This document shows, piece after piece, positions 1 through 64,000 of a DNA stretch of 64,000 bases. The stretch is taken from the NCBI RefSeq assembly GCF_024323335.1, contig NC_066581.1, positions 445,867,816 to 445,931,815 of the forward strand, in the 5' to 3' direction. The notes under the pieces were generated by a model that was not told the DNA's origin, did no database searches, and worked only from the letters and a program-made list of their open reading frames with translations. The first letter of the stretch is position 1, and each line of letters starts with the position of its first letter. The position numbers and the translations under genes were made by a program. This DNA comes from Lathyrus oleraceus (Eukaryota > Streptophyta > Magnoliopsida > Fabales > Fabaceae).

Positions 1-244
1 ATTCTTCCAAAGTCGGCAACAACTGGAAGTCTGGAAATAAGAAGCAATGATAGAGCGGATCATAGAACTGAGCAAGAGTGCTCATCAATCCCTCATCTAC
101 TTGAGTAGTCAGCAACGGCAGAAGCTTCCCATAACGAGCCTTGAAACCCAAGGGATCTAGTACATATGATGTCAGATTCCTTAACTCTTTTACATCGGGC
201 TGCTTGAAGCTGTACTTCTTTGTATGCCTTTTAGGTCTTTCCAT
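1..244 (-). CDS. Ogre ORF1 protein, N-terminal 81 codons (E1), runs off window
   Basis: On the minus strand an ATG at 244-242 opens a frame that stays open to base 1. The start reads MERPKRHTKKYSF, followed by motifs such as LDPLGFKARYGKLLPLL and FPDFQLLPTLEE. This resembles the ORF1 product found upstream of gag in Ogre elements, a protein of unknown function that is absent from most Ty3/gypsy lineages. The piece is rich in basic residues at the N-terminus and has no visible signal peptide or membrane segment. It is partial only because the window ends. The assignment rests on position (about 1 kb downstream of the primer binding site) and remembered family motifs. Confidence 0.75.
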   Translation of the reverse strand, partial: MERPKRHTKKYSFKQPDVKELRNLTSYVLDPLGFKARYGKLLPLLTTQVDEGLMSTLAQFYDPLYHCFLFPDFQLLPTLEE

Positions 245-1216
245 GTCTGAAAATTTTGCAAATCAACCCTTTAAGTTCCTTGAAAATTTTCTCTTTGATG
301 ACATGAATGCGGATGAATGCGTGAATGCATGAATGCAACAAACACACTCAAGGATCAAGCAAAGCACACCAAACAAAGGTCGTGGGAAAGCTCTATGTAT
401 CCCTAATATCAATCATCCATTTTGGTGGATTTAGGTTTTCACCTTATCGACACCCAAGTTCCATTGATATTAACGGTACATGAACCGGTTCAGACATTCC
501 TAATATCAACCAGCCGCTTTGATGGACTTTAGGTTTTACACCTGATCCGGGATCCATTGATATTAACAATGTTTGAACGACTCAACCACGAATCACGGGT
601 TTGTTGAGAGTCACGAGCATGGAGTCTCGGTTAAGAACCACCCAAAGGGAGTGTACTAGGGTTTAAACCTGCCAGACATGTTCTATCAGAGGTTCCCATA
701 ATCATCGTTCCATCTTTCGAATATTATCGGAGGAACGAATACTCGTATTCCAAGAATATTCTCAAGAGAAACTCTTATGAGTGTAGTATCGCGTAACAAT
801 CGTATCAGAACTGACATCTGAACGACCTCCGCACTACGGTCCTAAAAATAGGCCAAGATGGGTTTGGTAAACTAAGGTCCTTGGCTTCTGCGGCACATGA
901 TTGAAAGAATAATGCCTAACCACAAATAACTTGTGTGACATTATTAGTTCAACATGACCTCCACCAAGTGAATGGACTCGCAAGTCAACTGGCTAAGGAC
1001 TACTCCACACCAGTCGACAAGACTATGCCATTCTCCTATCCTAGAGTGCACTCGAGTTCGGGTATAGAACTCATCTCACAGATCACCAAAGCAAACAACA
1101 ATGTATATCAAGCAATTCACACATTACAATCAATACATTCATCCCAAATTGTACAAAAATATGTCAGATAAACAATAATAACATATATCACAACAAGGGT
1201 GAAAAGTAGGCAATAC
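245..1216 (-). other. E1 5' leader between primer binding site and ORF1
   Basis: No convincing coding frame is visible on either strand; a 78-codon plus-strand frame at 935-1171 lacks any recognisable domain. In the Ogre plan this is untranslated leader, where packaging and dimerisation signals would be expected. Two similar stretches near 402-480 and 503-572, each with the words cctaatatcaa and ttgatattaa, form an imperfect repeat, and the two words within each copy are nearly inverted with respect to each other. Confidence 0.6.
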
Positions 1217-1256
1217 AAACCAGAGATTCTGGGTTCGATCCCCAGTGGAGTCGCCA
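1217..1256 (-). promoter_or_regulatory. Primer binding site, extended match to the 3' half of tRNA-Arg
   Basis: The minus strand begins TGGCGACTCCACTGGGGA six bases after the LTR end, the form expected for a site pairing with the CCA end of plant tRNA-Arg. On the plus strand the match continues for about 40 nt through the acceptor strand, a perfect T-arm (CTGGG, loop TTCGATC, CCCAG at 1229-1245) and into the anticodon-stem side. Ogre elements are known to use tRNA-Arg. The identity of the longer match is recalled from plant tRNA-Arg sequences and was not searched. Confidence 0.85.
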
Positions 1257-1632
1257 CTTTTCTGTAGCGGTGTATTCGTCGCTATATGATCTATCGATTA
1301 AATCATAAGCTAAGAGATACGTTGAAATTTTCGAGTCGCCACCGCACTTTTATTTATCCAAAGGATTGGCTAAAAAGCGAACAAAAGCCTAAGAAGTTTT
1401 ACACGTAGAAAACTAATAAAAAGATCAGAGATTCTGGGTAAGGGGTAAATTACGCAATGGGAAGGTGTTAGGCACCCACTACGTCCTAGGTACTCCTAGG
1501 GAGCCCTTTTCACACTTGTTATGCAAAATTATTATTTGTTATGACAAAAAGATTGTGCAAACATGATTGGGATGATGAGAAAAGAATATACAATTTTTAT
1601 TATTATTGGGTTCGAACGGATGAACCCGTTGC

Positions 1633-1673
1633 CTACGTACCTTCCATCAAAGGTAAGGATCAGAACGCCGTAG
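1633..1673 (-). other. Conserved two-stem hairpin near LTR end (E1 copy)
   Basis: Plus-strand outer stem CTACG (1633-1637) with CGTAG (1669-1673); inner stem TACCTT (1638-1643) with AAGGTA (1650-1655). The same fold recurs in E2 at 22951-22991 and, with a different inner stem, four times in each E7 LTR. See the findings. Confidence 0.55.
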
Positions 1674-2279
1674 TTCGGCTAAAAGATTTCCAAAAGTGGG
1701 TTAGGTTCAATTTTAAACACAAACCCTAGGTCTTACGTTATCCACGGGAGAAAACTCAACCTTATACAAACAACAACGTCCACCATGTGAGAACAGCTTC
1801 GACTTGCCAGGGAGGGGTTAACCCTATAATAGGCAAGGAAGACTTACAATTCAATCACTAAAGACAGAAGGTGAGATTAACATCAACCACTAAGATAAAT
1901 CAAACCTATAGCTCATGTATGAAAACATTAACAATGGACAAAGCCAAAACAATTGAGTGGATGAAGTTAACTGATTATGATTATGAAAATGGAGTCAAAG
2001 TATGATTAAGATCAATTCAAATGAGTATTATGAAAATGAAGTTTGAAAAAAGGTCAAGGACTTGAGTCCAGGTTTTTAGTTAGAAAACATGAAAATGTTT
2101 GCACGACACTTATGTTAAGTTTGAATGGTAAAGTGTGAAAAAGTCTAGGACATAATGAATGATGAATGGATGGATGGATTGTAAAACTTCTTAGAAGGTT
2201 CACTTCTTGAAATCATATAGAAGATGATTCAAGTGTGTCCTTTGGAATAGCAATTAATAATAATAAACAAGCAAAGAAA

Positions 2280-2740
2280 GACGGATATCGGATGCCAATC
2301 AATGGTCTTATACCAATCTCCTAAAACAAAATGGGATATCAGAAGCCACTCAATGGACTTACACCGATCTCCACAGGTAAAGAAATAAAAGCGAATACCG
2401 GATACCAATAAATGGACTTACACCAGTCTCCTAAAAAGAAAATAAAGATGAACTATGGAAGTCAACTGCCAATCTATCTGGACTTAGGTTAATTCCACAG
2501 TATGCTCACAGGAAATCCAATGCCACATCACAGGGACTTACAATGGATCCTCACATACAAGAACAAAGGCAACAATATGATCACAGGAATGCAAATGCCA
2601 ACTTACAGGGACTTATAATTGCAACCTCTCACACAAACAGATGAATAAACTATGATCACAGGAAAGCAGATGCCAACTTACAGGGACTTATAACTGTATC
2701 CTCACATACACACAGATAAACAGAAGATATGAGTGACCAA
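2280..2740 (-). repeat. Tandem repeats in E1 LTR (about 50-65 bp, then about 75 bp units)
   Basis: Three degenerate copies of a unit containing ggatatc..gccaatcaatgg..cttacaccaatctcc lie at about 2283, 2333 and 2400. They are followed by three copies of a unit of about 75 bp starting near 2500, 2577 and 2651, each with tgatcacagga and acagggactta. The first unit is the reverse complement counterpart of the 51-bp repeats in the E2 LTR at 22060-22316. Confidence 0.75.
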
Positions 2741-4899
2741 TGAGGTCTTACACTCTATCCTTCCATATCATAGGAGCAAATGCCAAAAGAGATGGACTTA
2801 CAATTGTCCTCAATGGGCTAACAACAATGATAGCATCACAAAAGCAAATGAGATGATCATGCATTAATGGCAATTGATGATGATGACAAATGCATAGCAT
2901 ACAAGCAAGCAAGTGCATATGAAGCAATCAATCAATCAATGAATATCAAACAGCACACTCTATAGCCAAACAATGGGGGCTCACACAAGAGGGTTTGACT
3001 TTAAAAGTCCACTGTAACAGGTAAGGGTCGCTCTTAACCTGGCCATTGAGGGACTCAGGTGAAGCAGATGAAAAGGAGATGAGGGGTGTGCCTCATTGCT
3101 TCAATCTCATATCAGAGAGAGCATCAAAGAAAGTGTGGGAGTTCAGAAAGTAGGAACTCTCTCCACATTATTGACTCGATTAGATCTTGGGTATTTATCT
3201 CATTGCTTCAACCATGTAATGGGAGCAAAGAGAGGACACACTGAATAGTGGGGGATAGATTGCTTATCCCTACCTTCCACCAATTGCCTTACTTGAAGGA
3301 CTTTTCCTGCTTAGGACAAATTTAAACAAACACAGGCATTGCCTCTTAAGGAGGACTTCAGACAGTTTGCCCGGTCAAATAACAAACCGGGTCTCCAGAC
3401 TACATGAAGAAGAAGTAATTATACCTCAAAGCAAATGCTAAAAAGCAAAGCAAGCAAACAAGTTCAAAGAACTTAGGCAACTAAAGTACCTGCAAAAGTC
3501 AAACTTATTAGCAAACAAGTCAACAGTCAAAAACCAAAAGGAAATGAACCAATAGTCACACAGAGGGACCAATTGTGCAAGGCACAAAGACTCAAGCATA
3601 TGAGTCACCTACAAAACAAATGTTAGCACATGATAAACAAAACAACTCAATCAAAATTGAAAGGTCTTTGGGGCATTGGTGCTCAACCTGAAACAAACAG
3701 CTCAATTGTAAGCTTACAAGACCACTAGGACTAGCCTAGGGTCAAAGATGAAAGAAAAAGGCCAAGGCAGCAAGCAATGTTCAATCAAAGTCAAATTCAA
3801 TCATGTAGGAAGCAAACACAATTGGATTCAAACTTATATCATGTATCAACGTCATTTCATATGCAAAAGAATGCAAAGCATAGCAAAGGAAGCATGCAAA
3901 AGTCAACAGCAAAGACTTCAATCAAAAGTCAACTCAAACATTTTCAAAAATTATGAAATAAATCACATTCAATCCTAACATCTAACATGGTATACATGTC
4001 AAATTTCATGGCATTTGGATGAGAGGAAGGCAGTCAATGAAATTCATGAAGTCAAATCAAATTCAAGTAAGCATGGTGAAAGTCAACAAGCATGGGTCAA
4101 CTTCAAAAAATCATATCAATTTGAAAACAGAAGATAAATGAATGAAATTTACACCAATGCAAAGCTTGAAGAGTCTAGTTGTCACATATGAAATTTCATG
4201 GACATACAATATGATTTGAGAATTTCACAAAAGATTTGGCAAGGCATAGCACAAAAAGTCAACAAATGACCACATATGGAAGAAAATTCTCAATCAAATG
4301 GAAAACAGCAAGATTAATTCCAAGAAAAATCATACATCAATTAGACATACAAGGGATCATTCATGCAAAATTTGGAGTCATTTGGATGTAGGGAAGTGTG
4401 TGAACAAAAATTGTGAAAATGCATGATCATGGTATGGCACCAAATTCAACACATAACTTCAAAAAATCATAACTTTCAATCCACAAATGATAAATGCACA
4501 AACTTTATATGGAAATGAAGATCAATGTGTCAAGTTTCATCACAAAAAATTTCAAGCTCATTGGATGCAACATGAGAATTCCACAATTAAAATGGCACAA
4601 TGTATCATCTATGCACACATGTTGGAAAATCATTTATCATTTAAAATCCAGAACAAGAAAAATTAATTAAAATTCACCATAAAATACTAGACACATTCAT
4701 GAATTAAATGCAAAAAATCTCACAATTTTTGGAGTTAAAATGAATAAACAATGAATTATGGAAACTTGATGAATAATTGAATGAAGTATGAACAAACAAC
4801 ATGAACTATTGGTCAAACCAAGGTCAACGGGTGGCATAGCTGTAATTCTGAGCTCATTAACTTAAACTACTGCGTTTTGGGGGGCGACCAGGAAATGTT

Positions 4900-6780
4900 C
4901 CTATTGGTCAAAACCCAATGGAACAGTGGCAATGGCAAAAACAACCAATCACCTTCAAGTTTTCTGGGTTTTACAAAACCCTAAGGGCTGTAGCATGGCA
5001 AAGGCAACTTGGTTCAACAACATCATCACAAAACACTCGACCAGCAACAACATCATGGCATGTCAAGCAAGTTCAAACCAAACATCATTCAAAAAGCATG
5101 GTATGGGAATGTTCCTACTGCAATCCAAACAACAGCAAACAACACAATTCACATGGTTTTTCTTTGGAAATTGTCGAGAGTTTCAAACAGCAGGGTAAAT
5201 AACAATTGCAGTGGAAATGGTTCAGTCATAACAGCAGCAGGGCAAGTTCATTGTTAATAGCATAGCATTCATTGTAATAGCATAGCATTATCATTCAAAC
5301 GGCATCCTAACACAAACAAAAGAACACAATCCATGTGGACTTTTGAGCATGGCATGGGCTAAGCATAACAGCATCAGGCATTAGCATAGCAAGGGATAAT
5401 GGCTCGTGCAATCAAAACAAACAACAGTACACAATAGCATGAATTTAACAAGCAGGTCCAAGACAGCAACATAGTTCTAGCAGTCTGGCTTGGAAACAAC
5501 AGCAGGGTATAGCAGCAACAGCAACATGGTTCATCACCAATCACACATTCATCATCATTTATCAACCAACCAAATAAACAACAAAACAATAGCATTCGAC
5601 ACAAATCACATTGGTTTTTCTGAACATGTTCATAAGGTTTTAAACTGCAGCAAAGTTTTATCATGGCAAAGGCATAGTACAAAAGCAGCATACAAACTCG
5701 ACCAACAATTTCAACAGCATACAAACATCATTATCATCCAACAGCAAATCAAGCAAAAGCACATAGGTAGCATGGCATATGTACTTATGTAACATCAATC
5801 ATCAACCAAACAAACACTGACCAACAGCATGGTATGGGTGAGGTTTATGCAGTAAGCAGGTTGGCAGCATACAACATGGATTTAGCAGCAATGGTTCATG
5901 GTATTTTCAAACATCATCATTCAAACAACAGCATGCAACATATATCATGGATTTCTGGTCATGATAATGTTTAACAGCAGCAGTATCAATTCATTATTCA
6001 AGGTTCATCATCATCAAACTATCAAAACAATAGCAAGCAACAGCATATAGCACCATCAAATGGATTTTTTTCATGGCAAGTTCAAGACATCAACAGGATT
6101 GTAGCAGCATGGCTTGGCATTTCTCAATGTCAAAACAAAAATTCAACCATCACACAATCCACATAGCACTTAACAATGTTCACATAGTAACCAAACAGGT
6201 CTTGAGCAAAATCACTCAATAGCAAGGCATATGTACAGCATCATGTTCATTATATCAAATAGAACTAACAACAGCAACAACATGGATTTAACATTGCAGC
6301 ATGGCTTGGCATTCTCAAGCAATCAAAGCAATTGGAAACTCAACATAGCATACAAACAAACATGGCAATGATGAACATCTAAACAGCAACACAACCATAC
6401 AATATTCATGCAAAATTCTGGACAGGACAAGTATTTTAGAAACAACAGCATTTTAACAAAAATCATGGCCATGACATATCATTATTTAGCAGCTTCAATC
6501 AACAGCAAACACACATTTTAACCCTGTGGAAAACTGGACAGAATTAGGGCTTTAATGCAACAGTATCCATCAAGTTCATGCAACATCATCATGAACCAAC
6601 ATGCCTAGAAAATGAAAACAAGCATGCCAATAGCTTCATCAAGCATCAAATAACAAGAATGTGGTATCATATTTCATTAACTCATCATGTCCAAACCAAA
6701 TCGAAGAAAAATGCATTTACACATGAAAATGAAAGTTCAGATTTGACACGATACAGTCCACCATTCCAAGCAAACTAACA
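4900..6780 (-). repeat. Low-complexity CAGCA/CAACA-rich zone in E1 LTR
   Basis: Dense imperfect repeats of cagca, caaca and catgg on the plus strand, such as cagcaacagcaacatgg near 5512. The open frames here (4918-5202, 5490-5792 and the Cys-rich minus frame at 5374-5724) show only composition bias and no domain, so they are not called as genes. The E2 LTR has no comparable stretch. Confidence 0.6.
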
Positions 6781-7222
6781 TCCATTAGAATCAGCAGCAA
6801 ATGAACTATTTAAAGCATATCATGGCATAGCAAATAATGAAGGTCGAAACCTTACTTGGTTTTGAAGAAAAGTGAGCTACAGTGATGTTTTTGATGATCT
6901 TCCTTGATACAGATGCCCTTTAAGCTCTACAATGATGGGATATTGAAGTGGTGAGCTCAGCCCAGCCTGGAACTCTTCAAATCTTTTTCTGCCATTGTCA
7001 TAGCTTGAGGAAGAACAGAACTTGAGACTGTGGTACAGGTGAGGTTTTCTGGTTCAATAGGGTTCACAAAGGTGACTAGAGCTTGAGGTAAGCAAGAGTG
7101 GATTGAGGCCTTTGAAGATTTGAGCAGAAAAATGTCAATTGCCAAAAATGCAAGAAGAGAGAATGAATGTGTTTTTTCGTGGAGGCTGCAGTCTAGGGTT
7201 GTGAGAATGTCAGAAAAATGCA

Positions 7223-7228
7223 TTTATA
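7223..7228 (-). promoter_or_regulatory. LTR TATA box (E1)
   Basis: TATAAA on the minus strand inside CAATATAAATGC, followed downstream by an ACCCTAG word as in the E2 LTR. It implies a transcription start near 7195 and a U3 of about 1.3 kb. Inference from sequence only. Confidence 0.5.
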
Positions 7229-8543
7229 TTGTCTGTTTAAAGTTGGTTTAGAGAATGATAATCTTGCTTAACTTAAAATGTGGTTTTTGCCTTTTTGCTA
7301 AATGTGTACAAGTGGAGAATGGGAGGTGTTTGTCTGCGAATTGGGCCTGCTGCAGGCTGCAAAAAGGACAACATATTTGCTGTTTTGGTTGTACAAGAAA
7401 CTGCAGCACTGGTTTTGGTTATGTGAAGCCAATTGCCAATTTTGTCAATTTTGCATTTTGGTCTATAATGGTGATGTAATGGTGAAATGAGCAAGGTTTA
7501 AGGCTTGGAACAAGTCACAAATAATATATGGAACATTTCCCAATTGGCAAAATCAAGAAAAAGTCAAAGAAGCCAAAAGTCAAAGTTTGGTCAAACTTTG
7601 AATTTAAATGCAAAAGGTCCAAAAATGCCATTTTGAATGGTAAGGTTTTAAGTCATGAAATTTATATTTTTGGAAAGAGGATGAAAAATGTGGTGTGTAG
7701 GAAAAAACCCCACCAAATTTGGCCTTATGGTTTGAGAGATATGGCTTGTTGAAGTTCAAAAATTGGTGAGAATGATTTGATCATATCTTGACAACCACAC
7801 ATGGGATTTTGATGTTCTTGGACTTTTTGAAAATGGGAAGACAAGATCTTCAACTTTCATGTTGGGCAAAAATTCATTTGGAGCTTGTATCATGATGTAA
7901 GTTTAAGATCAAGAAGTTTCCCTTTTTGGCAGTTAAAATTACAGGTCCACTTTCTATTTCTGGAAAATTTCTGATTTGACTTGATTTTCTTCCATGATGA
8001 GGTTGAACATGATATATGAGGCTTATACAAGCATGAATGAACTCCTTCAGATCAATTCTATTCATTAAATCTCTGATTAAATCAACTGTTGACCAAGTTT
8101 GACTGTCTGTTGACTTTTCTAGGGTTTTGGACTGATTGAACTTCTTCTGATGATTTCCAAACCCTAATTCCTTGAGAACTTGACTTCAAATGATGTCCCA
8201 AGATGTATGAACCTTTGATTATTGACCATGGTGCCCAAATTCCACAAGAATGGCCATCATCCATTGCTTTGACTGATCAATGACTGACTTTGACCTAATT
8301 GCTGATGATTGCTTCCACTGCAAGCAACAAGGTTAAACAGACAATATTTTTGTACTTTTTGAATGATAAACATATGAAAGCAAAGATATACAAATGCAAA
8401 GTATGCTTGGTGATCAAGAAACAAACCCACAAGGCAAATCAACCCACTAGGAGGGAAGCAAAGGCATGCAATGATCCTTGAGGTTATGATATGATATGAT
8501 ATGGGCCATGAGGGATCTTAGGGCCCAAAATTGGGGTCTTACA

Positions 8544-10370
8544 AACTGCTACCCACTCAAGACTAAGGTTCAAGACCTTATGAGATGTGGAATCTTGGGT
8601 TTTGAAGATTCAGGCCCGAATGTCACCAAGAACCCATTGCTTGCGCATGGGAAGTCAGTTAATATGGTTCAGGAATGCCTTGGGAAGTACAAGATCAGAT
8701 ATGTAAGCCACATCAGGCAGTCGTTGGTTGAATTACATCGTTTGTTGTGTCAGTACAACTACTTAGAGCATAACCACGACAAGTGCCGCGTCTGCTCGGT
8801 TAACCGCTTGGGTTGCGATCAAGTACGAACAGAACTCCAAAAGTTGTTGGATGAGGGAACCATTGAGATTCTGCAGAATCGCAATGTTGATAAAGACGAG
8901 CCTGAGATTAATGTTATATCTCCAGTGTTCAAGCTGCCCGAGCCTGTTGTTGTTCGTTACAATAGCAACAAGCCGAAGGTTTCCCCTTCGTTGGTCATTA
9001 AACCTGCAGGCCCTGTGCCTTACTCTTCAGACAGAGCCGTACCGTTCAGATATAACCCGGTCGCTGTGCTAGATGGGGTAGAAGTGCCTTTGCCATCAAC
9101 TTCTGTGACCAACGTTGCTGATGTAAGTGGGTTGACCTGAAGTGGTCGTGTGTTTTCTGCGCCTCCTAAGGCTGTTGCTTCTGATTCCGCTGAGCGTCCG
9201 GTTGGGACCGCTGTTAATGTTCAGAATCAGGCACGTGATGTTGCCAAACCATCCTCCTCTGTACAAAAAACTCTCGTTTCTTCAGTTGGCCCGAGTAGCA
9301 TTGTAGATGAAGAATCTGATGAGATGCTGAGGCTCATCAGAAAGAGTGAGTACAATGTTGTAGACCAGCTTCTACAAACACCATCCAAGATTTCCATTCT
9401 TTCTTTGCTGCTGAATTCGGAACCCCATAGGGAGGCTCTGCAGAAAGTCTTGGATCTGGCGTATGTTGATCATGACATCACCATTGAGCAGTTTGATAGT
9501 ATTGTTGCAAACATTACCGCTTGCAACACTTTGAGCTTTTGTGACGCTGATCTCCCTGAGGAGGGAAGAGACCACAACATGGCTTTACATATCTCCATGA
9601 ATTGCAAATCTGATGCAATGTCCAATGTGCTGGTGGACACTGGATCTTCTCTAAATGTATTGCCAAAGACCACACTTTCCAGATTGTCATATCAAGGTCC
9701 TCCTATGAGGCAGAGTGGGGTTGTTGTGAAAGCATTCGATGGGTCGCGTAAGACAGTGATTGGGGAAGTTGATCTCCCAATCAAAATTGGACCAAGTGAT
9801 TTCCAGGTTACCTTCCAGGTAATGGATATCCACCCATCTTATAGCTGTCTCTTAGGTAGACCATGGATTCACGAGGCGGGCGCCGTGACATCCACCCTAC
9901 ACCAGAAGTTGAAATTTGTGAAAAATAAGAAACTGGTTGTAGTAGGGGGAGAAAAGGCTCTCCTGGTTAGCCATTTGTCTTCTTTCTCGTATATTGACGC
10001 TGAGGATGAAGTTGGAACTCAGTTCCAAGCTTTATCTATTGATGAACCAATCGAGAAGAAGTCTCCTTCATTCACTTCCTACCGTGATGCAAAGCTGGCC
10101 ATTGAGTATGGTGTAGTTGCTGGATTAGGGAAGGTGATTGAACTTGAAGATAATAGATCCCGGGCTGGCATTGGCTACTGTTCTGGGGCATATAATGAGC
10201 AAGGTTTGTTCACGAGTGGAGGATTCATCCATGATGATCAACCTGAAGAGGAAGCTGCTGCTATTTTGGAAGAAGATGCAGAAGACGTGAACAACTTCGT
10301 TATTCCTGGTGGTGTCTGCCACAATTGGGTCGTTGTAGATGTTCCTACAGTCATCCATAGATCAGAGTAA
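8544..10370 (+). pseudogene. gag C-terminus and protease (E2), 5'-truncated, one premature stop
   Basis: The reading frame enters from the E1 LTR (the frame opened by an ATG at 8496 is an artefact of the junction). The first element codons, for Asn-Cys, are the end of a zinc-knuckle-like Cys/His motif in the gag of this family, so E1 cut the motif. The aspartic protease follows, with its active site DTGSS at 9636-9650 and a conserved LLGRPWIHEAGA further on. A glycine-rich patch reading GLGKV and GIGY lies near 10120-10180. One in-frame TGA interrupts at 9138-9140; the same frame resumes after it. The frame closes at 10368-10370 just inside the predicted intron. Confidence 0.85.
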
Positions 10371-10635
10371 TTGTTCACTTTGTTTAAAACCCTTCTCCCA
10401 TGCCAAAAGGAGAAGTGATGACTTTGTTGGCAAAGCATATATACAATGATGTTTTCATTCAATTAATGCATTGTTTAACATTTGTTTTTCCTTTGTTTTC
10501 ACTTTTTGCTTTTGCATGAAATCAGTGATCACAAAAAACCCATAAAAACAAGAATAAAAACAATCTTTTTTCATCTGCATAATGGTTAGTTTGTTTAAAT
10601 TCCAAATTTTTTCATTAACCAAAATCATTATGCAG
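10367..10635 (+). other. Ogre intron between protease and reverse transcriptase
   Basis: A donor GTAATT starts at 10367 inside the last codons of gag-pro, and an acceptor TTATGCAG ends at 10635. Between them the strand is T-rich and has stops. Removing 269 bases joins the gag-pro frame to the pol frame without a shift (codon phase 2 on both sides, checked by position). An intron at this site is a documented trait of Ogre elements; the exact borders here are my prediction. Confidence 0.75.
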
Positions 10636-13600
10636 GTTGATCTTAAAACCCATTGAACATAATGATCCAACGCCATCTCCCAATTTTGAATTCCCTGGAT
10701 TTGAGGCAGAGGAAGATGACGTTGAGGGGATTCGTGATGAGATTACCCGTCTCCTTGAGCACGAAGAGAAAATCATTCAGCCGCATCTCGAAGACTTGGA
10801 AACAGTCAACTTCGGGTTTGAGGATTGTGTTCGCCTGGTGAAGATTGGGGCACTTCTTGAAGGGTCTGTCAAAGAAGATTTGATCAGTTTGCTACGAGAA
10901 TATTCAGATATCTTTGCTTGGTCCTATGAAGACATGTCGGGTTTAGATACAGATATTGTGCCACATTTCCTGCCTTTGAAGCCTGAGTGCGTGCCTGTGA
11001 AGTAGAAGCTCAGAAGAACTCATCCAGATATGGCAGTGAAGATCAAAGAGGAAGTTCAGAAGCAAATTGATGCGGGGTTTCTGGTGACTTCTACATATCC
11101 TCAATGGGTGGCCAATATTGTGCCTGTTCCTAAGAAGGACGGAAAAGTCCGTATGTGCGTTGATTATAGAGATCTGAATAAGGCTAGCCCGAAAGACGAT
11201 TTTCCTCTACCACACATTGATATGTTGGTAGACAATACAGCTAAATTCAAAGTCTTTTCCTTTATGGACGGATTTTCCGGATATAATCAAATCCAGATGG
11301 CACCCGAGGATATGGAGAAGACAACATTCATCACACCTTGGGGAACATTCTGTTATCGAGTGATGCCCTTCGGTTTGAAGAACGCCGGAGCCACGTATCA
11401 ACGAGCTATGACTACCTTGTTTCATGATATGATGCACAAGGAGATAGAGGTCTATGTTGACGATATGATTGCTAAGTCCCGAACGGAAATTGAGCATATT
11501 GAGCATTTGTTGAAGCTTTTTTAGCATTTGAGGAAGTTTAAACTTCGCCTGAATCCGAACAAGTGTACATTTGGAGTCCGTTCTGGAAAATTGTTGGGTT
11601 TTGTGGTAAGTGAAAGAGGTATTGAAGTTGATCCTGCAAAGGTCAAAGCGATACAAGAGATGCCTGCACCCAAAACTGAGAAGCAAGTCCGAGGTTTTCT
11701 TGGCCGCTTGAATTACATTTCCAGATTTATATCCCACATGACTGCCACATGTGCTCCGATATTCAAGCTCCTCCGGAAAGATCAGTCTCATGATTGGACC
11801 GAGGATTGCCAGAAAGCTTTCGACAGTATCAAAGAATATCTGTCTGAACCTCCGATATTGTCTCCGCCTATGGAAGGAAGACCTCTGATTATGTATTTAA
11901 CAGTTCTTGAAGACTCGATGGGTTGCGTACTCGGTCAACAAGATGAATCAGGGAAGAAGGAATTTGCTATATACTACCTCAGTAAGAAGTTTACTGACTG
12001 TGAGTCTCGGTACTCTATGCTTGAGAAGACGTGCTGTGCTTTGGCTTGGGCTGCTAAGCGTTTGCACCAGTACATGATAAATCATACAACTTGGTTGATA
12101 TCCAGAATGGATCCGATTAAGTATATCTTTGAGAAGCCTGCTTTAACTGGGAGGATTGCCCGTTGGCAGATGTTGTTGTCTGAGTATGATATTGAGTATC
12201 GAGCTCAGAAAGCTATCAAAGGTAGTATCTTGGCTGACCATTTAGCGCACCAGCCGATCGAAGATCATCAGTCTGTTCAGTATGACTTCCCGGATGAGGA
12301 AATTCTGTATTTGAAGATGAAAGACTGTGATGAGCCTACACTTGATGAAGGTCCGGAACCTGGTTCCAGATGGACGATGGTGTTTGATGGCGATGTTAAT
12401 CAATATGGAAATGGAATTGGGGCAGTGATCATTACTCCTCAAGGTTCACACATTCCGTTTACAGCAAGGCTAACTTTCAAATGCACGAATAATATGGCAG
12501 AATACGAAGCCTGTATTATGGGACTTGAAGAATGCATTGATTTGAGAATCAAGTATCTTGATGTGTATGGTGATTCGGCCCTGGTTGTTAATCAGATCAA
12601 GGGAGAATGGGAGACGAATCAGCCAGGTCTAATCCCATACAGAGATTATGCAAGGAGAATTTCAACATTCTTCACAAAAGTTGAATTTTATCACATTCCT
12701 CGAGAGGATAATCGGATGGCAGATGCTCTTGCTACGCTGGCTTCCATGATTGTGGTCAGATGGTGGAATGATGTCCCCAATATTACTGTGATGCGCTTGG
12801 ACAGACCAGCTCACATATTTGCAATCGAAGAAGTGAAAGATGACAAGCCTTGGTATTTTGATATCAAGAATTTCCTCCAGAACCAGGTCTACCCGCCAGG
12901 GGCATCTGTGAAAGATAGGAAAACTTTGAGAAGATTGTCAGGCAGCTTCTACCTAAGTGGTGAAGTACTGTATAAGAGAAATTTTGATATGGTTTTGCTC
13001 AGATGCGTGTATAGACACGAAGCAAACCTGTTGATGACTGAGGTCCACGAGGGTTCATTTGGCACTCATTCCAATGGACATGCCATGGATAAGAAGATGT
13101 TGAGAGCAGGCTACTATTGGCTGACAATGGAGTCTGACTGTTGCAAGTATGTGAAGAAATGTCACAAGTGTCAAATTTATGCGAATAAGATTCATATTCC
13201 CCCAACACTTCTGAATGTTATTTCGTCACCATGGCCTTTCTCTATATGGGGAATCGACATGATCGGCATGATTGAGCCGAAAGCGTCCAACGGACACAGG
13301 TTTATTCTCGTAGCAATTGATTACTTCACCAAATGGGTTGAAGCCGCTTCGTATGCGAATGTAACCAGGCAGGTGGTTGTGAAGTTTATCAAAAACCAGC
13401 TGATTTGCCGTTATGGTGTGCCAGAGAGGATCATTACTGATAATGGATCTAATCTGAATAACAAGATGATGGATGAGTTGTGCGCTGAATTCAAGATTGC
13501 ACACCATAATTTCTCTCCCTACAGACCTAAGATGAATGGGGCTGTTGAAGCTGCTAATAAGAATATCAAGAAGATTATCCAGAAGATGACTGTCACGTAC

Positions 13601-14098
13601 AAAGATTGGCATGAGATGCTGCCACTTGCTTTGCATGGATATCGTACGTCTGTACGCACTTCAACAGGGGCAACCCCTTTCTCTCTTGTTTACGGCATGG
13701 AAGCTGTTCTCCCAGTAGAGGTGGAGATCCCATCAATGAGAGTCTTTATGGAAGCCAAGTTGACTGATGCTAAATGGATGCAGAGTCGTTATGACCAGTT
13801 GAATTTGATTGAGGAGAAGCGGTTAACTGCCATGTGTCATGGTCAGTTATATCAGCAGAGAATGAAGAAAGCATTTGATAAGAAGGTCAAGCCTCGTGTG
13901 TTCCGAGAAGGTGACCTCGTGCTCAAGAAAGTTTTGTCTTTCGCGCCCGATTCCAGGGGCAAGTGGACTCCAAACTACGAGGGTCCATATGTTGTTAAGA
14001 GAGCCTTTTCAGGCGGAGCTTTGATGCTTACAACAATGGATGGGGAGGATTTCACTCGTCCTGTGAATTCAGATGCAGTCAAGAGATACTTTGCCTAA
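10636..14098 (+). pseudogene. pol (E2): reverse transcriptase, dual RNase H, integrase; two premature stops
   Basis: Second exon of the Ogre polyprotein, beginning at the intron acceptor. An acidic linker is followed by reverse transcriptase with VDYRDLN near 11158 and catalytic YVDD at 11453-11464. A first RNase H domain contains ILADHLAHQP near 12228. A second, archaeal-type RNase H follows with DGD, AEYEA, GDS and NRMADALA (about 12380-12740). Dual RNase H defines the Tat branch. Integrase has an HHCC finger (about 13045-13170, ending CHKCQ) and the core acidic residues in WGIDMIG, ITDNGS and VEAANKN (about 13250-13560). There is no chromodomain; the product ends RYFA. In-frame TAG codons at 11003-11005 and 11522-11524 break the frame without shifting it. 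Confidence 0.92.
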
Positions 14099-16416
14099 AA
14101 AAAAAGTATATGCAAATGAAAAACAGAATAGCTCGCTAAGTTGAAAACCCGAAAGGGCGGCTTAGGCAAAAATGAGCGTCTCGGTGGAAAACCTGCAAGG
14201 GTAATCCAGGCAAAAATTAGAGACTTGAAAAAAAAGAGAATATTTGCATCCCGCTAGATTGAGTACCTCACCCTGGGGCAATCTAGGCAAAAATTAGGGA
14301 TTTAGCAAGTAACTGCATCCTGACAAGACTTTCTGTTCCACAGCTGTCATTTCGTCAGAGGATTCTCGATTCGTCGTAAACTGAAGTTTCGAATACATCG
14401 AGATTAAAATTGGTAGAGAAAGGATCATTATGTTCAATGTAGCCCTCTTCCAATATATATCACTGATTTCAAATTTGTACAGATCTATGGAGTCTTGCCA
14501 TTTGCAGGCTACCATTCCATCAAATCAATTTGAGCTTTTTATCCAATTATTTGCACTCTTATTTGTTTCAATTCAACAAATGTTTTGCATGTTTTAATTG
14601 ATAAAATATCATTGTTTTTAAACAAATAAATTTTTCAAATTTGTTGTTTTAAACAAAGTGAATACTCACAATGTCGAAAGGATACTCAAAGATATCTCAG
14701 TGCTCTCCCAAGGGTGGCATGATCTCCAACAGGTAAGACATTTGGTTCATATTCCTGATTTGGTTGTATCTTCTTTCTCCAGATCTTGTGATGGGGTTAT
14801 TCCCCAGCATACTTGCAAGCAGAGTGTTGTTGAAGACTTAGTTTTCTCCAACAACAGTTTTCCCCAGTAGAGTTGCTTATGCAGTTGGATTCTACTTGGA
14901 TGATGTTTTTCTCCTTCAGTGGGTTGTTCCCCGGATTTGTTTGGAGTTACGAAGCTTTTTGTTTCTCAGTTGATGCTGAGATCCCCTGCGGATCTTCGAG
15001 ATTTTCTCTTGTTCCCCAACAGATTCGTCTTGGTGGCTGTTTTGCCCGTTGTGACTTTCTGTACCCTGGTTGGGTTGTTTGCTGATCCAGCATTCAGAGA
15101 TTTGGTGTACCCTGATGTCTCTAATCCTCTGTTCTCCAGCAGTACCCGCAAATCTATGCTTTATAGCATGTAGATCTCCGCAGATTGGCTTTCCAGTTGG
15201 TTTTCCCCTAGAAGTATAGTACCGGACGTTTGATTCCTGGACCTGTTTGTGTTAGATATGTCTGTTTTGTCAGCATTCATCAAAACATAAATCATCCATA
15301 TTCATGCATATTCATAAACATTCAGATATTCATGTTGCATTTTTGCCATATATCTTTCGTTTGTTGTTCCTTGCTATGGTTGTGCAGATCCCCAATAGAT
15401 CTCCCCTAGCAGATGTCAGGTGTTAAATCTCTCCATATAGAGTCAGCCCCGTAAGCAGAAAGTGTCTGTTGTCTTTCCTTCTGCAGTTCCCCACTGAGAT
15501 ATATCCTCGTGGATGACGGTTTCTTCCGTTTCCTCCCAACACATATATTGGGATGGATTTTCCTATTTGAGTTACATTCTCATTAGGACGTGTCTTGATT
15601 TAGTCTGACTTTTCGGATTATTCCCGGATTGGCTATTTGTCAACTGTCTTGTGCTTCCCAGTGGGTTGTTCCCCAGCGGAGTTCTTCGGGCCTCTACCCT
15701 TATACCGGTAGTTGTAAGTCCTATGTTCCTTGCCCTTTTGACGGAATTGGTGGTTATATACCTTTTATTCCTCGGCAAGATTTTTGGTTTTCTACCTAAT
15801 AGGGGGTAGTCGTAAATCCTGTTTCTTACTCTCCAACAGAGTTTGTGGTTTGTTATAAACCTTATTTTTTGTTTCCCGTGCGGATTTGTGATTTGTTCTA
15901 TCCCCACGCAGAGTTTTTTTGGTTTTCTACCCCTTATTCGGTAGATGTAAACCCTAATTCATAGTTATCCCCACCAGAGTATGGCTATTACCCTGTATTC
16001 GGTAGTTGTAAGTCCTATCTCTTTTCCCCTAACAGAGATAACCTTTGTGGTTCGTCCTGATTGTAAGTGGATTCCTGTTGTTGTGGTTTTTATCCCTAAC
16101 AGAGTTGGTGTCTCCCTGTGGTGATTTCTATCCCCAGTTGAGTTTGTGGTCTTCTACCCCGTATTCCGTAGTTGTAAATCCCAAGTGTTGATGTTTCTCC
16201 CCAGCGGAGTTTGTGCCTTGTGGTACAGTTGGATAATTGTCGGATGCTTGCAATTTATCCCCAGCGGGTCTCCTTTCATTTACCCTTGTGTTGGTAATGT
16301 TGTTGCTCCCTTTGATTGGTCATCATTATATACCTAGTTTGGTATCCCGGTGCCTTCCTTTTCGGTTGATTTATCCTTTATTAACCCAGTAACCGGTTGT
16401 GGATAATCTTCCATGC

Positions 16417-17000
16417 GAGTATGTTATTCACGGTCTGCCGGTAATGAATAATATATCTCATGCACTCTTCACTCGAAGCCTTTTGTGTTTCCCTGGTCGA
16501 GTAAGTTTCGTATTTCCCTTTGTGGAATCGAATATTCTCTGTTGTTGGATAATTGCCGGATGCTTGCAATTTATCCCTTTGAGTTGTCTTTCGTTTACCC
16601 GGATGCTTGGTATCGATTGTCTCTTTTTTTTGGTTAGTCACCTATTATATACTTTGGTATCTCTGGTGTCTTTTCCTTTCGAGTATGTTATTCACGGTCT
16701 GCCGGTAATGAATAATGTGTCTCATGCGCTCTTTAGTTGGAATCCTTTGTTGATTTTCCCCAGCTGAGCAAGATTCGTATTCTTTGTAGAATCGAATATC
16801 CATCCTTTAACCAGTTTGTGTTTTAGATGATGAGTGTTTTGGCATATATACCAATTCACGTTTTCGGTAGATCACCTATTATATGCTTCGGTATCTCTGG
16901 TGTTTCTTACCACGCGAGTTTATTATCTACGTTCTGACGGTAATAGATAATATATCTCATGCGAGTATTCTTATCCACGGTCTGCCGGTAATGGATATTA
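16417..17000 (+). repeat. Four copies of a covarying hairpin in E2 3' UTR
   Basis: Copies at 16417-16459, 16681-16723, 16921-16955 and 16971-17005. The outer arms are TTATTCA/TGAATAA, TTATTCA/TGAATAA, ATTATCTA/TAGATAAT and TATCCA/TGGATA. The inner arms are CGG/CCG, CGG/CCG, CGT/ACG and CGG/CCG around a TCTG loop. Each is followed by ctcatgc or a close variant. Arm changes are matched by changes on the other side. Confidence 0.65.
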
Positions 17001-17808
17001 TATCTCATGCACTCTTTGGGTTTGTGTCCCCAGTTGAGTAAGATTCGTTTTCCTGTTGTGGATTCGAATGTCCATCCTGTAAGTCGATTTGCTTTTTCAA
17101 GCCCTCCTTTCGGATGATGAGTGTTTTGGCATATATACCAATTCACATTTCGGTCGGTCACCTATTATATACCTCGGTATCCCTGGTTTCCTTCCTTTCT
17201 GCTCCCTATTATGACCTCGGTCCCCTGTGGAGTCAGATTTTCCTGAGTTTATGTACGTTTTTCAGGTCTTTCTCAGATGTTTGGTTGATTGGTATCTCTC
17301 ACCCTTATACCGGTCTTAGATATTCATTCTTCCTGAGTTTGTTGCCTTTATACCGGAGTTTCCTGTTGCTTCTCCCCGGAGTCAGCTTGTATCTCTCCAA
17401 TGGATGTTCTTCCTTTGAGATTTTCTTTTCCCCAGTGTGAGTCCTTCACTCCCCAGTGAGGTCTCCAGTCTAATTTTTGTTACCCTAATCAGAGTCGTGT
17501 CTTGTTCACGCTGTGTCAGTTTTGTTTTTCCCCAACTTGAAGTCGTGTCCTGCTCACGCATTCTTTTTCTTTTACTATCCCCAATAAGAGTCTTGTTAGA
17601 GTCTCTGTTCCTGGTGAGTATATTACTCCGACGGATCATATTTTCTTCTGTGTGAACCATATTCCCCACAGAGTTTGTGTCTTTTGCATACATCTGCATC
17701 ATGAGGTCTCTTAGGGACCAAAATTTGTCTCATTACTGTTATTTAAGCCCATTCTACCGCGTCGAGATGAAGATTTCTAAACTTCACTTCTCCGGCTAGA
17801 ATGACCTT

Positions 17809-17821
17809 AAATAGGGGCATC
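17809..17821 (+). promoter_or_regulatory. Polypurine tract of E2
   Basis: aaataggggcatc directly before the LTR start TGTAAGACCCC. The same sequence precedes the E3 LTR at 28011, and a near-identical one precedes the E7 3' LTR. It is the plus-strand primer site of reverse transcription in this lineage. Confidence 0.75.
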
Positions 17822-18964
17822 TGTAAGACCCCAATTTTGGCCCTAAGATCCCTCATGGCATCATATCATACCATATCATTGCCTCAAGGATCTTTGTGCA
17901 CCTTTGCTTCCCTCCTAGTGGGTGGGTTATCTTGTGAGTGTGGTTCTTGATCACCAAGCATGTATTGCATTTGTATATCATTGCTTTTCATCTGTCTATT
18001 AACCAAAAGTACAAAAATGTTGTCATCTAACCATGTTACTTGCAGATGAAGCAAATTAGGTCAAATCAGTCAAAGTCAGTCATTGAGATAGATGGTGGCC
18101 ATTCTTGAAGAACTTGGGCACCATGATCATTCATCAAGAGTTCATATGAGTTGTGACATCATTTTGAATCAAGATATCAAGTGGTAGGGGCTTGGAATTC
18201 ATCAGAACATGGTTCAGTCAACCAAAACCCTAGCAAAGTCAACTGTGGTCAACTATGCATTTAATCAGTGATTTGATGGTGGGAATTGGTTTGAGAGGTC
18301 TCATTCATGTCCATATAAGCCTCATATAACATTTCAAAAATCCACAGTGAAGAATTTGAAGTCAGAAAAGAAATTTCCAAAAATAGAAAGTTGACCTGTA
18401 ATTGGAATTTGCCAAAAATGGAAAGTTCTTCTCTTAAAATTTACATCATCATACAAGCTTCAAATGAATTTCTGTCCAACATGAAAGTTGAAGATCTTGT
18501 TCTCCCATTTCCAAAAATTCCAAGAACACTCATTTCTCATGTGTGGTTGGCAAGTTATGATCAAATCATTCTCAAAAATTTTTGAACTTCAAAGTGGCAT
18601 ATCTTCCAAACCATTTGGCCAAATTGAGTGAGGTTTTTTGCTACAAGTCATATTTGATGTGCTCTATCCAAATCCTTCATCATAATTCATCAAAAATCAA
18701 CCAATCAAAATGGCCTTTTTCAAGTGGCTTGAATTTAAAATGAGGGAGGTGAAAAAATGAACTTTTAAATTAACCATTTCCAATGCATTTTACCATTTGC
18801 CAATGTTCAGAAATCATGTTTTGGATGTGCTTAAAGCCCAATTTTCGCACTGCAGCACATGCGCATGCAGCATAAGTGGAATTTCACTAATTGGCAAAAC
18901 ATTTCCATTTGAGTTAATTTCAATTACCACTTCCTTAACCAAGCTTATGCATCATTAAACAGAG

Positions 18965-18970
18965 TATATA
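18965..18970 (+). promoter_or_regulatory. LTR TATA box (E2)
   Basis: TATATA inside cagagtatatatgcttc, followed about 25 bases later by aaaaccctag. This places the transcription start near 18995, giving a U3 of about 1.14 kb. Sequence inference only. Confidence 0.5.
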
Positions 18971-21900
18971 TGCTTCATTTCTGACTGCAAAAACCCTAGC
19001 CACACTTTGCCAAAACAGATCAGAAATCCATTTTCTCTCAAACTCTCATTGTCCTCACTTGAACTTTTTCTGAAAAATCTCAAAGAGCTCGAGCCTTGGT
19101 TGATTATGCCATCACCTACCATCCTTTTGGAAGCTTTAGTAAGTACCTTTTCATCACTGTAAGCAAAGAATCCACACTGTTGCATTGAGCTCTCTTCCAT
19201 GGCAGCTCGAATTTGGAGCTAGAAGCAAGGCAACTGAACTTCCAATACTCATCCATTCATCATCTAGAGCATCAAGAAACTTCTGTTTGTACTTTGCACG
19301 ACCAAAGAACCACCAAATCATCACTGTTCTTCAAGCTAGGTAAAATTTCGAACCTAGCCATTCTTAAAATCATGCTATGCTTTAGAAAGGTCTTGCCATG
19401 CTGATTATATTGAACTTTGAATCGTGAGAAATGGTTGTGTATTGAGAGAGAAACATGGATTTAAAGTTTGGCAGTTAGATTTTATCTTGCTCGATTCTTC
19501 CATGATAGCGTGAATTAAGGTTAATGAATGTTGGAATGTTAATGTACTCTGTTAGATGAACACAATGGTATGTCGATTTTTGATTTTTGTTGCATTTCGT
19601 TCTTGGTGAAAATCTGGAAATGATGATTGTGAACAGTATACACGAACCCTAATTTTGAAAACCCAGGTTGTGTTTTGATCCGCTGGCTTTTTCTCTTTGC
19701 ATGAAGTCACTATTCCATTGCCATGTGACCATTGGCTGCGTGACACATCCTTAAGTGAAACGCAGAGTTTCACTTAAGGGACCAAGTATTTACAGTTTTG
19801 CCACTGTCGTGTTATAAATTCATTTAAATCATTTTCTTATTTCATTTTTATTTCATTTTGTGTCCCAATCTTCAAAAATTCATAAGTCACTCATTTTTAA
19901 TCCAAATTTGATGGGGTTTTTTGTGAAATGCTCCTCATGATCTCTAGTTTATTATGATGATTTTTCCAGATTTTTTTGCACGTGTGGATTTTAAAATGTG
20001 CTAGGGTTTGTTCATGTTGTCCATTTTGTGTATGCTATGCCAATTTGCTTGTGAAATGATGATACTTAATCCAATGCCTCTGAAATTTTTTGTGCTTAAA
20101 CTAGACATGTTCATGGTGATTTTGGTGTAGAGTTTGTGAATTTATCATTGCTGGTTGATGAGATATGATTTTTTGAATAGAGGTGTGACAATTTGTGTCA
20201 CACCATTCATGTCCAACTTCTTGATTTTTATTACCATGCTTATTGAACTCAAATTGGTCTAGATTTTTGCATGAACATACTTGGGGATGTTGAGAATTCA
20301 TGTGAGTTTTTCTGGAATTATTGATGGCATTTCCTATTTGTTTGGAATTTTCTCCCCTGTTTGGTCATTTGTTGAATTTTTGTGACACTTGATGTTATAT
20401 GATTTGTGAAATTCTAATGCTTAATTGGATGGACTTGAAATTTGACATGTGAATTGTAGACATCTTAAAGTTTTTCATGGTTTTGGTCCCATTCATTTAT
20501 CATGTGATGTCACTGTTTTATGATTTATTGAAGTTGGTGCATGTTTTGATGCTTTGTATGAGTTTGCTTGAACTTGCTTTGACTTTCTGTTTTTCATTGA
20601 CCTACTTCCCTTGATCCAAATGAGCTGAAATTTGGTATGATTATCATGTTATGGATGATGTTTGATCATGAATTATTTGAGAATTTTATGAAATGTTTGT
20701 GACTGGATTTGAGTAGAGCCTTTCTGTTGACTTCTTTGAGGTTCTATATGACATGCCTTGACCTAATTTGTTTGTGAAATGATAATGATGGATGGTATGA
20801 ACATGAAACCACTTGGGTTTGTTTCTTAATTGTTTGAAATTGATTTTAGATATCTTTCACTTGTTGTTTTGGATTTCTTATCTCTTTTTGACCCTAGGCT
20901 TGTCCTAGTGGTCTTGTTTCTCATGCTTAAGTTTGCTTTTCAGGTTAAGAAGCAAATGCCTTAAGGAGACTTATGCAAGTTAATTAAGTTTGATTGATTA
21001 TCATGAACTAACTTGTTTGTTTTGTAGGATGCTTAGCTCATATGCTTTGAGCTTTGTGCATTGCACATTTGACTGATTGTGTTGATCCTTATCTTATATT
21101 GGTTTTGAATTTGAATTGTATACTGATTTTACTTGATTGATTTCAGGTACCATTAGTTGCTAATAGTTCTTTGAGAACTTGCTTTGCTTTGCTTGATAGC
21201 ATTTGCATTAAGGTAGAATCCTTTTTCTTCATGTAGTCTGGAAGACCTGGCCTGTTACTTGGCCAGGCAACTGTCTAAACTCCTCCTTAAGAGACGATGT
21301 TTGTGCGTGTTTACTTTTGTCCCAAGCAGGAAAAGTCCTTTGAATAAGGCAATTGGTAGACAAAAGAGATATGTAGCCTATCTCCTACTATTCTGTGTGT
21401 CACTCACCTTGCTCACACTACTTGTGTTGATGCATAGAGAGTAAAAACCCAAGATCTATTGAGTCTAACTTGTGGAGAGAGTTCCTACCTTCTGAACTCC
21501 CACACCTTCTATCATTTGAACCTCTCCCTGACCAGGGATAAGAGCATGACGCACACCCCTCATATCCTTTCATCTGCTTCACCTTGGCTCTCAATGTCAA
21601 GGTTAAGAGCACCATTAACCCTATTCCAGTTGGCTTCAGTGCCTACCCTTTTGTATGAGCCTCATTGTTTGGTTATAGAGTGTGCTTAATGCCTTTGGTT
21701 GATTGATTGCTTATTTCATATGCACATGTTTGCTTGTATGATTTATGCATTTATCATCATTAATTGCTCATTAGTGCATGATCATTTCATTTGCCTTTGT
21801 GACATATCTTTGTTGATTGCCCATTGAGGACAATTGTAAGACCATTCATTGGCCATTGTTCCTATGATATGGAAGTGAGTATAAGACCATTTCATTGGCC

Positions 21901-22059
21901 ACTCATCTTCTCTTTGCTTGATGCATTTGTGTGATTTATGTGAGGATGCAATTGTAAGTCCATGTAATTTGGCATTTGTTTTCCCATGATCATATGTTGG
22001 AGGTTAGAATAAGCCCAGATAGATTGGCATCTGACATCCAAATGTCTTGTTTCATTTTT

Positions 22060-22316
22060 GTTGGAGATTGGTATAAGTCCAGATAGATTGGCATTCGGTA
22101 TCCACTTTTTATTTCTTTGTTGAGGAGATTGGTATAAGTCCATAGAGTGGCCTCTGATATCCAATTCTGTTTTAGGAGATTGGTATAAGTCCATAGAGTG
22201 GCCTCTGATATCGAGTTCTGTTTTAGGAGATTGGTATAAGTCCATAGAGTGGCCTCTGATATCCAATTCTGTTTTAGGAGATTGGTATAAGTCCAGTAAT
22301 TGGCATCCGGTATCCG
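22060..22316 (+). repeat. 51-bp tandem repeats in E2 LTR
   Basis: The word ggagattggtataagtcc recurs near 22124, 22175, 22226 and 22277, spacing 51 bp, with ccatagagtggcctctgat between copies. An older copy lies near 22065. The same array, more degenerate, is in the E1 LTR (2280-2460). Confidence 0.85.
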
Positions 22317-22950
22317 CTTTTGTTGACTTTCTTCTTTTGATTTGCTTGGTTGTCATTGCTCATTGCCTATTCCAAAGGACGCACTTGAATCATCTTCTAT
22401 ATGATTTCAAGAGGTGAACCTTCTAGGAAGTTTTACACTCCATCTTCATCCATTCATCCATTTTTTCCTAAACCTTTTCACACATTACTTTCAAAATTTG
22501 AGATAAATATTGTGCAAACATCTTCATGCTTTCAAATTAAAAACCTGGACCCCAAGTCCTTGACTTTTTCAAACTCCATTTCATAATACTTCTTTTGAAT
22601 CAATCTTAATCATACTTTGACCCTCCTTTTGTGAATAATCATAATCAATTAACCTCACCCATTCAATTGTTTTGTGGCTTTCTCCATTCTTGCAAGCTTT
22701 CATACATTAGCCATAGGTTTGATTTATCCTAGTTGGTTGATGTCAATCTCACCTATTTGTCTTTAGTTGATTGAATTGTAAGTCTTCCTTGCTTATTATA
22801 GGGTTAACCCCTCACTAGCAAGTTGAAGCTTTTCTCACATGGTGGACTCGTTGTTTGTATAAGGTTGAGTTTTCTCCCGTGGATAACGTAAGACCTTAAG
22901 GCTTGTGTTTAAAATTGAATCCACTAACTTTTGGAAATCTTTTAGCCGAA

Positions 22951-22991
22951 CTACGGCGTTTTGATCCTTACCTTTGATGGAAGGTACGTAG
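22951..22991 (+). other. Conserved two-stem hairpin near LTR end (E2 copy)
   Basis: Outer stem CTACG (22951-22955) with CGTAG (22987-22991); inner stem TACCTT (22969-22974) with AAGGTA (22981-22986). It lies about 370 bp before the LTR end. Confidence 0.55.
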
Positions 22992-23357
22992 GCAACGGGT
23001 TCATCCGTTCGAACACAAAAATAATAAAAATTGTATATTCTTTTCTCATAATCCCAATCATGTTTGCACAATAAATATTTCATAACAAATAACAATTTAG
23101 TACAACAAGTGTGAAAAGGGCTCCCTAGGAGTACCTAAGACGTAGTGGGTGCCTAACACCTTCCCATTACGTAACTTACCCCTTACCCAGACTCTCTGAT
23201 CTTTTCATTAGTTTTCTACGCGTAAAACTTCTTAGGCTTTTGTTCGCTTTTTAGCCAGTCCTTTGGATAAATAAAAGTGCGGTGGCGACTCGAATTCATT
23301 GTATGCTTTGCTTATGGTTTAATCAATAAATCATATAGCGACGAATACACCGCTACA

Positions 23358-24677
23358 GATATCATTATGATGCGCTTGGATAGACCAGCTCATGTATTTG
23401 CGGTTGAAGAAGTGAAAGATGATAAGCCATGGTATTATGATATCAAGTGCCTTCTCCAAAGTCAGACTTACCCGCCTGGGGCATCTGTTAAAGATAAGAA
23501 GACTTTGAGAAGATTATCCGGCAGTTTCTACCTCAATGGTAATGTGCTTTATAAGAGGAATTTTAACATGGTTCTGCTCAGATGTGGGGATAGACACGAA
23601 GCAAACCTGTTGATGATTGAAGTCCATGAAGGTTCATTTGGTACTCATTCCAATGGACATTCTATGGCTAACAAGATGTTGAGAGCAGGCTACTATTGGC
23701 TGACAATGGAGTCTGAGTGCTGCCAATATATGAAGAAATGCCACAAGTGTCAGATTTATGAGGATAAGATTCATGTTCCTTCGACACTTCTGAATGTTAT
23801 TTACTCACCATGGCCTTTCTCCATGTGTGGAATTGACATGATTGGCATGATAGAGCCAAAGGCATCGAACGGTCACCGCTTTATTCTTGTAGCCATTGAT
23901 TACTTCACCAAGTGGGTTGAAGCGGCATCGTATGCAAATGTGACTAGGAAGGTGGTTGTGAAGTTTATCAAGAATCAACTCATATGCCGATATGGTGTGC
24001 CAGACAAGATCATTACTGATAATGGATCTAACTTGAACAACTAGATGATGAAAGAGCTGTGTAGCGAGTTCAAGATTGCACATCATAATTCTTCTCCTTA
24101 CAGACCCAAGATGAATAGGGTTGTTGAAGCTGCTAATAAGAACATCAAGAAGATTATCCAAAAGATGGTTGTTACGTACAAAGATTGGCATGAGATTGTG
24201 CCATTTGCTTTGCATAGTTATCGTACATCTGTCCGCACTTCAACAGGGGCAACCCCTTTCTCTCTTGTCTATGGCATGGAGGTTGTGCTCCCCGTAGAGG
24301 TTGAGATCCCAACAATGAGAGTCTTGATGGAAGCCAAATTGACTGAGGCTGAATGGGTCCAGAGTCGTTATGACCAACTGAATTTTATTGAAGAGAAAAG
24401 ATTAATGGCCATGTGTCATGGTCAGTTATATCAGCAAAGGATGAAGAAAGCCTTTGATAAGAAGGTCAATCCTCGTGTGTTCTGAGAAGGTGACCTCGTG
24501 CTCAAAAAAGTCTTCTCTTTCGCGCCCGGTTCCAGGGGCAAGTGGACTCCAAACTATGAAGGTCCATATGTTGTTAAGAGAGCCTTTTCAGGCGGTGCTT
24601 TGATACTTACAACTATGGATGGGGAGGATTTCACTCGTCCTGTGAATTCAGATGCAGTCAAGAAATACTTCGCCTAA
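23358..24677 (+). pseudogene. pol C-terminus with integrase (E3), two premature stops
   Basis: Aligned by eye to E2 pol from about 12786 onward: it begins in the linker (MRLDRPAH), then the integrase zinc finger with CHKCQ, the core with CGIDMIG, ITDNGS and VEAANKN, and ends KYFA at the TAA of 24675-24677. In-frame stops are TAG at 24042-24044 and TGA at 24483-24485. The E2 motif KMNGAVEAANKN reads KMNRVVEAANKN here. The first part appears within a longer open frame starting at 23277 only because the E2 LTR end happens to be open. Confidence 0.88.
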
Positions 24678-26768
24678 AAATAAAAACAGAATAGCTCGCT
24701 AAGTTGAAAACCTGAAAGGGCGACTTAGGCAAAAATGAGCGTCTCATTAGATTAAAAACTCGAAAGGGCGGTCCAGGCAAAAATTAGAGACATGAAAAAA
24801 AATATATATCCCGCTAGATTCAGTACCTCACCCTGGGGAAATCTAGGCAAAAAGTAGGGATTTGGCAAGTAACTGCATCCTGACAAAACTTTGTTCTACA
24901 AGTGTCTTCTGTCAAAGACTCTCGCTCAGTCATCGTCAACTGAAACTTCAAATACATTGGATTCAGAGTTGGTGGAGAAATGGTCATTATGTTCAATGTA
25001 GCCCTTTTTCCAATATATATCACCAATTTCAAATTTGTAAAGATCCATGGAGTCTCGCCATTTGCGGACTACCATTCTATCAAATAAATTTGAGCCTTTA
25101 TCCAATTCTTTGCACTCTTATTTGTTTCTGTTTAACAAATGTTTGCATGTTTTAATTGATAAATATTATTGTTTTAAACAAATAAGGTTTTTATAAACTG
25201 TTTTTAAACAAAGTGAACATTCACAAAGACTAAAAGGATAAATGGGATGTCTTCAGTGCTCTCCCAAGGATAGTACGATCTCCAAAAGGTAAGACATTTT
25301 TTCATACTTCTGACATGTCTATGTCCTCTTCATCAGCTTTTGGGTTGTCTTCCCAGCAAGCGTAGAAAGAAAAAAACATTATCAACTCCCTAAAGAGTCT
25401 GGAGTTTTGGCCTCGATCTTTTAGAGATGTGTATACCTCTATATCAGGCGATAGCATTTGTGTTTTATCAATTATATGGTTGTCATCCCTTGTGGAGACT
25501 GACCTAAAATCCCTTATAGATTGATAAAAGTTGATATGCTATCTATTCACGAGGAGGTTTGTCTTTCCCAAATATGAGTAGAAGTCCTTGGCGGAGTAAG
25601 CATGTGTTCCCGGCATAGTTATCTTTCAGATATCTCTTAAGCAGTAGTTGCCTAGAGCAGTTGGTGAAGGGTTTGTTCCCCTTTTTTCACCCCTAGCATG
25701 ACACATGTTGCTGAAGGATTCGTTTTCGTCAGCCAAGGCAGTCTCCTTTGAGTTTGTCTACAGCTCATCCCCAATAGGGTTGCTCACAAGTTATCCCCAG
25801 TTTGGTCACCTACAGTTCATCCCTAGTAGGATTGCCTGATCTGAGCTTCATACTTTGTATTACCTCCGAGTCTGAGATCTCTTCCAGTATTGAGGGATTT
25901 TGAGGAAGATGTGTTGTTTCCTTCCCCAACGAAGCAATTTATTCCTTCTCCCATTAGCAGAGATGTCTCTCCAGCAATTAGAAGAGAATGTTTGATTGAT
26001 GTGTATCTGTTTGGTGGTTGTTCCCCACGGAATCTCACATCATCCCCTGATAAGATCCCCAGTAGAGTTCTTCAATGAAATATCTTATTGATATCTCTGC
26101 ATGTTCCCAAGCTGAGGCTTTGCTTATCCCTAACGGTGTTCTATGTCTCCTAGTATTAGATCATCCCCATCAAAGCTGATCTCTGTTGTGGGCCTGGCCT
26201 TTCTCTTTTGAGATGTTATACCGGATGTCCGTCCATTAATTCTTGGACTTGTTTGTGTTAGATATGTCTGTCTATCAGTATTAATCATACATAAACCACG
26301 CATATACATGCATAATTATAGCATTCAGATATTTATGTTGCATTTTGTGGCATATATCTTTGCTTGTTATCTCCTGTTGTTGGTGAAATATTTCTGCCCT
26401 AAGCAGATATTTGTGTCTGATCTCCCCATATAGAGTCAACCCCCATAGGCAAAAAGTGTATATCTTTCCTTCATTATTCCCCACTGAGTTATGACCTCGT
26501 GGATGATTGTTGTTTCAGTTTCCTCCCCAGTTGTGTATTGGGATGGAATCACTCCCCTGAGTTATATCCTCATCAGGTTGAGTCTTGTTTGATTGTATCT
26601 TTCTAGCTTGTTCCTAGATTGACTCCCTTTCTTGTTATTTCCCTGCGGTTCCCTATGGTTTAGTTGTTCAATTGCTCAGTAACCAGTAATTGTTCATCCT
26701 TTTCACCAGTGGACTTTGTGGACTTCTACCCAGTAACCGATAGTTTTAAGTCCTATTTCTGTGGTTTT

Positions 26769-27538
26769 CTACCCAGTAACCGGTAGATGTAATCCCCTCT
26801 TTGTTGGTTATCTTTATGCAATATTCGGTATTGATATTCCTTCATTTTTTAGTATACCACCCAGTAACCGGTGATACATCTCTCGGATGATTGCTTTTGT
26901 CAAGCAATTCATCCCCCCCGAGTCATCTTTCATTTACCCTTGTTTGGTAGTGATTGTTTCTCTTTCTGACTGGTCATCATTTTATACCCAGTAACCGGTA
27001 TCCCGATGTCCTTTCTCTTTGGTCGATTTGTCCTTTATTAACCCAGTAACCGGTTATGGATAATCTTCCATGCGAGTATGTTATCTACATTATGATGGTA
27101 ATAGATAATATATCTCATGCGCTCCTCAGTTGAAGTCTTTTTCTTCCCCAGTTGAGTAAGATTCGTATTTCCCTGTGGAATCGGATGCCCATCCTGTAAG
27201 TCGAGTTTTCTTTTTCAGCCCTCCTTTCGGATGATGAGTGTCTTGGATATTTTCCCAATTCACGCTTGGTTGGTCACCTATTATACACCCAGTAATCGGT
27301 ATCCTTGGTGTTCCTTCCTTCTGCTCTCTATTATGACTTTTTGTCCCCTGTGGAGTCAGATTTTCCTGAGTTGAGATGTGCCTTTTGGGTCCTCCTCAGA
27401 TGTTTCGGATGATTGATATCTTTCACCCTTATACCGGTCTTAGATATTCTTTCTCCTTGAGCTTGTTTTTCTCTCACCCAGTAACCGGTGATTTGACAAT
27501 ATGTCTCTCTTGGAGTTTATTACCTAGTAACCGGTAAT
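26769..27538 (+). repeat. Array of CAGTAAC-loop hairpins with covarying arms (E3)
   Basis: Arms around a CAGTAAC-type loop: CTACC/GGTAG (26769-26786), CACC/GGTG with outer GTAT/ATAC (26852-26877), ATACC/GGTAT (26984-27001), TAACC/GGTTA (27039-27056), TCACC/GGTGA (27474-27491) and ATTACC/GGTAAT (27519-27538). The variable base next to the ACC arm changes together with its partner. Confidence 0.7.
27076..27115 (+). other. Larger covarying hairpin, E3 copy
   Basis: Outer arms TTATCTA (27081-27087) and TAGATAA (27102-27108); inner arms CAT and ATG around TATG. It is homologous to the four copies in E2 at 16417-17005, with paired changes in both stems. Confidence 0.6.
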
Positions 27539-28011
27539 ATCTCTTTGTTTCTTCCTCAGCTGAGTCCTTTGTGGACATCCCCATAGGAGTCCGGATTTTT
27601 ATCCGAAGTATCCTTGTGGATAGTTTTGTTGTATTGGTATATTCCCCAATACATGCATCTTTGCGTCAGCTCGAGTTTTTCCGTTGATTTATTTTCGTGG
27701 AATCCCTTCGTGTCTCCCAGCAATTTTTCAAATCGTGATCTGCTCACGCATTCTACCTTATTTTCCCCAGAGTCTTTGTCTCCCCAGTGAGTGTATTACT
27801 CCTACGGACTCTTCAGTTTCTCCTGATTTCTTTTCCTTCGTGGCAATTATTCACCATGAAGATTTTGTTTTTGCATACTTACATTTGCATCATGAGGTCT
27901 CTTAGGGACCAAAATTCGTCTCTTTGTTATTATTTAAGCCCATTCTATCACGTCGAGACGAAGATTTTAACCTTCATATCTCTAGCTAGAATGACCTTAA
28001 ATAGGGGCATC

Positions 28012-28571
28012 TGTAAGACCATAATTTTGACCCTAGGATCCCTCATGGCATCATATCATTTGCTCATTGCATTGCCTCAAGGATCATAGCATGTGTGGCT
28101 CCTTTACCCTTGGGTGGTACTTGTGTGAGTGGTTTGAGATCACCAAGCATGCTTGAATTGTATATTATTTGCTTTTCTTACTTGTTTACTAACTAAAAGC
28201 ACAAAAATATGTCACTAACTCTTTTTGTTTTGAAGCTCAAGTGATCATGTGCTCCTTTGCTCCTAGGAGGCCCCTAAGCTCAATGAAGTGGCTAGACGAA
28301 GATGAGAGCAAGCATGACAATGGTCCATAAAGCTCCTAATCATCATATATGTCTTCCAAGTATCTCAATTTGCCAATTTGATCAAGATAAACCAAAGGGC
28401 TTGGGGATTGTTTCCCAAGGAAACCCTAATTCAACTGTGCATTGACTGTGCTTGCTCATGAAGCAACCTCAACCTATGATCAAATTCAATCAAGGTAAGT
28501 TCTTTCATTCATTATTTTATGCATATATGAGCCTATGTGACTATCCGCAATCATTCATTCATCAAGATTTG
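28012..28571 (+). repeat. E3 3' LTR, truncated after about 560 bp
   Basis: Starts TGTAAGACCATAATTTTGAC after the polypurine tract and resembles the first part of the E2 LTR (for example ccctcatggcatcatatcat). At about 28571 the sequence changes into copia integrase coding sequence. No TATA box or LTR end is present. Confidence 0.8.
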
Positions 28572-30547
28572 ATGTTTGGCGTACAATCAAATACTTCCAT
28601 GTGTTTGGTAGAAAATGTTACATCTTGATTGATTATGAACAAAGAAGGAAAATGGATCCCAAGAGTGATGAAGGAATATTTCTGGGCTATTCAACAAACA
28701 ATAGAGCATATAGATTCTTTAATTCCAGAACAAAAGTAATGATGGAATCTATCAATGTTGTGGTTGATGATCAATAGACAGATGTCATAGACGATGTTGA
28801 GACATCTCTAAATGATGCCCCATCTGATTTCCCAGACAAAAATAATGAGAGTGAACCTCCTCAAGTCGAACCTGAAGCTGACAAAATTAACAAGGGACTC
28901 TCCATCAGAATTCAGAAGGATCATCCCAAAGATCTCATTATAGGAGACCCAAATAAAGGGGTCACAACTAGATCAAGGGAAGTGATCTCACATGGTTGTT
29001 TTATGTCCAAGATTGAGCCTAGGAATGTCAAGGAAGCCTTTACTGATGAGTTCTGGACCAATGCCATGCAGGAAGAGTTAGGCCAATTCAAGAGAAATGA
29101 AGTATGGGAACTGGTTCCAAGATCTGAAGGAATAAATGTCATTGGAACAAAGTGGGTGTACAAGAATAAATCTGATGAACAAGGGGTGGTTACTAAAAAT
29201 AAAGCAAGATTAGTAGCACAGGAATACACTCAAGTTGAAGGAGTTGACTTTGATGAAACATTTTCCCCTGTAGCTCGCCTTGAGTCCATTAGACTATTGC
29301 TTTGAGTGGCATGTATTCTGAAGTTTAAACTGTTCCAAATGGATGTAAAAAGTGCCTTCTTGAATGGCTACTTAAATGAGGAAGTATATGTTGAACAACC
29401 TAAAGGATTCACAGATCCAAATCTTCCAAAGCATGTGTACAAGTTGAGGAAAGCCCTTTATGGTTTGAAACAAGCTCCTAAGGCTTGGTATGATAGACTT
29501 ACAGTGTTCCTCACTAACAATGGATACATGAAGGGAGGTATTGACAAGACCTTATTTGTTAAGAATGAAGGAGGAAAACTCATGGTGACTCAAATATATG
29601 TGGATGATATTGTGTTTGGTGGGATGTCAGATCAGATGGTCGAACATTTTGTGAAACAAATGCACTCTGAATTTGAGATGATCCTTGTGTGAGAGCTGAC
29701 CTATTTTCTTGGGCTACAAGTCAAGCAGATGGAAGATTCTATCTTTCTATCTCAAAGAAAATATGACAAAAAAAATGTTAAGAAGTTTGGCATGGAGAGT
29801 GTAAGTCATAAAAGGACACCTGCTCCTACACATCTGAAAGTCTCCAAAGATGAAAATGGTGTTAGTGTAGATCAAAGTCTATACATAAGCATGATAGGAA
29901 GTCTACTATATCTCACAGCAAGCAGACCTGACATTGCCTTTGCTGTAGGTGTTTGTGCTAAATATCAAGCTGAACAAAAAGTCAGTCACATAAACCAAGT
30001 GAAGAGGAGACTGAAATATATCAATGGCACCAGCGACTATGGGATGTTGTATACTCATGGTTCTGAATCTATGCTGACTGGATACTGTGATGCTGACTGG
30101 GATGGAAGTGTTGATGATAGGAAAAGCACATTAGGATGATGTTTCTTCTTGGGGAACCACTTGATATCATGGTTTAGTAAGAAACAAAATTGTGTGTCCC
30201 TTTCCACTGCTGAAGCTGGATACATTGCAGTTGGAAGTAGTTGTTCTCAACTGGTTTGGATGAAACAGATGCTAACTGAATACAATGTCACGCAAGATGT
30301 CATGACATTATACTGTGACAACCTGAGTGCTATAAATATTTCTAAGAATCCTATTCAGCACAGCAGGACAAAGCACATTGATATTCGTCATTACTTTATT
30401 AGAGAACTGGTGGAAGAGAAAATCATAGCCCTGAAGCATGTTACTTCTGAAATGCAATTAGATGACATATTTACAAAGGCTTTGAATGCTAATCAATTTG
30501 AATGTTTAAGAGGGAAATTATGGATTTGTATCCATGAGAATTTATAG
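28572..30547 (+). pseudogene. pol 3' part (E4): end of integrase, reverse transcriptase, RNase H; four in-frame stops
   Basis: Begins in the integrase tail (YFHVFGRKCYIL, then FLGYSTNNRAYRFF). Reverse transcriptase includes [20 protein letters not shown] and the catalytic YVDD at 29597-29608. RNase H includes YCDADWDG, LSTAEAGYIAVGS and HIDIRHYF. One frame runs throughout, broken by TAG near 28777 and TGA at 29303-29305, 29690-29692 and 30137-30139. The three TGA codons sit where related elements have glycine, as far as I recall. The frame ends at 30545-30547. Confidence 0.9.
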
Positions 30548-30715
30548 CAATTAATTTGGAGTGGAAAAGGTAATAAAAATATTGTCTGCCCACTTAAAAG
30601 AAAGTGCCCCATTTATGGTAAATCATTACCTAGTATTGGAACTACCATCTATAGAATTTTCACACGCAACCTCATCTCAACTACTTCCATCTTCCTCAAA
30701 CTTCATTGACCATCT
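30548..30715 (+). other. Spacer between pol and envelope-like ORF (E4)
   Basis: Short noncoding link of about 170 bp, normal for SIRE-type elements. No feature recognised. Confidence 0.4.
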
Positions 30716-32538
30716 TTGCTAGGGCAACAAAAATTCTTTCACAAGCTCAACAAGATGTCACAACATCCTTCATCTTCTAGTTCTAAAAACACCAAACATG
30801 CGCACAAAGTAAGAACACCCTCCATGAATTTTCTTAATGAGGACATTTTGGAAGTGATTCCCCTATCAGTCATCCTAGTTGACGCCCTTGGTCCATCCTC
30901 TACTGCAGGACATACTAAAGGTAACACTTCTGATAACCCTACCTCTAACGATGACATGCATCATACTGATCGTGTCATTAGAAATCATATCACGAGGATC
31001 CTAAATGAAGGACACTCAGTAAAGGGAGTTTCTACTCCCCTATCTAGAAGAGACCCTTCTCTTGAGGTTGGACCTCACAATGAGAAAGATGATTATTCAT
31101 CTAGGTCTGAGAAAGATATTGCTGCAGAAGGACTGTGTTCTTTAGGGAAAACCTTGCCTTGTAAGAAATCTGTAGATGCTTCTCAATCTAAGAAGCATGA
31201 CTCTGGCAAGAAGGTGATTGAATTGGAAGAAGAAAGCTCAGATGATGAAGATGACAATTGGCTTCATCACTTGAAGCCAAGTGTTGCAAAGAGAATGAAG
31301 ACCAGAAAGGGGAGGTATGTGGCTGAGATGATGACAACCAAAACTGATAAGAAGGCTACTGTTGTAAAGTGGAGGTAAAGAAGAGAAAGGTAAGAGGATG
31401 TTCTGATTCAGAGGAAGATGTTGAAGACGATGTCCCTGACATCTCTCCTATCAAAAGGTCAACTGTTATAAAATCTCCTGCTAAGGTTGCTGCTGTGCAC
31501 CTGGATAACATTTCCTTCCATCTTGAAGATGGTGCAGCCAAGTGGAAATTTGTAATCCAAAGGAAAGTATCTGTGGAAAGAGAACTGGGAAAGGATGTTG
31601 TGGAAGTTAATGAGGTTATGGACTTGATCAAGTTTGCTGGTTTAATGAAAACAGTTAGTGGGTAGTCTCAATGTTTTGAAGGTCTTGTTAAAGAGTTTGT
31701 GGTGAACATCCCTGAGGACATTGCTGACAAGAACAACAAAGAGTTTTGTAAGGTGTTTGTTAGAGGAGAGTGTGTGAAGTTTTCTCCAACTGTGATCAAT
31801 AAGTTCCTAGGAAGAGGAACAAAAGGTGTTGTTGAACTAGAGGCCACAGACAATGAAGTCTGTAGGAAAATAACTGCTGGACAGGTCAAGGAGTGGCCAA
31901 GCAAGAAGAATCTCTCTGCTAGAAAATTAACTGTGAAATATGCTATCTTGCATAAGATAGGGTCAGCAAACTGAGTACCAACAAATCACATCTCTACAAT
32001 CTCAAATGCTCTTGAAAGGCTCATATTTTCTATTGGAACTAAGCTTAATTTTGATTATGGAAGATTCATGTTTGAACAAATTGTCAAACATGCTTCTACA
32101 AATGCAGTGAAGCTGCCCATTGCGTTTCCCTCAATAATTTGTGGGATAATCCTAAGCCAGCAACCTGGAATACTAAGAACAAGTGATATCCCTAGTAGAA
32201 GAAAACCTCCATTGTCAGTTTATTACAAATTACTTTAAGGCAGTCATGTCAATGACATTGTCATGACATCCACTATAAAGAAGCCAACCTCTCAAGGCGG
32301 CCTGATTGCTAAACTGAAAGAGACCTGTAAGGAATTGGAGACTGGGATAAGGGTGGCTAAAGCTAGGAAAGAAGCTCTGGAGGTTTTGATTAATAGCTTG
32401 GAGCAAGGAGATATGGATAATGTTGGTCAAGCCAAGGACACAGATGCCCACACCTCAAGTGAGAGGTCTGAATCTCAAGATAAATCAAGTGGCAGTTCTG
32501 GATCTGAAGCTAATGAAGATGCTAGCTCCTCTGACTGA
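30716..32538 (+). pseudogene. Envelope-like / plant transposon-protein ORF (E4), frameshifted
   Basis: Four consecutive pieces (30716-31378, 31369-31665, 31699-31974, 32263-32538) in shifting frames read as one decayed protein. The N-terminal part is Ser-rich and charged (SQHPSSSSSKNTKH), with an acidic stretch ESSDDEDD. The middle has VVNIPEDIADKNNKEFCKV and CVKFSPTVINKFLGRGTKG, which resemble the so-called envelope-like or putative plant transposon protein of SIRE/Maximus elements. The C-terminal piece is helical and charged with a Ser-rich tail. Its function is not established and no clear transmembrane segment is visible. Confidence 0.7.
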
Positions 32539-33207
32539 GTGGTGGTGAAGATGGTTCCCCTGTTATGATGATTTGCTGTTCTGGATGCCTTGAAGTTTGA
32601 TGTTTTTTTTGGCAGTCTTGTTTTGATGCCTTGATGTAATTTTTGTGTTCTCTTTGTGATTTCTCTAGATTTCTTTTATCTCAGCTTATATAGATGTGTA
32701 TATTTGTGGTTCTGTAACACCTGACAATATGTTTTAACATTCGATATGTTATAACATTCTATGTGACATTCCATGTTGGACTAATAGACATTTATTTTGT
32801 CTCATTGGTCTCTTTGATCTATTTTGACTAAAAAGGGGGAGAAGTAGTAGCTTAAGGGAGAGTTGTAGAGGAGAGTTGCAGTTAATATGTGCTATGAAGT
32901 AGCTAGGCTATAAATAGATGACAACTGATGTTGAACAGAATGATGTTCTATGTTGTACAGGTGATGTTAAAGGAGATGTCAGATGGGGTGATGGATGTTA
33001 CAGGTGTTTTTGAAGGAGATGTCTGTGTTGAACATTAGGGGGAGAAGAAACACATATGTGCTTAATGTGTGTTTACTAGTTGCTATTATAGCTAGTAAAT
33101 ATGTGGTTTATTACTTCTGCTGCTGCTTAACTGTTGATATGTTTTTTTACTCTTGTGAACAAATGGACTGATATATGTTTTAGCCAAAACTATCCAAAGG
33201 GGGAGTT
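32539..33207 (+). other. E4 3' untranslated region and polypurine tract
   Basis: T-rich sequence without frames, containing aaaaagggggagaag near 32832 and attagggggagaag near 33036. It ends with the polypurine tract ccaaagggggagtt directly before the LTR at 33208. The repeated ggggag words are typical internal purine tracts of this lineage. Confidence 0.6.
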
Positions 33208-34051
33208 TGTTGGTTCTATGTGTTGGCAGCAATTTTGGTAAAACCTAGAGTGTTCACAAGTGTTGTCATGACATTTGTATACAGAACATTCAGTTTGAAT
33301 GTTATGTATTATGTGATTGCGTTTTTAATGCTAATCTATGTATGATTGAAGATATGATTAGACACGCAGTCAATCAGTAATTACAACCAGATTGACTTAT
33401 TTTCCAACAAGATATAATCAGCTGTCATGAGAAGATATGAATGGAAAATAGTTTTAGGGTTTTATGATGTCCAAGCCCAGCCAATTGCTTCTATATAAAG
33501 GACACGGAAAACCTGGTTTTATACACAAGAAATAATGAACGAAATATTGAGAGAGAAGAAGGGTTTGAGTCTTGTGTGGTCATGTGTATTGTAAGCCATT
33601 CATTCATCCATAAATGATTGAATTGGGCTGATTTTTGAGTTGTAATTTGTCCACTATAAGCTTTGAAGCATGAATGTGTGTTTACTTGATTGAAGCTTTT
33701 AAGTAAGATCAAGTATGTGTCTTTGAAGAGTGTCTTCTTTTCATTGTAATTCTTACTTTATATCACTGCTGTGATTGAGGGGGAGTGAGTAGGATCTCAT
33801 ATCTAAGAGTTCTTAGATAGAAGTCACACGGGTAGAGATTAGGTGAAAAGACTGTAACTTGAAGTTGTTTACTGAGAGTCTTTGAAGTTATTTTTTTTAG
33901 TGGATTTTCTTCCTAGCTTGGTAGCCCCCAGACGTAGGTGAGTTTCCACCGAACTGGATTAAAAATTGCTTGTATCTCTTGCATTACTGTTCTTTATCTT
34001 TTATCCTGTTTGTATTGTTCAGATATTAGTGTCGTGACATTACCTTCGACA
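33208..34051 (+). repeat. E4 3' LTR (about 0.84 kb)
   Basis: Starts TGTTGGTTCTATGTGTTGGC after the polypurine tract. A TATA box lies at 33492-33499 (tatataaa), giving a short U3 of about 285 bp. The right border is tentatively at the aca of 34049-34051; envelope-like coding sequence of E5 is certain from 34074 rightward. Confidence 0.65.
33492..33499 (+). promoter_or_regulatory. LTR TATA box (E4)
   Basis: tatataaa in cttctatataaaggacac, a strong match to a plant TATA element, about 30 bp before the likely start of the LTR transcript. Confidence 0.6.
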
Positions 34052-34073
34052 TCTCATATCTGATACTAGAATT

Positions 34074-35884
34074 TCATTGGTGGTGTTTGGGTGATATCAG
34101 CGGGAGACTGAGAGGTAGGGATGATAATTTTTTCAGAAGGTAGTGTTTGTGGTTGTTCAAAAGGTGGTGTTTGTGGTTGTTCAGATGGTGGTGGAATTCG
34201 CTGTTCAGGAGGTGGCATGTTAATTCCTTGTTCAAGTTGTTGTTGTAAGGCAAGAACACGTGCATGAAGCTAAGCTAGTGTGGGGGATTAAGGGTCATAG
34301 GGTTCTTAGTTAGATGATAGAATTTAGTAGGTGGAGATGAAGGTGTAGAAGATGTTTGTGAGATAGATTCGTTAAGCATTTCAGCTTCAGATATTGGTAA
34401 GGTTGTGGTGGAGAGGTTTAATGTTTGAAGTGGTGGTGATGGTGGAATAGAGGTTGGAGTATCAAAGGGTTTAATGGTAGAGGGTGGGGTTTTATAGTAG
34501 TTGTATATAGGTGTGGTTTGGGGAAGAGAAGAGGCAATTTTCTTTAAATTAACAGAGCGAGAAGGAGGAGGCAGAGACTTACTTGGTGATTCAATCAGAG
34601 GGACCGGAGGTCTTGACGCAGAAGTTTCCCCCAGTTTTGCTTTCTTAGCCTTCTTCGACTTCCCATAAGGTTCTCTTTGTCTCTTCATGAAGTTGGGTGG
34701 ACGCTCAAGATGCCAGTCCATAGAGAACTCTAAGATGTCAACTCCTTGGCTTGCGAGATCCTGCAGATAATGTGCCACAACTTCTGGAGGATCAATCTTG
34801 GAGAAGAGGTAGAGGCCGTTGGGAATCTTCCTTTGATCCTTGAGTGCTTCCCAGAAGGTACCTAATGAGGTTTTCACCCTGATTTGTTCAAATACCCCCA
34901 TGCTCTGCATATAGCGAGCGTTCAGAGGTCTGCCAATGTCAACTGTGACATCCTCCATCAGATTGTGATGGATCAGATGATCCACCAACCCGCTCACGAT
35001 CAAAACGTCGGAGATAAGCCTTCCTAGAGGGATGTAGATTCCGGGCTTCACGTTGTTTCTGGTGTCTTTGACAGAGTCTCTGAGGTATTTAAAGAGCAAC
35101 ACTAATAGGTTCAGCTTTAGCCCTTTGTGAAGGAAGTAGAGTATGCACTTCTAATCCGTGTTGATGTAGTTAGAAGAGCTAGACGCTTGGCGGTGATGAA
35201 TGATACCCAGAATTATCTTCAGCCAGACTCGGAGGTTCTGGTGAAGTTCCTTGTTCTTGGAGGAGTTGCCTTCAGCGTTTTATTGGAAAATTATTGGGTA
35301 AATTTCCTGGGACAAGTAATTTTCCCTAGGGTTGATTTTGTAGATCCTTCTTCTCATGTCTTCTCCATGTTCAGAAGGGATGCGATGGACTTATCAAGGA
35401 TGAAAATCTTTACCCACAGAACATGTGACACTATGTAATGATCATCTGAGTGTGCAAAGCGCCAGAACTCTTTTACCAGATAGGTATAGACCGGACCGTA
35501 GAGCCTTTGGAAATAGGTTTCCCACCCTTGTATTCTAAGTTCCTCAGTAAGATCTATTCCATTACGCTTCATGTTGTCAAAGTCCACCAAAGATTCACAC
35601 AAGACTTCAAGCTTATCAAATGGAGTGGCAAGATGGATATGTGGTTCACGGTCCAAAATGTGTGGTTCTTTGTAAATTGGGGTAGAGACAACACCGGTTA
35701 TAGCAATTGTTTGTTGAGAAGTTCTATTGATTCTATTTGTTGAGAGTAGTTGTAGACAAATTGTTGTTGAGAATCCATGAGGAAGTTGATGAACTTGATG
35801 AAGATGATGAACTGATGAACTGAGAAGGAAGGAGGTTTGTGTAGGCTGCGAGTCTAATGTGTGAAATTGTGAATTGTGAAACAT
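34074..35884 (-). pseudogene. Envelope-like ORF (E5), broken
   Basis: Minus-strand pieces 35884-35354 and 35102-34275 read in order, with the link between them also coding-like, then a further shifted frame to 34074. Recognisable motifs of the SIRE/Maximus envelope-like protein include YGPVYTYLVKEFWRFAHS, VKIFILDKSIASLLNMEKT and LLFKYLRDSVKDTRNN, followed by a Pro/Ser-rich tail with basic KKAKKAK. A frame change occurs near 34275, and a stop interrupts the tail just beyond. The protein has no proven function. Confidence 0.75.
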
Positions 35885-36276
35885 ATAAATACAAAATGGA
35901 AAGCATGAAAAACGACAGCGTTAGGAGCAGTTGAGAAGTTAGAAAATTAATGATGGCACATAAAACGAGTTGACACGCTTAGGGGAGACATGATTACAGC
36001 CCATGATAGATGTCTAATCCCCAAATCAGCACACTGCTAGAGGAGATCTCAAGGGTCTGTCTCTTGATTTCTGCTAGACAGTTGTCTAGAAGATCCAAGG
36101 TTAGACGCAAGATACCCCACATGTTAATCTATATGATCTTCAGGAATACCAAGGGATTGGATCCTGAGGATTTCTGATCCAGATGACTCCTAACTGGTAG
36201 AAGTATCAGAGTCAGATCCAAATACCAAATGTTATTTTAGAGCCTTATTTTGCTATTTCAGAGGAGCACATTAGTT
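35885..36276 (-). other. Spacer between pol and envelope-like ORF (E5)
   Basis: About 390 bp without a convincing frame; equivalent in place to the E4 spacer but longer. Nothing else recognised. Confidence 0.4.
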
Positions 36277-38585
36277 TTATTCTAAGCTAATTTCAGCTTT
36301 TAAATGTTTCAGAATAAATGAGAATCTATCTTCAGCGAGGGGTTTAGTGAAAATATCAGCCCATTGATGGTCTGTATCAATAAATTTTAAAGATATTACC
36401 CCTTTCTGAACGTAGTCTTTGATAAAATGATGTTTTATTTCTATGTGCTTAGCTCTAGAGTGCAAGATATGGCTCTTACTTAAACATATGGCATCAATAT
36501 TATCACAGAAGATAGGAACGTTACCCTCAAATATTTGAAGGTATTCTAGTTGATTTTTCATCCAGAGCATCTGAGTAGTGCATAGTGAAGCTGATGTATA
36601 TTCTGCTTCTGCAGTAGACAAAGCGATGGTTGACTGTCTTTTGCTGGCCCAATATATGAGATTGTTTCCCAAGAACTGACAGTTCCCAGATGTGCTTTTA
36701 CATTCCATTATGTCCCCTGCATAATCTGCATCACAATATCCAGAAAGCCTATACTCTGATGTTTTCTCATACATCAAGCCAAGGATAGGAGTTCCTTTCA
36801 TATACCTTAGGATTCTTTTAACAGCTCTTAAATGAGATTCCCTTGGATCTGATTGGAATCTGGCATAGAGACATACACTAAAAAGAATGTCAGGACGGGT
36901 AGCCATCGAATAGAGGAGAGAGCCTATCTTACCCCGATAGAGCTTCTGACAAACCTTTTGACTAACTTCTTCTTTCTCTAGAATGCAGGTTCGATGCATG
37001 GGTGTCTTTGCTGGTTTGCATTCTGCCATTTCGAATTTCTTCAGAATGTCTTTTATGTATTTACTTTGATATACATATGTAGCTTCTAAAGCTTGATTAA
37101 TTTGAATTCCCAAAAAGAACTTTAGTTCTTGCATCAAACTCATTTCAAATTCTGGCTGCATTAGCTCAGAGAATTCTTGACAAACAGAGGGGTTAGCTGA
37201 ACCCAAAATTATATCATCACCAAATATCTGACATATCATGAGATCATTTCTAATGTTTTTACAGAAGAGTGTAGAGTCAACCTTCCCTATAATAAAGTCA
37301 TGTTCTAGAAGAAAGTTCCTTAGTGTTTCATACCAAGCCCTAGGAGCTTGTTTTAGACGATATAGTGATTTATTCAATTTAAATACATGTTCTGGACATT
37401 TAGAGTTTTCAAAACCTGGGGGTTGATGAACATACACTTCTTCTGATATATAACCATTAAAAAATACGCTCTTAACATCCATCTGATATAATTTAATGGA
37501 GTGATTTACAGCGAATGAAACAAGTAAATGAATGGATTCTAACCTGGGGACTGGAGAAAAGGTTTTGTTGTAGTCAATTCCTTCTTGTTAGCTATAACCT
37601 TGTGCCATCAGTCGTGCCTTGTTTCTGACTACTTCTCCCTTTTCTTTCAATTTGTTTCTGAATACCCATCTTGTTCCAATAATATGAGTTCCTTTAGGCT
37701 TTGGGATAAGATCCCAGACGTCATTCTTTGAGTATTGATCAAGGTCTTCTTTCATTGCCAGAACCCAGTCATTGTCTTGAAGTGCCTCATCACAAGAAGT
37801 AGGCTCAACCAGAGATACTAATCCCAGAGGAGTTTCTTCAGAGATGTTTGGGCTTTTTCTTGATCTTTTCTGGATGGTTGAGATTTTAGTTGCTTCTGCG
37901 CTTTATTTCTCAGCTTCTTCTGATGCTTTAGTCTTTTCGTTAGAACCTGCAAGAGTTATCTCCAAACATGCAAGTTTCTCAACTAGCTTTGACTTTCCAG
38001 GGTCAAGCTTATCATCAAATCTAACATGTATTGATTCTTCCATAATTTTGGTTTCTGTGTTGTATATTTTGTAGCCTTTAGATCTTTCCGAGTATCCTAA
38101 CATAATACCTTTTTTTGCTTTTGAATCAAACTTGTTAAGATGTTCTTTAGTATTAAGAATAAAGCATGAGCATCCAAAAGGATGTTAGTAAGAATTGTTG
38201 GGTTTTCTTCCCTTGCACATTTCATAGGGAGTCTTCTCCAGAATAAGTCTTACAGAGGTTCTATTCTAAATATAACACGTTGTATTTACTGCTTCAGCCC
38301 AAAAGTGCTTAGCCACATTTGTTTCATTGATCATGGTTCTGGCCATTTCTTGGAATGTCTTACTCTTCCTCTATATAACTCCATTTTGTTGTGGAGTTCT
38401 AGGGAAGGAAAAATCATGGGATATTCCATTTGAATTAAACAATTCCTCAAAGAACTTATTTACAAATTCCCCACGATGAACACTTCTGACTCTGATGATT
38501 TTAGAGTCAAATTTGTTTTGCACTTTAGAACAGAAGTTAGTGAATACAGAGTGAGACTCACTCTTGTGCTTCAGAAATTTTACCC
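36277..38585 (-). pseudogene. pol 3' part (E5): integrase tail, reverse transcriptase, RNase H
   Basis: The longest intact piece is 37482-36277 (401 codons): YQMDVKSVFFNGY precedes it in part, then HVFKLNKSLYRLKQAPRAWY, FGDD in place of the usual YVDD at 37224-37213, MATRPDILFSV, YCDADYAGD, LSTAEAEYTSASLC and HIEIKHHFI. Upstream in the same strand are decayed pieces of integrase (TPQQNGVI, FWAEAVNTTCYI, MLGYSERSKGYKIYN at about 38103) and the start of reverse transcriptase (GTRWVFRNKL). At least one stop lies near 37590. The FGDD change alters two residues next to the catalytic aspartates. Confidence 0.88.
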
Positions 38586-38756
38586 ATCATTGTATTATTA
38601 TTTGTATTATTTTCACTTCCTTCATTGTATTATTATTATTATTATATATCATGTGGATGGGATTGTTACATGTGTGAAATCAAAACTCAGGCTTGAGGAA
38701 AAATAAATAAGTTTAAGTAACTGGTCATCCTGTCTTGGCCATTGGGGTTCTCATCC
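38586..38756. repeat. ATT-rich link between E5 and E6
   Basis: Contains an attatt microsatellite (about 38590-38650) and then about 100 bp of unassigned sequence. No gene or LTR end recognised. It may hold the E6 target site. Confidence 0.5.
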
Positions 38757-40018
38757 TGTGGGGTCTTAGTGATCCTTACGAATGGGCATGATCAGTGATA
38801 GAATCGTTACCTCTCGTGGCGATCACGAACGTTGAACGATGACAACGTCTCTACTCAGTCCACACGAACGGGTTCCTTCAATCTCAGTGCTAGCTGGTAC
38901 GAATGAAGGCTTTGAGTGAGAGAGAGAGAGGGAAATGAAATTCCAAGTTTTCACTTGAGTGTTAGTCTGAGTGACAATGCTTCTACCCAAGGGTTCTATT
39001 TATAGAACCACTTGTGTAGGCTTCAAGCTAAAAAGCCCACTTAAGTGTGTTTTGGCCCATATCTCATAATATGCCAAAATCACTTAAGTATTTGGTACCT
39101 TATCGAATTTCGTCTTTCACTTAAGTGCACCGTACCTTACGGTGTTCCTTAGTTACTCAATTTCTCATCAATCCGTCCTTTGTGTGTAACCCTATAGGTT
39201 TTCGCGGCGTTGGCAATTATATTAAATCACGCATTTAACATAATAAACAGTGAGCGGTATCTAGCAACACATCACTGCTACCCAAGACACGAAAATGTCA
39301 TGTGATCTGACAAAACCTCGTGTGATAATGATTATGTGTATAATTACCCCTTTGCCCTTATGTCTATATTGAACACAAGGTATAGACCGTGTCATCCTTG
39401 TCCAGTTCAATATTGGGCCCATAGACATTTACCATATTACTTAGGATGGGCAAATTCCATCTAGGACACTCATGTCCCTCAGCATGCTTTGTGGAGTACC
39501 CATCAACTGTCTTTATGGTTATCCAGTTACGGACAACGTTGGATCAGCAACAAAGCACTCGACTCTACATCTAGGGTCCATAGTGGTTTCAGGTCGAAGA
39601 GTGGCATACACCATTATCACCATAAGAATAACTTATGAAACTTTGCATAACTTTCTATATAGTATTCACATAGCGGGTCAATCCGGTATAAATATTACTC
39701 TTAATATTCATACCTATGTTTAAGACTTGATAACTCTTTATCCATGATCCATGAGATGTGATCATCAGTCTACAAACGTAATAGTCTTAATGCTTTAATG
39801 TTATTCCACTTCACAATAAAGCTCTACTACGGATACTTTAAGAATAGTGTCCCTATGTTTAATATGCTCTCATGATCAAGTCACACTCGATACATTAAAC
39901 AGACTATATATTTCAGGGACTTTATTAAACAAACATAATAAAGAAAAAGCCTTTTTATTATTAATAAATAATTCGATACAAGTACCAAAAGTATTGGCCT
40001 CTAGGGCTTACACCAACA
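38757..40018 (-). repeat. E6 3' LTR (about 1.26 kb)
   Basis: Minus strand starts TGTTGGTGTAAGCCCTAGAG at 40018, after the purine-rich AGTGGGAGAT. The other end is placed at gaccccaca (38757) by the TG...CA rule, less certain. A TATA box lies at 38996-39004 (TATAAATAG), within the palindrome ggttctatttatagaacc. A short GA microsatellite lies near 38911. Confidence 0.7.
38996..39004 (-). promoter_or_regulatory. LTR TATA box (E6)
   Basis: TATAAATAG on the minus strand, the centre of an 18-bp near-perfect palindrome. A strong match to plant TATA boxes. Confidence 0.55.
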
Positions 40019-40032
40019 ATCTCCCACTAGCA

Positions 40033-40399
40033 CTAGAGCCAATCAGGCATTCCCCTAATGGCCATTGATCTAGTATGGCCATCATGGTTCTGCTGCGCAA
40101 GAGGCTTTGTCAGTGGGTCAGCAATATTGTCAAGTGTAAGTACTCTACATATTTTCACATTTCCTCTATCTATTATATCTCGAATGAGGTGATAACGCCT
40201 AAGTATGTGTTTGGATCATTGGTGAGATCTAGGCTCCTTAGCTTGTGCGGTAGCACCATTGTTATCACAATAGAGACCAATGGGATCCAAAATGTTAGGG
40301 ACTATGCCAAGTTCACTAATGAACTTTTTGATCCAAACAACTTCCTTTGCTGCACTTGAGGCAACAATATACTCGGCCTTGGTTGTAGAATCAGCAACT
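40033..40399 (-). pseudogene. RNase H tail of E6 pol, one stop, cut by E7
   Basis: Minus-strand reading gives TKAEYIVASSAAKEVVWIKK, then LGIVPN, YCDNNGATAQAKEPRSHQ, a TGA at 40218-40216, and in the same frame SKHILRRYHLIRDIIDRG, IADPLTKPLAQQ and HTRSM before a final stop at 40035-40033. The upstream end is cut precisely at 40399/40400 by the E7 LTR. Confidence 0.85.
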
Positions 40400-40740
40400 T
40401 GTCGCAGCCCGAAAAATACGGAGGTGCGAAAAAACAACCGGCGAAAGAAAAAATGACAGAAGAGTCGCCACCGTGCGTTATTTATCCCAAAGGAGGGAAA
40501 GGAAACGCTCGAAGTAAACCTGGAGAAAGGAAAGGAAAAGACAAGGTCTCGCAACCAAATCTTGGGTTCGGGAGTCGATTATGCGAAGGGAAGGTATTAG
40601 CACCCCTACGCATCCGTAGTACTCTACGGGATCCACTCTTGTTTGTTCCTTGTCTAAAAGGGTGTATGTTTATCTAATGTACTATTTACTAAAAGAAAGG
40701 GTCAAAGAAAATGACTCGCACGGATGTCGCATCTATTGCA

Positions 40741-41475
40741 TACGTATCTCATCCGAATATGAGAATCAGAGTCTTCGTAGCTCGGCTACCTATGGGTGAA
40801 AGAAATGTGTGCTCGCTAAGACGTCACGTCTTATGCCTACGTATCTCATCGGGAATGAGAATCAGAGAAAAACGTAGTTCAAACTAACTACGGGAAAAAG
40901 GTCTCGATTGCAACTAGGGCAAGAGAAAAGGAAGGTCTCGATCGCAACGAGGGCGAGGGAAAGGATCACAACGAGGGCGAAAGCAAACAAGGATTAGTTA
41001 TTAGTCGTTAGTCAAACTCGGCAAGACATTGCATCTTGTGCCTACGTATCTCATCTGAACATGAGAATCAGAGTTGCCGTAGTTCGGCTACATAGGGATT
41101 GCCATCTGAACATGGCACCTACACACAAAAAGGTGGCAAACATGGAGCCCGACTGCCAATCACTGGACTTACATCAGCATCCGAACCAAAACACACACAA
41201 AAGGGCAAACGTGGAGCCTGACTGCCAATCACTGGACTTACATCAGCATCCGAACCCAACAAACCCACACTGGAACCCGAATGCCACTCGATGGACTTAC
41301 ATCAACTTCCAAGCACACAACAAGAACAACAAACAACAGATTGCCAAGGAGTCGGGAACTCGAGCCTAGCAATTGTCAAACAAACACACGCAAAAAGGAA
41401 AAAAGTTGCCCGGAGTGGTCTCGCACGACCACCTGCCTACATACCTCGTCTGGAACAAGGATCAGGGCGATGTAG
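40741..41475 (-). repeat. Four copies of the conserved two-stem hairpin (E7 3' LTR)
   Basis: Copies at 40741-40779, 40837-40877, 41042-41082 and 41437-41475. Outer arms (plus strand) are TACG/CGTA, CTACGT/ACGTAG, CTACG/CGTAG and CTACAT/ATGTAG. The inner arms are TCTCAT/ATGAGA in the first three, and a diverged CCTCGT/ACAAGG in the fourth. The G-to-A change in the fourth outer arm is matched by C-to-T on the other side. Duplicated in the 5' LTR at +16233. Confidence 0.6.
41120..41310 (-). repeat. Short tandem repeats in E7 LTR
   Basis: Three copies of a unit of 60-70 bp with gactgccaatcactggacttacatcagcatccgaacc, the last diverged (atgccactcgatggacttacatcaac). The core tggacttaca is shared with the tandem repeats of the E1 and E2 LTRs. 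The short open frames across it are not called as genes. Confidence 0.7.
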
Positions 41476-42569
41476 TTCCCCTAACTAGGGGTTGCCATCT
41501 GAACATGGACTTAGAAAAGGAGGACACCAGTTGTGTCAAAGGAGAGTGGGCAATGTGTTCACGTCCTGGCAGTAGGTGTCGCAGCTCGCTGAATCGAGTC
41601 TTAGGCAGTTACCTCTTTGCAATAGAACGGACTACATGCCACAAGATCGGAGACGCTCGGAAAGGTCTAGAAGTGGGGAAGCTCTGCCCTAAAGTTGTCA
41701 TGCAATGTGTACTTAAGTGTTAGGATTTACAAATGGGAATATCTACCTAATGTTAGCATGCAAAGAATATGGGAATTCTACCTATGTTATGATACAAAAG
41801 GATATGGGAATCCTACCTTATGTTATCATGCAAAGGGTTCTATCTAATGGGTGTTACCTAATCGGAACAAGAATCGACGAATGGAGCAAGGAGAAGTGTT
41901 AGGGATAAGGGTAGATGGCGATGCATGAAGCAATCGACTTACAAGGTTGATGGCGATGCATAAAGCAATCGGCTTACAAAAGGGTGGATGAATACGTGTT
42001 GGTTCTGTTAGGTTTTGAAAAATGATTACTCGACGTTGGATCGAGGTTTTAATCTTGTTTTGAAATGGTTATCGAGTGTTCATTTTAATTCTTGTATTAA
42101 CAGGTGAATAAAGAATGAAAGAAATAAATATTATACATTTCATGGGAGAGGGGTACATTTGTTATGAATGGGGGTTGTCATGGCAATCAAACAATAATAA
42201 TACATGCCTCATACACCATACAAGTAGGCCACAGTTAATCAAACAATTAAGATATAAACAAGTATATAATCAAATCAAATAATCAAAGAATGAAATAATA
42301 AAGCATTAAACAATGTATGAGTGTAAGTGCAAAGAAACCGGCTCATTGTAAGAAAGCCCAAGAGTAAGCTATGTGAGGTCGACGGCGATGCTTAAAAAGC
42401 GATCGACTTACGAGGGTGTGAAAAAAGGGGCTCGATATTAAATCGAGAAAAGTATGATTTTTAAGGTTTGAAAAAGTGGATTTGAACTAAATACAACAAC
42501 TTCACATCATTAACAAAATGAAACATATGAGTGTAATAAAGGCATAAACATAAAAAGAAACTAAGATGC

Positions 42570-42910
42570 TAAAAGAAAAAAAATAAAAAAAAAAATAAAA
42601 AAATAAAAAATAAAAAAATAAAAAAAAAAAATAATATAGCTAAAAGAAATAAAATGCCAAAAAAAATGCCACGCATGAGTATTGAACCCACCCCACTCAA
42701 GAATATGAACCCTGCCCTTCTCCACCAGGCCACTCATCATTATCTGCTACTAAGATACTACGTTAAATATATGAACCGGGATAAAAAAAATAAAAAGATT
42801 TAAAAATAAAAAATAAAAAAACAAGATAAATATTTTTATGGTTTTTGTATTAAAAAACAAAATAAATTAGATAATAAAAGAAAATTTTAAAAAAAAGAAA
42901 AAAAAACGAA
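42570..42910 (-). repeat. A/T-rich microsatellite tracts in E7 3' LTR
   Basis: Runs of (A)n broken by single T at 42580-42640 and 42786-42910. The matching tract in the 5' LTR (58807-58842) is a nearly pure A run; the net length difference between LTRs here is 27 bp, as expected from slippage after insertion. Confidence 0.85.
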
Positions 42911-43427
42911 ATGGAGACAGGAACTCGTCTTCCTCTCTTCTCCCCCACCTCACGAGCTCAACCTTCCCCAACAATGGCCTTCTACCCCAGCATCTCTAAA
43001 TCGAGATCTTTCTCTGCTCTTAGTCGTCACCTCCCTTCGCTTAACCTCACTCGCTTCTCATAATCTCTCATTCGCTTTCAAGCGCTACCCTCGAACTTTC
43101 TCACGCTCTCTACAAACTCTCTCAAGCGAAGATTTCTCCCTGCTCTCAGAATCACTATCCCTCAAACTTACCCAAACGTCTCTCAAATGTACTCAAACGA
43201 ACCCTTTTTAATCACTCTCAGCTCTCACAAAAAAATCAAACAACAAGCATAAAGAGAGAGGAAGAGAGGTCCTTACAGAGTGTCACTGCAGTGGTGGTGA
43301 AGGATGCGAAGAAACTGGCCTCCAGGTAAACGAATTTGGGACTTTAGGTTTCCTCTCAGATTTTTCGCCTCCTTGTTTCTGTTGTTTTCTTCAAAAAAAT
43401 CCCCTCCTCTCTTACTGATTTCTCTCC

Positions 43428-43434
43428 TTTTATA
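43428..43434 (-). promoter_or_regulatory. LTR TATA box (E7 3' LTR)
   Basis: TATAAAA on the minus strand in CAGAAATATAAAAGGAGAG. All host-derived fragments lie upstream of it, that is in U3. The 5' LTR copy, the one that would drive the element, is at 59634-59640. Confidence 0.6.
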
Positions 43435-43970
43435 TTTCTGTGAATTAGGGTTTCAAAGGTGCCTTTGGTAATCCAGAAGAGTAACTCTGCAAAGCACTTT
43501 TGATGTTCAGAAACTGGATTGACCCCTATGGTGTATGGATTTGAGACAGGTAATCTGAGCATCTGAGCATTCCTCTCTGTTTTTGTTTTAATTCCAATTT
43601 GGGAATTTCTGGATTTTGAATTTTACTGCTTTGAGTAATTCTCCACTTTTTACTGCAGTGAATTTCGGTTACAAGTGGAGCGAAAATCAGTTACAAGTGG
43701 AGTGGATGGTCCCAATCAAGTTTGTTCATTGACAGATCCCTCTGGATTTGGTCTTCGGTGACTTGTGGGTCGAATATGCTGAGGTTGGCTCATGGTTCAC
43801 AGCTTGGTAGGTGAATCCTTGCATTGCAGAATGATTTGGGGACCTGCTCCAATGCCATTCAGACTTAGTTTTACAGGGCGTGTGAGGTTTGCATTTGGCC
43901 TTGTGTTGGTTCTACAATGTTGCTGCAGTAACCTTTGCTCATGTTCTTGTTTTGAAGTAGAACCGTTGGA

Positions 43971-44513
43971 GTTGGCTCTGGCTTTGATGTATATTTTTAA
44001 AGCAAGATCGTTGTCCACAATCTTCACAAGATCTCCAAGCTCCTCACTGCACTCAAACTTGTCCTCTGCCAACCAATTCTCCAAAAGATTTTTCTTATTC
44101 TGATTCACAACAAGCCGTGACAATTCCAGCGATTCAAAGGCATTCGGCTTTCCTCTTGTTAAAAGAGTTCCAAAATACTGCAACAGTGGTGGAGTTTGCC
44201 CAGCTTGTACAGGAACACTCTGAAATTTGGCAACGGTATCGGGTGTACGAAGGATTCCTTGCGGAGACTGAGAAGCAAGCTCAGCTGCTTTTTTGTATTT
44301 TGTTTGAGCAAATAGTTCATGGAAACGTTCCACTACCAGCTTCTCAGCACCAGGAAGGTTTCCTCTCTTGGCAAGACTTACTGCTAGCTCCAAATTGTTT
44401 AATTGACCACTGACAAAATTCACAATTGTTTGCTCATTAACGGTAGCCAGTAACACCTGGCCTCGTCTGTTAATGGCATAAAAGCCTCCCACTGATGTAG
44501 CTTCTGGCGTCAA
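43971..44513 (-). pseudogene. Captured fragment of clathrin heavy chain (3' LTR copy)
   Basis: About 181 codons on the minus strand match plant clathrin heavy chain closely as I recall it: [60 protein letters not shown] and [19 protein letters not shown]. Clathrin heavy chain forms the triskelion legs of coated vesicles; this is an internal part of a protein of about 1700 residues. No introns interrupt it although the host gene has many, which suggests a processed-mRNA source. The open frame continues 57 codons into unrelated sequence (to 43797). It starts at an ATG beside an A8 run and is not a full gene. Confidence 0.88.
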
Positions 44514-44519
44514 AAAAAA

Positions 44520-44689
44520 AATATAGGATCGGGACTAATTCTGTTCCTATATCAAACTGTATTTGTGGGATATCTATCAATATTAGGCAACAATGGCATG
44601 AACTCAACAGGATACAAATCCTTTTTTAGTCGCGTGAATAGGGCGTGACTTGGCTGCTTCAAATGATGCTTCAATTTCCCTAATTTGTC
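44520..44689 (-). other. Unassigned link between glucosidase I and clathrin fragments
   Basis: On the minus strand a coding-like stretch (IREIEASFEAAKSRP then HATKKG) follows directly on the glucosidase I segment and then loses its frame before the clathrin fragment. I do not recognise the source. It may be a further captured exon piece. Confidence 0.4.
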
Positions 44690-45085
44690 TGCGTGGTATC
44701 CATCCATCAATGTTCATCATATCTAACCAGTGTCCAATGATATCCAATGAAATATGAATATCCCAACACCAGATTAGAAATTGATGAAAACCTTCATCTC
44801 ATAAAAATCCTCTTGGAAAGAAAGACCGACTTGGTACCGCTGTGTAAGGCTCAGCAGGCCAATATGATACATAATCAACATGTTTCCTAAAATTAAGGGT
44901 TCTTGACAGAGCGATTTTTGACTGGCCATAGAAGTAGTCAATGCCGTCTAATAAGCTTCCAACGGCAGCATTACCAACAGAAATGGATTCCGAGTCCACC
45001 TTCTCAGCCAAATTGAAAATTTTCTCAATCTTTTCATCAAATGCTTGTTCTTTATATTTCAGCTCATTAGACAGTGAGGTTCCGC
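44690..45085 (-). pseudogene. Captured fragment of ER glucosidase I (mannosyl-oligosaccharide glucosidase)
   Basis: Minus-strand frame reads ESISVGNAAVGSLLDGI, FYGQSKIALSR, YWPAEPYTAVPSRSFFPRGF, then a TGA where the enzyme has a tryptophan codon (at 44807-44805), and continues GFHQFLIWCWDIHISLDIIG and WLDMMNIDGWIPR. This matches the catalytic GH63 region of plant glucosidase I, which trims the first glucose from N-glycans in the ER. Intronless and partial. The preceding segment (NELKYKEQAFDEKIEKI) looks like the adjacent upstream part of the same protein. The same stop is in both LTRs, so it predates insertion. Confidence 0.82.
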
Positions 45086-45533
45086 AACGGAATTGACGAG
45101 ATGCCGAATGAAAAACAAGATGATGAAGAATGTGAAGAAACCGATTGCGAGAACCAATTTGATGCTGACATTGTTGAATAACGGAATGGAACTACCGTAT
45201 TTGCTTCTGCCTTCATTGGGACTTAACGCAGGATGGTGTTTTTGTAGGTGTTAGCAGGGTTTTGAGTAGTGCTAATCTTCTAGAACAGGAAGCAGCAATA
45301 TCATCACTGTCCAACTTGATGACTATAACCCCCGGAAATACATATATGGAAACTGCCGTGCAGATGAAAATTGATATAACAGTTACCTCAACCGCGGACG
45401 CTACAACAACAAAATGGGCCTAAGCATACCAGCTGCAGGAAATGCAGCAACATAATCCAGCGGCCACATGATAGCTTTGGAAACCAACACCTGTAACGGC
45501 ATAAAACTGCAGCTCTTTCTCTCCTTTCCCATT
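45086..45533 (-). other. Unassigned, possibly captured, segments between carboxylase and glucosidase I
   Basis: Minus-strand coding-like pieces include NNVSIKLVLAIGFFTFFIIL (about 45160-45100), hydrophobic enough to be a membrane anchor, and WPLDYVAAFPAAGMLRP (about 45450). They do not share one frame and I cannot name the sources. The first could be an N-terminal anchor of a secretory-pathway enzyme such as glucosidase I, but this is a guess. Confidence 0.4.
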
Positions 45534-46994
45534 TTAATCACGAGGAGCTTCGCATGACAGCTTGGAACAGGACCATTTTTCAGACTGTGAACCTTGGCTT
45601 GACAATGCCCTTACCTTATCATCATTATGAACCTTTCTTATGCCTTTACCACCACCACCCCAAGATGCCTTGATCATTGCAGGGTATCCAACGACTTGAC
45701 AACTTGCAATTGCTTCCTCTGTTGTATAAACACATGCTGCCCGGTAAATTTCATCAGGAATACTACTCAAGGAGCTTTCAGGAGGAATTTTCACATGTGA
45801 ACCACTCCATGGAAGGGTTGGCACATCTGCTGCTTGAGCAATCAATGATGAACCAATTTTATCACGTTTTTCAATAATGCTGCCTGCAATACAAGTCCCT
45901 TTTGCAGTTTCTGTTCCTCGGCATATTTCATCAACAAGTACAAGGCTCTTTTTAGAGGTTCCAGCCATGATGGATCGAAGTTCGGACATCTCCACCTGAA
46001 ATGAACTTTTGTGATCAGCTGGACTATCATATGACTTCATATGAAGCATGATGGAATCAAAATATGGAATTATGGCTGATTCAGCAGGAACCATAAGTCC
46101 ACATATCCCCAGTAGTGCAGCAGCACAAATTGACCGAAGCAAACTTGATTTACCACCACCATTGGGCCCTGTCAATAGAAATAATGATTTCATATCAACA
46201 GTATTATGCGCGGCACCTCCTTCTGCTATGTTGAACCAATATGGTAATAAACCGACTATCTTCATCTCACGGTTTTTATTGGATTGCTTCCCATCCTCAA
46301 GCTTCTGGGACTCAACTATTGTAGGAAAAACCCAACTTCTTCTTCTCCCTTCACTCACATGAGCATATAAAGCTTTGGTGATCACAAGCAATGTGGAAGA
46401 AAATACAATGATGTTTATATGGGATTGCAGTTCAGCAGCAAGTTCCCTTAGAACTTCCAAAACTCTAGTTTTTGCCTTGGCATTTGCTTCATGGTACCTT
46501 GATAAGGCAGCGTCCATCTTCATAGTTGTAAACCATTCCTCACCTACCTTTTTACCTTTAGAATCTAAAGCATGCTTAAGCTGTTTAATGGGTTCCTCTC
46601 CAGGGCCACCAGCCCATATATTTTGTATAAAGCCTTTACCCTTGAACCACACTGCTTCCTGATCCCGAGAATAAGATATTTCTCCCTTAAGAATTTTAAG
46701 TGGAGATACGAAAGCTTTTATTCTAGAAACTACGGGAGTGAAATCTTCAGTGACTGTTAAATCCAAGGCCTCAGCTGCTTTGTCCACAGAAGTAAGTACA
46801 TCATTTATGTGGATTGTTTTTATTCGACCTTTCCATACAGACTCCATATCCTCAAAAAATTCATCAGGAATAACAGAGAAGGAGCTGATTTTCTGATCTT
46901 TCTCACCATCCAGATATATTATTCCGTCAATCATACTTGATGCGACTTCACATCCAGCAACCAAGGTTTCAATCTGCTCATTATGATGTTGCAT
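45534..46994 (-). CDS. Chimeric 486-codon ORF: MSH1 fragment fused to acetyl-CoA carboxylase fragment (3' LTR copy)
   Basis: The first 11 codons overlap the SABRE-like fragment in another frame. Codons about 12-381 (46961-45852) match plant MSH1, the organelle MutS homologue, over its core and ATPase domain: Walker A GPNGGGKSS, a middle segment MSELRSIMAG, and Walker B LVLVDEICRGTETAKGTC. Codons about 378-464 (45863-45603) match homomeric acetyl-CoA carboxylase, biotin carboxylase part: SLIAQAADVPTLPWSGSHV, EEAIASCQVVGYPAMIKASW and the ATP-grasp loop GGGGKGIRKVHND. The last 22 codons are unassigned. The DNA-binding and GIY-YIG parts of MSH1 and the biotin and carboxyltransferase parts of the carboxylase are absent. 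No introns. Open in both LTRs, but nothing shows that it is translated. Confidence 0.85.
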   Translation of the reverse strand: MQHHNEQIETLVAGCEVASSMIDGIIYLDGEKDQKISSFSVIPDEFFEDMESVWKGRIKTIHINDVLTSVDKAAEALDLTVTEDFTPVVSRIKAFVSPLKILKGEISYSRDQEAVWFKGKGFIQNIWAGGPGEEPIKQLKHALDSKGKKVGEEWFTTMKMDAALSRYHEANAKAKTRVLEVLRELAAELQSHINIIVFSSTLLVITKALYAHVSEGRRRSWVFPTIVESQKLEDGKQSNKNREMKIVGLLPYWFNIAEGGAAHNTVDMKSLFLLTGPNGGGKSSLLRSICAAALLGICGLMVPAESAIIPYFDSIMLHMKSYDSPADHKSSFQVEMSELRSIMAGTSKKSLVLVDEICRGTETAKGTCIAGSIIEKRDKIGSSLIAQAADVPTLPWSGSHVKIPPESSLSSIPDEIYRAACVYTTEEAIASCQVVGYPAMIKASWGGGGKGIRKVHNDDKVRALSSQGSQSEKWSCSKLSCEAPRD

Positions 46995-47440
46995 TGAAAA
47001 TGTCCAAGTTTGATTTCAGTTTCAGCTCTAGCAAGTAAGATTGACTGCACTGGGACATAGACAAAGCAGATCAAATTCACCTTTGTTATCTCCAGGACGG
47101 GAGCGCCGGCTTCTCTAAGAAGATGAATTTCTCTGAACTCCAGTTGAAAATGAAAGCGAGTACTCTCCCCAATAGCCTTATTGGAACGTGATTTGATGCT
47201 ATTAAATTGAATGCCAGTGATATTATTTTCAACAGAAAGACCATGCTTGCTATGTTCAAAACTCACATTCAGCTTTGGTAGATTGAAGCACACCTTCTCA
47301 GGAAACAAAGAACTGAAGCGTGCTAGTTTTTCTTGCTTCTTTTGAAAGATTGGAGAATCCAAATCATGAACTTGTAACAAAGTGAAATCATTGGTTTTGT
47401 CAGTTGAAATTGTAACTGAATTCGGTGCCATCAGTGTAAG
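46958..47440 (-). pseudogene. Captured fragment of a SABRE-like protein gene (3' LTR copy)
   Basis: Within an open frame of 181 codons (47476-46931, minus) the part from about 47440 matches the plant SABRE / KINKY POLLEN family as I recall it: LFPEKVCFNLPKLNVSFEHS, GLSVENNITGIQFNSIKSRS, EFREIHLLREAG and MSRLKPWL. These are very large membrane-associated proteins needed for cell expansion; this is a small internal piece without introns. It runs directly into the MSH1 segment near 46958, where the reading frame changes. The upstream edge of the capture is not sharply visible. Confidence 0.7.
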
Positions 47441-47927
47441 AATAAAAATGAAACCTTTTATTTGTGTCAAAACCAAAAACTAAATTTTGTCCAATGGCAA
47501 TGGAAGATGATTAGAGATTTTTCTTCAACACTAAAGGGTCATGGTTATATTATTTACAGGTTTTTTTTTTGTATGTGTGATTGGTTTCTTTGGCGTAATT
47601 TGGATATGGACATGAGTTTATTTTATGACTTGAATGCTTGACTTTGAAAAGAACATGACTTGACTGGTAGTGTGCGTTAACCAGGCCATGAAATGATGGT
47701 ATAAGATTAGGATTTGAAAGGGATATTCATGAATCAAATGGTGTGATTGGCAATTGGCTTGTGACACAAGAAGGTTGGTTGTTCAGATGACCCAAACCAT
47801 AGAGGTATCTACAATCACAACACCATGACTTTGGATCAAAACCAATCCTCATGTAAAACCAAAGTTAGGTTAGGCCAAGCATGCTAAACAAACATAAAAA
47901 ATTCAAGAGCAAAATCGGGGTATGACA

Positions 47928-47942
47928 GTTGCCCCTATTTAA
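47928..47942 (-). promoter_or_regulatory. Polypurine tract of E7
   Basis: Minus strand TTAAATAGGGGCAAC directly before the LTR start TGTCATACC. Nearly the same as the tracts of E2 and E3, tying E7 to the Ogre lineage. Confidence 0.75.
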
Positions 47943-48280
47943 GCGTCTTCAACTAGAGAATATGAGGCAGGACACTTTTCATATGATCATAGTGGGAGAT
48001 GGTTAAATACTAAGAAGACTCGGATTTTGATCCTGAATCCCTATGAAATAATTAACCATGTCTGTCGGAATCGGCAAAGAAGCAATCCCAGAAGAATCCA
48101 TCTGGTACGGTGAAAATCGGCCTGAATACCGAAACAGAAAGTTGACCTGGACACCAAAATAAATGGTAACACAGGAATACCCACGGCCTGAACGCCGCAC
48201 ATTAGTCTGAACACTAAGCATAGGAATATGAGAGTATCAATGTTGGTCTGATCACCGGAAATCTGGTCTGAACACCACTT

Positions 48281-48945
48281 TGATCTGGAAATCCAAAAAA
48301 ACTGGCCTGAATGCCACTTCGGTCTGGATACCGGGAAAACTGGTCTGAACACCACAAGTTCTTCGTCCTGACTGTTGAGAACTTCTTCGATCTGGAAATT
48401 GGAAACTGACCTGAATGCCACTTCGGTCTGGATACCGGGAACTGGCCTGAATGCCACTTCGGTCTGGATACCGGGAAAACTGGTCTGAACACCACAAGTT
48501 CTTCGTCCTGACTGTTGAGAACTTCTTCGATCTGGAAATCGGACACTGGCCTGAATGCCACTTCGGTCTGGATACTGGGAAAACTGGCCTGAATGCCACT
48601 TCGGTCTGGATACCAGGAAAACTGGCCTGAATGCCACTTCGGTCTGGATACCGGGAAAACTGGCCTGAATGCCACTTCGGTCTGGATACCAGGAAAACTG
48701 GCCTGAATGCCACAAGTTCTTCGTCCTGACTGTTGAGAACTTCTTCGATCTGGAAATCGGAAACTGGCCTGAATGCCACTTCGGTCTGGATACCGGGAAC
48801 TGGCCTGGAATGCCACTTCGGTCTGGATACCGGGAACTGGCCTGAATGCCACAAGTTCTTCGTCTTGATTGTTGAGAACTTCTTCGATCTGGAAATCGGA
48901 AACTGGCCTGAATGCCACTTCGGTCTGGATACCGGGAAAACTTCA
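48281..48945 (-). repeat. 38-bp minisatellite in E7 3' UTR
   Basis: About 14 copies of a unit like actggcctgaatgccacttc followed by ggtctggataccgggaa, spacing 38 bp where complete (for example 48621 and 48659). Four copies carry an insert of about 70 bp with caagttcttcgtcctgactg. The unit has no stop in any minus-strand frame, and since 38 is not a multiple of 3, all three frames are open for 234-328 codons; these frames are repeat artefacts. Confidence 0.9.
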
Positions 48946-49403
48946 TGTCTATCATCATCGGCGAAGATAACAAAACAGTGATACGTGAGCCGGCACGCAT
49001 GCCAAAGACCCAAGCTGGGGATAACAATCGAAAGATTGACCAAAGAGTGCATGAGATATATTATCTGTAGCCGTCAAAACGTAGATAATACACTCGCATG
49101 GAAGATTATCCATAACCGGGTTGCAGGTTGTTAAATGAATAATCGACCAAAAAGAAAGGCATTAGGGTACCAGGACCAGGCATGCAAAAGATGACCAATC
49201 AAAAGAGGATAAAGTGGCTAACTCGGAGCAAATACCCAAAAGAAAGGGGAAGACCCACTGGGGACAATACTGCTTGATCAGGGCAAGTATCCAAAGGGGA
49301 CAAGACTATCAATACCACAAAGAGGGGATTACATCTACCGGTTTGTAGGCAGAAAACCACAGAAAAGTAACCAGTCCTCGACCAGGATGAGCACAAAGGG
49401 TTA

Positions 49404-49925
49404 ACTCTGCTAGGGGATGAAAGTGGGATTTTACAACTACCAGTTAGTAGGTAGAAAACCACAAAGATAGGACTTGCAACTACCGGTTCGTTGGTAGAAG
49501 CCACAAACAGTCTGCTGAGAGACCGAGCGAGAAAAAAGGATTTACAACTACCGGGTAGTAGGTAGAAGACCACAAAATCCGCCAACAATCAGAATGAACC
49601 ACAACGGTTACCTCTGCTAGGGGATGAAAGTGGGATTTTACAACTACCAGTTAGTAGGTAGAAAACCACAAAGATAGGACTTACAACTACCGGTTCGTTG
49701 GTAGAAGCCACAAACAGTCTGCTGAGAGACCGAGCGAGAAAAAAGGATTTACAACTACCGGGTAGTAGGTAGAAGACCACAAAATCCGCCAACAATCAGA
49801 ATGAACCACAACGGTTACCTCTGCTAGGGGATGAAAGTGGGATTTTACAACTACCAGTTAGTAGGTAGAAAACCACAAAGATAGGACTTACAACTACCGG
49901 TTCGTTGGTAGAAGCCACAAAGTCT
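49404..49925 (-). repeat. 207-bp tandem repeat in E7 3' UTR
   Basis: The word ctctgctaggggatgaaagt occurs at 49405, 49612 and 49819, spacing 207 bp; the third copy is partial. Each unit holds three short hairpins with arms CTACC/GGTAG (for example 49437-49454, 49480-49497, 49548-49565). The copies are nearly identical, so the duplication is recent. Confidence 0.9.
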
Positions 49926-52421
49926 GCCGAGGATAAGATGAATGAGTGCCGGTTAATGAGCGACTATTCATTTATGCCCCAGGGAAGCACGGGCGACAGC
50001 CAACAGGAAGCCAGTTTAGGATCGATCCAAAAAGGCAGACTGAATCAGGACTCATCCTAATGAGGAAAGAACTCAATAGGGAAAACCCATCCCATTAGGG
50101 AGGGAACGGAAACAACCGTCATCCACGAGGATGTAACTCAGTGGGGAGCGCAGAAGGAAATGGTAGACACTTTCTGCTTAAGGGGTAGACTCTACGTGGA
50201 GAGATCAGACACACCCACTTCTGCTAAGGGAATGGACCCAAGCTTGCAAGATGCTGCCAACCTCGGGGAGTAACACTGCTGGGGATACCCACTCAACTAA
50301 GGAGTCACTTGTTGGGAAAACACCAACTTCTCAACCATGCTGATGAACCCAATTCTGAAGCCGATCCAATGGCGCGATGCTAAACTCTTTCCAACAACCC
50401 AAACTCGGTTGGTCACCACGGCCTAGGGCTAATGGATATGTTTGCAATGTTGATGCATGAGTTTTTTTTGTTTTACACAATGCCCCATGATCCTGGAAAT
50501 GCTATGCACTAATGATGCAATATGCTATGCTTATCTAAATGATGAATGCATAAACACACGTCTCCTCCAGAGACAACACCGGGGAACTCCAGGAATTGTG
50601 CTGAGGATCCTATAACCATGTCAACTTCCATCCTGCTGGGGAAAGACAAACCTTGCTGGGGATGCACTCCATCGAACCTGAACTGCTTGGAGATTATCCT
50701 GCTAGGGGAGGCAACCCATTCTTATCTCTACTGGGGATGATTTTCTCCGAACCCGATCCGCTTGGGGACCTCGCTGAGGGAAAACCATCAACACAAACCC
50801 TACTGGGAAGGCAGTAACCTTTAGGCTCGCTGAGGAGACACTGATCTTGAATCTGTTAGGGAGGTAACCCTCTCACACCTACTGGGGAAATACAGCTTAC
50901 TGGACACGGAACACCTGTCGAGTCGCCGAACAGCGGCATCCATCGTCCACCCACAGTGTCGGCTTTCCTCTTATGAGAACACCCAGACTCGCCTAGACTC
51001 CTCTGATTCATCCCACGAAGATCGAATTCCTGGGATTCATACAAACTTTCCGGTCCTTAGACTTTGAAGAGTCTTCTTGATTAACTTTCCAGGACTGTCG
51101 TCGTAATCCTTCACTGTCTCTTCACCGTTCAACTATCTCTTTCCCCTGATCAGGCTCTGCAGCAGAGATCGTTAGATAAAAACGCGCCCCAGGTATGCCC
51201 CAGGTGTTCCGATATTTCAACGCCTAAGTCACTCAAACTTCCGAATAAGATTTCCAGATTTCAACCTCATAAGCATGCATCGGAAGGGACCTTTATGTTT
51301 CAAAATGAAAATATTCTTATCAAAATAAACGGATGTTTTCGTAATCAAAACGGTAATGACACAAAAACAAAATTTATTTGACCGAACACACGCTTTATTG
51401 ACTGGAATAAAAGATGGCTCACAACCGAGCAACACACAGGAAGCAAACCCTGGAAAGAGGTGATTGCACATAAAAGGAAAAAATCTATCCTAATGGCAAC
51501 GTGAAACTGTGATCTCATCGGGTTCCAACTCAGTTACACCCCATATGTCCTCAAGACTTTCCGCACTTTCTGTCTTCTGAACAAAACGCTTCCGATCGGT
51601 CTCTGTCGGAGATTCTCCAAGTCATCATGAGCACAAACGATCATGCTAGACGCAGTTGTTCGTTTCATTCCCTCTTTTGCCTGGACCGCCCTTTCGGGTT
51701 TCAGTCCACCGGGATACCCTTTTTTGCCCAAGTCGCCCTTGTGGGGTTTTCGACTTGCCGGGTGTACAGTTCTTTTCATTTATTATCCCTAACTTTTGCC
51801 CGAACCTTTTCTCTCTTTTTTTTTTTGGTTCGCCGGGATGCCCTTTTTGCCTGGACTCTTTTATTCTTTTTGTCCAGCAGGCCTCTTTTTCACGAAGTAT
51901 CTTTTAACTGCGTCCGCATTCACAGGGGATGGAAAATCCTCATCATCCGTGGTCGTCAGCGACAAGGCTCTGTCAGAGAAAACCCTCTTTGACCACGAAC
52001 GGACATTCATAATTGTTTACCCACTTGCCCCACGATCGTCTTGAGGAGGAAGGATCCTTTTCAACACCACATCTCTTCCATGCTACCCACGAGGTCGCAC
52101 TTCTCGGTCAACAACACGCTTCATTTACTGGGTACAACTGCCCCATGACAAGTAACTGTCAGCCTCTTTTCCCAACCAGGCTCAACGCGTTATACCGAGT
52201 TCTCATCCACTCGCCCTTTTCTAACTTCTCATCCATCCGGACTCTTTACAATGAAATCTAGCCTCCAGCAGGCCATATCACTTCCATCCCATACCGCATG
52301 AGGAAGACGTTGCCCCAGTAGATGCACGTACCAAAGTACGACACTCAGGATACCAACTTCGTACTCAGCCACTAACATTGGTGCGTTCACATGTTATCAG
52401 GGAAGCACTAGCTCACTCTCT

Positions 52422-52968
52422 TTAAACTCTCCCCATCAGACATCTAAACCCATTCGGATTCGGGGTCAGGCCCCTCCTCCGGGATCGGTCACTCTCAATC
52501 TTTCGATTCGAGTACCTCGAGATGTCCTCATCAGGGACTTCAGACTTCCTTGGTTGACAATCATCAGTGGGTTGTTGGGCGAGATAACCATACAATACCC
52601 TCCTCTTGGTTGCTTTCTGGGAGGTATATTGAATATCGTATTCAGTTGACATCACTTGCCCTCTCACAACCCGTCCGTTCGATGCTAGCTCCCCAAGCAC
52701 ATACTTGATCAGATCCATTTTGGACATCCACAAGATGGTATGAACCAGCATACACTGTCTCAATCGGCGAGCAGCCTATGCCAAAGTACATCAAGTTTTC
52801 TCGAGCAGTGAGTATATTGTTTCACAGTCTATAAACTTTTTGCTTAGGTAAATTGCGTGCTCTTTTCGACAAGACTAGTCATACTGACTCAATACGCGCC
52901 TCATAGACCCCTCAGATTAGCAGTCGTTTCTTCCCCGGAAGGTATCAGAATCAAAGGTTCCTGCTACT

Positions 52969-53007
<39 letters not shown>

Positions 53008-53895
53008 AGGATCGACCTCGACTCCTCTTTCGTTTGCAACATGCCTCGGCAGCTTGCTGGACTGCACTCCATAAGTGCGCTAATTCGAACTCAACAGTAT
53101 GAGTTATCTCTACCTGTCAAACAACTTAATCCACCGGATGCCCCTCTTCTGCTTGGGACTTTGCCATCATGTCATCAACATGGCATTTGCTTTCACGATG
53201 AATCATATCATGAAACAAAGTCACCCTAGACTTCTGATACTTGGCACCGGCCTTCTCGATACTGAACGACATCACCTTATAACCAGAAGGTGCCCCTTGT
53301 GTGATGGACATGGTTTACGTCATATCATCTGGCAACAGTTCAATCTGGTCTCGGCCAAGGAGCCATCCATGAAGATAAACTGAGCATTATAACCAATCCA
53401 ATACCTCGTTGTGACGTACCGGGAATTCATCTTTCAGATTAGCTCAGCTCACATCTCGACAGTCCACACACATTCTCATCTTTCAACACCGGTTTCCGCT
53501 TCCCTGGAGGACAGTCTTCTCTCCATGGTAACTCGTGCCTCCACAACATTGGCATCCTACCTTGGTGTATCTAGATACAACCAGGCGCACATATACCATC
53601 CTGTTCTTGACCTGCATCTGAAGCGGCCTCAATATTCACTTTCTGACTTCGGCGGTGCTTGGAGCAACAATTCTGAGCACTCCTCATGCGGTTGAATCAC
53701 CTTCTCCTCTGGTTTCAACGACCCGGCTAATTCCAACAAATCACAATCTTCTTCGCCTTCTCCTTCGGCATGATAGATCGAATTGTCGAAGTCATACAAA
53801 GGTGTAACCAAATTGTTATCGATGAGATCAGGAGGGTAATCACTTTTAAGGTTGGAACGAGACAAGTTCGAAAGAAAAACGAAAAACATTGCCAT
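52422..53895 (-). pseudogene. Ruined reverse transcriptase/RNase H region (E7)
   Basis: Minus-strand pieces align by eye to E2 pol: 53895-53629 (acidic linker, EEKVIQPHEE against EEKIIQPHLE in E2), 53311-53126 (GYKVMSF.. and FHDMIHRESKCHVDDMMAKS, with HVDD at the YVDD site), and 52763-52422 (MDLIKYVLGE and EYDIQYTSQKA, first RNase H). Many stops and shifts separate them, and a run of 35 T lies at 52971-53005. The second RNase H and the integrase are not found; the sequence passes into 3' UTR. No active polymerase could come from this copy. Confidence 0.8.
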
Positions 53896-54081
53896 TTTTA
53901 TTTTTATTTTAAAACTGTAAAAAATGAAAAACAGGGAACACCGCTTTTAAACACAAAAACATCCATTTATTACTGATGCAAAACGTTGCAAAATGAAACA
54001 CATGAGATGGCCCTTACAATGGACCAGTACGTTTCGGGCAAAACGTATGGCTTTCATGCAAACAAAATTAAAACAGAAATA

Positions 54082-55449
54082 CTACACTTCCGGATGAGCG
54101 ACAGTAATGCTTTTGGAGGCCTTCCAGTTGCCTGGTACGCACGACTTTATCCACAGCTCGAGCTCGCGGTCGCGGTCGATCTCTTCACTCACTGAACAAG
54201 CATGATCAGAATCCATCATTCCTGCACTGACAAAGATGTACGGTGGACGACGTCCTCTGTTTGGTCTAGACGACTCTTGATCTGGATAACCAATCCCGAA
54301 CATGTCTGCCTTTACCACTATGTCGATGATCCTGCCCCAACCTCGGGCCTCTTGGTTCTTCACCACCTCTAGAGCTTGTTTATAGGAGGAAATGGACAAC
54401 TTCTTCTCTTTCTCGACGACAAGAGCGCTCTCCACCTGGACGGTTTCGATTGCTTGCCTGGGTATTTCAAGTTTTCCAATGTCCATTTCTACTTCTTTCA
54501 TCTTCTGGGTCGTGTCTCCCATCAATACACACCCCTCTGTGGCAACGGCCGCACAGCAATTATCAACCACAGGGAAGACTCCATCCTGCACCAGAGGTTC
54601 TGGGACCACAGACATGGGAACCTTTAACTGATCTTCCTCAGTCATCTCCATTCCTTTCTTGACCTTCTTCACCATCTTCATCTTTACAGGACCCTGCCTG
54701 GGTACAGGGTTGACATCCCCCTCCATGATTTGTGCCAAACCGATGATCTTGGAGTCCACCAAGTCTTGGACAACATGCTTGAAAGCCCTACAACCCTCAA
54801 CACTGTGCCCGGGTGCCTCAGAATGGAACTCGCACCTGGCATTCTCGTCATAGTTTGGAAGCCTCCGCTGCTGTTCTACAGGAATCAAAATCCTCGGCCG
54901 AACTAATCCCAGATCTCTCAATCTCCTGAACAAAAGGGTATAAGTCACAGGTGGTTCCTCAAACTGACGATCCTCCTTCTTCTTCCTCACCTGGATCTTA
55001 GCTCTCGGTGCCTTCTGTTGAAGTGGTGGTTGTTGCGGGGGTACAGGTGAGTTACCAACAAGAGTGGTTACAGCAACAGCATAAGGATGATAACGATCCT
55101 TACTGCGTTCTTTCTTTGCTGGCACACCACTTGACTCAACCTCCTTTTTGAGCGGACCACTGTCAGAGAGTTTCTTTGCTACCGAGCCAGAGGGATTTGT
55201 TACATCGGATGATGAAGCCTTTCCCTGAACTTTCTCCTTGATCATCCAGCTCTCAATCCTTTCCAATCTCTCAGACATGGCTTTCTGCCCCAAGGCAAGC
55301 CCTTGCACAATACTGAACAATCCCCTCATCATCTCTTTCAGTTCAAGGATGTCGGCGTTGGGAAGATCCATCAGCTTGGATTTGTTGAGTCTGATTGTAT
55401 GTCTGAATGGAAGAACTATGCGTACCGGTTGACACCTACAAAACAACAA
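54082..55449 (-). CDS. gag-like protein of E7 with protease deleted (455 codons)
   Basis: An open frame from an ATG at 55449. Residues about 33-70 form a likely coiled coil (LKEMMRGLFSIVQGLALGQK, then SERLERIESW). A basic, Pro/Gln-rich segment follows, then TYTLLFRRLRDLGLV and a zinc-knuckle-like CEFHSEAPGHSVEGC (about residue 206), as in Ogre gag. Downstream, the part that should hold the protease is missing: no DTGSS is present, and the frame passes to SISSYKQALEV..GWGRIIDIV..GIGY, equivalent to the segment after the protease in E2 (about 10075-10180). An in-frame deletion that keeps gag open suggests selection for, or recent origin from, a working gag. Confidence 0.8.
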   Translation of the reverse strand: MLFCRCQPVRIVLPFRHTIRLNKSKLMDLPNADILELKEMMRGLFSIVQGLALGQKAMSERLERIESWMIKEKVQGKASSSDVTNPSGSVAKKLSDSGPLKKEVESSGVPAKKERSKDRYHPYAVAVTTLVGNSPVPPQQPPLQQKAPRAKIQVRKKKEDRQFEEPPVTYTLLFRRLRDLGLVRPRILIPVEQQRRLPNYDENARCEFHSEAPGHSVEGCRAFKHVVQDLVDSKIIGLAQIMEGDVNPVPRQGPVKMKMVKKVKKGMEMTEEDQLKVPMSVVPEPLVQDGVFPVVDNCCAAVATEGCVLMGDTTQKMKEVEMDIGKLEIPRQAIETVQVESALVVEKEKKLSISSYKQALEVVKNQEARGWGRIIDIVVKADMFGIGYPDQESSRPNRGRRPPYIFVSAGMMDSDHACSVSEEIDRDRELELWIKSCVPGNWKASKSITVAHPEV

Positions 55450-56607
55450 ATGGGTTAGTATGACTCACGCATGCAATGTCTATCCGTACCAGGAATATTC
55501 CTTTGATTTTGGTTTCACAGAGAGAGATAATTTTTCATCAATAACATTCTGACATCTGGCTATCTCTCAACCAGAATCTTAATCAAAAAGTGGACCCTGA
55601 GTACGGATAGACACGAGTTGAATGCAGATGAATGCGATGCAAATGCATGAATGCAAGTCACTGCGCCACCAAGCCATCTGAAGACCCATTCTCTGAACTA
55701 GTCACAGTCATCGGGACTAAGTCACCATAAATCCGACTTGGGGAGTTCCGAAATAAACGGAACTGGGGATTACATCACTATCATCACAAGAACATCCACT
55801 GAACGGATGACAGTCAGATCCTCTGAACAGGTACTTTCAAAATCAACCCGGGGGGTCCGAAATAAACGGAACCCATTGATAAACCACGGACAGAACTCCG
55901 GCGTCCCAGAAATAAATGTCCATAAATTCGGCTGAACCAAAGTCACCATCACAGCACCACTGGCAGAAACCGTATCTGTAGAGATCAAACCCTCCCCTCA
56001 CTGGTAGGTTCTAAGAACAGAAGTTTGTCAGCTTCAGCCCTTTAGTCGAGAATAATACGTTTACCACTGAAGGTTTGGCATTATTACGGGATAAAAGACC
56101 TCTGCTGACTCACCTCAACAGGACATCCTAAAGCAAGTTCCCAGTCTCGGGGTCCTCGGATTGAGCAACGAGAATGCGCCCACCAGAGCTAACATAATCA
56201 CGTCTCGGAGGAGAGGCCTCGACTGAGTTCTCGGGAAATGGTCACCAGAGTCGACGATTTCTAGAGGAATATCTGTCGTTATGGAACACCCATAGGACAG
56301 AATATATCCAAAAGAAACCTCGTCTGGAATGTGGGTCTCATGAACGACTTAACGTAGCAACATACCACGCAAGCCTCATGACTATCCACTCTAACACCTA
56401 TGTGTACACTCAAGCCTGGGCAGTGGGCTTATCTCTCGTAGAACAGTCCCAACCCAACAAACAAACAACCCACAGATACAGCAAGCATATGTACATGAAT
56501 GCAATAAGGTAAAGCAGGTAAATGCTGAAAATAAATAACTGTACAAAAGAATAAACACCTAACAAACAAGAAAACTACAAAAGCTAGGAGGGACTCGCTT
56601 AGGGAAA
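55450..56607 (-). other. E7 5' leader
   Basis: About 1.16 kb between primer site and gag. No ORF1 is found here, unlike E1. The word gaaataaacggaac recurs near 55749 and 55859 with a related gaaataaatgtcc near 55910, a weak internal repeat of about 55-110 bp spacing. Nothing coding recognised. Confidence 0.55.
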
Positions 56608-56609
56608 CT

Positions 56610-56630
56610 GGATCCCCAGCAGAGTCGCCA
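56610..56630 (-). promoter_or_regulatory. Primer binding site of E7 (tRNA-Arg type)
   Basis: Minus strand TGGCGACTCTGCTGGGGATC, two bases after the LTR end. It fits the 3' end of plant tRNA-Arg with the same core as E1 but differs at two bases (TCTGC against TCCAC), so a different tRNA-Arg isoform may prime. The match ends after about 21 nt, unlike the 40 nt in E1. Confidence 0.8.
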
Positions 56631-58808
56631 GCTGTCGCAGCCCGAAAAATACGGAGGTGCGAAAAAACAACCGGCGAAAGAAAAAATGACAGAAGAGTCG
56701 CCACCGTGCGTTATTTATCCCAAAGGAGGGAAAGGAAACGCTCGAAGTAAACCTGGAGAAAGGAAAGGAAAAGACAAGGTCTCGCAACCAAATCTTGGGT
56801 TCGGGAGTCGATTATGCGAAGGGAAGGTATTAGCACCCCTACGCATCCGTAGTACTCTACGGGATCCACTCTTGTTTGTTCCTTGTCTAAAAGGGTGTAT
56901 GTTTATCTAATGTACTATTTACTAAAAGAAAGGGTCAAAGAAAATGACTCGCACGGATGTCGCATCTATTGCATACGTATCTCATCCGAATATGAGAATC
57001 AGAGTCTTCGTAGCTCGGCTACCTATGGGTGAAAGAAATGTGTGCTCGCTAAGACGTCACGTCTTATGCCTACGTATCTCATCGGGAATGAGAATCAGAG
57101 CAAAACGTAGTTCAAACTAACTACGGGAAAAAGGTCTCGATTGCAACTAGGGCAAGAGAAAAGGAAGGTCTCGATCGCAACGAGGGCGAGGGAAAGGATC
57201 GCAACGAGGGCGAAAGCAAACAAGGATTAGTTATTAGTCGTTAGTCAAACTCGGCAAGACATTGCATCTTGTGCCTACGTATCTCATCTGAACATGAGAA
57301 TCAGAGTTGCCGTAGTTCGGCTACATAGGGATTGCCATCTGAACATGGCACCTACACACAAAAAGGTGGCAAACATGGAGCCCGACTGCCAATCACTGGA
57401 CTTACATCAGCATCCGAACCAAAACACACACAAAAGGGCAAACGTGGAGCCTGACTTCCAATCACTGGACTTACATCAGCATCCGAACCCAACAAACCCA
57501 CACTGGAACCCGAATGCCACTCGATGGACTTACATCAACTTCCAAGCACACAACAAGAACAACAAACAACAGATTGCCAAGGAGTCGGGAACTCGAGCCT
57601 AGCAATTGTCAAACAAACACACGCAAAAAGGAAAAAAGTTGCCCGGAGTGGTCTCGCACGACCACCTGCCTACATACCTCGTCTGGAACAAGGATCAGGG
57701 CGATGTAGTTCCCCTAACTAGGGGTTGCCATCTGAACATGGACTTAGAAAAGGAGGACACCAGTTGTGTCAAAGGAGAGTGGGCAATGTGTTCACGTCCT
57801 GGCAGTAGGTGTCGCAGCTCGCTGAATCGAGTCTTAGGCAGTTACCTCTTTGCAATAGAACGGACTACATGCCACAAGATCGGAGACGCTCGGAAAGGTC
57901 TAGAAGTGGGGAAGCTCTGCCCTAATGTTGTCATGCAATGTGTACTTAAGTGTTAGGATTTACAAATGGGAATATCTACCTAATGTTAGCATGCAAAGAA
58001 TATGGGAATTCTACCTATGTTATGATACAAAAGGATATGGGAATCCTACCTTATGTTATCATGCAAAGGGTTCTATCTAATGGGTGCTACCTAATCGGAA
58101 CAAGAATCGACGAATGGAGCAAGGAGAAGTGTTAGGGATAAGGGTAGATGGCGATGCATGAAGCAATCGACTTACAAGGTTGATGGCGATGCATAAAGCA
58201 ATCGGCTTACAAAAGGGTGGATGAATACGTGCTTGTTCTGTTAGGTTTTGAAAAATGATTACTCGACGTTGGATCGAGGTTTTAATCTTGTTTTGAAATG
58301 GTTATCGAGTGTTCATTTTAATTCTTGTATTAACAGGTGAATAAAGAATGAAAGAAATAAATATTATACATTTCATGGGAGAGGGGTACATTTGTTATGA
58401 ATGGGGGTTGTCATGGCAATCAAACAATAATAATACATGCCTCATACACCATACAAGTAGGCCACAGTTAATCAAACAATTAAGATATAAACAAGTATAT
58501 AATCAAATCAAATAATCAAAGAATGAAATAATAAAGCATTAAACAATGTATGAGTGTAAGTGCAAAGAAACCGGCTCATTGTAAGAAAGCCCAAGAGTAA
58601 GCTATGTGAGGTCGACGGCGATGCTTAAAAAGCGATCGACTTACGAGGGTGTGAAAAAAGGGGCTCGATATTAAATCGAGAAAAGTATGATTTTTAAGGT
58701 TTGAAAAAGTGGATTTGAACTAAATACAACAACTTCACATCATTAACAAAATGAAACATATGAGTGTAATAAAGGCATAAACATAAAAAGAAACTAAGAT
58801 GCTAAAAG

Positions 58809-58845
<37 letters not shown>

Positions 58846-59633
58846 GCTAAAAGAAATAAAATGCCAAAAAAAATGCCACGCATGAGTATTGAACCCACCC
58901 CACTCAAGAATATGAACCCTGCCCTTCTCCACCAGGCCACTCATCATTATCTGCTACTAAGATACTACGTTAAATATATGAACCGGGATAAAAAAAATAA
59001 AAAGATTTAAAAATAAAAAATAAAAAAACAAGATAAATATTTTTATGGTTTTTGTATTAAAAAACAAAATAAATTAGATAATAAAAGAAAATTTTAAAAA
59101 AAAGAAAAAAAACGAAATGGAGACAGGAACTCGTCTTCCTCTCTTCTCCCCCACCTCACGAGCTCAACCTTCCCCAACAATGGCCTTCTACCCCAGCATC
59201 TCTAAATCGAGATCTTTCTCTGCTCTTAGTCGTCACCTCCCTTCGCTTAACCTCACTCGCTTCTCATAATCTCTCATTCGCTTTCAAGCGCTACCCTCGA
59301 ACTTTCTCACGCTCTCTACAAACTCTCTCAAGCGAAGATTTCTCCCTGCTCTCAGAATCACTATCCCTCAAACTTACCCAAACGTCTCTCAAATGTACTC
59401 AAACGAACCCTTTTTAATCACTCTCAGCTCTCACAAAAAAATCAAACAACAAGCATAAAGAGAGAGGAAGAGAGGTCCTTACAGAGTGTCACTGCAGTGG
59501 TGGTGAAGGATGCGAAGAAACTGGCCTCCAGGTAAACGAATTTGGGACTTTAGGTTTCCTCTCAGATTTTTCGCCTCCTTGTTTCTGTTGTTTTCTTCAA
59601 AAAAATCCCCTCCTCTCTTACTGATTTCTCTCC

Positions 59634-59640
59634 TTTTATA
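59634..59640 (-). promoter_or_regulatory. LTR TATA box of E7 5' LTR
   Basis: TATAAAA on the minus strand, identical in context to 43428-43434. This is the copy placed to drive the genomic transcript of E7. Confidence 0.6.
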
Positions 59641-60176
59641 TTTCTGTGAATTAGGGTTTCAAAGGTGCCTTTGGTAATCCAGAAGAGTAACTCTGCAAAG
59701 CACTTTTGATGTTCAGAAACTGGATTGACCCCTATGGTGTATGGATTTGAGACAGGTAATCTGAGCATCTGAGCATTCCTCTCTGTTTTTGTTTTAATTC
59801 CAATTTGGGAATTTCTGGATTTTGAATTTTACTGCTTTGAGTAATTCTCCACTTTTTACTGCAGTGAATTTCGGTTACAAGTGGAGCGAAAATCAGTTAC
59901 AAGTGGAGTGGATGGTCCCAATCAAGTTTGTTCATTGACAGATCCCTCTGGATTTGGTCTTCGGTGACTTGTGGGTCGAATATGCTGAGGTTGGCTCATG
60001 GTTCACAGCTTGGTAGGTGAATCCTTGCATTGCAGAATGATTTGGGGACCTGCTCCAATGCCATTCAGACTTAGTTTTACAGGGCGTGTGAGGTTTGCAT
60101 TTGGCCTTGTGTTGGTTCTACAATGTTGCTGCAGTAACCTTTGCTCATGTTCTTGTTTTGAAGTAGAACCGTTGGA

Positions 60177-60719
60177 GTTGGCTCTGGCTTTGATGTATAT
60201 TTTTAAAGCAAGATCGTTGTCCACAATCTTCACAAGATCTCCAAGCTCCTCACTGCACTCAAACTTGTCCTCTGCCAATCAATTCTCCAAAAGATTTTTC
60301 TTATTCTGATTCACAACAAGCCGTGACAATTCCAGCGATTCAAAGGCATTCGGCTTTCCTCTTGTTAAAAGAGTTCCAAAATACTGCAACAGTGGTGGAG
60401 TTTGCCCAGCTTGTACAGGAACACTCTGAAATTTGGCAACGGTATCGGGTGTACGAAGGATTCCTTGCGGAGACTGAGAAGCAAGCTCAGCTGCTTCTTT
60501 GTATTTTGTTTGAGCAAATAGTTCATGGAAACGTTCCACTACCAGCTTCTCAGCACCAGGAAGGTTTCCTCTCTTGGCAAGACTTACTGCTAGCTCCAAA
60601 TTGTTTAATTGACCACTGACAAAATTCACAATTGTTTGCTCATTAACGGTAGCCAGTAACACCTGGCCTCGTCTGTTAATGGCATAAAAGCCTCCCACTG
60701 ATGTAGCTTCTGGCGTCAA
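60177..60719 (-). pseudogene. Captured clathrin heavy chain fragment (5' LTR copy), with a new stop
   Basis: Same fragment as 43971-44513. A single base change turns the tryptophan codon of ENWLAEDK into TGA at 60281-60279, splitting the frame; the other LTR copy keeps it open. The change therefore arose after the element inserted. One further substitution gives KEAAELA where the other copy has KKAAELA. Confidence 0.88.
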
Positions 60720-60895
60720 AAAAAAAATATAGGATCGGGACTAATTCTGTTCCTATATCAAACTGTATTTGTGGGATATCTATCAATATTAGGCAACAAT
60801 GGCATGAACTCAACAGGATACAAATCCTTTTTTAGTCGCGTGAATAGGGCGTGACTTGGCTGCTTCAAATGATGCTTCAATTTCCCTAATTTGTC

Positions 60896-61291
60896 TGCGT
60901 GGTATCCATCCATCAATGTTCATCATATCTAACCAGTGTCCAATGATATCCAATGAAATATGAATATCCCAACACCAGATTAGAAATTGATGAAAACCTT
61001 CATCTCATAAAAATCCTCTTGGAAAGAAAGACCGACTTGGTACCGCTGTGTAAGGCTCAGCAGGCCAATATGATACATAATCAACATGTTTCCTAAAATT
61101 AAGGGTTCTTGACAGAGCGATTTTTGACTGGCCATAGAAGTAGCCAATGCCGTCTAATAAGCTTCCAACGGCAGCATTACCAACAGAAATGGATTCCGAG
61201 TCCACCTTCTCAGCCAAATTGAAAATTTTCTCAATCTTTTCATCAAATGCTTGTTCTTTATATTTCAGCTCATTAGACAGTGAGGTTCCGC
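60896..61291 (-). pseudogene. Captured glucosidase I fragment (5' LTR copy)
   Basis: Same fragment and same internal TGA as 44690-45085. One difference noted: DGIGYFYG here against DGIDYFYG in the 3' LTR copy; glycine is what I recall for the host enzyme. Confidence 0.82.
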
Positions 61292-61739
61292 AACGGAATT
61301 GACGAGATGCCGAATGAAAAACAAGATGATGAAGAATGTGAAGAAACCGATTGCGAGAACCAATTTGATGCTGACATTGTTGAATAACGGAATGGAACTA
61401 CCGTATTTGCTTCTGCCTTCATTGGGACTTAACGTAGGATGGTGTTTTTGTAGGTGTTAGCAGGGTTTTGAGTAGTGCTAATCTTCTAGAACAGGAAGCA
61501 GCAATATCATCACTGTCCAACTTGATGACTATAACCCCCGGAAATACATATATTGAAACTGCCGTGCAGATGAAAATTGATATAACAGTTACCTCAACCG
61601 CGGACTCTACAACAACAAAATGGGCCTAAGCATACCAGCTGCAGGAAATGCAGCAACATAATCCAGCGGCCACATGATAGCTTTGGAAACCAACACCTGT
61701 AACGGCATAAAACTGCAGCTCTTTCTCTCCTTTCCCATT

Positions 61740-63200
61740 TTAATCACGAGGAGCTTCGCATGACAGCTTGGAACAGGACCATTTTTCAGACTGTGAACCT
61801 TGGCTTGACAATGCCCTTACCTTATCATCATTATGAACCTTTCTTATGCCTTTACCACCACCACCCCAAGATGCCTTGATCATTGCAGGGTATCCAACGA
61901 CTTGACAACTTGCAATTGCTTCCTCTGTTGTATAAACACATGCTGCCCGGTAAATTTCATCGGGAATACTACTCAAGGAGCTTTCAGGAGGAATTTTCAC
62001 ATGTGAACCACTCCATGGAAGGGTTGGCACATCTGCTGCTTGAGCAATCAATGATGAACCAATTTTATCACGTGTTTCAATAATGCTGCCTGCAATACAA
62101 GTCCCTTTTGCAGTTTCTGTTCCTCGGCATATTTCATCAACAAGTACAAGGCTCTTTTTAGAGGTTCCAGCCATGATGGATCGAAGTTCGGACATCTCCA
62201 CCTGAAATGAACTTTTGTGATCAGCTGGACTATCATATGACTTCATATGAAGCATGATGGAATCAAAATATGGAATTATGGCTGATTCAGCAGGAACCAT
62301 AAGTCCACATATCCCCAGTAGTGCAGCAGCACAAATTGACCGAAGCAAACTTGATTTACCACCACCATTGGGCCCTGTCAATAGAAATAATGATTTCATA
62401 TCAACAGTATTATGCGCGGCACCTCCTTCTGCTATGTTGAACCAATATGGTAATAAACCGACTATCTTCATCTCACGGTTTTTATTGGATTGCTTCCCAT
62501 CCTCAAGCTTCTGGGACTCAACTATTGTAGGAAAAACCCAACTTCTTCTTCTCCCTTCACTCACATGAGCATATAAAGCTTTGGTGATCACAAGCAATGT
62601 GGAAGAAAATACAATGATGTTTATATGGGATTGCAGTTCAGCAGCAAGTTCCCTTAGAACTTCCAAAACTCTAGTTTTTGCCTTGGCATTTGCTTCATGG
62701 TACCTTGATAAGGCAGCGTCCATCTTCATAGTTGTAAACCATTCCTCACCTACCTTTTTACCTTTAGAATCTAAAGCATGCTTAAGCTGTTTAATGGGTT
62801 CCTCTCCAGGGCCACCGGCCCATATATTTTGTATAAAGCCTTTACCCTTGAACCACACTGCTTCCTGATCCCGAGAATAAGATATTTCTCCCTTAAGAAT
62901 TTTAAGTGGAGATACGAAAGCTTTTATTCTAGAAACTACGGGAGTGAAATCTTCAGTGACTGTTAAATCCAAGGCCTCAGCTGCTTTGTCCACAGAAGTA
63001 AGTACATCATTTATGTGGATTGTTTTTATTCGACCTTTCCATACAGACTCCATATCCTCAAAAAATTCATCAGGAATAACAGAGAAGGAGCTGATTTTCT
63101 GATCTTTCTCACCATCCAGATATATTATTCCGTCAATCATACTTGATGCGACTTCAGATCCAGCAACCAAGGTTTCAATCTGCTCATTATGATGTTGCAT
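61740..63200 (-). CDS. Chimeric MSH1-acetyl-CoA carboxylase ORF (5' LTR copy, 486 codons)
   Basis: Same structure as 45534-46994: MSH1 ATPase region (Walker A GPNGGGKSS, Walker B LVDEICRGT) joined in frame to the biotin carboxylase segment with GGGGKGIRK. Residue differences noted from the other copy include SEVASSM for CEVASSM and IIETRDKIG for IIEKRDKIG; the T is what I recall in MSH1. The frame is fully open here too. Lying in U3 upstream of the TATA box, it would appear in element transcripts only through the 3' LTR copy, or if another promoter is used. Confidence 0.85.
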   Translation of the reverse strand: MQHHNEQIETLVAGSEVASSMIDGIIYLDGEKDQKISSFSVIPDEFFEDMESVWKGRIKTIHINDVLTSVDKAAEALDLTVTEDFTPVVSRIKAFVSPLKILKGEISYSRDQEAVWFKGKGFIQNIWAGGPGEEPIKQLKHALDSKGKKVGEEWFTTMKMDAALSRYHEANAKAKTRVLEVLRELAAELQSHINIIVFSSTLLVITKALYAHVSEGRRRSWVFPTIVESQKLEDGKQSNKNREMKIVGLLPYWFNIAEGGAAHNTVDMKSLFLLTGPNGGGKSSLLRSICAAALLGICGLMVPAESAIIPYFDSIMLHMKSYDSPADHKSSFQVEMSELRSIMAGTSKKSLVLVDEICRGTETAKGTCIAGSIIETRDKIGSSLIAQAADVPTLPWSGSHVKIPPESSLSSIPDEIYRAACVYTTEEAIASCQVVGYPAMIKASWGGGGKGIRKVHNDDKVRALSSQGSQSEKWSCSKLSCEAPRD

Positions 63201-63646
63201 TGAAAATGTCCTAGTTTGATTTCAGTTTCAGCACTAGCAAGTAAGATTGACTGCACTGGGACATAGACAAAGCAGATCAAATTCACCTTCGTTATCTCCA
63301 GGACGGGAGCGCCGGCTTCTCTAAGAAGATGAATTTCTCTGAACTCCAGTTGAAAATGAAAGCGAGTACTCTCCCCAATAGCCTTATTGGAACGTGATTT
63401 GATGCTATTAAATTGAATGCCAGTGATATTATTTTCAACAGAAAGACCATGCTTGCTATGTTCAAAACTCACATTCAGCTTTGGTAGATTGAAGCACACC
63501 TTCTCAGGAAACAAAGAACTGAAGCGTGCTAGTTTTTCTTGCTTCTTTTGAAAGATTGGAGAATCCAAATCATGAACTTGTAACAAAGTGAAATAATTGG
63601 TTTTGTCAGTTGAAATTGTAACTGAATTCGGTGCCATCAGTGTAAG
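63164..63646 (-). pseudogene. Captured SABRE-like fragment (5' LTR copy)
   Basis: Same fragment as 46958-47440, inside an open frame 63682-63137. Differences seen: TNYFTLL for TNDFTLL and LLASAETE for LLARAETE. Both copies remain open. Confidence 0.7.
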
Positions 63647-64000
63647 AATAAAAATGAAACCTTTTATTTGTGTCAAAACCAAAAACTAAATTTTGTCCAA
63701 TGGCAATGGAAGATGATTAGAGATTTTTCTTCAACACTAAAGGGTCATGGTTATATTATTTACAGGTTTTTTTTTGTATGTGTGATTGGTTTCTTTGGCG
63801 TAATTTGGATATGGACATGAGTTTATTTTATGACTTGAATGCTTGACTTTGAAAAGAACATGACTTGACTGGTAGTGTGCGTTAACAAGGCCATGAAATG
63901 ATGGTATAAGATTAGGATTTGAAAGGGATATTCATGAATCAAATGGTGTGATTGGCAATTGGCTTGTGACACAAGAAGGTTGGTTGTTCAGATGACCCAA

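Follow-up and report, generated by a model that had tools for sequence, protein, structure and literature searches.

Among the closest described systems, the maize element Bs1 combines segments from three distinct host genes in a single LTR retrotransposon (PMC13317346). A survey of maize recorded 425 intact LTR retrotransposons with gene fragments, representing at least 189 captures, and, under its conditions, no element in which two or more standard nuclear genes were represented by fragments (PMC2774510). In pepper, potato, tomato and rice, retroduplication by LTR retrotransposons has been described for NLR and other genes, in which spliced mRNA is captured and carried; two or three genes were met inside single elements, the genes being defined as lying between direct LTRs, and some of them are functional (PMC5664825). 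Template switching is a route by which BARE-2 of barley and Veju TRIMs gained foreign sequence, in BARE-2 into the LTR region (PMC13317346). The Ogre elements of Fabeae are giant LTR elements, with LTRs of 1.9-6.5 kb (PMC6431247), and the most abundant repeats in these plants (PMC4659654). Gene cargo in Ogre LTRs is not mentioned in the passages drawn on from PMC6431247, the terms "capture" and "gene fragment" are absent from the main text of PMC4659654, and such cargo did not appear among the titles and abstract beginnings of the matches listed for the open-licence PMC literature, which does not imply absence elsewhere. The element described here lies in a 64,000-nucleotide stretch of the Lathyrus oleraceus genome (NC_066581.1, positions 445,867,816 to 445,931,815), referred to as the window.

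Results

The element is bounded by two direct LTRs with TG..CA ends. One LTR (40400..47927, minus strand, 7528 bp; the 3' LTR in element orientation) pairs with the 5' LTR at 56633-64132 (minus strand, 7500 bp), of which 56633..64000 lies in the window, the real end being 132 bp past it; these lengths bear out the 7.5 kb given in the first-pass annotation. Over 7500 aligned bases the LTRs show 25 mismatches; the age of the element at this C3 site is estimated at roughly 0.13 million years. The 5-bp target-site duplication CAACT is present on both outer sides (40395..40399, with its partner just beyond 64132, outside the window). As is typical of LTR retrotransposons, a primer-binding site, TGGCGACTCTGCTGGGGA, adjoins the 5' LTR (56613..56630, minus strand, 0 mismatches, 2 nt from the LTR), which we take to be a tRNA-Arg site; ARAGORN found no tRNA over the window. 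The same site occurs with 0 mismatches in 4 of 13 relative or flank loci scanned (L011, L012, L015 and L026), the remaining pieces possibly not including that side.

The strand of the primer-binding site, together with an ORF for reverse transcriptase, RNase H and integrase in a relative, which runs on the same strand as that relative's cargo, places the element on the minus strand. A plus-strand element with antisense cargo, the initial assumption, was overturned by this evidence. That the fragments read on the minus strand does not make them antisense, since the element has the same orientation; they are sense to it. The internal region (47928..56632, minus strand, 8705 bp) is devoid of detected gag or pol domains, as judged by Pfam in 32 of the 38 minus-strand ORFs of at least 50 aa listed for it, and its 460-aa ORF (54085-55464, minus strand) has no Pfam match; the element is therefore probably non-autonomous. 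A related element at C4:34.26 Mb has an ORF with RVT_1, RT_RNaseH, RVT_3 and Integrase_H2C2 (Pfam), pol domains that were not found in the present element. In the Ty3/gypsy Tat/Ogre lineage, pol encodes RT, RNase H, another RNase H of archaeal-like type and integrase, in that order, and an extra ORF precedes gag; the present element is presumed to belong to it from general lineage features rather than from a phylogeny.

Pfam profiles on the minus strand of 43797-47476 recognised all five gene families that had been proposed for this segment: Clathrin_H_link (E-value 3.6e-27), Glyco_hydro_63 (1.1e-22 and 7.6e-17), CPSase_L_D2 (1.1e-08), MutS_V (9.7e-28) and Hobbit (3.7e-29). PDB sequence matches concur for the clathrin, acetyl-CoA carboxylase, MutS/MSH and glucosidase I pieces, the four that were searched. 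Parent genes of these five pieces were located elsewhere in the same assembly with exon-by-exon identities of 91-100%, and the protein-family matches are thus not due to chance; a parent locus was also located for a sixth piece, fragment X. In element order, all on the minus strand, the pieces are a Hobbit/SABRE fragment of 4 joined exons (46957..47346; parent C2:158792522-158803999(-), 95-99%), an MSH1 fragment of 6 joined exons plus the first bases of a seventh (45851..46966; parent C6:286972983-286982792(+), 97-100%), an acetyl-CoA carboxylase (biotin carboxylase) fragment of 3 joined exons (45598..45865; parent C5:306232085-306232712(+), 95-99%), fragment X, from a transcript without named product (45258..45609; parent locus L020, C7:379.38 Mb), an ER glucosidase I (GH63) fragment (44666..45212; parent C7:134662122-134668592(+), 91-100%) and a clathrin heavy chain fragment of 5 joined exons (43966..44552; parent C5:290287605-290289357(-), 93-99%). 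Within the glucosidase I fragment, an internal jump at 45076-45082 links the GH63 exons to one that lies at a distance of 4 kb and, as read from its translation, is probably N-terminal. Several short pieces without assigned source stand between the named fragments; altogether, matches to parents cover 3223 of the 3950 bp of 43666-47615. The LTR-LTR alignment (offset +16206) corroborates the second copy of the block in the other LTR, at 60003..63682 (minus strand). Besides the parents, partial MSH1-like and SABRE-like matches occur in the genome, for example at C4:207.06, C3:186.46, C2:48.47 and C1:217.73 Mb.

Exon-by-exon comparison with the five named parents revealed that introns are gone precisely at the exon borders, as in retroduplication, where the captured sequence lacks the parental introns. 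Fragment X crosses no intron here, and a longer X capture in the relative L017 is without two introns of the parent locus. Captures in other relatives are likewise intron-free (PI4K, 8 exon matches at C5:17.37 Mb; ribophorin II, 14 exon matches at C3:165.72 Mb). Four joins could be resolved to both parents, and each has microhomology: 14 nt at carboxylase|MSH1, 10 nt at MSH1|SABRE, 8 nt at X|carboxylase and 7 nt at the internal jump of glucosidase I. For random breakpoints between captured stretches, a match of at least 7 nt has a frequency of 0.0006. The sample is small because six joins (Y|clathrin, clathrin|Z, Z|glucosidase I, glucosidase I|W, W|X and SABRE|U3) lack two assigned parents. 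The MSH1|SABRE match crosses an MSH1 exon-exon border, set by splice-site consensus, and is therefore present only in the spliced MSH1 mRNA.

Related LTRs align to about 40400-43665 and 47616-47927; between these common stretches they are unlike except for common cargo, which delimits a variable bay (43666..47615, minus strand; its borders are alignment ends and hence approximate). The sole TATAWAW that the LTR has on the element strand (43428..43434, minus strand) lies 232 bp downstream of the bay, so that the bay is most likely upstream of the promoter and hence in U3. TATAAA occurs at the aligned site in 6 of the 9 relatives that align (10 tried) and is missing in L010, L012 and L014; the U3 placement therefore rests on a motif. 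Of the claim of an unusually rich capture in U3, doubled by transposition, the unusual richness and the presence in both LTRs stand, and U3 is the most likely location as read from the TATA box rather than from a mapped transcript start. A constant bay length (3.1-4.8 kb in the first relatives) was dropped as a feature, the bays of L047 and L050 being shorter.

The aligned bays of relatives hold different host fragments, among others of PI4K, ribophorin II, a Dicer-like protein and NUP85. A host piece recognised by Pfam is present in 8 of 11 relatives chosen by LTR backbone (element-sense in 6, antisense only in 2); L028 has only a sub-threshold DUF match in its bay, and no gene piece was recognisable among the ORFs of the L047 and L050 bays submitted to Pfam. 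Across 13 bays, 27 Pfam models were matched among 104 element-sense ORFs versus 4 among 80 antisense ORFs, with no transposon domains among the 25 sense models listed. Three antisense matches are host-like: GH116N in L024, reticulon in L049 and a creatinase-like model in one bay. Pfam on 10 further ORFs did not pin the bay of the GT20, AAA_12 and creatinase-like matches.

Sharing of cargo between copies is partial. The first-pass annotation had expected every family copy to spread five gene fragments; this is not supported, as whole-genome searches gave full-length matches to the MSH1 and SABRE parts nowhere but in the two LTRs of this element, other copies having subsets or other genes. Copies with the same junctions do exist: relatives on C1, C4 and C7 contain nested subsets with identical junctions, the whole five-gene block being found only in the present copy. 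Among the fetched loci, the Y|clathrin junction is common to elements on C1, C3, C4 and C7, and the captured piece thus resides in a mobile unit that has transposed, as in retroduplication. Three glucosidase I joins recur in the C4 copy and X|carboxylase at C1:283 Mb, whereas carboxylase|MSH1 and MSH1|SABRE occur only in the present element.

Discussion

These comparisons argue, with a probability of about 0.83, for template switching onto spliced host mRNAs, which would have filled the U3 upstream of the TATA box in a Tat/Ogre-type Ty3/gypsy element. Host mRNAs would be packaged alongside the element RNA, and minus-strand synthesis, presumably the strand being made at that point, would enter U3 after the first strand transfer. 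The reverse transcriptase may then, where a short match occurs, transfer from the element RNA to an mRNA, in some cases transfer once more, and rejoin the element RNA before the polypurine tract. Both LTRs would subsequently be made from that single U3 copy, which would explain why the cargo is in both of them, sense and intron-free. Later rounds may add, trim or swap cargo by switching between co-packaged element RNAs; in the order of events that we infer, a clathrin and glucosidase I lineage would have been joined to an X and carboxylase lineage before MSH1 and SABRE were added.

Helitrons and Pack-MULEs are DNA transposons that gather pieces of several genes, up to nine in maize Helitrons (PMC6431247, in the passages drawn on), and one of them could have joined the gene pieces before inserting in the LTR. 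Such an origin is barely credible: the captured sequence is not genomic DNA including introns, as transduplication would have it, since introns have been removed exactly, the match at one join requires exons that are already spliced together, and different genes occupy the same bay in other LTRs. Intron loss would equally be a property of processed pseudogenes inserted serially in an LTR that was amplified afterwards, a history with which the contiguous ribophorin II copy (79%) at C2:116.55 Mb is consistent. It would, however, need many insertions into one 4 kb bay, in many copies, and at the four resolved joins two messages abut within a shared microhomology, no poly(A) tail intervening, which renders serial insertion very improbable. 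The antisense cargo (GH116N in L024, reticulon in L049 and the creatinase-like match) counts against template switching in its favoured form, because simple minus-strand switching does not predict it. Switching onto mRNA while the plus strand is made, or the use of cDNA or antisense transcripts as templates, would explain the pieces of L024 and L049; yet plus-strand switching onto mRNA predicts antisense cargo, whereas the recognised cargo is mostly sense, and these routes are considered improbable.

The bay might also be kept by selection if the element benefits from U3 sequence newly taken from host exons, for instance against sequence-matched silencing. Recurrence at the same place, with unlike contents, in the 8 of 11 backbone-chosen relatives agrees with this idea, but tolerance of insertions in distal U3 gives the same pattern, and the synonymous/nonsynonymous changes relative to the parents (MSH1 5/7, carboxylase 1/1, SABRE 2/3, clathrin 3/7 codons) are too few to judge selection. 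A selected bay is accordingly deemed unlikely; the element most likely tolerates the cargo as a passenger that has no selected function, any function being unproven. We lean slightly towards the view that, in an entire clade of Ogre-type elements, U3 has a hypervariable bay immediately upstream of the core promoter, which is repeatedly refilled with pieces of spliced host mRNAs and exchanged between elements, each LTR being a dated record of the mRNAs that shared its particle; this turnover may also aid the element by renewing U3.

The locus provides sequence-level evidence of host-gene uptake by a plant LTR retrotransposon, including a join whose match needs the spliced message. It also locates a busy site of capture within the LTR, next to the promoter, where every insertion doubles the cargo. 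Should such a bay be general among these elements, a major legume repeat class would be spreading chimeric sequence from host exons, which is relevant to the origin of new genes, to false annotation of genes and to the silencing of parent genes.

Gene capture by retrotransposons is already known; the comparison with described systems suggests that the new aspect is the presence of several spliced host genes in an LTR bay whose contents differ between copies. The Ogre elements are resembled in that a relative combines RT and integrase domains with two RNase H-like ones. In BARE-2, the donor is another retrotransposon, whereas several host mRNAs in series served as donors here. The elements of the maize survey likewise captured fragments of host genes, and those of the retroduplication study captured spliced mRNA; compared with the parts of these works used here, the difference is that the LTR itself carries the fragments, and that a single LTR holds those of at least five genes. 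Bs1 is alike in combining several host genes in one element; its gene pieces reportedly lie in the internal region, whereas the present ones lie in the LTR, are doubled, and vary from copy to copy.

Captured host genes and their parents

A variable stretch of the LTR (43666–47615), here termed the bay, holds host gene pieces as cargo. All five gene families named for the minus strand by the first-pass annotation, clathrin heavy chain, glucosidase I (GH63), acetyl-CoA carboxylase, MSH1 and Hobbit/SABRE (SABRE), are recognised by Pfam, and PDB sequence comparison agrees for the first four. Genome searches revealed a parent for each of the five, matching exon by exon: on chromosome C5 for clathrin and the carboxylase, C7 for glucosidase I, C6 for MSH1 and C2 for SABRE. 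Base-by-base comparison of exon borders showed that the LTR lacks the parental introns between captured exons. Over the compared stretches, MSH1 is 98.9% identical to its parent (12 differences/1091), the carboxylase 99.1% (2/216), SABRE 98.4% (5/314) and clathrin 98.1% (10/529). A sixth piece, X, has its source locus near C7:379.38 Mb and spans no intron in the studied LTR; two of the introns at that locus are missing from a longer capture of X in the relative L017. Parent-matched pieces make up 3223 of the 3950 bp of the bay, the rest being short pieces without an assigned parent (Y, Z and W).

On the minus strand of 45537–47015, a 493-aa open frame fuses the MSH1 and carboxylase pieces, each in its native frame, which could be due to chance (one in three). 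An older clathrin capture, at ~76–80% to the gene and with one intron missing, is present at two further loci (L044:953-1266 and L045:510-823); it sits in another set of paired repeats, with paired matches on C1, C4 and C5. The clathrin message thus seems either to have been taken twice or to be represented by an old capture that survived.

The microhomology sample consists of the four joins, out of ten, that were traced to both parents. At the carboxylase/MSH1 join 14 nt are common to both parents, at X/carboxylase 8 nt, and 7 nt are shared at an internal jump of glucosidase I, which leads from the GH63 exons to another exon of the same message, in our reading probably the N-terminal one. Among random breakpoints between captured stretches, at least 7 nt occur with a frequency of 0.0006. 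The MSH1/SABRE join falls in GCAACCAAGG, a word that is split by an intron in the MSH1 gene and present only after splicing (border set by splice-site consensus).

Element structure and position of the bay

The element lies on C3 (window C3:445867816-445931815 of the 3.795 Gb assembly). Its LTRs, at 40400–47927 and 56633–64132 (the last 132 bp outside the window), have TG..CA ends and a 5-bp TSD, CAACT. Aligned over 7500 bases, they show 25 differences (K2P 0.00334), which at 1.3e-8 substitutions per site per year suggests insertion about 0.13 million years ago. The internal region of 8705 bp gave no Pfam match to gag or pol in 32 of its 38 minus-strand ORFs of at least 50 aa, and the copy is therefore probably non-autonomous. 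A 460-aa minus-strand open frame near the PBS (54085–55464), without Pfam match, perhaps represents gag remains or a gag replacement. Tandem direct repeats (48245–49931) lie in the 3' part of the internal region, close to its border with the 3' LTR; Ogre elements typically carry arrays of this kind, from which satellites arise.

Adjoining the right LTR, the minus strand carries the PBS motif TGGCGACTCTGCTGGGGA without a mismatch. Of 13 other loci scanned, four (L011, L012, L015 and L026) have it too, and the remaining nine may not span that side of the element. In a relative at C4:34.26 Mb, one ORF combines RT and RNase H with an additional RNase H-like domain and a zinc-binding domain of integrase, and this pol ORF lies on the strand that carries the relative's cargo. 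Both observations indicate that the studied element is on the minus strand, with its gene fragments in sense orientation. The only TATAWAW on the element strand of the LTR is at 43434, with the bay 232 bp upstream; judged by this motif, the bay would belong to U3 and precede the likely promoter. Of nine relatives alignable there (10 tried), six have TATAAA at the corresponding position; L010, L012 and L014 differ.

Turnover of cargo among relatives

Relatives align at both LTR ends and diverge between them, except in common cargo. In 13 bays, 104 element-sense and 80 antisense ORFs were scanned (at least 65 aa, up to 11 from each strand of a bay). The sense ORFs gave hits to 27 Pfam models (E ≤0.001), and the 25 models listed group into ~18 gene families, including the studied element's five. 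Antisense ORFs matched four: GH116N, a creatinase-like model, a sub-threshold DUF in L028 and a viral antigen model, the last by chance in our reading.

Five relatives (L010, L014, L016, L017 and L022) had been selected for cargo in common with the studied copy. Eleven others were hand-picked, not drawn at random, from the top LTR-backbone matches, and eight of these carry a host piece above the Pfam curated cut-off: in element sense in L025, L027, L039, L040, L041 and L048, and antisense only in L024 and L049. None above this cut-off was found in L028, L047 or L050; for L047–L050, Pfam was run on 14 of 65 ORFs of at least 60 aa. Captures of PI4K in L010 and of ribophorin II in L041 are spliced (8 and 14 exon matches to the parent, respectively). 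Further PI4K pieces occur as pairs 15–16 kb apart on C1 and C2, and an uninterrupted 1.2 kb copy of ribophorin II (79%) at C2:116548836-116550053 is perhaps an older capture or a retrocopy. In L027 (C1:374.5 Mb) the bay contains matches to CAS/CSE1, to a helicase C-terminal domain and to a Dicer-like RNase III with Dicer-like 3 as best PDB match: a retrotransposon carrying part of the message of the host silencing machinery.

Sharing of joins was assessed in the fetched loci, including the studied element's own LTRs (L001 and L002), with 39-base words centred on the ten joins (≤6 mismatches). Y/clathrin occurs in C4, C1 and C7 elements; the C4 element also has three joins of glucosidase I, namely that with Z, the internal jump and that with W, which recurs in L048 (5 mismatches); X/carboxylase occurs in L016. 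By this measure clathrin/Z, W/X, carboxylase/MSH1 and MSH1/SABRE are absent from other fetched elements, and SABRE/U3 is found only in L009, the studied element's own right LTR end. Whole-genome searches, in which every first-look candidate was scored, gave full-length matches to the MSH1 and SABRE parts only in the studied element, shorter similar matches existing away from the parents; the earlier proposal that every family copy would spread five gene fragments is not supported. We infer that the studied copy joined a clathrin–glucosidase I line to an X–carboxylase line and gained MSH1 and SABRE.

Proposed mechanism

The reverse transcriptase probably switched onto co-packaged mRNAs during minus-strand synthesis through U3. 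Such switching would result in sense orientation, intron loss and microhomology, and also in cargo in each LTR, since both LTRs would be copied from that one U3 strand. The packaging of mRNAs and the timing of the switch are what we infer; antisense pieces need another route. No sign of cargo function was seen.

Comparison with known gene capture

Among the matches listed by a literature search, no title or abstract opening mentioned gene cargo in Ogre LTRs. Gene capture and abnormal template switching are described as established for plant LTR retrotransposons in the part consulted of one review, where Bs1 figures as the known multi-gene case (PMC13317346). The portion consulted of a maize survey describes 425 elements with gene fragments, none of them, under its conditions, with fragments from two or more standard nuclear genes (PMC2774510). 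In the sections consulted of a pepper study, retroduplicated genes are defined as those between direct LTRs, and two or three genes within single elements were also met (PMC5664825), so that several genes per element are not new in themselves. What appears to be new, as far as earlier reports were found, is the location of the cargo inside the LTR, the number of genes and their turnover across relatives.
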